From an uncultured Sphingorhabdus sp. (GTDB lineage: Bacteria > Pseudomonadota > Alphaproteobacteria > Sphingomonadales > Sphingomonadaceae): 43,284 nucleotides of DNA. The stretch lies in NCBI GenBank assembly GCA_905479715.1, contig CAJQNR010000125.1, forward strand, positions 1-43,284, written 5' to 3'. How positions within the stretch are numbered: the stretch's first letter is position 1; each line of letters begins with the position of its first letter. This document shows positions 1 to 43,284 of this stretch, piece after piece. The notes under the pieces are model-generated. The model was not told the origin of the DNA, made no database searches, and saw only the letters and a list, made by a program, of their open reading frames with translations. A program made the position numbers and the translations under genes.

Positions 1-21
1 AATTCAAAAAGAAAAATCGAA

Positions 22-1452
22 ATGACGGGAAATTTTATGAACAACGATTTTACAATGACGATCGACGGACGCGCTGTGCAGTCTGATAAAGTCATGGATG
101 TCATCAATCCCGCTACCGGGCAAGTATTTGCCCAAGCACCGGATTGTTCGACGGAACAGCTCGATGAAGCAGTTGCCGCCGCAAAAGCTGCATTTAAGAG
201 CTGGAAGACGACACCCATTGAGAAACGTCAGGCAATGGTGCGTCAGGCTGGAGAGCTGTTAATCGAGCACGCGCAGGACCTTAGCCGCTTATTCACTCGG
301 GAACAGGGCCGTCCTGTGGAAGCTGCTCTGCAGGAAATTCAAGGCACAGGTGAATGGATGAAGGCGGTCGCCCAGATGACACCACCGGTTCATGTTTCAG
401 AAGATTCAGAAAACCAGTTTGTGGAAACCCGATATGTTCCTCTTGGGGTCATCTGTGCCATTGCTCCTTGGAATTTTCCGGTCAATCTAGCAATGTGGAA
501 AATGGCACCGGCGTTGGTAGCTGGCAATACCATGGTATTGAAACCGTCACCATTCACGCCGCTTTGTACGCTTGAAATCGGACAGCTGTTCAGTAAGATA
601 TTCCCGGCCGGTGTCTTCAACGTAATTACCGGCGGTGATGATCTCGGACCAAAAATGACCGCGCATCCCGGTTTTGCAAAAATTTCATTCACCGGATCGA
701 CAGCAACTGGCAAACGGGTGATGGAGACCGCGGCAAAGGATCTTAAACGGTTGACCTTGGAATTGGGTGGCAATGATGCTGCTATCGTCATGCCGGATGT
801 CGATCTGGACGACGTAGCGCAGAAGATTTTTTTCGGTGCATTTTTTAATACAGCTCAAATTTGCGTGGCAACAAAACGGCTATATGTACACGAAACAATA
901 TATGATGATCTGCGCGACCGGCTTGTCGCGATTGCAAGAGCAACGAAGGTCGGTGATGGTAGCGATCAGGGCACCGTACTCGGACCAATACAAAATAAGC
1001 GGCAATATGAGCGCGTTCTTGACCTGATGGACGACGCAAAGGCCAACGATCTAACGTTGATTCATGGTTCAGATGTCCCGGATGATGGGGGCTATTTTAT
1101 TCCCGTAACGATTGTTGATAATCCACCAGAATCATCCCGTGTAGTGCAAGAGGAGGCATTCGGACCAATCTTGCCGATGTTGAAATTTTCCAATGTTGAC
1201 GATGTGATAGAGCGAGCCAATGACAGCGAATATGGACTTGCGGGCGCGGTCTGGTCCAGGGACACTGACAAGGCGATGGAAATAGCACGGCAGATTGAAA
1301 CCGGCACGGTTTGGATCAATCAGAACCTTATACTGCGCCCCGACACAGCTTTTGCCGGACGGAAGCATAGCGGCTTTGGCGTCGAAAACGGTATTGAAGG
1401 GTTGCTCGAATATATGGCCCCACAGGCGGTGTATATGGCCAAAGCAGGTTAG
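22..1452 (+). CDS. NAD(P)-dependent aldehyde dehydrogenase family protein
   Basis: 476 aa ORF; ALDH motifs: PWNFP, FTGSTATGKRV, LELGGNDAAIV (general-base Glu), NTAQICVATKR (catalytic Cys), EEAFGPILP. Start could be at 37 instead of 22. Confidence 0.95.
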   Translation: MTGNFMNNDFTMTIDGRAVQSDKVMDVINPATGQVFAQAPDCSTEQLDEAVAAAKAAFKSWKTTPIEKRQAMVRQAGELLIEHAQDLSRLFTREQGRPVEAALQEIQGTGEWMKAVAQMTPPVHVSEDSENQFVETRYVPLGVICAIAPWNFPVNLAMWKMAPALVAGNTMVLKPSPFTPLCTLEIGQLFSKIFPAGVFNVITGGDDLGPKMTAHPGFAKISFTGSTATGKRVMETAAKDLKRLTLELGGNDAAIVMPDVDLDDVAQKIFFGAFFNTAQICVATKRLYVHETIYDDLRDRLVAIARATKVGDGSDQGTVLGPIQNKRQYERVLDLMDDAKANDLTLIHGSDVPDDGGYFIPVTIVDNPPESSRVVQEEAFGPILPMLKFSNVDDVIERANDSEYGLAGAVWSRDTDKAMEIARQIETGTVWINQNLILRPDTAFAGRKHSGFGVENGIEGLLEYMAPQAVYMAKAG

Positions 1453-1464
1453 GAGAGTCGCTCA

Positions 1465-1989
1465 ATGGAACGTCTATCGTTGATGGCGGACAAATTGGAA
1501 TGCACCGAGTTGGTGACGCGGGTTGCGCGCGCCATCGACCGGTGCGACGCCGAGCTACTCAAAACCCTGTTCCACCCGGACGCTACAGATGATCATGGTA
1601 TGTTCGTTGGCACGGCTAGCGATTTTATTGATTGGGTGATGCCAGTGTTGGCAACGATGGACCGTACACAGCATATTATTGGACAGGTACTGATAGAAGT
1701 GGATGGTGACTATGCGGCCGGTGAAAGCTATTTTGTCGCTCATCATGCAATCAGCAAGCCTGATGGCGACGTCTTCATGATCGCAGCGGGCCGATATCTG
1801 GACCGATTTGAACGACGCGATGGCATATGGAAAATATCGCATCGCCAAGCGGTGTTCGATTGGAACAGCAGCGTGCCGCTGACCGATAGCTATGATCGCG
1901 ATAATCCGGGTGCGACGGCGTTTGGCACACGTGGTGAACGCGATCCATCTTACGCGCATTTTGCAAACAGGGGCAGGGTGACTGGATAA
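1465..1989 (+). CDS. SnoaL/NTF2-like family protein (nuclear transport factor 2 family)
   Basis: 174 aa; LVTRVARAIDRCDAELLKTLFHPDATDDHG...AAGRYLDRFERRDGIWKISHRQAVFDW is typical of small NTF2-like proteins beside ring-hydroxylating oxygenases. Confidence 0.8.
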   Translation: MERLSLMADKLECTELVTRVARAIDRCDAELLKTLFHPDATDDHGMFVGTASDFIDWVMPVLATMDRTQHIIGQVLIEVDGDYAAGESYFVAHHAISKPDGDVFMIAAGRYLDRFERRDGIWKISHRQAVFDWNSSVPLTDSYDRDNPGATAFGTRGERDPSYAHFANRGRVTG

Positions 1990-2061
1990 ACCATATAATC
2001 CCCTGGAGCTGCCTAAAAGTGGCAATCAGGGAATCTATAGGGTCGGGATTTAAAGGGAGTT

Positions 2062-3405
2062 TTGAACATGGCCGATTATGATTCACGCGAAATTCAAGAT
2101 AAGCTTGCGGATTTATCGAAACAGCCCGAGCCGCAATTGCGGGGCACTCCGATCACCCCTGAACGTTATTTTTCTCGCGATTTTATGGAGAAAGAATGGG
2201 ATAAAATCTGGACGAAAACCTGGCAAATCGCAGGTTTGGCGCAAGAATTGACGAAAATTGGCGATTATATAACGACTTCGCTGGGCAGGGAACGGATTCT
2301 GTGCACACGCGGGGATGATGATAAAATCCGGGCCTTTTATAATGTGTGCCAGCATCGCGGTCTGGAATTAATGGCCGCAGAATCCGGGAATGCCCGGCGT
2401 CTTACCTGTCCCTATCATGGGTGGGCCTATAATCTGAGTGGCACGCTGAAAGCGGTTCCGGATGAAGCGGATTATCCGCAAGGAAGTCCATGCGGAAAGC
2501 TCAACCTTGTCGAAATTCCATGTGAGAGCTGGGCGGGATTTGTCTGGTTTAACATGGATGAAGATTGTGTACCGTTAAAGGAGTTTCTGGGTCCGATCGC
2601 CGATCAAATAGATAGCTACCCGATGGAAGATATGCGCCGCACCCATTGGGTGACGATCGAGGGCGATTTTAACTGGAAACTGGTGCAGGATAATTTCAGC
2701 GAATCCTATCACGTCCCGTTCGTCCATCCATCATCGAAATTTGTGATCGAATATAGCCATCATCATTGCCAGTTTGATCATTACCCGCAAGGGCATTGCC
2801 GTATGTTTATGCCAGGCGCTGGTCCCGCTGAAGCGGTAAAAGGCGGTGAGAAAGAAACGCTGGAATCGCTCAAAAACGAACTCAACTTATGGGAGCTTGA
2901 TCCGGATGACTATCGCGGAGGCAAAACGCGGAATATTCGCAAGGATTTACAACGACAAAAACGCAAATTGGGAAAAGAAAAGGGATATGATTTTTCCAGC
3001 TATCACGATGACCAGTTAACCGACAATTGGCACTATACGATATTCCCAAACCTTTCGTTCAGCCTGAAGCCTGATGGGAATATCTGGCTGCGTGCACGAC
3101 CGCACGAGAGCGATCCGGAAAAATGCTATTTTGACATGTGGTATATGACGCTATTTCCCAAAGGGGCGACAGAATATTATTCCTGGGTCATGCGCGAGCA
3201 TGTATCCGTCGATACACCAGCTGAGCATATTCAAGGTAAGGCCGGTGAAATATCCGCTGGCCCGGCAATCGATGAAGATTTGGCAATCTGGCCGCAACAA
3301 CAGCGAGGATTGCACTCGCGCGGTTATAAGCGTGATTATCTAGCAGGTCAGGAAAGCCGTATGCGCTTTTTCCACGAAACGCTGGAAGATTGGCTGGAGC
3401 GCTGA
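2062..3405 (+). CDS. Aromatic ring-hydroxylating oxygenase, Rieske [2Fe-2S] alpha subunit
   Basis: 447 aa; Rieske motif CQHRGLELMAAESGNARRLTCPYHGW (CxH...CxxH) and mononuclear iron region VQDNFSESYHVPFVHP. Confidence 0.95.
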   Translation: MNMADYDSREIQDKLADLSKQPEPQLRGTPITPERYFSRDFMEKEWDKIWTKTWQIAGLAQELTKIGDYITTSLGRERILCTRGDDDKIRAFYNVCQHRGLELMAAESGNARRLTCPYHGWAYNLSGTLKAVPDEADYPQGSPCGKLNLVEIPCESWAGFVWFNMDEDCVPLKEFLGPIADQIDSYPMEDMRRTHWVTIEGDFNWKLVQDNFSESYHVPFVHPSSKFVIEYSHHHCQFDHYPQGHCRMFMPGAGPAEAVKGGEKETLESLKNELNLWELDPDDYRGGKTRNIRKDLQRQKRKLGKEKGYDFSSYHDDQLTDNWHYTIFPNLSFSLKPDGNIWLRARPHESDPEKCYFDMWYMTLFPKGATEYYSWVMREHVSVDTPAEHIQGKAGEISAGPAIDEDLAIWPQQQRGLHSRGYKRDYLAGQESRMRFFHETLEDWLER

Positions 3406-3564
3406 ATTTTGTTCGACTTGTTTTCTGCCGCATAACGGCCGGTGGTTCCCATCCGGTCGCCAGTGCCAGGTCCCGTTTTTCGTGTGATCACTGATAGAGC
3501 AGCCAAATGATATTTTGGTGCAATTTTGCGGCAAGATAATCACCTTTAATCTGGAGTATTCCAC

Positions 3565-4671
3565 ATGCGTATTCAAGCCGCAGTCGCCAAATCAAATAGT
3601 AAGTCTTTTGCTATTGAAGAAATTGAAATGGAACCACCGCGGGGTGATGAAATTTTAGTTAGGATTCTTGGTGTAGGCATTTGTCATACCGATTTGGTGG
3701 TCCGCGATGCGGGTGAGGCCCTCTTTCCGTTTCCTGCAGTTTTGGGTCACGAAGGTTCCGGTGTGGTCGAAGAGGTCGGGTGCGACGTTACCAAAGTGGA
3801 TGTCGGCGACCGGGTAGCCATTACTTTTCGATCCTGCGGTGAATGCGATCGCTGCCAGGCCGGAGATGCGTCTTATTGTCGTCATTTCCCACAACTCAAT
3901 TCAGGCGGAACACGGCGTGATGGTTCAAGCCCGCTCAAGAATAACCAGGGGTCGATATCCAGCAATTTTTTTGGTCAGTCGTCCTTTGCTACCCATGCTC
4001 TTGCTTATGAACGCAATGTCATCAAAATAGCCGATGGAATCGCGACCGAATTGGCGGGGCCGCTTGGTTGCGGTGTCCAAACCGGTGCCGGAGCGATCAT
4101 CAACGCTCTGGCGGTTCCGAAAGGCGCGTCCTTGCTCATCACCGGCGGAGGACCGGTTGGCCTGAGTGCGGTAATGGCGTCCAAAATTCAAGGATGCGCG
4201 ACGGTGATTCTGATTGAGCCGCAGGAAAGCCGTCGGGAACTGGCGTTGGAATTCGGTGCAACCCACACAATTGACCCTACAGTGGTTAAAGACGTGAGTC
4301 AGGTAGTGAGAGAAATTGTCCCGCTCGGTGTTGATTACGCATTTGATAGCACAGGCCTTGAGCCGGTTATGCAAAGTGCGATGCAGTGTCTTGGTTCAAA
4401 GGGGGTTCTGGGTGTTGTTGGTTTATCTGCTGTCGGTACGCCGGTGCCGGGGGACGTAAACCAGACGGTTTCCATGGGGCAGACGATCCGTGGCATCGTT
4501 GAAGGCGATAGTGATCCCGATATTTTTATTCCGCAATTAATGGAACATTATCTGGCGGGGCGACTGCCATATGATCGGATGATATCCACCTATCCGATGG
4601 GAGAGATCAATCAGGCAATTCAGGATCAACATGATGGCAAATGTATAAAGGTCGTCCTCTTGCCAAATTGA
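3565..4671 (+). CDS. Zn-dependent alcohol dehydrogenase (MDR family, aryl/benzyl alcohol dehydrogenase-like)
   Basis: 368 aa; GICHTDLVVRD, GHEGSGVVEEVG, CGECDRCQAGDASYC (structural Zn), GGGPVGLSAV (Rossmann fold). Confidence 0.92.
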   Translation: MRIQAAVAKSNSKSFAIEEIEMEPPRGDEILVRILGVGICHTDLVVRDAGEALFPFPAVLGHEGSGVVEEVGCDVTKVDVGDRVAITFRSCGECDRCQAGDASYCRHFPQLNSGGTRRDGSSPLKNNQGSISSNFFGQSSFATHALAYERNVIKIADGIATELAGPLGCGVQTGAGAIINALAVPKGASLLITGGGPVGLSAVMASKIQGCATVILIEPQESRRELALEFGATHTIDPTVVKDVSQVVREIVPLGVDYAFDSTGLEPVMQSAMQCLGSKGVLGVVGLSAVGTPVPGDVNQTVSMGQTIRGIVEGDSDPDIFIPQLMEHYLAGRLPYDRMISTYPMGEINQAIQDQHDGKCIKVVLLPN

Positions 4672-5224
4672 AGCCATGAATTCCTGATTGTTTGCGCTGT
4701 CTCATGAAGATCTGTTTCAAGACGGTTACCCCATTTCGTTTCTTACTCTTGGCGAATCATGTTCTAGGAGACCGGCGCTCTAATGTAAGCCTTGCGACGA
4801 TGGTCTGTAGTCCCAGTCCATCACCTCGACGGGTGATAACGGGCTCGAACGATCCGTGCGGCGTTCAGGATCGATAGCGTCGAGGCCCTGATATATGTTT
4901 TCCGTGAAATCAACAGGCGTGAACTGGCTGTCCCGGTCTTCCTTGTCGTCCTCCCCCAATAGGCCCGTTCCGGTTCGCGTCGGGCGCAAGAGCCTCTGGT
5001 GCCAGTACCCGGCTGGCCTGCCAAACCGCCGACAATTATGTCTTGCCAGGTAGGGTCGCTCACACGCGACACCTGCGAACAATCCAGAGCTTGCTCGGCA
5101 TTTCAAAGATCGAAAACAGGGTGCTATATTTGGGCGTCGAACCGGAAGAGGCTCTCACTCTCGCCGATAAAACAGCGACATGGCTATGCTCCGACACCAG
5201 TCCCATACAGCCGGCTAGGGCTGT

Positions 5225-5730
5225 TTGAGCTATCTGCTTGGTCGGGATATGGTGCGTGGGGCAATCAGTGCCGGAGTCGCACTCGGTTTTCCTTCCTTGG
5301 CTCAGGCGGCGCGGCCAGATATTTCCCTTACGACGCTTGCGGCAACACGCTGGGCAAGCCACGGGATGAAATCGGCTGGTGGCCGTTTCTGGAGGAAGTC
5401 GCCGGCATGGGTATCGATGTCATATTGACCGAACTTGATTGCAGCGATCGCAATATAGACGATCCGGATCCGCAACGTCGCGACGCAGAAACTGCGGCCT
5501 TCACCAAAGCCTATGTTGATCTGACGCTGGACTTCCCCAATGTGAAGCAGGTCATATTATGGTCTCTGGCTGACCGGGTGAGCTACATGAACCGGCCGGG
5601 CTATCCCGACTATAAACGCAGAGCCGACCGCCTGCCCTTGCGAGGCCATCCCTATGACGACCGTTGGCGGCCGACAAAAATGCGCACGGCGATCGCCGAT
5701 GCCTTGCTGGCGGCTCCAAAGCGTCTGTAA
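5225..5730 (+). pseudogene. Remnant of a glycoside hydrolase family 10 (endo-1,4-beta-xylanase) gene
   Basis: C-terminal GH10 segment in one frame (DEIGWWPFLEEVAGMGIDVILTELDCSDRN...VILWSLADRVSYM...LPLRGHPYDDRWRPTKMRTAIADAL). A signal-peptide/N-terminal-like segment in another frame (MVRGAISAGVALGFPSLAQAARPDISLTTLAATR) lies directly upstream, and the middle of the catalytic domain is missing. Confidence 0.72.
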
Positions 5731-5887
5731 TGTTCCCGCTCCAGCCCATGCACCGGACAGTTTGATATTGAGAGCCGCCAGCTTGCAAACGGGCATAAGC
5801 GATGGTTGATCGGCACTGCCGGGAAAAAGCCCGGTACCGGGCGCAAGACAGACAAAAAATCAGCCAGCGCAGAAACAACGCTGTCCC

Positions 5888-7102
5888 TTAGCCAGATTTT
5901 ACGTCCCGGAATGGCATGTTCCGATCGACTTCAATCTCTCGCGGCAGGCCGAGAATGCGCTCGGAAATAATATTGCGCTGGATCTGGTCGCTGCCACCGC
6001 CGATCGAGTTCATATAGGCTTTGGCGGAATCAAAATTCATATCTGCCGAATCCTTGAAATCGGGGCCGTCGAACAGGCTTGCGGGACCGAGGATTTCTGC
6101 TGCAACCCGCGCTTCGCCATGCTGGATGCGGGACATTGCCAGCTTGCCCAGTGACATGAGCGAAGAAGAACCATTGCTGACAATCTCGTCTTTTGCCCGT
6201 TTCATATTGAGAGAGTTAAGCTGCCGATAGGCGATCGCCTGAGCAATTTTCTGACGAATGACCGGGTCATCGATTTTGCCGTGTCTTTTTGCCAGTTCCA
6301 GCAACGGCGGCACGCTTGATTTCTGCTTGCCGCGCCTTTCGGTTGCCCCTTCACCCATGATCAATCGTTCGTAGGCGAGCGCGGTCTGCAATACTTTCCA
6401 TCCGCCGTTCAGTTCACCAACGACATTCCGCGCCGGAACACGGGCGTTCTCGATAAATATCTCGTTAAACTCGGACTCGCCAGTGATCTGGTTGATCGGC
6501 CGAATATCGACTCCGTCCTGTTTCATTGGAAAGATGAAAAAGGAAATGCCGCTATGCTTCGGGACATCCCAATCGGTTCGTGCCAGCAACATTCCATAGG
6601 TCGCGTCCGAGGCGTTGGACGTCCATACTTTCTGGCCATTGATCACATATTCGCCGCCGTCCGGTCCCGCTACCCATTCCGCCTTTGTCCGCACGCCTGC
6701 AAGATCGGAACCCGCATTGGGCTCCGAGTATAGCAAGCAACTGTGCGCGCCGGTCAGCATGTCGCGCAAAAGTTCGGATTTCAGTTGCTCGCTGCCGAGC
6801 CGATAGGTTGTGACCGCTCCCAGATTATAGCGATCCTGCGAACGCCCGATGACTTTGCGGGATTTCAATATGTCATCGATCAAGCGCGCCTGCCTGCCGC
6901 TATATCCCCGGCCAAACCAGTCCGGTGACCAGGTTGGCACCGAATAGCCGGCATCCACCAGCTTCCCGAGCCAGGATTTCACATCCAGCCGCTCAGTGCC
7001 CTTTTCCCGCCGGTTCTGTTCATCCCAATGCTCGTCGAGCCAGGTTTTGACTTCTGCTGCGAGATCATCATTGGAAATTTCTGCTATATTGCTAACCATC
7101 AT
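5888..7102 (-). CDS. Acyl-CoA dehydrogenase family protein
   Basis: 404 aa; LLYSEPNAGSDLAGVRTKAEW, KVWTSNASDATYGMLLARTD, C-terminal GGGSDQIQRNIISERILGLPRE. Confidence 0.95.
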   Translation of the reverse strand: MMVSNIAEISNDDLAAEVKTWLDEHWDEQNRREKGTERLDVKSWLGKLVDAGYSVPTWSPDWFGRGYSGRQARLIDDILKSRKVIGRSQDRYNLGAVTTYRLGSEQLKSELLRDMLTGAHSCLLYSEPNAGSDLAGVRTKAEWVAGPDGGEYVINGQKVWTSNASDATYGMLLARTDWDVPKHSGISFFIFPMKQDGVDIRPINQITGESEFNEIFIENARVPARNVVGELNGGWKVLQTALAYERLIMGEGATERRGKQKSSVPPLLELAKRHGKIDDPVIRQKIAQAIAYRQLNSLNMKRAKDEIVSNGSSSLMSLGKLAMSRIQHGEARVAAEILGPASLFDGPDFKDSADMNFDSAKAYMNSIGGGSDQIQRNIISERILGLPREIEVDRNMPFRDVKSG

Positions 7103-8208
7103 GCTGTCTCCAGATAGGTGAGATATTCTTCACGGTGCTGATCCGAAGATCCGAACAGCCACAAGCCGGTCCGTGCGCGCCGCCAGTAAAGATGCGCCGG
7201 ATGCTCCCACGTATAGGCGATGCCGCCGTGGAGCTGGATGGCCTGCGCCGAGACGTCGCGATAGGCATCGGCACAGGCGAAGGCGGCAAGACTGACAAAT
7301 GTTTTCGTGTCCGGTGATCCGGTCGCCATCATCCTGGCCGCGTGTCTTGCAGCGGATGCCGCCGTTTCAACTTCGATCAGCATGTCTGCGGCGATATGCT
7401 TGAGCGATTGATAGCTGCCGATCTGACGACCGAACTGATAACGGGTGCGCAGATATTCCACGGTAATGTCGAATATCTGTTTTACGCCGCCAGCCTGTTC
7501 ACCCGCCTGAGCAACCTTCGCGAGATCAAGCGCCGTTTCAATCGCCGTTTCATCGACATTGGCAAGGGGACGGGCACTGGCACCCGAAAAAATGATCTTG
7601 GACAATCGCAGGGCGGGATCGTTGGTTTCCAGTTTTTGAATCGCGACAGCGTCGGTATCGGGATCACTCAGAAACACGCGAATATTTCCATCCGCGCGGG
7701 CAACAACCAGCAGCTGGTCCGCTTTTTCGGCATGCAAGACGTATGAAGCCGATCCGTCCAAAAGCCATTTGCCATTCTCTTGGCGTGCTTCGACCGAGAT
7801 GTCGGCATTGGTCCACAGACCTTTTTCGCCGGTAGCGGCAATTGCAAAGACCTTTGTTCCATCACAGATGGAAGCGAGCAGTTCCCTCTTCAGACCCTCC
7901 TCCGATGAAGCCGATATCAGGCTGGCAGCAATCACCGCGGTGGACAGGAACGGACTGCACAACAGATGCGCGCCCGCTTCCTCCATCAAATCCTCCAATA
8001 TCTGTGCGTCGCCCCCGATGCCGCCATATTCGGGAGCGACGATCAGTCCGAGAAGGCCCATTTCAGCCATCGATTTCCACAAATGTTCATCGAAACCGTG
8101 CGGGCTTGCCATGGTCTCGCGAAGGGACGTCTCCCCTGCCTGCTCTGCAAGGAGCCGTGCAAAACTGTCGCGCATGGCATGGCGCTCTTCGATTGATATT
8201 TCGGTCAT
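7099..8208 (-). CDS. Acyl-CoA dehydrogenase family protein
   Basis: 369 aa; EYGGIGGDAQILEDLMEEAG, RYQFGRQIGSYQSLKHIAADM, AIQLHGGIAYTWEHPAHLYWRRA. Overlaps the adjacent acyl-CoA dehydrogenase by 4 nt. Confidence 0.93.
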   Translation of the reverse strand: MTEISIEERHAMRDSFARLLAEQAGETSLRETMASPHGFDEHLWKSMAEMGLLGLIVAPEYGGIGGDAQILEDLMEEAGAHLLCSPFLSTAVIAASLISASSEEGLKRELLASICDGTKVFAIAATGEKGLWTNADISVEARQENGKWLLDGSASYVLHAEKADQLLVVARADGNIRVFLSDPDTDAVAIQKLETNDPALRLSKIIFSGASARPLANVDETAIETALDLAKVAQAGEQAGGVKQIFDITVEYLRTRYQFGRQIGSYQSLKHIAADMLIEVETAASAARHAARMMATGSPDTKTFVSLAAFACADAYRDVSAQAIQLHGGIAYTWEHPAHLYWRRARTGLWLFGSSDQHREEYLTYLETA

Positions 8209-8308
8209 AGGGCCGCTTTCATTTTAGGGGAGGGCGATTGCGGACCAACGAGATGGCCTATGTTCACAGATGCTCCTCCGTCATGTGGTTTCCTGTTCGC
8301 GACGGCGT

Positions 8309-8340
8309 GTTTGCCACCCATGCGCTGCCGGGTGGCAAAC
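8309..8340 (-). terminator. Perfect 11-bp inverted repeat just downstream of the thiolase stop codon (candidate transcript-end hairpin)
   Basis: GTTTGCCACCC (8309-8319), 10-nt loop, GGGTGGCAAAC (8330-8340). Lies 10 bp past the thiolase stop on the minus strand. No obvious U-tract. Confidence 0.5.
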
Positions 8341-8350
8341 CTATCCGCTG

Positions 8351-9601
8351 TCAGAGCCGCTCGATGATGATCGCCGGTGCCATTCCGCCCGCAGCGCACA
8401 TCGTGACCAGACCATAGCGGCCGCCCGACCGTTCCAGTTCGTCAAGCGCGGTGCCGATAAGTATCGATCCGGTCGCGCCGATTGGATGGCCGAGCGCACA
8501 GGCGCCGCCATTGATATTGACCTTGGCGCGGTCAAGTTCGAGGTCGCGGATGAATTTTTCGGTAACCACGGCAAAGGCTTCGTTGATTTCCCAGACGTCG
8601 ATATCATCCTTGGTCAGGCCTGCTTTTTCGAGCACTTTCTTTGCCGCCGGGACAGGAGCGTTGAGCATCAGCGTCGGGCAGTCGCCGACATTGGCATAAG
8701 CAACGATACGCGCCCGCGCCTTGAGATCATGTTTGTCGGCATAATCTTTCGAGGTGATCAGCAGGGCCGCCGCACCATCGACCACGCCGGAACTGTTGCC
8801 GGCATGATGGATGCCTTCCCATTCGAGACCCGGATAGACACGCTGGATCTGTTTGGCGAAGGTTACGCCATTGCCGAGATCAAAATCCTTCAGCGCACCA
8901 AAGCTTGGTTTCAATCCGGCGAGTCCTTCGGCGGTCGTTTGCGGGCGCGGGAATTCTTCATGATCGAGCGCGACGCTGCCATCTTCGTTATAGACCGTGA
9001 TCAGCGACTTGGCGAAGCGGTCTTCTGCGATTGCATGCGCTGCGCGCTTCTGGCTTTCCAGAGCCAGCGCATCGACGGCTTCGCGGCTTATACCTTCCTG
9101 TGCAGCAATTGCGTCACCGCATACGCCCTGATGGGATTGTGGGTGAATGGCATCAAGAGCTGCATTGCCCGAACCCATGCCGAGCGGCTTGATTCCGGCA
9201 TCTGCTTCTTCGGCCCCGACCTGCGTCGTATAGCTCATCATTTCGGTGCCACCGGCGATGATGCAATCTTCCATGCCCGACATCACCGATGCCGTGGCAA
9301 AATTCACCGAGGTGATGCCGCCGCCGCAGAAGCGGTCGAGCGTGGTTCCCGATGCCTTGGTGTCATAGCCGGCAGCGAGCGCGGCCATCCGGCCCAGGTC
9401 GCCGCCCTGCTTGCCCTTCTGGGTCGAGGTCGACCAGATGATATCATCCACCTCGGTCGTGTTGAGCTTATTGCGCTCCTTGATGGCTTTAAGCACAGTG
9501 GCCGCAAGATGCTGCGGATGGAGATGCGACAGTGCGCCCTTGCCGGGTTTGCCAATGCCCCGAGGGGTGCGGACGGCGTCGATAATGTAAGCTTCGGTCA
9601 T
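8351..9601 (-). CDS. Acetyl-CoA C-acyltransferase (thiolase)
   Basis: 416 aa; DRFCGGGITSVNFAT (active Cys; canonical CxSG is CGGG here), INEAFAVV, NINGGACALGHPIGATG, MCAAGGMAPAIIIERL. Confidence 0.95.
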   Translation of the reverse strand: MTEAYIIDAVRTPRGIGKPGKGALSHLHPQHLAATVLKAIKERNKLNTTEVDDIIWSTSTQKGKQGGDLGRMAALAAGYDTKASGTTLDRFCGGGITSVNFATASVMSGMEDCIIAGGTEMMSYTTQVGAEEADAGIKPLGMGSGNAALDAIHPQSHQGVCGDAIAAQEGISREAVDALALESQKRAAHAIAEDRFAKSLITVYNEDGSVALDHEEFPRPQTTAEGLAGLKPSFGALKDFDLGNGVTFAKQIQRVYPGLEWEGIHHAGNSSGVVDGAAALLITSKDYADKHDLKARARIVAYANVGDCPTLMLNAPVPAAKKVLEKAGLTKDDIDVWEINEAFAVVTEKFIRDLELDRAKVNINGGACALGHPIGATGSILIGTALDELERSGGRYGLVTMCAAGGMAPAIIIERL

Positions 9602-9618
9602 GATGTATTTCCTTATGT

Positions 9619-10436
9619 TTATGATGGAATCTGGTTGAAGGCGACGCCCTTGTCGGGGCGATGGTCCTGGGGCAGGCCAAGAATTTTTTCGGCAATGGTG
9701 TTGAGCAGCATCTCGTCGGCTCCGCCCGCGATCCGGCCGGTCGGGGCGTTGATCCAGCTCGACGTCCAGTTGTCTTTTTGTTGCGCGTGATCGTCATAGG
9801 CGAAGCCTTCGCTTCCCTGCAGATCGATGGCCAGTTCGGATAATTTCTGACGCGACCGCACCGACACCAGCTTGTTCAGAGAACCTTCGGGACCGGGAGT
9901 CATTCCGGCCTGCATCATCAGCATCGCGCGCGCCGTAATCGCATTGAGCCCACTGCGCATGGCATAGTTGCGGGCGATTTGCTGCCTTATGCGTCCATCC
10001 GCGATCAAAGGTTTGCCATTCATTTCGGTGGTCTTGGCGAGATCTATAAAAAGGTCAAGATGCGGTCCGAAACCCGCACTGTCGGTTGCGACATAGCGTT
10101 CGATCATCAGCGTCGCCATGGCAACGGCAAAGCCGCCGCCAACCGGAGACATGCGATGATCGTCGCTGATTGTTACATCGTCAAAGAAAACCTCGTTGAC
10201 GTGGCTGTCGCCACCAGCAAGCTTGATCGGACGAACGTCGACTCCCTGCGCCTTCATGTCGACCCAGAAATAGGTCAGGCCCTTGTGCTTGGGGACATTG
10301 GGGTCGGTCCGGACGACGATGACGCCATAGTCGCTATATTGCGCCCAGCTGGTCCACAGTTTCTGGCCGTTGATTTTCCAGCCATTGCCATCGGGTTCGG
10401 CTTTTGTTCGCAGGCCGGCCAGATCCGATCCGCCAG
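9619..10436 (-). pseudogene. N-terminally truncated acyl-CoA dehydrogenase
   Basis: The reading frame extends upstream of the tabulated Met (10257) through GGSDLAGLRTKAEPDGNGWKINGQKLWTSWAQYSDYGVIVVRTDPNVPKHKGLTYFWVDMKAQGVDVRPIKLAGG, then homology stops abruptly near 10436. The N-terminal part (roughly 130-150 residues in this family) is absent. C-terminus is intact (AEKILGLPQDHRPD). Confidence 0.75.
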
Positions 10437-10570
10437 CTATTGGCCGAAAACCCGATGACCCTTTACTGGGCCGAGGAATAACAACGGCGATCGTCGCAAT
10501 TCATATCGGATTCCTCACTGAACCAGGTGTCCGATCGCCATGTTGATGCAATTTTGCCCAGCTTGTTGCC

Positions 10571-13500
10571 CTACGCGCTGGTTGCAGGTTCACTGGCTTC
10601 CCGCTGGATTTTGAGGCGCCGTGTCACTGCAAGCGGGCTTCCGGTTTTCCGGGCCAGCAGATAATAGAATGACGGGATTACGACCAGTGTGAGCAAGGTG
10701 GAAATACTGACACCCCAGACGATGACGATGCCTATCGCTTCGCGGCTGGCTCCCCCGGCACCGGTAGCGAGCATCAGAGGAGTTGCACCGGCAACCGTGG
10801 CAATCGAAGTCATCAGCACGGGACGGAAGCGGCGCTTGGCCGATTCCAATATTGCGGATTCAAACTCCAGACCTTCATCCCGCAACTGGTTGGCAAACTC
10901 GACAATCAGGATGCCATTTTTTGCCGCCAGCCCGACCAGCATGATCAACCCGATCTGGCTGTAAAGATTGAGCGTGCCGCCCATTGCCGTGAGGCCAAGC
11001 AGGCCGCCGCTTACCGCGAGAGGGACGCCCATGATGATGATGAGGGGACTGACGAAACTCTCGAACTGGGCGGCTAGCACCAGATAAACCAATATGATCG
11101 TAAAGCCCAGAACCAGCCAGATCGAACCGCCGGTTTGCCGCAGCGCCCGGCTTTGCCCTTCATAACCAATAGCAGCCACTTCGGGTAGCGAAGCCGCTTC
11201 TGTGTCGAGGAACGTCAAGGCTTCACCGAGCGAATAACCGGGCGCAACCGTCCCTTCGAGGGTGATCGCGCGAAGTTTGTTGAAACGGTTCAGTTCTCCG
11301 GCCTCGGCCCTGCTGTCCAGCGTAACCAGGCCCGATAGCGGAACCAGACTATCATCACGGCCACGGACATAGACATTGGTGAGATCGGCGGCGGTTACCC
11401 GGTCTTCCGGTTCAGCCTGCATGATCACGTCATATTCCTCGCCCCGGTCAACATAGGTACCCGTGGTTCGCGAGCCCATCATCGTTTCCAGCGTCCGCCC
11501 GATTTCCTGCACGGATACGCCGAGATCGGCGGCCCGCACCGTGTTGACGTTGACGACGACCTGTGGCCTGGTTTCCTTGTAATCGGATTCGAGCGTCTCG
11601 ATACCGGGATACTCATCAGCAGCAACAAACAGGGCGTCACGGGCGCGCGTAAGCTCGTCATAAGTATCACCGGCAATGACAAAGCGGATCGCTTCGCCGC
11701 CTCTGCCTCCGATTGTCGAGCCACCGGACGCAAAAACCTGCGCGGCGGGATAGTCCCGAAAGCGCTTGTTCACCTCGGCAACGGTTTCAGCTGTCGTCAT
11801 GTCCCGTTCGTCCCAGGGTTTGAGAAACATGATGATGCGGCCCGCCGAAAAATCGCCTGACGGACCAAAGGAAGCGGGGGCACGAAATAATATTCGCCGC
11901 AGCGGGCCGTCGTCTTCAGTCATCGGCAACACGATGGCTTCAAGATCATTCATGACCTTGACCAGCCGGGGCCAACCGGCGCCTTCCGCAATGGACGCGC
12001 TGCCAAAGATGAACCCGGTGTCTTCCGGCGGGGCAACTTCGGACTTGAGCGTCGTCAGACCGATGGCGACGAAAATTGCGGCCATGCCGAATGCTATTCC
12101 ACCGAGCAGAAATGGCCTGCGAATCCAGCGGGACAATATGCTTTCATATCTGGTGCTGGTTTGCTGGAACTTTTCGTCAACAAAGCGGCTCATCGGGGTT
12201 TCGCCGCCGCCTTTTTTGAGAATTTTCGAGCACATGACCGGGATTAGCGTAAGCGCGACAAAGGTGGAGATTGATACCGCGACGATCATGGTGATCGCCA
12301 GTTCCCGGAACAAAAGCCCGGTTTCGCCGGGCAGGAACATCACCGGTACAAAAACAGCAACCACAACCGCAGTGGTCGCGATAACGGCGAAGCCGACCTC
12401 GCGGGCTCCTTCAAAGGCAGAGACCAGACGGCTTTCACCGCGTTCAATCCGCGCGTAGATATTTTCCAGCACGACAATCGCATCATCAACGACAAGACCG
12501 ATTGCCATCACCAGCGCCAGCAAGGTCAGCAAGTTGATCGAAAGCCCCAGCAGCCAGAGAACAAAAAATGTTCCGATCAGCGATATCGGAACGGTGACCG
12601 CCGGAATGATTGTGGCGCGTACCGATCCGAGGAAAAGATAGATGACGGCGATCACCAGAAACGCAGCAAAGGCAAGCGTTTCCCACACATTTTCAATTGC
12701 CTTGTCGATGAAAACGCTGCTGTCATAACTGACCGCGAGTTCGACACCCGACGGCAGGAGCGGCTTGATCTCGTCAATCCGGTCCTTGATGTCATTGGCA
12801 ACCTGCAGCTCATTGGCGCCGGATTGCCGGATAACCCCCATCCCGACACCGGGACGGCCGTTGGAACGGAAATGGCTGTAGATATTTTCCGGACCCAGTT
12901 CGACCCTTGCGACATCGGCGAGCCGCAGCAATGATCCATCCGCACCCCGGCGGATGACGAGCGCTTTGAAATCATCGACATCGCCATAGGCGCGCGCCAC
13001 GCGCACGGTGAGATTCAGGCCCGTTGATTCGACCCGACCGGCAGGAAGTTCGACATTCTCGCGACGCAGCGCCGCCTCAATATCATTGGGCGACAGACCG
13101 AAAGCGGCCATAGATTTGCGATCGAGCCAAATGCGGATTGCCGGGCGCGCTGCTCCACCGGCCTGAACCCTTGCCACGCCGTCGATGGATGAAAACCGGT
13201 CGACCAATACGCGGTCGACATAATCTGCAAGCCAGAGGGGATCCCGGCCTTCCCCGGTAAGATTGAGCCACATGAAGGGGCGCGCATCCGCATCGACCTT
13301 GTTGATTTCGGGCGGGTCCGATTCCTCGGGCAGATTGTCAAGCGCGCCCGAAACCCGGTCCCGAATATCATTGGCCGCAGCATCGACATCCCTGTCGGGT
13401 GCGAACTCCACGGTTATATCCGAACGTCCGTCACGGGACGAGGAGCGGATCATTTCAATACCTTCAACCCCGGCAATGCGATCTTCAAGTATCTGGGTGA

Positions 13501-13687
13501 TCCGCGATTCAACCACATTGGCCGCAGCGCCCGGATAGTTGACATCAACTGAAACAATTGGTGGTTCTATGGCAGGATATTGACGAACCGGTAACTGAAG
13601 AAAGGCGACGATCCCGGCCAAGACGAGCAACAGACTGAGCACGATCGCGAAGACCGGTCGCTTGACAGAGACGTCGGAGAGAATCAC
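10571..13687 (-). CDS. RND multidrug/solvent efflux transporter permease (AcrB/HAE1 type)
   Basis: 1038 aa; MILSDVSVKRPVFAIVLSLLLVLAGIVAF, LPVRQYPAIEPP, GLVVDDAIVVLENIYARIERGE, MLVGLAAKNGILIVEFANQLRDEG. Confidence 0.97.
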   Translation of the reverse strand: MILSDVSVKRPVFAIVLSLLLVLAGIVAFLQLPVRQYPAIEPPIVSVDVNYPGAAANVVESRITQILEDRIAGVEGIEMIRSSSRDGRSDITVEFAPDRDVDAAANDIRDRVSGALDNLPEESDPPEINKVDADARPFMWLNLTGEGRDPLWLADYVDRVLVDRFSSIDGVARVQAGGAARPAIRIWLDRKSMAAFGLSPNDIEAALRRENVELPAGRVESTGLNLTVRVARAYGDVDDFKALVIRRGADGSLLRLADVARVELGPENIYSHFRSNGRPGVGMGVIRQSGANELQVANDIKDRIDEIKPLLPSGVELAVSYDSSVFIDKAIENVWETLAFAAFLVIAVIYLFLGSVRATIIPAVTVPISLIGTFFVLWLLGLSINLLTLLALVMAIGLVVDDAIVVLENIYARIERGESRLVSAFEGAREVGFAVIATTAVVVAVFVPVMFLPGETGLLFRELAITMIVAVSISTFVALTLIPVMCSKILKKGGGETPMSRFVDEKFQQTSTRYESILSRWIRRPFLLGGIAFGMAAIFVAIGLTTLKSEVAPPEDTGFIFGSASIAEGAGWPRLVKVMNDLEAIVLPMTEDDGPLRRILFRAPASFGPSGDFSAGRIIMFLKPWDERDMTTAETVAEVNKRFRDYPAAQVFASGGSTIGGRGGEAIRFVIAGDTYDELTRARDALFVAADEYPGIETLESDYKETRPQVVVNVNTVRAADLGVSVQEIGRTLETMMGSRTTGTYVDRGEEYDVIMQAEPEDRVTAADLTNVYVRGRDDSLVPLSGLVTLDSRAEAGELNRFNKLRAITLEGTVAPGYSLGEALTFLDTEAASLPEVAAIGYEGQSRALRQTGGSIWLVLGFTIILVYLVLAAQFESFVSPLIIIMGVPLAVSGGLLGLTAMGGTLNLYSQIGLIMLVGLAAKNGILIVEFANQLRDEGLEFESAILESAKRRFRPVLMTSIATVAGATPLMLATGAGGASREAIGIVIVWGVSISTLLTLVVIPSFYYLLARKTGSPLAVTRRLKIQREASEPATSA

Positions 13688-14784
13688 CGGTCTGTACCTT
13701 CGGCCTGGGCATCAGAACTACTGGCCGCGCTCGATTTTTCGGGTGACTTCTTGTCCGGCATTACGGCGTTGACGGGCGCATCATCCCGTACTTTTACCGT
13801 GCCATCAGCGACAATCCGGGTGCCCCGGGTGACGCCGTCAAGCACTTCGATCATGCCATTGGAACGCAGGCCGACCTTGATCGTGGTCCGCCTGGCGATA
13901 TTTTCCTTGTCGACAACAAAGACGAAATTCTGGTCACCCTGGGTGATCAACGCCGTTTCGGGGATAGCAAGACCGGTGCGGGTTTCCGATACGATCCGGA
14001 CGGTTAGCAGCATGCCCGGGCGCAGCAAGCGGCTGTTGTTGGGCAATTTCGCCCGCACGGTAATGCTCCGCGACAGGGGATCAACCAGCGGATCGATATT
14101 GTCGATTGTCCCGAAAAAAATCTGATCCGGATAGGCTGCCGCCCGTGCCTCGATCACCTGACCTTTTGCAATCGACGTCAGAAGGGCCTCGGGAATGGTA
14201 AAGTCGAGTTTGATCGACGAGATATCGCTGATTGTGGCTATCGGGCTGCCGGATGTGACCACGGTTCCCGGAGAGATGGTGCGCAGACTCAACACACCGT
14301 CAAATGGTGCGCGGATAATCCGGTCTGATATACGCGAGCGAATGGCATTGGCTGCGGCTCGAGCGCTATCGCGCAAGGCCAATTGCTCATCCACTGCGGC
14401 GTTGGTGGTAAATCCGCGTTTCTGCAAAGAGACCAGCCGGTCGAGTTTTTTCTCTGCCTCTCGAGCGCGCGCTTCAACGGCGGTCAAATCTGCCGCTTCT
14501 TCCCCTCGTGACAGCTGTGCGATCATCGCGCCTCGTCGCACAATATCACCATCAGAAAAGCCGAGTTTTTCAATGCGTTCGGTGACTGGTGAGGTGATGA
14601 CCGTCTGCTCATTGGCAAAAGCAGTGCCGACGGCTTCAATGTCTCTGACAAATTCAGCCTGGCTTACGACCCCGCCAACCACGGTTGGCGCATTGTCCGA
14701 TTTGTCCCCCTGGCCTGCCCCACTGCCACAGCCGGCGAGGGCGATTGACAGAAAGCCAAGCAAAAAGAATCTGTATACCGTCAT
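13684..14784 (-). CDS. RND efflux periplasmic adaptor subunit (membrane fusion lipoprotein)
   Basis: Lipobox signal MTVYRFFLLGFLSIALAGCGSG; RAPFDGVLSLRTISPGTVVTSGSPIATI; LRPGMLLTVRI. Overlaps the permease by 4 nt. The ORF track starts at 14847, but Met at 14784 fits the signal peptide. Confidence 0.93.
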   Translation of the reverse strand: MTVYRFFLLGFLSIALAGCGSGAGQGDKSDNAPTVVGGVVSQAEFVRDIEAVGTAFANEQTVITSPVTERIEKLGFSDGDIVRRGAMIAQLSRGEEAADLTAVEARAREAEKKLDRLVSLQKRGFTTNAAVDEQLALRDSARAAANAIRSRISDRIIRAPFDGVLSLRTISPGTVVTSGSPIATISDISSIKLDFTIPEALLTSIAKGQVIEARAAAYPDQIFFGTIDNIDPLVDPLSRSITVRAKLPNNSRLLRPGMLLTVRIVSETRTGLAIPETALITQGDQNFVFVVDKENIARRTTIKVGLRSNGMIEVLDGVTRGTRIVADGTVKVRDDAPVNAVMPDKKSPEKSSAASSSDAQAEGTDR

Positions 14785-15122
14785 GAGGGGGAATCCTTGA
14801 ACTCCGTTTGCATGAGCCAGATTTATCGGTCTGTTTGAACGTTCCAACGGCTACGCCTCCCGGACGAACACATTAATAATAAAAGACATATAGTATAGGC
14901 GTTATTCAGCCTAACGGATAAATGTTGCAAAATATAATCAGATTTCTGCTCGTCATTGTGTCGGTCGGGACATGGGCGAAAACCCCCGATCCGGTGCAAT
15001 GATTGCTGCCAGCCATGCCGCCCTGCCCGTTTATATTGCCCGACTGATAGCTGTCTGGCGGGATGCGGATCCGATTGCAGGTGGACCACCTTTGACCAGC
15101 AGAACCAGCGGCACCAATATTG

Positions 15123-16361
15123 TTACGCAGCAAGTCCCCGCTGCACGTCCAAACCGCTTGGTTCCTGAAAAGGACGCAGACCGAATTCCGGCAACATCGC
15201 GAGCATATGATCAAAAAGGTCCGACTGAATATCTTCGTAGACGTTCCATTCGGTGGTGTTTGTAAAGCAGTAGATTTCTATCGGCAGTCCGTGCGGTGTG
15301 GGATCCAGCTGGCGGACAAGCATCGTCATGTTCTGTGCAATATTATCCTGTGCGCGGAGATAGGCGACAACATATTTTCGGAAGGTTCCGATATTGGTTA
15401 TGCGGCGGCTGTTGACGGGGTCGCGGCCCGCTTTTTCAAGCGCTGCGTTCCAGGCGTCCAGTTCCGCTTTCTTCTGGTCGAGATATTTTTCAAGAAGCTG
15501 GAAACGATGCAGTTCTTCCTCTTCCTTTTCGGTGAGAAAACGGATTCCGTTCTGATCAATGAAAATCGAGCGTTTTATTCGTCTTCCACCCGCTTCCGCC
15601 ATCCCGCGCCAGTTTTTGAAGCTTTCCGAAATCAACCGGTGCGTGGGAATGGTCGTAATGGTCTTGTCCCAATTCTGTACCTTGATCGTATGCAATGCGA
15701 TATCGATCACCTCGCCGTCAGCGTTGAGTTCGGGCATCTCGATCCAGTCTCCGACGCGCAGCATATCGTTGGAGGTGAGCTGCACAGAGGCGACAAGTGA
15801 AAGCAGCGTGTCTTTGAAAACCAGTAAAATAACGGCTGCCATCGCTCCCAGCCCGGAAAGAAGCAGGAGCGGTGATTCATCCATCAATGCCGAGATAATG
15901 AGGATCGTAGTGCCCGCATAAACGACAATTTTGAGCAGTTGAATATAGCCTTTGATCGGACGGGTCGCCGCATCCGGCCGATGTTCGTAAATGTCGTTTG
16001 CGAGGGTTAACGCCTTGCTGAGACCCATCCCAATGAAGAGAATGATCGAGGCGGACACGACATTGCTGACCAAGGTAATGACGGTCGCCGGCAAATGGGG
16101 AACCGTGACGATTCCGTTGGAAATGATCAGCGCGGGCAGAATATTGGCAAAGCGCGCTGCAACCGGGATCGGGGTGAGATCATCATAAGGCAACCAGCGC
16201 GTAAGAAGGCGTAGAAAGATATGTTTAATCAGAAAATTGGCGATCCATGCGAGCGCGATCAGGATAGCGAGGCCGGCCAGTGTTTCGGCTCTTGGCGGCA
16301 GGTCCGCCAGGAACGGGAGAATATTTGTCATCGAGAAATTTTGTGCGGTAATTTGGTCCAT
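15123..16361 (-). CDS. Mechanosensitive ion channel family protein (MscS type)
   Basis: [73 protein letters not shown]. Start likely MDQITAQ at 16361. Confidence 0.93.
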   Translation of the reverse strand: [412 protein letters not shown]

Positions 16362-16675
16362 AACATTAAGCCCGCAAACTCGCGGGACCTGAATCCATTC
16401 CGGTTTGGTGTGGGAGGAAGACAGCACTATCTGTCTGATACCGCTATCCCTGTCAACACGGTGACAAGGCTTTGATTGCCCTGTTTGATTATTGCTGGAG
16501 AAAGCGGTGGCGTGATGCTAGGCGAGCGTTTCTCAACCTTGATATTTTTGATGCCAAGATGGACGCGCTGCGGTCTGCGGCTTGCATGTTTCCCCGGTCA
16601 GGGGTAATCTTTTTGCAGACGTGCTGATCGGGCCCTTCCTCCCGGGTATAAAAGGGAATCTGCAGAATCGGCCTC

Positions 16676-17962
16676 ATGTGGAAACGGACCTTTAGAAATA
16701 GTGCGGGGTTATCCAGAATAATTGCGACGGGGGCGCCACTGGCGCCATTCGGCTTTCCCGCGTTCCGGGCGATATGGACGGCGAACCTGTTCTCCAGCAT
16801 GGGTGCCATGATTCAGGCTGTTGCTGCCGCCTGGTTGATGACCGAGCTTACCGATTCGAACATGTTGATCGCCATGGTCCAGACATCTGCGGTATTGCCG
16901 ATCATGCTGTTCGGAGTGTTCGCCGGCGCCATTGCGGACAATTTTGACCGTCGGCGCGTCATGCTGATTGCGCAATTTGGCATGCTCGTAACCTCCGCAG
17001 TTCTGGCATTGATCACATATGAACAGATAATCGGCCCCTATAGTCTTCTGGCATTGTCGTTGCTTGTTGGCATCGGTACGGCTCTCAATGCGCCAGCCTG
17101 GCAGGCGTCTGTTCGGGCGCAAGTCGGCCGCAAGGATTTGCCGCAGGCGATCAGCCTCAATTCCGTTGCCTTCAATCTGGCACGAAGCGTTGGTCCGGCT
17201 CTCGGAGGAATATTGATCTCCCTGTGGGATATCAGTCTGGCATTTGCCATCAACGCCCTGAGCTATATTTTCCTGATCGTTGTCTTGCTTCGCTGGCGAC
17301 CGGATGTCCCGCCTCCGACAAGGGGGGCGATGTTCATTTCTATCGCCACCGGCGTCCGTTTTTGCGTGACGTCGCAACCGGTGCGCAAGGTGTTGTTGCG
17401 TGGGGTGACTATCGGCGTGGGATGCGCTGCATATCAGGCGCTGTTGCCGATCATCGTTCGTGAACAGATCAAGGGCGACGAATTTGACTTTGGTCTGCTG
17501 CTCGGGGCGTTCGGGATTGCCTCAATCGTTTCTGCGCTATTCGTTGGATCGATAAGGCGACGTCTCGATAGTGAAGTCGTTATCGGTATCGGGTCGCTCG
17601 CATTTGCCGTTGCGCAAGTGATCCTGGCAGTTAGTCCCAGCCTGCTTCTTGCCATGCTGGCTGCGTTCGTCGCGGGTGCAGGCTGGGTTTTTGCGCTGAC
17701 GACACTCAATGTGGCCATGCAAATGCGCTCCCCCGAAACAATTCTGGGTCGTTGTCTTTCGATATATCAAGCAGCAACTTTCGGCGGCATAGCTATAGGG
17801 TCCTGGTTCTGGGGGACGATTGCCGAAAAGAGCGGCGCTCCCGTGGCCCTGATATTGGCCGCCGCATGGCTTGTCCTATCCTTGATTATTTTCCGCTTTC
17901 TCGCGCCGATGCCCAAAAAGGACGAGGGCATCCCATTGTCTCAGCCAACATCTGCTGACTAA
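16676..17962 (+). CDS. MFS transporter (EntS/MFS_3-like)
   Basis: 428 aa, about 12 hydrophobic segments; FPAFRAIWTANLFSSMGAMIQAVAAAWLMTELT, GVFAGAIADNFDRRRVML, LNSVAFNLARSVGPALGGILI. Confidence 0.93.
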   Translation: MWKRTFRNSAGLSRIIATGAPLAPFGFPAFRAIWTANLFSSMGAMIQAVAAAWLMTELTDSNMLIAMVQTSAVLPIMLFGVFAGAIADNFDRRRVMLIAQFGMLVTSAVLALITYEQIIGPYSLLALSLLVGIGTALNAPAWQASVRAQVGRKDLPQAISLNSVAFNLARSVGPALGGILISLWDISLAFAINALSYIFLIVVLLRWRPDVPPPTRGAMFISIATGVRFCVTSQPVRKVLLRGVTIGVGCAAYQALLPIIVREQIKGDEFDFGLLLGAFGIASIVSALFVGSIRRRLDSEVVIGIGSLAFAVAQVILAVSPSLLLAMLAAFVAGAGWVFALTTLNVAMQMRSPETILGRCLSIYQAATFGGIAIGSWFWGTIAEKSGAPVALILAAAWLVLSLIIFRFLAPMPKKDEGIPLSQPTSAD

Positions 17963-18153
17963 CCGGATAGTCCCCCATTCCAATCCAAATATATCTCAAA
18001 TTATCTGACGCCTTGCGCCCCAAAGAATGACCTTATGCAAAAGGCAAGTGCTGCTTTGAAAGCTGCTGGAATCCCCCGCTCTCCGGCTGCCCAAGCTGGT
18101 TAATCATTATTTATGGGCCGCGTGGTAAATACCGGACCTGTACAAATATAGAG

Positions 18154-18873
18154 GTGCGGATGACACGTTTGAAATTCTATTTGGTGATGGGCGCTGCCGT
18201 TGGTCTTGCCGGTACAACACCAGCCTGGGCCCAGTCGACCGGGGAGAGCGAGAGCGTGTCGCGCTTTACCCTGTCCGCCAATGCCGCGATCGTTTCCGAT
18301 TACCGTTTCCGGGGCATAAGCCTTTCTGATCGCGATCCCGCCGTTCAGGGCGGCGTCGATCTCAGCATGGACAATGGTCTGTTCGTGGGAGGCTGGGCAT
18401 CCAGCATCGCGGATACCGGCGGTTCCAACGTCGAAGTCGATCTCTATGGTGGCTATGCCGGATCGGCGGCGGGGCTCGATTATACGGTGACAGCGCTGGG
18501 ATATTTATATCCCGGCGGAAGCGGCGTAAACTATTATGAAGTCAGCGCCGGTGTGGAAAAGGGGCTCGGCCTGGCGACGCTGGGCCTCGAAATCGCCTAT
18601 GTTCCCGATCAGAAAAACTATCCCGGCGATAATGTCTATGTGTCCGGCACAGCGGCAATCGAGATTCCTGAGACGCCATTGTCCGCTACCGCGCGTGTCG
18701 GCCGTGAAACCAGCGATTTCATCAAGAAATGGGATTGGGAAGCCGGGATTGCCTATGCATTGGGAAATTTCACCACGTCGCTATCCTATGTCGATAGTGA
18801 CTATGGCGGTGTGGGTCAGGCTGGCCGACTGGGCCGCAGCGGCCTGGTCGCGTCTATCGCAGTGGATTTCTGA
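18154..18873 (+). CDS. TorF family putative porin
   Basis: 239 aa; signal peptide; LSANAAIVSDYRFRGISLSDRDPAVQGGVDLSMDNGLFVGGWASSI is characteristic of this outer-membrane family. Confidence 0.88.
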   Translation: MRMTRLKFYLVMGAAVGLAGTTPAWAQSTGESESVSRFTLSANAAIVSDYRFRGISLSDRDPAVQGGVDLSMDNGLFVGGWASSIADTGGSNVEVDLYGGYAGSAAGLDYTVTALGYLYPGGSGVNYYEVSAGVEKGLGLATLGLEIAYVPDQKNYPGDNVYVSGTAAIEIPETPLSATARVGRETSDFIKKWDWEAGIAYALGNFTTSLSYVDSDYGGVGQAGRLGRSGLVASIAVDF

Positions 18874-18887
18874 AGGCTTTACTGAAC

Positions 18888-19679
18888 ATGCTACGTCTTT
18901 TCCTTTCCGTTGATATGGTTGGTTCGACCCAGTTCAAGGCAAAATTCAGTGGTCGCGCCAGCGACGGCTGGCTCGATACGTTCCATACTTTTTTCACCCA
19001 TTTCCCGCTCATGCTTGCCGGCCAGCTCGGCTTTGAATTTCTCGACAAGGAGGAGACGCCCGCGGTTGATGTCTGGAAGATGATGGGGGATGAAGTGATC
19101 TTCATGGCCGAGCCCTCGAGCGCCGAGGAACTGGCGTCGATCCTGCGGACCTTGTTGCGGACGATGAAGCTGTATGAACAGCAGCATTATGCAAAATTGC
19201 CGCTGCGTTTGAAAGGCACCGCGTGGCTTGCCGAATTTGGCGAGCATAATATCGAGCTCGATATTCCCGAGCTTTCGTTCAGTGACGGGGCGCCTCATGT
19301 GGACTTTATCGGCCCCGACCTCGATCTCGGCTTCAGGCTTTCGAAATTTGCGCGGCCTGCCAGCCTGGTTCTCTCGCTTGATCTTGTCGAGCTGCTGCTG
19401 GGAGCAGAAAACCTGTCATCGGTCGCGCTCTATCTGGTGGGCCGGGAGGAGTTGAAAGGGGTGTTGTTCGGCAGGCCCTATCCGATCATCTGGATGGCCG
19501 ATGCGGAGACCGGTTTTGATTTCCTGCCGTGGGAAATCGAATCCTGTTCGATGACCGCGTCCGCAACCGATGCGTCTCCCACCGACCATGAAACGCTGCG
19601 CGGTGCCATTGACGACATGCGGCTATATCTGAGCAAGATGCACGGGATCGAACGGGGACCTTTCCGGATCGGCCACTAG
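18888..19679 (+). CDS. Class III nucleotidyl cyclase-homology protein (function unassigned)
   Basis: 263 aa; N-terminal FLSVDMVGSTQFK (FxDxxGST), VDVWKMMGDEVIF (KxxGDE), then GPDLDLGFRLSKFARPASLVLSLDLV at the position of the cyclase NxAxRL region. Confidence 0.65.
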   Translation: MLRLFLSVDMVGSTQFKAKFSGRASDGWLDTFHTFFTHFPLMLAGQLGFEFLDKEETPAVDVWKMMGDEVIFMAEPSSAEELASILRTLLRTMKLYEQQHYAKLPLRLKGTAWLAEFGEHNIELDIPELSFSDGAPHVDFIGPDLDLGFRLSKFARPASLVLSLDLVELLLGAENLSSVALYLVGREELKGVLFGRPYPIIWMADAETGFDFLPWEIESCSMTASATDASPTDHETLRGAIDDMRLYLSKMHGIERGPFRIGH

Positions 19680-19689
19680 GCCCCGCCGG

Positions 19690-21324
19690 TCAGTTGTCGG
19701 CTGCCGATGGTCCTTCGTAACAGACGACGAGGATCGCAATATCGTCCGATTGCGGGACCGCACCGACAAAGCCGCGGACGCTTTCAGCCAGATCTTCCGC
19801 GATAAAGCGCGCCGAGAATTCGGATCGGGCAGCGGCAAGCGCCGTTTCGATGCGGCTGGTGGTGAACAACATGTCTTCTGCATCCGTCGCTTCCGAGACG
19901 CCATCGGTGAACAGGACCAGCGCATCTCCCGGATGAAGCGGGAAGCGGTCGGTCTTGAACGAAACATCGCCAAATACGCCGAGGGCAATCCCCTGGTGCT
20001 TGATCAGGCGCTCGACCGATCCATCGGCCCGGACGATGAACGGGGCCTCGTGGCCACCATCGCTATATTCCACCGTTCCATCGCGCAAGTCGAGGATGCA
20101 GGCGAAAACCGTGACGAACATTTCCGCTGCATTCTCGCGCGAAAGTTCGGCGTTGACCTTCTCCATGATTTCGCCGGTCGAACCGGACGACATGGCGTGC
20201 GCTTTGAACAGGCTGGTTGTCATCGCCATGAACAGCGCCGCCGGAACGCCTTTGCCGGAGACATCCCCGACCACGAAAAACAGGCGGTGATCATCGATCA
20301 GGAAATAGTCGTAGAGATCGCCGCCAACCTCCTTGGCGGATTCGAGCATCGCGAAAACGTCCAGTTCGCTATGATCCGGAAAGGGTGGAAATTTGCGAGG
20401 CAGCATGCCGATCTGGATGTCGCGTGCGGCGGACAGTTCGCCTTCGACCCGTTGCCGTGCGGCGGTCGCCACTTCCATTTCAACCAGATATCGTTGCAGT
20501 CGTGAAATCATGGCCGCCATCGCCTCCGCCAGGCTACCGACTTCGTCACCCCGGCTCTGGCTGATCCGCTGCATGGCTGCCATTTCCTTCTCGTCGGGCT
20601 CAAAGCTGCGCTGCTCGATATTGCGGGTATAGGCTGTCAGGCGCACGAGCGGGCCGACAATGCGGGCTATCAGCAGCCAGCCCACTGCCATCGCCAGCGC
20701 GAACATCATGATGCCGATAAGGATCGATTGTACCAGAGCCTGACTCAGCCGTTTGTCGAGACTCGCCAGATCGATATCGGCCCCGATGACGTGAATACGG
20801 CCGTCTTCGCTGCGGATCGGTTTGTAGATCGACCGGAAGGAGCCGAAGGAGTCGTGATATTCGTCGAACCGGACACGGCCGTCTTCAAAGCTCCGGTAGA
20901 GTTTTTCCGGCGCGGTACGGTAAAGTGCGAAATATCCGGTCTGTGTGCCTTCCTTCAGTTCGGATGATGTCGCGCTGGTGGCGACGGTGCGGATCTCGTC
21001 GCCGAATTTCATATAGGAATAGATATAGACGAAGCCGGAATCGTTGGCGAAGCGGGACAGACGTTTTTGTACCGCGTCAAATTCATCCTGTGGGATGGAA
21101 TCCGGTCCCTCGACCCTGCGATGATAGCCTTCCGGGATGATCTCGCGTCCGGCATTTGCGGCAGCGGCCAGACGGCCGTCGATACCGGCAATTATCTCTG
21201 ATCTGCTGTTGGTATAAAGGGCGGTGGTATAGGCAAAGGCGGAAATCAGGTTCAGGGAGAGCAGTAACAATACCAATTGTGGCTTCAGGCCAAATCTGCG
21301 CTTGCGCTGTACCGTCTCGTCCAT
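19690..21324 (-). CDS. SpoIIE-family PP2C Ser/Thr phosphatase with N-terminal membrane sensor and HAMP (RsbU/RsbP-like)
   Basis: 544 aa; ARDIQIGMLPRKFPPFP, KEVGGDLYDYFLIDDHRLFFVVGDVSGKGVPAALFMAM, VLFTDGVSEATDAEDMLF, SDDIAILVV. Confidence 0.95.
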   Translation of the reverse strand: MDETVQRKRRFGLKPQLVLLLLSLNLISAFAYTTALYTNSRSEIIAGIDGRLAAAANAGREIIPEGYHRRVEGPDSIPQDEFDAVQKRLSRFANDSGFVYIYSYMKFGDEIRTVATSATSSELKEGTQTGYFALYRTAPEKLYRSFEDGRVRFDEYHDSFGSFRSIYKPIRSEDGRIHVIGADIDLASLDKRLSQALVQSILIGIMMFALAMAVGWLLIARIVGPLVRLTAYTRNIEQRSFEPDEKEMAAMQRISQSRGDEVGSLAEAMAAMISRLQRYLVEMEVATAARQRVEGELSAARDIQIGMLPRKFPPFPDHSELDVFAMLESAKEVGGDLYDYFLIDDHRLFFVVGDVSGKGVPAALFMAMTTSLFKAHAMSSGSTGEIMEKVNAELSRENAAEMFVTVFACILDLRDGTVEYSDGGHEAPFIVRADGSVERLIKHQGIALGVFGDVSFKTDRFPLHPGDALVLFTDGVSEATDAEDMLFTTSRIETALAAARSEFSARFIAEDLAESVRGFVGAVPQSDDIAILVVCYEGPSAADN

Positions 21325-21348
21325 GACTGAAATGTAACCCCCCGATGC

Positions 21349-21374
21349 TTCGAACCGCCCGATCGTTCGAACCG
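21349..21374. repeat. Two copies of TTCGAACCG spaced 17 bp apart in the divergent intergenic region
   Basis: ttcgaaccg at 21349-21357 and 21366-21374, upstream of both the phosphatase (minus) and the NTT-like gene (plus). Confidence 0.6.
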
Positions 21375-21453
21375 ATTGAATAGCCTATTCTAAAGAATTT
21401 AGTAAAAAGAATTGTTTAAGAGAAACGGCTATCAGTGCCATCCGGGGGAATAA

Positions 21454-24084
21454 TTGCAGAAATTCGTTAATCATATTTTCCGCCTGGAGCCTGGCGAATG
21501 GTCAAAGCTGGTCCAGTTCGGACTGTTCGGTTTCCTTCTGCAAATGGGCATGGGGATCGGTTTCAGCGCGGGCGATGCTGCATTTCTCAGCAATGTCGGC
21601 GCCGATAGCCTGCCGATCATTTTTCTGCTCACTCCGCTTGTCATGCTGCTCTACACATTGGTCTTCTCCTATCTTCTGGTGCGGTCTTCCATTGGCCATA
21701 TGGTGGATTTCACGCTGGCGGCGCTGATCGCTGGCGGCGCGACGCTTTGGGCGCTGCTTGATGCCGGCCTCGATCCCGAATGGCAGGCAATTTTATATTA
21801 TATTCTCAAACTGTACCTGGCTGTCTGGTATATCGCCCTCTACACGCTGTTCTGGAACTTCACCGATACCTATTTCGATATCCAGGATGCCAAGCGCCTG
21901 TTTCCGCTATTCGCGGCATTTTGCGCGCTTGGCACGGCGACCGGGGCGCTGCTTGTCAGTCTGTTTGCCGGATTGATCCCGATGCACTATTTCCTGCTCC
22001 TGTGGGCCGGAATCGCATTGATCACCGCACCGCTCGCCCGTTTTCTGCGGCGGCGCTGGGGACAGATTGCCGAAAATGACATGACGGTCACGGAGGATGA
22101 CGGCAGCACAGTGAACCAGCTGGCCGAGGTCGGCCGGGCATTTCGCAATTCCCGCTATGCGATTGTTCTGACAATGACATTGTTCGTCACATTGTTGATG
22201 ACCAATCTTGCCGAGTTCCAATATTCCAAGGTCTTGCAGGATGGCCGGAGCGAGGCCGAACTGGCGTCGCTGCTCGGCGCGCTTTACGCAGCGGCCAACC
22301 TCTTCAATCTCGTCGTATGTCTGTTTGTTTTCAATCGGCTGGTCGCCCGGTTCGGCGTGCGCAATGTCGCCTTCATCCAGCCGCTCACCTATTTCGCGGT
22401 GTTCGGCTATTTTTTCCTGCAGGGCGGGACCGGAGCCGCCCTCGCAGCATTTTTTGCCTATCATGGCGTTCTGACCTCGATTCAGTATAATAACGAAAAC
22501 CTGCTTTTCAACGCCGTGCCTTCGCATGTGAAACGGCCTTTGCGAACAGTGATGGAGGGCATGTGCGAGCCGGTCGCCAGTCTCGTTGCGGGCGGCTTCC
22601 TGCTCTATGCGGCGAACCATCTCGATATGCGGGAACTGTCCGGCATCGGTGTGATCACTGGTATGGTGCTGATCGGCGTGGTCGTGGCGCTCCGCCAGCT
22701 CTATCCTGCAGCCATGGCTGCCAATATGCGGTTCGGCTGGCTCAACTTCGGAGATCGCAGCGCGAAATCTCCGCAATATGATTCAGACGCGCAGGATCTG
22801 CTTGAGACGACTGCGCGGATGGATAGCGGGCCCGGAGGCAAGATCGCCCGGAATTTTCTGGAGGCGGCGGCGCCGCCGGCACCGCCAACGGAATCAGCCG
22901 CCGATCTCGAACGTCTTGTTCTGCAACTGGATGGAGGCCCGGAGGACCGCGAGGCGGCGCTGAACATATTGGTTGCTTCCGCCACTTCCGAAGATTTCTA
23001 TCTGATTCCTGCGCTTGCTGCACGGTTACCGGATTTGAACCAGGAGCAAAGGCTAAGGATCATCGATCTTTTCGGCCGGATCAGCGACGTCGAAGCCATA
23101 CCCGAAATCCTGGGCGCAGCTGGTGGTCTTTCACCGCGCGACCGGCGGGCGGTCGCTGCAATCCTTGCGGCAATGGGCGAGACCGCCATCCCGCGGCTGT
23201 TGTTTGCCATGGGGGACGGAACCCAAAGCTACCGCATCCGTTCGATCGCGGCCCGGGCCTTGGCCGAACTGTCCCTGGCGCAATTCATGTCGCATCTGGA
23301 CAGGCTGGTGCAAACCGAGCTGCGTGACACCGGCAGGCTGCTTGCCAGTGCCGACCGGCTCGAACGCAGCGACCGGTCGTCTGCTTCGCTTGTCCTCCTC
23401 GCCCGCACCCAGCGTGAACGGGTTGCGGCAGCGATCGATTTCGTGCTGGAATTGCTCTCGCTCGGCGGGCGGTTGCCCAATGCCGACCTGCTGATCGTGT
23501 CGCTCCATTCTGCCAATGCGAAAGTGCGTGGCAATGCCATCGAAACCATCGAAAGCGGCGTTGATAATCCGACATTCCGACAATTGGAACCCCTGCTGAG
23601 GGCTCATGCTCGGCCGGCTGGCGAGGAAAGCGGAAATGGCGATATCGACGGACTTCTTGAAACGGCTCTGCGAAGTGGCCGGTCGACCGAAGCGGCTGCT
23701 GCGGCGGATATTCTGTACGAGATGCTGGATGATGCGACATTCTCCCGTCGCGTGCAACCGCTTGTCCGACCGGGCATGCCGTGGATCCTGCGTGATCAAT
23801 TGCTGGCCCTTTACGGACTCGCAAAACCGGCTTGTCCGACGGCCCTCCAAATTCTGCAGGCTTTGAGCCAATCAGAGGAATTTGGCAGTGCGACGCTCGA
23901 ATCCCTGTTGGCGCTTGCGGAAAAAGCCCAATGGTCGAGACCCGCCGGATCCGCATTTCAGATATCGGTCAGGGATATTCCGGCCTGGATCCTGCACAGC
24001 GATATACGGGACATAGCAACGCGCTATTCCGATCTCGCTCTTGTTATGCTGCGGGCAATAGATGGTCGTCGATATGCAGCGTAA
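21454..24084 (+). CDS. Npt1/Npt2 (ATP:ADP antiporter)-like MFS protein with C-terminal HEAT repeats
   Basis: 876 aa; N-terminal polytopic region (LVQFGLFGFLLQMGMGIGFSAGDAAFLSNVG...YFDIQDAKRLFPLFAAFCALGTATGALLVSL, in the style of the NTT domain); C-terminal alpha-helical repeats (REAALNILVASATSEDFYLIPALAARLP...EAIPEILGAAGGLSPRDRRAVAAILAAMGETAIPRLLFAM). Confidence 0.8.
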   Translation: MQKFVNHIFRLEPGEWSKLVQFGLFGFLLQMGMGIGFSAGDAAFLSNVGADSLPIIFLLTPLVMLLYTLVFSYLLVRSSIGHMVDFTLAALIAGGATLWALLDAGLDPEWQAILYYILKLYLAVWYIALYTLFWNFTDTYFDIQDAKRLFPLFAAFCALGTATGALLVSLFAGLIPMHYFLLLWAGIALITAPLARFLRRRWGQIAENDMTVTEDDGSTVNQLAEVGRAFRNSRYAIVLTMTLFVTLLMTNLAEFQYSKVLQDGRSEAELASLLGALYAAANLFNLVVCLFVFNRLVARFGVRNVAFIQPLTYFAVFGYFFLQGGTGAALAAFFAYHGVLTSIQYNNENLLFNAVPSHVKRPLRTVMEGMCEPVASLVAGGFLLYAANHLDMRELSGIGVITGMVLIGVVVALRQLYPAAMAANMRFGWLNFGDRSAKSPQYDSDAQDLLETTARMDSGPGGKIARNFLEAAAPPAPPTESAADLERLVLQLDGGPEDREAALNILVASATSEDFYLIPALAARLPDLNQEQRLRIIDLFGRISDVEAIPEILGAAGGLSPRDRRAVAAILAAMGETAIPRLLFAMGDGTQSYRIRSIAARALAELSLAQFMSHLDRLVQTELRDTGRLLASADRLERSDRSSASLVLLARTQRERVAAAIDFVLELLSLGGRLPNADLLIVSLHSANAKVRGNAIETIESGVDNPTFRQLEPLLRAHARPAGEESGNGDIDGLLETALRSGRSTEAAAAADILYEMLDDATFSRRVQPLVRPGMPWILRDQLLALYGLAKPACPTALQILQALSQSEEFGSATLESLLALAEKAQWSRPAGSAFQISVRDIPAWILHSDIRDIATRYSDLALVMLRAIDGRRYAA

Positions 24085-25348
24085 GTCCGTCCCGATCAAA
24101 ACGCTTTTGCTGCGTATCTTTGTGCCCGCAGTGGTCCTTGTGTCGATGCTGCTCGCCATCTTCGTGTATAACTGGCTCTATAGCACGATCATCGACGGCT
24201 TTGACCGCAAGTTGACCACGACCAGCGCACTGACCGGAGCGTTGATCGATCCAGTCGACCATGACCAGCTGATACGCGCCGCCTTTGCCAAAGAAGATTC
24301 CGACGTTGTCGAGCAGTCTGCACCCTATTTGCAAAATGTCATCCCGATCCGGCAAATCCGGTCGAAACTGGATTTGACCTATCTCTATACCCAGGCGGCC
24401 GGAGGATCGCAGGACGTAACCTATATCCTCGATGGTTCGGAAGGAGACGATCATTCCCCGATCGGTTCGGAAGATGACTTGCCCGATATGACCATGAAAG
24501 GTCTCAACAATACAGAGGCTGGCAAAGAGATTTACGTTTCCCCGATAGAATATCAGGAGCAGTGGGGCCTGTTGAAGACCGCTCTCGCGCCAGTTTATGG
24601 CAGCGACGGGCAAATAACCGCGACCGCGGGCGCCGATGTCAATATCTCGGTGATCCAGGTGGCCACCCAGAACACCCTGTTCGCCAGCGCCCTGATCGGC
24701 ATTGGTTCGATACTGGCCTGCCTGCTGGTCGCGCTGATGATCGTGCGCAGGGTGGCCGGGCCGATCGAAACGCTCAAGGACGACGCGCTAAAATTTGCGG
24801 CCGGTGATGGTCATGAATCGTTGCGGGCAGCCGCACCGCGGGAAGTATCCGGTTTGCGTGATGCGCTCGCGGCGCTGGCCGAAAAAATGGCCATGGCTAA
24901 AGTTTCTCGCGAGACCACGGCTGCCCGGCATGAAAATGATGCCGACGCAGCATTGCTGCTGCAAGCCGCCGGGCTGAACGGTCAAGAGATGGTGAAGCTC
25001 ACGGAAGAAAATGGTGCGCGCATCTTCTGGATTCCCGGCAGCGACGGGAAGGTCGAAACTGTGCTGGCATCACGGTCCATGGTTCGGTTGGCCGAACATT
25101 TTCTGAAAAATCCGGCGCTCGCGAAGAACTGGCGGAGCCTCGCAGATAATGATCACGGCGCATGTCTTGTTGTCGATGACCGGAAACAGCTGATCGAGCT
25201 TGTCGGAAAGGCTGATGTTACCGTCCGTTGCGATGGCCGGGAGCTTTCGCTTGCTCCCGGATCGCCTGTTGCGTTCGACGCTGAGGTCGATGTCCTGCGG
25301 ATCGCTGCAGGTGGCTATCTGAGCCTTGCAAAAGGTCCGGTGCAATGA
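24062..25348 (+). CDS. Membrane sensor-like protein with extracytoplasmic domain and HAMP-like linker; no recognisable output domain
   Basis: 428 aa; N-terminal TM, periplasmic region (LDLTYLYTQAAGGSQDVTYILDGSEGDDHSP), second TM, VRRVAGPIETLKDDALKFAAGDGHESLRAAAPREVSGLRDALAALAEKM. Start overlaps the preceding CDS by 23 nt. Confidence 0.75.
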   Translation: MVVDMQRKSVPIKTLLLRIFVPAVVLVSMLLAIFVYNWLYSTIIDGFDRKLTTTSALTGALIDPVDHDQLIRAAFAKEDSDVVEQSAPYLQNVIPIRQIRSKLDLTYLYTQAAGGSQDVTYILDGSEGDDHSPIGSEDDLPDMTMKGLNNTEAGKEIYVSPIEYQEQWGLLKTALAPVYGSDGQITATAGADVNISVIQVATQNTLFASALIGIGSILACLLVALMIVRRVAGPIETLKDDALKFAAGDGHESLRAAAPREVSGLRDALAALAEKMAMAKVSRETTAARHENDADAALLLQAAGLNGQEMVKLTEENGARIFWIPGSDGKVETVLASRSMVRLAEHFLKNPALAKNWRSLADNDHGACLVVDDRKQLIELVGKADVTVRCDGRELSLAPGSPVAFDAEVDVLRIAAGGYLSLAKGPVQ

Positions 25349-25734
25349 TTGCGGTCGACACCGTTCGCAAACTGCTTGCGCTCAGCGCGGCCAGACCGTT
25401 TGATGTGCTGACCGAAAGCGAATTGTTGCTTATCGCAATGCACGCGCACCAACGCCATTTTGCACCCGGCGCAACGATATTTGCCGCAGGCCAGATTGCG
25501 GACATGCTGGTCATAACCATTGCCGGCGAGGCGCATGTTCTGGGTGAGCGGGCTCCTGCCATATTCGACCCCGCATCGGCACTCTTCGGCCTGCCGGTTC
25601 CAGATGCAATTGTTGCAGGTCCCGACGGGCTGGAAGCCCTCTGTCTGGCGAAGCCGCACCTCTTCACGATTGCGCGGGAATGCCCCGATTTTGTCGTCGG
25701 GCTGGTTGCGCTGGGATCGGATGGCACAGCATGA
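25345..25734 (+). CDS. Cyclic-nucleotide-binding-like (Crp-like beta-roll) domain protein
   Basis: 129 aa; HQRHFAPGATIFAAGQIADMLVITIAGEAHVLGERAPAIFDPASALFGL resembles the CNBD beta-roll. ATGA overlap with both neighbours. Confidence 0.6.
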   Translation: MIAVDTVRKLLALSAARPFDVLTESELLLIAMHAHQRHFAPGATIFAAGQIADMLVITIAGEAHVLGERAPAIFDPASALFGLPVPDAIVAGPDGLEALCLAKPHLFTIARECPDFVVGLVALGSDGTA

Positions 25735-26993
25735 AGATCCGCTCGATCATCATCCTGCTGACGGTTCCGCTATTTCTTGTCATGGCGTCGGTGAACGGAG
25801 CGCTTCTCTATTTTCAACAGAAAGCCGAAATGTCGCGTGCGCTCGGCGAGCAGGCCCTTGCAGCAGCGGTGGTTACCGCCGAATTTGCCGCTGAAATGGA
25901 GGACCCGCAACAGGAACTGGCCAAGCCGTTCAGACGCCAGGCAATGGATGCTGCGAGCCGCCGGATCGTCGGCCTGCAAGCCATTTATCTCGTCGATGCT
26001 GACGGCGCAGCGATGCCGCTTACAACGGATTCGGTCGCGTGGCTGCCGCAGCCCGAGGCTCCGGTCGTCAAGGAGCGCATTGCCCCGACGATGACAGAAA
26101 CTGGCGGACCGCGCTTTGTTGCAGCTTTTGCTCCCGCCGCCAATGGCCGCTTCGTCGCCGTGCGGCTGAACGCCGAACCGATGTTTGCGCAGATCGAGAA
26201 TATCAAGCGGGCAATCCTGTGGATCGTCCTGGGTGCCAGTATATTTGCCGCCGGGCTTAGCTGGTTCGTCGCTCGTCTTATCGAGCGCGAATTGCGGATC
26301 AACGGCCAGTCGCTCGCCGCGATTGCAGCGGACAAAATAATTTCCGGTGAAGATGGTTTGCGGATCCGGGAAACGCGTGATCTGGCCGATGCTGTCCGGC
26401 TGATGGGAGCGAGCCAGGGTGCTGCCGAAATGCGTGATCGCCGGGTTAGCGCGCGGAATGACCGGACGCGGACACTTGGAGAAGCGGTTCTCAGATCGCG
26501 GGCCTTGCTGTTCAAACCCTCCGAACAGCAGGCTGCCGGTGCCCGGATTGCGATGCGCATCTGCGGCGACGCGCCGCCGGGGGCGTTTTTTGCCCTTGCC
26601 GCTGCGGAGGAAGAAGCATCAGTGGTGATTGGCTGTTGTGCTGCCGGGGACCCGGTGAGCGCCCTGGCCCAGGCAGCCGCAGCGCGGCGCTTTATCGAAG
26701 CCAATTGGACCGCTATGGGGGCAGAAAATTGCATGGCTGTTGCGCGTGAGGCCTATGGTATCGAAGAAACGGCTAGCGTTGCATGGCGAAGCGATGAGCC
26801 GCTGCAACCCGATGGGCGATTGCTCTGCATTGCCGATGCCGACGTTGCTGTCGCAGCGCAGCGCTATATATCGGCAAATTCGGACGCGACGCCGGCAGAA
26901 TGGCTCGAGGCGATAGAAATCCTGCTTGCGCCATCCGGGATATTCGGTGTGGTTGGCGCGTCCGGATCAGGCGATCGCAGCCAGAGCGCTTGA
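25731..26993 (+). CDS. Membrane sensor-like protein with C-terminal region resembling a degenerate SpoIIE phosphatase domain
   Basis: About 420 aa; N-terminal signal anchor, second TM (AILWIVLGASIFAAGLSWFVARLIERELR), C-terminal GAFFALAAAEEEASVVIGCCAAGDPVSALAQAAAARRFIEA collinear with GGDLYDYFLIDDHRLFFVVGDVSGKGVPAALFMAM of the phosphatase at 19690. Confidence 0.6.
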   Translation: MKIRSIIILLTVPLFLVMASVNGALLYFQQKAEMSRALGEQALAAAVVTAEFAAEMEDPQQELAKPFRRQAMDAASRRIVGLQAIYLVDADGAAMPLTTDSVAWLPQPEAPVVKERIAPTMTETGGPRFVAAFAPAANGRFVAVRLNAEPMFAQIENIKRAILWIVLGASIFAAGLSWFVARLIERELRINGQSLAAIAADKIISGEDGLRIRETRDLADAVRLMGASQGAAEMRDRRVSARNDRTRTLGEAVLRSRALLFKPSEQQAAGARIAMRICGDAPPGAFFALAAAEEEASVVIGCCAAGDPVSALAQAAAARRFIEANWTAMGAENCMAVAREAYGIEETASVAWRSDEPLQPDGRLLCIADADVAVAAQRYISANSDATPAEWLEAIEILLAPSGIFGVVGASGSGDRSQSA

Positions 26994-27299
26994 GACATCG
27001 GGTTCAATAGCAAAAATGCTGCTGAAACCGCTAATGTCGAAGACTTCCTGAACCGATGGCGAGAGACCGGACAGAACCAGCCTGTGCCCCGTGGTTTTCG
27101 CGATTTTTGCACCTTTCAGCAATACGCGCAGTCCGGCCGAGCTGACATAGGCGACATTACCGAGGTCCATCACGGTTGCTTCATTGACTTGAACCCGTTC
27201 GGGAAGAACCGCTTCGAGTTGCGATGCCGTGTTGCTGTCGATCCGGCCGGAAGCAACAATCACCAGCGCCTCGGGCTTGAGTTCTTCGCTGATCTGCAT
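26967..27299 (-). CDS. STAS domain anti-sigma factor antagonist-like protein
   Basis: MQISEELKPEALVIVASGRIDSNTASQLEAVLP...VMDLGNVAYVSSAGLRVLLKGAKIAKTTGHRLVLSGLSPSVQEVFDISGF; conserved Ser-Ala-Gly-Leu-Arg site. Confidence 0.92.
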   Translation of the reverse strand: MQISEELKPEALVIVASGRIDSNTASQLEAVLPERVQVNEATVMDLGNVAYVSSAGLRVLLKGAKIAKTTGHRLVLSGLSPSVQEVFDISGFSSIFAIEPDVSSALAAIA

Positions 27300-27422
27300 C
27301 TGTCGCCTCTGTGCCAATGGTTTTGTCTGTCGGTTCTATGTTAAAGAGATTGAGAAATTTTTCCACTCGATTAAGCTGGTTTCAGGAAATTTATATGGCA
27401 GGTGCAGGGATCGAGGCTCACG

Positions 27423-27845
27423 ATGTCCAGTTTTGAGCGCACCCTGAAAGATGGGCGAGGAGGTTTTGCGGGGTTCCTCGAGGCCATCGAAGCCTATCTG
27501 GATGAACAAGGCGTTCCGTCCGCAACTGCGGCGCAGCTGATGATTGTCTTTGACGAGGTGATCAGCAATGTCTTCAGCCATGGCGATGATGGCGGCAAGC
27601 CGTCCGTGCATGTTCAGATTGATATTCGGGAGAACTCCGTCCGCGTCGAAATTGCCGATGACGGGAATGCCTTCGATCCTCTCTCCCGGCCGGAGCCCGC
27701 CACCGATCTGCCCGTCGAAGACAGGCCGCTTGGCGGACTGGGCCTGCATATCGTGCGCAAACTAATGGACGATATTGTCTATTCCCGGAAGGATGGGTGG
27801 AACAGGCTACGATTTTTTAAAGTCTTCCCGCTAGAGTCCAGCTAG
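27423..27845 (+). CDS. ATP-binding protein, RsbW-like anti-sigma factor kinase (HATPase_c_2)
   Basis: FDEVISNVFSHG (N box), VEIADDGNAFDP (G1), RPLGGLGLHIVRKLMDDIVYSR (G2). Confidence 0.92.
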   Translation: MSSFERTLKDGRGGFAGFLEAIEAYLDEQGVPSATAAQLMIVFDEVISNVFSHGDDGGKPSVHVQIDIRENSVRVEIADDGNAFDPLSRPEPATDLPVEDRPLGGLGLHIVRKLMDDIVYSRKDGWNRLRFFKVFPLESS

Positions 27846-27852
27846 TGCAATC

Positions 27853-28359
27853 ATGCGCTGGTCATTAATTGCTTCAGACAGGGAAGATCTTGAAATGTAT
27901 CAAGAAACATCATCCGAGCTATTTGCCCGTAGCCATGCGAATGATGATCTGGCGATTTGCTATGATGAAGCGGTTGGCCTTGGCGTGGTGGCACGGGTCA
28001 GTTTTTCCAGGGGCGACCTGCTTGACCGTTTCACCGGTACAATCGGGCCGGAACTCACGCAGCATAGCCTGCAGGTAAGCCCGGGCTGGCACATTTCCGG
28101 CACCCGTTTCGTTGGTTATATTTCCCATGGTTGCGATCCCAATTGTCGGCTCGACATGCAGCGTCAGGAGCTGGTTGCCTTGCGCGACATTGCCGCGGAC
28201 GAACTGCTCAGTATCGATTATGCAGAGACAGAAGACCGGCTGTTTGCCAATTTTTCCTGCAGCTGCGGCGCCGAGAATTGCCGCGACTGGATCGTCGGGC
28301 GCATCGAGGCGGGCCAGTCGCCTCAAAACAATGTAAATGACGCCGGTCACCGGCACTAG
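27853..28359 (+). CDS. SET domain-containing protein methyltransferase-like protein with post-SET Cys cluster
   Basis: 168 aa; GLGVVARVSFSRGDLL, GYISHGCDPNCRLD, ALRDIAADELLSIDYAETE, FSCSCGAENCRDWIVG. Start may be MYQETSS at 27895. Confidence 0.88.
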   Translation: MRWSLIASDREDLEMYQETSSELFARSHANDDLAICYDEAVGLGVVARVSFSRGDLLDRFTGTIGPELTQHSLQVSPGWHISGTRFVGYISHGCDPNCRLDMQRQELVALRDIAADELLSIDYAETEDRLFANFSCSCGAENCRDWIVGRIEAGQSPQNNVNDAGHRH

Positions 28360-28364
28360 ACCGG

Positions 28365-29597
28365 GTGATGACCATATCGCCAAGCCTCTCGCCCTGCGAA
28401 AATTTCTGGTGGGAGCGAAATGATCTCCATTATCACGACAACCGGCTACAATTTGCCGGCCATGATGTCGGTGCCTTGGCGAGCGAAGCGAACGGACCGC
28501 TTTATCTTTACTCGCTCGACCGGGCAGCTGCCAGGCTCGATGCTCTTTTGCAGGCGCTTGACGCAACCGGCTGCGCACATCGCATCTATTATGCGATGAA
28601 GGCAAATCGCTTTGCGCCGCTCCTGCAAATGATGGCCCGGTCCGGAAAATGCGGCGTCGATATTTGCTCCCCCAATGAGCTGGATCTCGCCCTGTCCTGC
28701 GGTTTCCGCGCCGACCAGATCAGCTTTACCGGCACCGGCGTCGCCAATCGCGACCTCGATCGGCTACTCGCACATCCCGAACTGGTGATCAATTGCGATT
28801 CAATCGGCATGATCCGGCGGATCGGCGAGCGCGAACCCGGGCGCACGATCGGTATTCGCGTCAACCCCGGACTTGGTACCGGATATGGAGATAATAGCCT
28901 GTTGACCTATGCCGGTGCGCGCACCACCAAATTCGGTATTTACCGGGAGCAATGGGCCGAAGCCCTGGATATGGCGCGCAGGTTCGATCTGAAGGTCAGG
29001 ACGCTGCATTTTCATGTCGGATGCGGATATCTCGACGACCAGCTCGCAAGCTGGGAGGAGGCCGTCACCGCCGCGCTTTCCTGCACCGCGGATCTGCCCG
29101 ATCTGGAAATGGTGAATATTGGCGGAGGCCTTGGCCTGCCTCACCGCGCCGCCGACAAGCCGCTCGACCTGACGCGGTGGTCCGCCATCTTGCGGTCGCA
29201 TTTTTCCGGAACCGGTCTGACCGTCGCGGTCGAGCCGGGGGATTTTCTGGTCAAGGACGCCGGCATGCTGGTGCTCGGTGTCACCGATATAGAGCGCAAG
29301 CGCGACACGCTGTTTGTCAGTGTCGATGGCGGGTTTAACCTGCATCCCGAACCGGCCTTTTACGATATGCCATGTGAGCCGGTGGCCTGTCTGATCAGAA
29401 GCCGTGATCCCGCCGACTGGCAAAATGCGACCATCGCCGGCAATATCAACGAGGCTCTTGATATCTGGGGAGAGACGGTCGCCGTACCGCCGCTTTGCGA
29501 AGAGGACCATATCGCGCTTCTCAACGCAGGGGGCTATGGCGCGTCGATGAGTTCGAATCATTGCATGCGCGGGGACTTCACCGAAATCGCAATCTGA
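28365..29597 (+). CDS. Type III (alanine racemase-fold) PLP-dependent decarboxylase homologue (ornithine/diaminopimelate decarboxylase family)
   Basis: 410 aa; YYAMKANRFAPLLQMMARSGKCGVDICSPNEL (PLP Lys), LHFHVGCGYLDD, MVNIGGGLGLP, AVEPGDFLVKDAGMLV, NAGGYGASMSSNHCMRGDF. Confidence 0.9.
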   Translation: MMTISPSLSPCENFWWERNDLHYHDNRLQFAGHDVGALASEANGPLYLYSLDRAAARLDALLQALDATGCAHRIYYAMKANRFAPLLQMMARSGKCGVDICSPNELDLALSCGFRADQISFTGTGVANRDLDRLLAHPELVINCDSIGMIRRIGEREPGRTIGIRVNPGLGTGYGDNSLLTYAGARTTKFGIYREQWAEALDMARRFDLKVRTLHFHVGCGYLDDQLASWEEAVTAALSCTADLPDLEMVNIGGGLGLPHRAADKPLDLTRWSAILRSHFSGTGLTVAVEPGDFLVKDAGMLVLGVTDIERKRDTLFVSVDGGFNLHPEPAFYDMPCEPVACLIRSRDPADWQNATIAGNINEALDIWGETVAVPPLCEEDHIALLNAGGYGASMSSNHCMRGDFTEIAI

Positions 29598-29719
29598 ACG
29601 GGGATGGGCGCTCCCGTTTATCCGCGATAAAGATAAAAATAGTTGGTCTTCCCTTGGCGGGTTTTCCGATCATTCTTCGTCTTGAGGATAATCGGGCCAA
29701 ATCACAGGGAGTGCGCCAA

Positions 29720-30016
29720 ATGATCCAAGACCAGAGCGGAACATCATTGTTGGAGCGGGCGAAGTCCATTTTGTTGCGCCCCCGCGAAGAATGGCCCGTT
29801 ATCGAAGGTGAGGCGGCAAGCATCGGCAAAATTGACGGGCGCCTCACAAATATCCGCTATGACAGCGCAGGCAAGGATGGGCGCTATGGAATGATTGTCG
29901 GCGAGCGGTTCAATGTTCAGGCCGATGGCCATGCCGATTCCGTCGAAGACCTGCGCGCGGCGGTCAACAGGATCGACATTGATGCTCTGGAAGCGGTCGC
30001 AAGATCCGGAGAGTGA
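29720..30016 (+). CDS. Small hypothetical protein with Yip1-family-like N-terminal segment
   Basis: MIQDQSGTSLLERAKSILLRPREEWPVIEGEAASIGKI resembles the N-terminus of Yip1-type membrane proteins but no TM helices follow; the remainder is DGRLTNIRYDSAGKDGRYGMIVGERFNVQADGHADSVEDLRAAVNRIDIDALEAVA. Confidence 0.6.
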   Translation: MIQDQSGTSLLERAKSILLRPREEWPVIEGEAASIGKIDGRLTNIRYDSAGKDGRYGMIVGERFNVQADGHADSVEDLRAAVNRIDIDALEAVARSGE

Positions 30017-30018
30017 AA

Positions 30019-30465
30019 ATGGTATCGCGAGGGACTCCGCACTTCGTCCCCGGCAGGATGCTGGCCCCTTTGCTCTTTTTGATCGCCAGCTGTTCGACAA
30101 TGGATGGCGCCGCAACGGCCGCTTGCCCGGAGTCACAGGCGGTGCAGATAGAAAATTACCCGCCCACGATCTTGCTGCCGCAGGACGCGATTGTCGAGCG
30201 GCACACCGCTGGCCATCCGCCGGAACATGCCAGCGACAATCATGTCATAGTCGCAAAGGCGGCGGGAACGGTTGAAACGGTGGCAGCTTTCTATCGCTGC
30301 ATGCTGCCACGCCGGAATCTGTCGATCATCAGCGAAGAGCAAGGCAATGTCCTGCTCATTCGCTTCGCCGGAGCGAATATTGATGATGGCTCGATTACCA
30401 TCAGCGGCGACCGTGATAATGGCGGCACCCGCATCGAAATTTTCGTCATTGAAAAGGCGCAATAG
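30019..30465 (+). CDS. Hypothetical secreted protein or lipoprotein
   Basis: MLAPLLFLIASCSTMDG lipobox-like signal; no recognised domain. Starts 3 nt after the preceding stop codon. Confidence 0.6.
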   Translation: MVSRGTPHFVPGRMLAPLLFLIASCSTMDGAATAACPESQAVQIENYPPTILLPQDAIVERHTAGHPPEHASDNHVIVAKAAGTVETVAAFYRCMLPRRNLSIISEEQGNVLLIRFAGANIDDGSITISGDRDNGGTRIEIFVIEKAQ

Positions 30466-30584
30466 GGCTGGTCGCCTTCCAAAACAGCCGAAATACAGAA
30501 AAACCCTTGCTATGCCAGCCACATGCAGGAGAAGAGAACTTCTCTCCGGCAAAATTCGCGCGGAGTCTTGCATGGGAGCATTGA

Positions 30585-31148
30585 ATGGGGAGCAATCGCC
30601 ATGAAAGTGAAGTTGAAAGCCGCAACCTAGACCTGTCCGAAGAATTGATCGCAGAAACCTACGACGCTTTGCGCCGGATCGCGTCGCGACAGCTTAGCCG
30701 ACAGGCCACCGGTCCATCGCTCAACACCACCATGATTGTCCACGAGGCCTGGCTGAAATTGTCCGCCTCCGAGGATTCTTCCTATACTGACCGCAACCAT
30801 TATCTGGCGACGGCATCCCGTGCCATGCGGCAGATATTGGTCGACCATGCCCGCCGCAAGACCGCCGGAAAACGGGGCGGCGGTGCGGCCCATGTCCAGC
30901 TCGACGAAAATCTGGTCGCGGACACCGCACCTTCGGATGCCATATTGACTGTTGATGATGCGCTGGCGGTGCTCTCTGACCGCGTCCCGGAACTGGAGGC
31001 GGTGGTCGAATGCCGGTTCTTCGCCGGTCTGACCGTCGAGGAAACCGCACGGGCCCTGGATCGGTCCACGCGGACCGTCGAGCGGCAGTGGACACGGGCG
31101 CGAATCTATCTCGCCGAACATTTTGTGGCGGATGATGATGCTGTTTGA
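30585..31148 (+). CDS. ECF-type RNA polymerase sigma factor (PF07638-like)
   Basis: 187 aa; ELIAETYDALRRIASRQLSRQATGPSLNTTMIVHEAWLKLSAS...ARRKTAGKRGGG...FFAGLTVEETARALDRSTRTVERQWTRARIYL. Confidence 0.92.
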   Translation: MGSNRHESEVESRNLDLSEELIAETYDALRRIASRQLSRQATGPSLNTTMIVHEAWLKLSASEDSSYTDRNHYLATASRAMRQILVDHARRKTAGKRGGGAAHVQLDENLVADTAPSDAILTVDDALAVLSDRVPELEAVVECRFFAGLTVEETARALDRSTRTVERQWTRARIYLAEHFVADDDAV

Positions 31149-31257
31149 CGTTATCAGACCGACAAGGGGATTCATGGTCGCCTGTGCATTCTCATGGAAA
31201 CCGGATCGCAAACCGGTCCTCCCAATCTAGCGGGTCGCCTATGACAACGGACGCAAT

Positions 31258-33744
31258 ATGAAGCAGGATAGCGGCAAGTCTGATTGGGAAAGGGTGGATG
31301 ACGCTCTCGACCATGTCTTGTCACTGGCGTCCGGCAAGCGTGCTTCGTGGATCAAGAAGCATTTCGCCGCCGAACCTGCCCTTGGTTTGCGGACGCAATT
31401 ATTGCTCGACAAGGCGGTCAATAATGATGCGCTGTTCACCGTGCTGGAGCAAAAGCGGGACATGTTGCTCGACATGGTCGTGCCGGAATTTGCCAGCGAT
31501 TCCGACGATCCGCGCGTAGGGGCGCTCTACGGCCCGTGGAAAGTCGTCGCGCATATCGGATCGGGCGGCCTCGCCGAGGTTTATGAAGTCGAGCGCGATG
31601 ATCATCGCTATCAGCAGAAAGCGGCGCTGAAGATCATGCGCGCGTCGATCCTGAGCGATGACCTGATCAAATTATTCCATCGCGAACGCAATGTGCTGGC
31701 CAGTCTCGACCATCACGGGCTGGTGAGGATCATCGACGGCGGCGAGACCGCCACAGGATCACCCTGGCTGGTCATGGAACATGTCGACGGTCTGGTGATT
31801 ACCGAATATTGTGTGACAAATGACTTGCCTCTGGCGGAGCGGCTTGCGCTCGTCGCACAGGCGGCCGACGCGTTGCAGGCCGCCCATAACCGGCTGGTCC
31901 TGCATGGTGATATCAAAGCCGAACATGTCGTGGTTCAGGCCGATGGTCTGATAAAGCTGCTGGACTTCGGAATCGCGCAATTGCTCGACGAGGACGGGCT
32001 GGGTGGCCCCGCCATCGCCGTGTCGCCCGCTATCGCCTCGCCCGAACATCATGCCGGGAAAGCCTTGACCGTCAGCAGCGACATTTTCCAGCTGGGTCTG
32101 GTCCTGAAACAGCTGATCGCCGATTTTGACCTTGATGCCGATCATCTGGCGGTGGCGGAGATGGCAACGGCAGCCGATCCGGCGGCAAGATATCCGTCCG
32201 CTTCGCAATTCGCCATGGATCTGAGACATCTGATTGCGGGTCATGCCGTCATGGCGGCACCGGATAGCAGAGCGAGAGGGCTTTGGCGCCTGATCAAGCG
32301 CAATCCGGGGACCAGCGCTTTGGCCGCCTCCTTGTTGCTGGGTCTCGCCGGCTGGGGACTGACCGCCTCAATCTATGCAAACGAGCTCCGCGAACAACGC
32401 AATATCGCGATCGCGGCTCTGGACCGGGTCGAGCGGGGCAAGGATATGCTGCTCAATCTGTTCCGGCGGTTCGACCCGCTGGAAATGGATGCAGTCGGCC
32501 CGCAATCGGCGACAACCCTCAGGATGCTTGAGGCATCTCTGGCGGACGCGCGCATAAGCTTGCAGGACGATCCGGCCCTGATCGCTGATCTGCTCGGCTG
32601 GACGGCACGGGGCTATCAGCGCGCCGACGATCTGCCGGGCGCGGAAAAACTGGCCGCAGAAGCGGTGGCGTTGCTGGATGAAGCCAGAGCGCCGCAAGAC
32701 AATGTTTATGCCTCCGCTCTTGCCTATCTGGGTAATCTGCAAAGTCTGGGTGGTGACCGGAAAGCCGGTCAGCCGAAGCTCGACAGGGCGATGGTCTTGC
32801 TGGATCAGAACCAGAGCGACGATATTCACGCACTTGATATAATGTTGGTCGTGGCCTGGAATCAGGAAGGAAACTGGACGGAACAGAAGAAGCTGTTCGG
32901 ACGCGTGGAAACCCTGGCCGGGAAGCTCGGCCAAATCCCTGCCGCGGTTGAAGCCGGTTCGGGGCTGGGCCGGTCGCTGGCTGGTCTGGGCGAAGGGGCA
33001 GCTGCGCAAGTGCAGCTCGACAAAACGCTTGATGTGGCCCGAAAATATTACGGCGATAATCATCCGCGCCTGTCGATCATCTATTCCGATCTTGGCCGGC
33101 TGGCAGCATCGCAGGGCAAGCCGCAAGCGGCGATAGAATGTCATCGCAAGGCTCTGGAATTGTCGGTCGCGGCCTTTGGCTCCAGCCATTCCTCCAACCT
33201 GTCCCATCGCAGCAATCTGGCAATGGCATTGATCGAGGCCGGCCAGATCGAAGCCGCGATATCCGAGTTTCGGCAGATTCTGGCGCAGCGGCAGTCCGGA
33301 CAGGGCGAGCGGAGTCTGGAAGTGGGAGAGGTAAAGCAAAATCTTGCCGCCGCCCTTGTCCAGACGGAGCAATTTGCGCAAGCCGAAGCGGAGTTGCGGG
33401 ACGCCGACAAGATTTTCGCGCTCCATCTTCCGGACGGTCACCCGCGGCGGGCCTTTCCATCACTGACCCGCGCCGAAATGCGTATCGCGCAAGGCCGTTA
33501 TCCAGAGGCGCAGGTTGACGCGCGGCGCGCCTATGACCTGCTGTCGCGGGTATTGCCTGCCGGCCATTTCGCGACCGAAGTGGCCCGGTGCCGGATCGGG
33601 ATGTCTTTGCTGGGACAAGGCAAGAACAAGGAAGCGCAGCCGTTTGTTCAGGTCGCCTATCGGGGCCTGAAGGCGTCGAAAATGCCGCTGCCCGACCGCT
33701 ATCTGCTTCCCTGCAAGGCGGCCGCAGCGAAATTCTCCACCTAG
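31258..33744 (+). CDS. Serine/threonine protein kinase with C-terminal TPR repeats
   Basis: 828 aa; IGSGGLAEVYEVERDDHRYQQKAALKIM, HGDIKAEHVVVQADGLIKLLDFGIAQL, single TM (ALAASLLLGLAGWGLTASIY), then TPR-like repeats. Confidence 0.92.
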   Translation: MKQDSGKSDWERVDDALDHVLSLASGKRASWIKKHFAAEPALGLRTQLLLDKAVNNDALFTVLEQKRDMLLDMVVPEFASDSDDPRVGALYGPWKVVAHIGSGGLAEVYEVERDDHRYQQKAALKIMRASILSDDLIKLFHRERNVLASLDHHGLVRIIDGGETATGSPWLVMEHVDGLVITEYCVTNDLPLAERLALVAQAADALQAAHNRLVLHGDIKAEHVVVQADGLIKLLDFGIAQLLDEDGLGGPAIAVSPAIASPEHHAGKALTVSSDIFQLGLVLKQLIADFDLDADHLAVAEMATAADPAARYPSASQFAMDLRHLIAGHAVMAAPDSRARGLWRLIKRNPGTSALAASLLLGLAGWGLTASIYANELREQRNIAIAALDRVERGKDMLLNLFRRFDPLEMDAVGPQSATTLRMLEASLADARISLQDDPALIADLLGWTARGYQRADDLPGAEKLAAEAVALLDEARAPQDNVYASALAYLGNLQSLGGDRKAGQPKLDRAMVLLDQNQSDDIHALDIMLVVAWNQEGNWTEQKKLFGRVETLAGKLGQIPAAVEAGSGLGRSLAGLGEGAAAQVQLDKTLDVARKYYGDNHPRLSIIYSDLGRLAASQGKPQAAIECHRKALELSVAAFGSSHSSNLSHRSNLAMALIEAGQIEAAISEFRQILAQRQSGQGERSLEVGEVKQNLAAALVQTEQFAQAEAELRDADKIFALHLPDGHPRRAFPSLTRAEMRIAQGRYPEAQVDARRAYDLLSRVLPAGHFATEVARCRIGMSLLGQGKNKEAQPFVQVAYRGLKASKMPLPDRYLLPCKAAAAKFST

Positions 33745-34035
33745 TTTGTTTTTAAAATTGGCGGTATTTTTCCCTGCTTTGCGTTGGAGGGGTGATTGAC
33801 GATGATCTTGAGGATTATCGCTCCGGTCATTCGATTTTTCAACGCCAAGGGAAATGCTCCCCGGGCAACCCTCTTATGCAGGAACCAGGCGCAACGGAGT
33901 CACAACAATATCTTGCCGCAGCTTTTCAGGAAGCTGCCGGTTCCGTTGACGGGATCGGGAAGGCTGCGGCCAAGGCATGAGGCGGATCCCGCCTCGATCA
34001 GACTATTGTTCGGCTGGCCGAAACGGAGAGAAATT

Positions 34036-34491
34036 ATGAATAGAAATAGTGCGATTTTGACCATGGTTGTGCCGCTATTGCTGGCGGCGGGATGTTCCGA
34101 TGATCCGCAGCAGCCAGAGGCTTCGGTCGATCGCCCGGTGGCAATCAGTGCAGTGGATTCGCCGCCCGCATTTCTGCCCAAGGATATGGCCTGGATGCCC
34201 AAGGACATCTGGCTTCCCGAAGATTTCGAACCCACGCAAAGCCTGAAAATGAATCCGATGGCCGAGACTTATCTTTTGCGCGGGAATACGCAGGCGAGCG
34301 CCGCCGATTTGCTCGCCGCCTATAACCAACGCATGATCGCATCGGGATATGAACCGTTTGCGGTTGGAAAACCGAAGCCCGGAATCATCGCCTTTCGCGG
34401 CAAAGGCCATGGAGCCATCGTGATCCGGGTCTTGGACGAGGGCGCCAAGCGCGTGCTGGCCATCAGCGTTGAAAATGCAACGGGAAGCTAG
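34036..34491 (+). CDS. Hypothetical lipoprotein
   Basis: MNRNSAILTMVVPLLLAAGCSDDPQQ lipobox. Confidence 0.72.
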   Translation: MNRNSAILTMVVPLLLAAGCSDDPQQPEASVDRPVAISAVDSPPAFLPKDMAWMPKDIWLPEDFEPTQSLKMNPMAETYLLRGNTQASAADLLAAYNQRMIASGYEPFAVGKPKPGIIAFRGKGHGAIVIRVLDEGAKRVLAISVENATGS

Positions 34492-34581
34492 GCCCGGCTT
34501 TGCGGCAAAATCTCGTGGTGCCGGATCGTTCGTCTGTCACGGCACCCGTCTGTTCTTCTATACCATCATCAGGAAATATTT

Positions 34582-35013
34582 ATGAAATTTCGTTCCGCTC
34601 TCACCCTTTGCCTGCTTCTCTCCGCCTGCAGTGAGGCAGATGATCCAGGCTCGAAATCTGCCGACACGATGACGGCAGCCAAGTCGGCGGCGGCGGAAGC
34701 TGACGGCTTGACCCCGGCCTATCTCGAAGGCCAATGGTGTCACACCCACAATATCATGGGCGACGAGCAGAGCGATGAAATGATCAGCTATATTTTTGCG
34801 CCTGACGGGACATTGCTCTACCAGACCAATTCATCAACGGAGATCGATAATCCGGGAAGCTATGCCATTGCTGGCAGAAACATAAAGATCAAACCGACGC
34901 TGGCTTTTTTCAACATGGACCTCGAAAGCCTGTCCCGCGACGCGTTTGTCTTGAAGATGGCCTATGGGAAAATGTACTGGTCCCGCGGCGCCTGCCCGCC
35001 AGCCGCCAGCTAA
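34582..35013 (+). CDS. Hypothetical lipoprotein
   Basis: MKFRSALTLCLLLSACSEADDP lipobox; LEGQWCHTHNIMGDEQSDEMISYIFAPDGTLLYQTNSS resembles lipocalin-like secreted small proteins. Confidence 0.72.
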   Translation: MKFRSALTLCLLLSACSEADDPGSKSADTMTAAKSAAAEADGLTPAYLEGQWCHTHNIMGDEQSDEMISYIFAPDGTLLYQTNSSTEIDNPGSYAIAGRNIKIKPTLAFFNMDLESLSRDAFVLKMAYGKMYWSRGACPPAAS

Positions 35014-35085
35014 ACCGTCAATATATCCGATATCGAGGGCTTCGGCTCCCTATCGATTGCAGCGTCGGCCAGATGTTGGATGAGA

Positions 35086-36216
35086 TTATTGACCGAGATC
35101 GTCGATCATCTCCGCCAGCGTGGCCAGGCATTCGCGGGCGAGCAAGATGCAGCGCTCCGGGGACCAGCCCTGTTCGGCATCGGGCAGATCGTGATTGTCC
35201 TTGAACGGCATTTCCAGCGTCATCGCTACGGCACCAAAACGTTCCGCGACCTGATTGGTCGACATGGACAGATTGGCCTTGCCTGCTGCGGCGGTGGGAT
35301 AGCCGAGCGCGGTCTGGAAATCCGGGGTGCGCTGGGCGAGGCGGTTGCGATAGCCGTGATATTTTTCCAGCTGCCCTTCGGTGATCGACGGAATGCCTTC
35401 GAAGCCGGCGATGAAAACCGCAGGGATTGCTTCGTCCCCGTGCACGTCCATGGCAAAGACAACACCGGTCTCGTCCATGGCGTTGCGGACACAAAGCACT
35501 TCGGGAGATTTCTCTGCGCTGGGTTCGTGCCATTCGCGGTTGAGATTGGTTCCGGCAAAATTGGTTCGTAAATGACCCCGGCACGAACCATCTGGGTTCA
35601 TATTGGGAATGATATGGAACCGGCATTGCTGCAATAAAAGCCGTGCGTGCGGATCGGCGGGATCGGTCAGCATTTCCAGCGCGCCTTCCATCCACCATTC
35701 GGCCATGCTTTCGCCGGGATGCTGGCGGGCATAGAGCCAGACCTGCTTGTCGCCGCTGCCCATTTCCACACAATCAATCGGCTGCCCTTCGAGACTATGG
35801 CCAAGCGTCCGCACCGTGACGCCTTCAAATCCGGCGGTTTCGGCGATCAGATCGTGATGGCGTTCGATGCTGTACGGCGCGAAATAGGCGAACCAGACGA
35901 TATTGCTGGCTGCGGTATAGCGGATCGAAAGAGTGCCGCTCTCCTCGTCGTAACGGCTCTCCGCGCGGCCCCAATATTCCCGGTCCTCGCTGACGCAGGC
36001 GTTATAATCGGGCCAGCCCTGCGGATAGGCTGATTCCTTCAAACCGCCGATATTCAATTCCAGCTCGTCGCCAATCTCGCAGGCAACCCGGAAATGGAAC
36101 CACTGGAAAAACTCGCTGTCCTTGTCCTTGCGGATGGAAAGCTCTGCGGTGGTGCCATTGACGGCATGGACTTCGATATTGCCGCTATCGAACGCGCTGG
36201 TGATTTTTATGGTCAT
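35086..36216 (-). CDS. M14-family zinc carboxypeptidase (cytosolic carboxypeptidase-like)
   Basis: 376 aa; [19 protein letters not shown] (HxxE zinc motif), [49 protein letters not shown]. Confidence 0.92.
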
Positions 36217-36821
36217 GGCACCCTGATAGTGGTTCCGGACTCTCCGGGGAAGTCCTTGAATAAGGCTTCAGCCAGTTTCGCGGCTGCCAGACCGGGCTGG
36301 GACGCAGGCGAGCCTTGCTTGGCCTCGACCGATGCGCGGCCTTCCCAGACAATCTTGCCGCTTTTCCTGTTGGTCAGGCGCACCGACAGTTCGGTGACGA
36401 TCTTGTCTTTCGGCGGACCGCTGAGGTCAATACCTATGCCGAGCCCGACGCCGGAGCCACGACTGCCGGTGCTGCCGCCGACACCGACAGAAACCGGTGA
36501 TCGTGATCCGCTGGCGCTCAAGACCGCCCGTTCGAGCGTGTAGCGTATGATATAGTCGCTGTTTCTCTTGTCATCGAGCGCTTCGGAAAATCCGACTCGC
36601 TGCAATTCGCGCAGCAATGCGGCCGAGTAGGTCGCATATTCCATGCTGCGGCTGTGACCTTCATCGGTGACATTGGGCTGGATGATGACACTGCCCGGCA
36701 CGATCGGAGCCACTTGCGCATTGTGAAAACGGGTGACATCAACAGGCGGTGTCATCGCCGTACAGCCAGACAATAGCAAAACTGCCAATGCCGACGTCGC
36801 AAGTGATTGGAAACCGGCCAT
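36213..36821 (-). CDS. DUF4136-like lipoprotein
   Basis: 202 aa; [19 protein letters not shown] lipobox; C-terminal [30 protein letters not shown]. Overlaps the carboxypeptidase gene by 4 nt. Confidence 0.75.
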
Positions 36822-36971
36822 AATATTAACTCCTTAAACTATGCTGCCTATGTTAGCGCATATTCGACAAGACTGCGGCAAAAAAATATCTCAAGATCAG
36901 CATGGTTAACCGATTGGAGAGACCAGTGCGTTAAACAGCCGGGATCGGGAATATATAGGAATATATGAATA

Positions 36972-37976
36972 ATGGCGAAACCGTTTACGATATTGGTCAC
37001 CGGCGGAGCAGGCTATATTGGTAGCCACGCGGTGCTGGCGTTGCTGGATGCCGGATGGCCGGTTGCGGTGATTGACAATCTGACCACCGGTTTTCGCTGG
37101 GCCGTGCCGGAAGGCGTCGCCTTTCACGAAGGCGATATCGAGGATGATGCCCTGGTCGCCCGAATCATAAAGGACGACAATATCGGCGCGATCATGCATT
37201 TCGCCGGTTCGATCATCGTACCGGAATCGGTCGAAAATCCGCTCAAATATTATCATAACAACAGCGCCAAGAGCCGCAGTCTGATCGAATCGGCGGTGAA
37301 CGGCGGCGTGAACCATTTCATCTTCTCGTCAACCGCAGCAACCTACGGCATGCCCGAGGAAAGCCCGGTCAGCGAACGCACGCCGCAATTGCCGATCAAT
37401 CCATATGGCATGTCCAAGCTGATGACCGAATATATGTTGCATGATGTCGCGGCGGCGCACGATCTGAATTTCTGCGCACTGCGCTATTTTAACGTCGCCG
37501 GCGCCGACCCGCAGGCGCGGACCGGGCAATCGACCGCCGGTGCCACCCATCTCATCAAGGTGGCGGTAGAAGCGGCGCTCGGCAAGCGGGAGAGGGTTGC
37601 GGTCTTTGGCACGGATTATGATACGCCCGACGGAACCGGCGTCCGCGACTATATTCATGTGTCGGATCTCGCCAGCGCGCATGTGCTGGCGCTGGAAGCG
37701 CTGATCGCGGACCCGAATCGCAACCATCTGCTCAACTGCGGCTATGGTCGCGGATTTTCCGTGCTCGAGGTTCTCGATGCCGTCGACCGGGTCACCAACC
37801 GGGAAATAACCCGGAAAATGGAAGGCCGGCGCGCAGGCGACCCCGATTCGCTGATTTCCGACAATCGGGCGATCATGGACCGCTTTCCCTGGCAGCCGAA
37901 ACATGCCGATCTCGACGAAATTGTCGCCCATGCACTGGCGTGGGAGCGCAAACTGATCGAAATTCGCGGAGAATAA
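36972..37976 (+). CDS. galE: UDP-glucose 4-epimerase
   Basis: 334 aa; ILVTGGAGYIGSHAVLALLDAGWPVAVIDNL, FIFSSTAATYG, NPYGMSKLMTEYML, LRYFNVAGADP. Confidence 0.95.
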   Translation: MAKPFTILVTGGAGYIGSHAVLALLDAGWPVAVIDNLTTGFRWAVPEGVAFHEGDIEDDALVARIIKDDNIGAIMHFAGSIIVPESVENPLKYYHNNSAKSRSLIESAVNGGVNHFIFSSTAATYGMPEESPVSERTPQLPINPYGMSKLMTEYMLHDVAAAHDLNFCALRYFNVAGADPQARTGQSTAGATHLIKVAVEAALGKRERVAVFGTDYDTPDGTGVRDYIHVSDLASAHVLALEALIADPNRNHLLNCGYGRGFSVLEVLDAVDRVTNREITRKMEGRRAGDPDSLISDNRAIMDRFPWQPKHADLDEIVAHALAWERKLIEIRGE

Positions 37977-38077
37977 AGCTGTTCGCTTGACTTTAGCGGT
38001 AGTCGACCGTAATTGCCCTCGTTCAACGCAGCATGGCTGCTTTCAAGAAATTCAGATAATCAAGGCGTGGTACCAAA

Positions 38078-38203
38078 ATGAAAGTCCGCAACTCTTTGAA
38101 GTCGCTTAAAAACCGTCACCGGGATTGCCGCGTTATCCGTCGCCGTGGTCGCACCTATGTGATCAACAAGACGAATCGCCGGTTTAAAGCGCGCCAAGGC
38201 TAA
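38078..38203 (+). CDS. rpmJ: 50S ribosomal protein L36 (41 aa)
   Basis: [41 protein letters not shown] read directly from the sequence; below the ORF-track size cutoff. Confidence 0.95.
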
Positions 38204-38213
38204 TTGCCTGTTT

Positions 38214-38840
38214 ATGGCAGAGACTTCTGCCATTTCCAAAATTGACACGGTCATCTTTGATATAGGCAATGTCCTGTATCGCTGGGATTTGCGCTGTCTG
38301 TTTGCCAAATTGATCGATGATCCCGACGAACTGGACTGGTTTCTGGCGCATGTCGTGACACCGGAATGGCATTTCCAGCATGATGCCGGGCGGCCCTTTG
38401 CCGACATGGTTGCGGAGCGCAGCCGCGAATTTCCCGAATATAGTGATCATATCATCGCCTATTCCCGGCGATTCCCGGAAACCATTCCCGGGCCCGTCGA
38501 AGGCATGATCGATATCGTGAAAGCCTTGGCGAATCGCGGCGTCCCGCTCTTTGCGATCAGCAATTTCGGCGCCGAATCCTGGGCGCAATTCCGGCCATCG
38601 GCTCCCATATTCGAGCTATTTTCCGATATTGTCATTTCCGGCGAGGAAAAACTGATCAAACCGGATGCCGCGATTTACGAGCTGGCGCTGAAACGCTTTT
38701 CCCGCCGCGCCGACCAATGTCTTTTCATTGACGACCGGCGGGATAATATCGAGGCAGGTCAGGCGCTCGGGATCGCCGGCCATCATTTCGAGGATGCGCC
38801 GACCCTCGAAAACCAGCTGAAGGCGTTGCGCCTGCTCTAG
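38214..38840 (+). CDS. HAD-superfamily hydrolase/phosphatase
   Basis: 208 aa; VIFDIGNVLYRWD, ISNFGAESW, SGEEKLIKPDAAIYELALKRF, CLFIDDRRDNIEAGQALG. Confidence 0.93.
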   Translation: MAETSAISKIDTVIFDIGNVLYRWDLRCLFAKLIDDPDELDWFLAHVVTPEWHFQHDAGRPFADMVAERSREFPEYSDHIIAYSRRFPETIPGPVEGMIDIVKALANRGVPLFAISNFGAESWAQFRPSAPIFELFSDIVISGEEKLIKPDAAIYELALKRFSRRADQCLFIDDRRDNIEAGQALGIAGHHFEDAPTLENQLKALRLL

Positions 38841-40294
38841 CTGCGTTTGAGCTCGTCTCCGCTGAGCCGCACGATATGCAGCAAATTGGTCGATCCCGGA
38901 GTGCCAAAGGGCACGCCGGCGCAGACGATCAGTCGCGACCCGGCCTCACCCAATTTGTGGCGCAGGGCCATGCGTTTGGCCTTCGCAATCATTTCCTCGA
39001 AGTCCGAGACGTCCCGGGTAACGACAGCATAGGCACCCCATAGCAGGCCGACCCGGCGGGCGGTGTGCCGGTTCGGTGTGAGTACCAGTAGCGGCACGGA
39101 CGGACGTTCTCGCGCCATTCTGCGGGCGGTCGAGCCGGAAGCGGTATAGCAGACGATCGCCGATGTCTCGATCGTGCGGGCGATATTGTAACTGGCCGCG
39201 GCCAGAGCATCGGCCGTCGTTTCATCGGGCACGGTTTCGGTGAAATGGACGCGGTCAGCATAGGACGGATCATTTTCCACCTGGGCGGCAATTCTGTCCA
39301 TCATCGTCGCGGCTTCGATCGGCCAGTCCCCTACCGCCGATTCCGCCGACAGCATGATCGCATCGGCCCCGTCATAGATCGCGGTGGCAACGTCGGAAAC
39401 TTCGGCGCGAGTCGGCGTCGGCGACTTGATCATCGATTCGAGCATCTGGGTGGCTACGACCACCGGCCGGCCGAGCGCGCGCGCTGCGGCGACAATTTTC
39501 TTCTGCAGTGGCGGTACCTGTTCGGGCAATAGTTCCACGCCGAGATCCCCGCGCGCGACCATGACGGCGTCGGACAGCTCCAGAATCTCGTCGAGCCGGT
39601 CGATGGCTGCGGGCTTCTCGATCTTGGCCAATAGCGCTGCCTTGCCACCGATCAGCCGCCGGGCTTCGGCGACATCCTCGGGGCGCTGGACGAAACTGAG
39701 CGCAACCCAGTCGACATCCTGTTCCAGTGCGAAGGTCAGATCCTTGCGGTCCTTGTCGGTCAGCGAGCTGACCGGCAGCACGACTTCGGGAACATTGACC
39801 CCCTTGCGGTCGGAAATTTCACCGCCGACGATCACTTTGGTCTCGACACTTTTGCCGTCCGCCCTGGTCACCTCCAGCCGGATCTTGCCATCATCCAGCA
39901 ACAAGGTATGGCCCGGTTGCAGGGTGCTCAAAATTTCCTTGTGGGGCAGGGTGACGCGCGTCGCATCGCCCTGCTTTTCGAGCATATCGAGGGTGAAGCG
40001 GGCGCCGTCTTTCAGCATCACCGGCGGTTTGGCAAATGTGCCGATACGCAATTTTGGTCCCTGCAGGTCGGCCAGAATGGTTATCGGGCGGCCGATCTTC
40101 TTTTCCAGCGCCCGGATTGACCTGACATTGGCGGCATGGGCCTTGTGTTCGCCGTGGCTCATGTTCATCCGGAAGGCGTCGACGCCGGCGCGATACATTT
40201 TTTCGATCATCGCCGGGCTGCCGCTGGACGGCCCGAGCGTTGCCAGCACTTTGACTTTGCGACTACGGGAGAAGATTGGCGATGCCATGCACAA
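38837..40294 (-). CDS. pyk: Pyruvate kinase
   Basis: 485 aa; KVLATLGPSSGSPAMIEKMYRAGVDAFRMNMSHG, MVARGDLGVELLPEQVPPLQKKIV, ATQMLESMIKSPTPTRAEVSDVATAIYDGADAIMLSAESA. Start probably at 40288. Confidence 0.97.
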   Translation of the reverse strand: MCMASPIFSRSRKVKVLATLGPSSGSPAMIEKMYRAGVDAFRMNMSHGEHKAHAANVRSIRALEKKIGRPITILADLQGPKLRIGTFAKPPVMLKDGARFTLDMLEKQGDATRVTLPHKEILSTLQPGHTLLLDDGKIRLEVTRADGKSVETKVIVGGEISDRKGVNVPEVVLPVSSLTDKDRKDLTFALEQDVDWVALSFVQRPEDVAEARRLIGGKAALLAKIEKPAAIDRLDEILELSDAVMVARGDLGVELLPEQVPPLQKKIVAAARALGRPVVVATQMLESMIKSPTPTRAEVSDVATAIYDGADAIMLSAESAVGDWPIEAATMMDRIAAQVENDPSYADRVHFTETVPDETTADALAAASYNIARTIETSAIVCYTASGSTARRMARERPSVPLLVLTPNRHTARRVGLLWGAYAVVTRDVSDFEEMIAKAKRMALRHKLGEAGSRLIVCAGVPFGTPGSTNLLHIVRLSGDELKRS

Positions 40295-40374
40295 ATTCCT
40301 TAGTGGCGCTTTACCAGGGTGATGCCTATCCTCAAATCATGACAGGTTAAAAACAAAAAACAATGGAAACAAAC

Positions 40375-40683
40375 ATGACCGATCAAATTTCTGATACCGC
40401 CGCTGCCGCCGCTTTCCGCCGTCTGGTCAATCGTCTTCAGCATCGCCATGATGCGGAAAATATCGATTTGATGGGGCTGGCCGGCTTTTGTCGGAACTGT
40501 CTGGCCGACTGGGTGATGGAGGCAACCGAGGAAGCGGGCGGCAGCATGACCAAAGACGAGGCGCGTGCGGCGATCCATGGCATGCCGGCGAGCGAGTGGA
40601 AGAAAAAATACCAGACCGAAGCCACGCCGGAGCGGCTCAAAAAGATGAAGGAAAGCATGGCCAAAAACGCCGACGCGTCTTAA
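40375..40683 (+). CDS. DUF1244 domain-containing protein
   Basis: DAENIDLMGLAGFCRNCLADWVMEA...GMPASEWKKKYQ. Confidence 0.88.
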   Translation: MTDQISDTAAAAAFRRLVNRLQHRHDAENIDLMGLAGFCRNCLADWVMEATEEAGGSMTKDEARAAIHGMPASEWKKKYQTEATPERLKKMKESMAKNADAS

Positions 40684-40728
40684 AGACACGCTTCGAATCC
40701 GAACATAGATTTTCAAAGGAATGAAAGA

Positions 40729-40971
40729 ATGAGCGAAGGCAATGTCGCCGCAGACCAGTTGCGTCTGTTTATTGAACGTATCGAGCGGCTGGAAGAAGAG
40801 AAAAAGGGCATGGCGGACGATATCCGCGATGTCTATTCGGAAGCCAAGTCACAGGGCTATGACGCCAAGATCATGCGCCAGATCGTGCGCCTGCGGAAAA
40901 TGGAAACCCATGACCGGCAGGAAATGGAAGCCATTCTCGACACCTATAAGTCGGCGCTTGGTTTGGCCTGA
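40729..40971 (+). CDS. DUF2312 domain-containing protein
   Basis: 80 aa; [50 protein letters not shown]. Confidence 0.93.
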
Positions 40972-41013
40972 TCAATAGGCTAATAGCGAGAGTTTAGAGG
41001 CGGGAGAGCAGCG

Positions 41014-41334
41014 ATGATTGTCACCACGACACCCAGTATCGAAGGACATGCGATACGAGATTATCACGGAATCGTGATCGGTGAAGTAATCGTCGGGGCC
41101 AATTTGTTCCGCGACCTGTTTGCCAGCATCACCGACATTGTCGGTGGTCGCTCGGGCAAATATGAAAATGTTTTGAAACGCGCTCGCGATGAGGCATTGC
41201 AGGAAATGGAAGCAGAGGCGGCGAAGGTCGGTGCCAATGCTGTCGTTGGCGTCGATCTCGATTATGAGGTCGTCGGCGAGAAAGGGTCGATGCTGATGGT
41301 ATCGGCATCGGGAACTGCGGTAAGCGTAGCATGA
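41014..41334 (+). CDS. YbjQ family protein (putative heavy-metal-binding domain)
   Basis: 106 aa; [48 protein letters not shown]...[21 protein letters not shown]. Confidence 0.93.
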
Positions 41335-41357
41335 GCAAATCGGGAATTTGAGGTAAA

Positions 41358-42107
41358 ATGGCAGGCCATAGTAAATTTAACAATATCAAGCATCGCAAGG
41401 GTGCTCAGGACAAGAAGCGTGCGGCGCAATTTTCGAAGCTGTCACGTGAGATAACCGTGGCAGCCAAGTCCGGCATGCCGGATCCGGATTTCAATCCCCG
41501 TCTGCGCCTCGCGGTCAACAGCGCCAAGGCGGTGTCGATGCCGAAGGACAATATCCAGCGCGCGATCGACAAGGCGTCGGCGAACGAAGGCGAAGATTAT
41601 AGCGAAATCCGTTATGAAGGCTTTGGCCCGGGTGGCGTCTCTCTGATCATCGAAACGCTGACCGACAATAATAACCGTACTTTTACCAATGTTCGTACAA
41701 TTATGTCACGAAATGGTGGCAATCTGGGCGAAAGTGGTTCGGTTTCGCACGGTTTTGACCGGGTTGGCTATATCCAGTATCCGGCCAGCGCCGGCGACGA
41801 GGAAAAGGTCCTCGAAGCCGCGATGGAAGCAGGGGCGGAAGATATTTCCTCCGATGAGGACGGCCATGAAATCTGGACCGCGATGGAAGATCTGCACGAG
41901 GTTTCCACCGCACTGGAAAAGACGCTCGGTGCAGCGGAAAGCGTGAAACTTGCCTGGCGGCCTTCGGTCCAGGTCGAGGTTGATCAGGAGCAGGCCGAGA
42001 CCTTGCTCAACCTGATCGACATGCTGGAAGAGGATGACGACGTCCAGACCGTCTGGGGCAATTATGACGTGTCCGAAGAAATCATGGAAAAACTGAACGC
42101 CGGCTGA
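41358..42107 (+). CDS. YebC/PmpR family protein
   Basis: 249 aa; [62 protein letters not shown]. Confidence 0.97.
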
Positions 42108-42306
42108 TGCGCTCTGGCGCGGAAAACGGGGCGTTGGCATGTCGGGTCGACTTTCCGGAACATGCTTCCATATCTTCCATTTTTTCTGTTAATTCCGATG
42201 ATTCTGCACGATGGTGCCAGCGTCTCGCCGGAGCTGTTGGCCGGGCCCATGAACCTCTTTCTGGTCCCGGTTTTTGCGGGTCGTTCTGGCGCACTGTCGG
42301 TCCGGA

Positions 42307-42777
42307 ATGATCATTCTCGGCCTTGATCCGGGCCTCGGCACCACCGGTTGGGGGGTGATCGTGGCCGACGGCAATCGCCTGTCCCATATCGCCAATGGCC
42401 AGATCAAGACCGATAGCAAAATGGCTCTGGCCAGCCGCTTGCTCAAGCTCGACCTTGAACTGACCGACCTGCTGCTGGAATATAAGCCGGATGGCGCGGC
42501 GGTCGAGGAAGTGTTCGTAAACAGCAACCCGCAAAGCACCTTGAAACTGGGGCAGGCGCGTGGCGTGGTGCTGCTCGGCGCCTCGCGGACCGGGATCGAA
42601 GTCGGCGAATATTCGGCAAGAACGGTGAAGAAATCGGTGGTTGGGGTCGGCAATGCCGACAAGGACCAGGTGCAGGCAATGCTCAAAATCCTCCTGCCCG
42701 GCGTGAAGCTGGCCGGCGCGGACGCCGCCGATGCGCTGGCCGTCGCGATCACACACGCGCATCACCGGAAGAGATAG
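42307..42777 (+). CDS. ruvC: Crossover junction endodeoxyribonuclease RuvC
   Basis: [60 protein letters not shown]. The tabulated ORF start at 42274 is probably too long. Confidence 0.96.
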
Positions 42778-42789
42778 GCGGTCAAGGCA

Positions 42790-42861
42790 CCGTTCATCCT
42801 GAGCCTGTCGCAGGACCGAGGAGCACGTGAATCCATGCTTCGACAAGCTCAGCGCGAACGG
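42790..42861. repeat. REP-like imperfect inverted repeat in the ruvC-ruvA intergenic region
   Basis: ccgttcatcctgagcctgtcgcag (left arm) pairs with cttcgacaagctcagcgcgaacgg (right arm). Resembles dispersed TTCGACAAGCTCAG-type intergenic repeats of proteobacterial genomes. Confidence 0.7.
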
Positions 42862-42898
42862 AACTGGACTTGTGCCGTCCTTGCATTAATACGATGAT

Positions 42899-43284
42899 AT
42901 GATCGCAAAATTAACCGGCACTATCGACGAAATCGGCACGGACAATATCGTGCTCGACGTCAACGGCGTCGGCTATCTGGTATTCTGCTCATCACGCACC
43001 ATCGGTGCGATTGGCAGCAAGGGCGATGGCGCGACCATCTATACCGAAATGCAGGTCAGCGAGACCGACATGCGCCTGATGGGCTTTGCCAGCGGTTCGG
43101 AGCGCGACTGGTTCCGTTTGCTGATCTCGGTACAGGGCGTCGGCGGCAAGGTCGCACTGGCGATCCTGTCGGCCCTCGAACCCGGCGAAATTTCCCGCGC
43201 CATAGCAATGGGCGACAAGGCGATGGTCAGCCGCGCCAACGGCGTCGGGCCAAAGCTGGCGCTGCGGATCGTCAATGAACTGAA
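42899..43284 (+). CDS. ruvA: Holliday junction branch migration protein RuvA (partial, runs off the window)
   Basis: [35 protein letters not shown]...[20 protein letters not shown]...[15 protein letters not shown]; not in the ORF track because it is open at the edge. Confidence 0.96.

Follow-up and report, generated by a model that had tools for sequence, protein, structure and literature searches.

Within the window, i.e., the whole analysed stretch of 43,284 nucleotides, we found a discrete module of ten to eleven genes that is built around a partner switch and appears to be a signalling system so far undescribed (Table 1). All eight open reading frames that the sequence-only reading had grouped as signalling genes at 18888-27845 are present at those coordinates, but the extent given there was too short: the unit also comprises a SET-domain gene, a PLP-decarboxylase gene (to 29597) and, usually, a porin gene. 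Functionally, we see an even chance that the NTT-HEAT protein, the sensor-like protein Sen, the CNBD protein and the pseudophosphatase Pse form a membrane sensing complex, which would set the activity of the SpoIIE phosphatase on a SiaABCD-like switch. Only tentatively do we extend this to a complete circuit, in which an NTT-HEAT protein turned from transporter into receptor would gate the partner switch together with an inactive phosphatase, a sensor lacking the phosphatase domain and a CNBD of non-canonical type, and the output of the switch, without a sigma factor, would be the class III cyclase and the SET-methyltransferase/decarboxylase pair.

Table 1 Features of the block in the window, with assignments and their basis.
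Feature	Coordinates	Strand	Assignment	Basis
por	18154..18873	+	TorF/Gcw_chp outer-membrane porin-like, 239 aa	PF09694 E=5e-41; linkage
cyc	18888..19679	+	class III nucleotidyl-cyclase-fold protein, 263 aa	predicted structure
spo	19690..21324	-	TM-sensor-TM-HAMP-PP2C (SpoIIE) phosphatase, 544 aa	PF07228 E=2e-47, HAMP
ntt	21454..24084	+	NTT-like transporter domain and HEAT repeats, 876 aa, TTG start	
sen	24062..25348	+	TM-sensor-TM-HAMP-coil, without output domain	putative paralogue of SpoIIE sensor half
cnb	25345..25734	+	stand-alone CNBD, 129 aa	profile against PDB CNBDs, E=2e-14 to 1e-5
pse	25731..26993	+	TM-sensor-TM-HAMP-like and degenerate PP2C (putative pseudophosphatase)	putative spo paralogue
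sta	26967..27317	-	STAS, anti-sigma-antagonist type	PF01740, PF13466; TIGR00377 above cut-off
conserved element TTTTCCACTCGATTA	27359..27373	+	in divergent sta/hat promoter region	
hat	27402..27845	+	RsbW-type serine kinase (HATPase_c_2)	PF13581 E=2e-22
set	27853..28359	+	SET-domain lysine methyltransferase-like, 168 aa, post-SET Cys cluster	PF00856 E=9e-7
dap	28365..29597	+	fold-III PLP decarboxylase-like enzyme	PF02784 E=2e-32

The sequence-only reading had made conservation of the neighbourhood beyond one strain its own test. Block order from cyc to dap is kept at 32 further loci in the Sphingomonadales and Caulobacterales, which rules out a strain-specific artefact, and the recurrence of the same gene order at 33 independent loci (window included) is not due to chance; a Sphingomonas plasmid, additional to the 32 loci, also carries the block. 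The flanking genes are not conserved, each being common to at most five loci, and the borders of the block are therefore sharp. Transcriptionally, the location of sta and spo on the minus strand implies several units rather than one operon. A tree of the block, considered with regard to transfer between the orders, was midpoint-rooted. A known defence system was ruled out (PADLOC returned no match), and no RNA element in the window was matched by Rfam.

At the core of the block, the SpoIIE/STAS/HATPase_c_2 module proposed from the sequence alone was borne out by the domain assignments and by the residues that matter for its chemistry. The GGD, GDVSGKG, FTDGV and DD motifs of the phosphatase are conserved in 33 sequences, with an invariant metal-binding Asp; the phospho-site YVSSAGLR of the STAS protein (STAS E=7e-16) is invariant in 30 sequences; and the N-, G1- and G2-boxes of the kinase are intact. 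With the sites of phosphatase, STAS protein and kinase all intact, the Rsb/Spo-type partner switch is complete as far as sequence can tell.

NTT-HEAT and cyc occur in the same 10 of 80 Phenylobacterium genomes, and the SET gene in nine of these carriers, the block of the tenth running off its contig; no SET match with E<1e-60 was found in the other Phenylobacterium genomes among the 80. In the Sphingomonadaceae, 9/401 genomes encode cyc, and ntt lies near it in all nine (carriers were located by cyc). Judged by this gene content, the block is inherited all-or-none across two orders. The distant cyc paralogue that some Phenylobacterium genomes have is not part of any block of this kind. One Phenylobacterium genome carries cyc-spo-ntt-sen-cnb-pse and sta-hat-set-dap-por on different contigs, and this, together with the separate divergent promoter regions, would suit two modules merely co-travelling under common regulation, one a sensing/cyclase half (cyc-spo-ntt-sen-cnb-pse) and the other a switch/enzyme half (sta-hat-set-dap). 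We consider such a composite highly improbable, since the split genome keeps both halves, such a division would part the phosphatase from its expected substrate and kinase, and the genome of the window encodes no SpoIIE besides spo and no RsbW-type kinase match over cut-off besides hat, so that the trio is probably mutually dedicated.

The phosphatase is accompanied by two further membrane proteins that resemble it. Sen aligned with SpoIIE at 97.8-98.2% in hhalign (E about 1e-13), and 27 of its 32 members contain HAMP. Pse aligned with SpoIIE collinearly at 85-90% (E=1e-6 to 6e-6), in a match dominated by the membrane and HAMP parts; its predicted model weakly resembles RsbX and RssB C-terminal domains (E=0.009), and the PP2C catalytic Asp is lost. 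We conclude from these alignments that sen and pse are paralogues of spo, the former without PP2C and the latter with a predicted degenerate one. The window proteins Cyc, Sen and Pse had no significant match in Pfam.

Translationally, the overlaps described in the sequence-only reading stand, and they recur in relatives. The ntt-sen overlap of 23 nt (24062-24084) is 11 or 23 nt, once 8, in 32 relatives, and the most frequent 11-nt form corresponds to a sen start at 24074 in the window; the ATGA joints at 25345 (sen-cnb) and 25731 (cnb-pse) are likewise 4-nt overlaps in nearly all 32. At one locus (L051) sen and cnb encode a single fused protein, as do set and dap at another (L058); both fusions, single cases in draft genomes and, for set-dap, explicable by one indel, support putative contacts between the partners. 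Mirror-tree correlation was highest for ntt-pse, at 0.96, the values being uncorrected for shared ancestry and without a species-tree control.

The transporter-like protein matched its domains below the Pfam cut-offs (TLC, i.e., NTT, E=0.0055 and 16 bits versus a cut-off of 21; HEAT_2, E=1e-5), and its relatives gave MFS-like scores. It aligns collinearly with NTT-HEAT-cNBD proteins from other classes and fits the NTT-HEAT(-cNBD) family, in which an NTT domain is followed by HEAT repeats and a cNBD is adjacent or fused. The CNBD protein of the window alone reached E=0.025 in Pfam, and a 31-sequence profile makes the assignment secure (Table 1). Its phosphate-binding cassette (LFGL...) has no conserved Arg (alignment A10), and its tail PH.FT..RE.P.F is invariant; by alignment, the CNBD homology holds, with the cNMP phosphate-binding Arg evidently lost. 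A membrane complex feeding the switch and possibly reading nucleotides had been proposed from the sequence alone. The complex itself fits the translational coupling, the sensor paralogy, the sen-cnb fusion and the published NTT-HEAT-cNBD fusions (PMC5381601), but the nucleotide part fares less well, given an NTT match below the TLC cut-off and a CNBD without the phosphate-binding Arg.

The same evidence bears on active nucleotide or metabolite transport, with NTT-HEAT as a true transporter and a switch that would tune uptake and metabolism (the decarboxylase) rather than being driven by NTT-HEAT. The NTT-like domain points that way, as does the presence in one block of a metabolic enzyme and a porin, the latter a frequent member located 5' of cyc in Sphingomonadales and 3' of dap in several Phenylobacterium, and cNBD-tuned nucleotide uptake was proposed for NTT-HEAT-cNBD proteins by Major et al. 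(PMC5381601). We nonetheless think transport unlikely, because the TLC match is below cut-off with MFS-like scores in relatives, no nucleotide metabolism genes accompany it, and there would be no need for two sensor-like proteins that lack activity.

Among the candidate effectors, Cyc has, on a predicted structure (AF2 pLDDT 90.3) that matched CyaC, Cya2 and Rv1900c (Foldseek E about 1e-9, prob 1.0), the fold of a class III cyclase. D9, K64, D68, D139 and R150 are invariant, so that five of six cyclase positions (two metal Asp, the base-contacting Lys and Asp, and the transition-state Arg) are kept, and the catalytic Asn is Asp146 in all 32; as the replaced Asn is the residue that usually stabilises the transition state, the protein may bind nucleotide without turnover. 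The SET-domain protein has invariant H92, C94, Y123, C136, C138 and C143. The decarboxylase-like enzyme keeps K79 and H217, and its catalytic Cys is replaced by an invariant Asn (GNINEALD) in all 29 sequences; a diaminopimelate decarboxylase (LysA) was rejected, as the lysA score of 208 bits compares with a cut-off of 297.9 and the Cys of the C-E-x-x-D motif is Asn. In a genome of another class (G532), genes for an ODC-like and a SET protein lie beside an NTT-HEAT-cNBD gene, which is a lead at most; a wider core of NTT-HEAT, SET and decarboxylase was discarded, as none of 47 further genomes from that class has a relative of this SET gene. A downstream conserved 150-aa gene, considered as common to S. 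paeninsulae, was not homologous.

No sigma factor is encoded among the eleven block genes or as a conserved flanking gene of the loci; the output therefore probably differs from the textbook one. The sequence-only reading had not pointed out this absence. It is common to the block and Sia-type switches, so that a cognate sigma factor does not define every partner switch of this type. SiaABCD of Pseudomonas aeruginosa (PMC7647112, PMC8457831) likewise has, at a single locus, a membrane HAMP-PP2C phosphatase, a small kinase, a small STAS-like phosphoprotein and a cyclase, which SiaC activates directly. However, the SiaABCD cyclase is a GGDEF diguanylate cyclase rather than a class III fold, and SiaABCD lacks the NTT-HEAT protein, the two inactive sensor paralogues, the CNBD, the SET protein and the decarboxylase; the conserved block contains no GGDEF diguanylate cyclase, GGDEF/EAL genes adjoining some loci only. 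The block is not a member of SiaABCD, and by analogy it may work in a Sia-like manner.

Mechanistically, we posit that the NTT-HEAT protein has turned into a membrane receptor or scaffold that, with Sen, the CNBD protein and Pse, would bind a small molecule, either in the membrane or in the periplasm, possibly admitted by the porin. This complex would set SpoIIE activity on phospho-STAS through HAMP/coiled-coil pairing, or else Pse might compete with the true phosphatase. Unphosphorylated STAS would then either titrate the kinase or bind an effector and directly switch it on, in the way that SiaC activates the diguanylate cyclase SiaD. The most likely effectors, and candidate outputs, would be encoded by genes that stay with the block: the class III cyclase and, linked to the kinase, the SET/decarboxylase pair.

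Alternatively, the kinase could sequester a sigma factor whose gene lies elsewhere in the genome, as in a classical anti-sigma switch, with cyc, set and dap as accessory or regulon genes. The kinase and STAS protein are of ordinary RsbW/RsbV type, the textbook output is sigma targets, and in Chlamydia the gene for sigma66, on which RsbW acts, lies apart from rsbU (PMC4552016). This would, however, leave the steady company of cyc, set and dap unexplained, and the conserved block has no sigma factor and no conserved flanks. Moreover, Alphaproteobacteria normally run the general stress response through PhyR-NepR-EcfG. On balance, a classical anti-sigma switch seems to us possible but doubtful.

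The preferred membrane-complex reading has further parallels. By description, the chlamydial RsbU/CT589/RsbV/RsbW system (PMC4552016, PMC11619594) resembles the block in that RsbU is a membrane protein whose ligand-binding domain is periplasmic and in having a membrane paralogue, CT589, without metal-coordinating residues (PMC4552016). Alpha-ketoglutarate is the reported signal for this RsbU (PMC11619594), and the genus has an NTT-HEAT protein as well (PMC5381601); there, however, the Rsb genes lie apart from one another, sigma66 is the target, and linkage to a cyclase, a CNBD or SET/decarboxylase genes is not reported. Synechocystis IcfG (mentioned in PMC11619594) and Bacillus RsbU/V/W share the PP2C/STAS/HATPase trio with metabolic input; a transporter-like receptor, pseudophosphatase and cyclase partner are not known from the descriptions available. 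NTT-HEAT and NTT-HEAT-cNBD proteins are widespread and found in Chlamydia and cyanobacteria among others; in 2017, Major et al. (PMC5381601) drew attention to them as uncharacterised. They have the order NTT, HEAT and adjacent or fused cNBD seen here, whereas in the block the cNBD is a separate gene that follows an inserted sensor gene, and the available part of that paper reports no link to a partner switch.

The block links one class of NTT-HEAT proteins to a complete partner switch and a fixed set of partner genes, and this leads to the receptor/scaffold hypothesis; if true, this would give a role to NTT-HEAT-cNBD proteins, found across bacteria without a known one. The block may also be a second example, SiaABCD being the first, in which a partner switch controls a nucleotide cyclase; it also offers a natural setting in which one phosphatase, predicted to be active, stands beside two paralogous non-catalytic sensors. 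Its carriers are scattered soil and water bacteria, and cultured hosts exist among named Novosphingobium, Sphingopyxis, Sphingomonas and Phenylobacterium strains.

The block is a real and conserved module. A plasmid tblastn search recovered one relative of the NTT-HEAT protein, encoded by an 850-kb Sphingomonas paeninsulae plasmid (L008, NZ_CP032828.1), with identical gene order: porin (por), gene 1 (the cyclase-fold protein cyc), SpoIIE(-) (spo), NTT-HEAT (ntt), HAMP sensor (sen), CNBD (cnb), gene 6 (pse), STAS(-) (sta), HATPase (hat), SET (set) and decarboxylase (dap). A family search yielded a third copy and a phylum search a fourth, beyond the family, and a four-sequence NTT-HEAT profile scanned against ~85,000 species genomes returned 32 loci, in Sphingomonadales (Novosphingobium, Sphingopyxis, Erythrobacter, Sphingomonas, Rhizorhabdus and Sphingorhabdus) or Phenylobacterium, bar one placed only to Alphaproteobacteria that clusters with Phenylobacterium. 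The sequence-only reading had described eight ORFs with their overlaps as a signalling island; an ORF check of the window bore these out, and the block order recurs in Sphingomonadales and Phenylobacterium. The block is present up to the contig ends at all loci except L038, where the sta-hat-set-dap(-por) half lies on a different contig of the same genome, and its borders are sharp, since any flanking gene is common to at most five loci.

Because loci had been picked by NTT-HEAT, the other block genes were surveyed independently. NTT-HEAT occurred in 10/80 Phenylobacterium genomes and the cyc orthologue in exactly the same 10, neither being found without the other, with chance coincidence of the two sets at 6e-13 assuming independent genomes, which these are not; the SET orthologue was found in 9/10 of these genomes and in none of the remaining 70 (E<1e-60). 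Among 401 Sphingomonadaceae genomes, cyc occurred in nine, with NTT-HEAT nearby in 9/9, and three congeners without cyc also lacked NTT-HEAT.

Nearly all loci keep the overlaps, which are -4 nt for both sen with cnb and cnb with pse and -11 or -23 nt (-8 in one case) for ntt with sen, so these four genes very probably form a single translationally coupled unit. The spo/ntt and sta/hat pairs are divergent, hat-set-dap is a co-directional run, and por-cyc is a separate unit. The element TTTTCCACTCGATTA, strongly conserved in Sphingomonadales copies and weaker in Phenylobacterium, was confined in the former to the sta/hat region, being absent upstream of their other transcription units, and is a possible promoter or operator.

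Coordinates of features in the window and in related loci
Feature	Location	Description
Eight ORFs	window 18888-27845	signalling island
Conserved element	window 27359-27373	TTTTCCACTCGATTA; sta/hat intergenic region, within TTGAGA...TTAAGCT
dap	window 28365-29597	PLP decarboxylase-like enzyme
Flanking ORFs	window 30585-33744	ECF-sigma-like ORF, then large Ser/Thr-kinase-like protein (by reading translation)
NTT-HEAT-cNBD fusion	L028 (G532) 5116-10263	adjoins ODC-like decarboxylase and SET gene; PP2C gene upstream
NTT-HEAT-cNBD tandem pair	L030 (G460) 6325-13128	other alphaproteobacterium; no partner switch nearby

Within the window, Pfam matches were strong for SpoIIE with HAMP, STAS and HATPase_c_2, weak for HEAT and NTT in ntt, marginal for CNBD in cnb, and not significant for genes 1, 4 and 6; NCBIfam assigned the STAS protein to the anti-sigma-antagonist type and the kinase as RsbW-like. 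Together, spo, sta and hat supply all the components of a switch. The PP2C metal residues of spo are all invariant among relatives, the sta phospho-site and hat boxes are conserved, and spo and hat are, respectively, the only SpoIIE and the only HATPase_c_2 match over cut-off in the genome (2.86 Mb, 189 contigs; Sphingomonadaceae judging by its relatives).

Because sen aligns with spo across TM-sensor-TM-HAMP (97.8-98.2%, E about 1e-13) and then ends in a variable coil, it is the sensor half without the phosphatase. pse aligns with spo through TM, HAMP, coil and the PP2C beginning (85-90%), GGDLYDY and GDVSGKG of spo are replaced by PPGAFFAL- and GCCAAGD-like segments, and its predicted cytoplasmic domain weakly resembles the RsbX and RssB C-terminal domains, so that a pseudophosphatase is the best reading, not proof. 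Profile comparison identified cnb as a CNBD, and in its relatives the phosphate cassette has no conserved Arg and the tail is invariant.

The confidently predicted cyc structure has a class III cyclase fold. Metal Asp9 and Asp68, Lys64, Asp139 and Arg150 are invariant, and Asp146 replaces the usual Asn in 32/32, the positions taking their roles by comparison with known class III cyclases. Distant paralogues (333-405 aa), which keep VDLVGST and WKxNGDE-type motifs and stand alone in other Phenylobacterium genomes (L065, L066, L067, L070), make up another branch of the cyclase-like family, unlinked to the block. Both the SET and the post-SET Cys motifs are retained in set. In dap, the PLP lysine is preserved along with other fold-III motifs; its catalytic Cys is Asn in 29/29 relatives (GNINEALD), so the label diaminopimelate decarboxylase should be avoided and altered chemistry is likely.

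Gene fusions point to NTT-HEAT, CNBD and sen as one complex and to SET and the decarboxylase as a pair: sen (3-349) and cnb (335-458) form a single protein in one Sphingopyxis MAG, as do set (9-150) and dap (160-561) in Novosphingobium mangrovi, although one indel in that draft genome may have produced the latter, and in other lineages (L028, L029, L030) a cNBD is fused to NTT-HEAT, as already described (Major et al., PMC5381601). The L028 arrangement was not repeated among 47 other genomes of its class.

Among published analogues, some release a sigma factor (Bacillus, Chlamydia; PMC4552016) and others activate a cyclase directly, as SiaC does SiaD (PMC8457831, PMC7647112). The conserved block genes include no sigma factor and always a cyclase-fold protein, which favours direct cyclase activation of the SiaC/SiaD kind over sigma-factor release; the SET/decarboxylase pair is another candidate for the output. 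On the input side, the best reading is that NTT-HEAT, sen, CNBD and pse would assemble at the membrane into a complex regulating spo; chlamydial RsbU and CT589 offer a precedent for an active/inactive paralogue pair (PMC4552016), and a periplasmic ligand-binding domain is reported for RsbU (PMC11619594). Going beyond gene content, residues and folds, this overall model has about an even chance of being right. Searches of the open-access literature on partner switching, SpoIIE, SET, HEAT, CNBD and the host genera turned up no such locus, an absence that is not proof; the module is apparently undescribed, a new variant of partner-switching systems, and NTT-HEAT as its receptor, if true, would be a novel reading.

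Flanks of the block are not conserved, and the ECF-sigma-like ORF lies in such a flank. Downstream of the block, the L008 plasmid carries genes for a response-regulator protein, a diguanylate cyclase and a chaperone-usher pilus. At L009, L054, L059, L060 and L061, a ~650-aa gene, GGDEF/EAL type by sequence reading, adjoins the block downstream, which hints at a c-di-GMP link in that clade.
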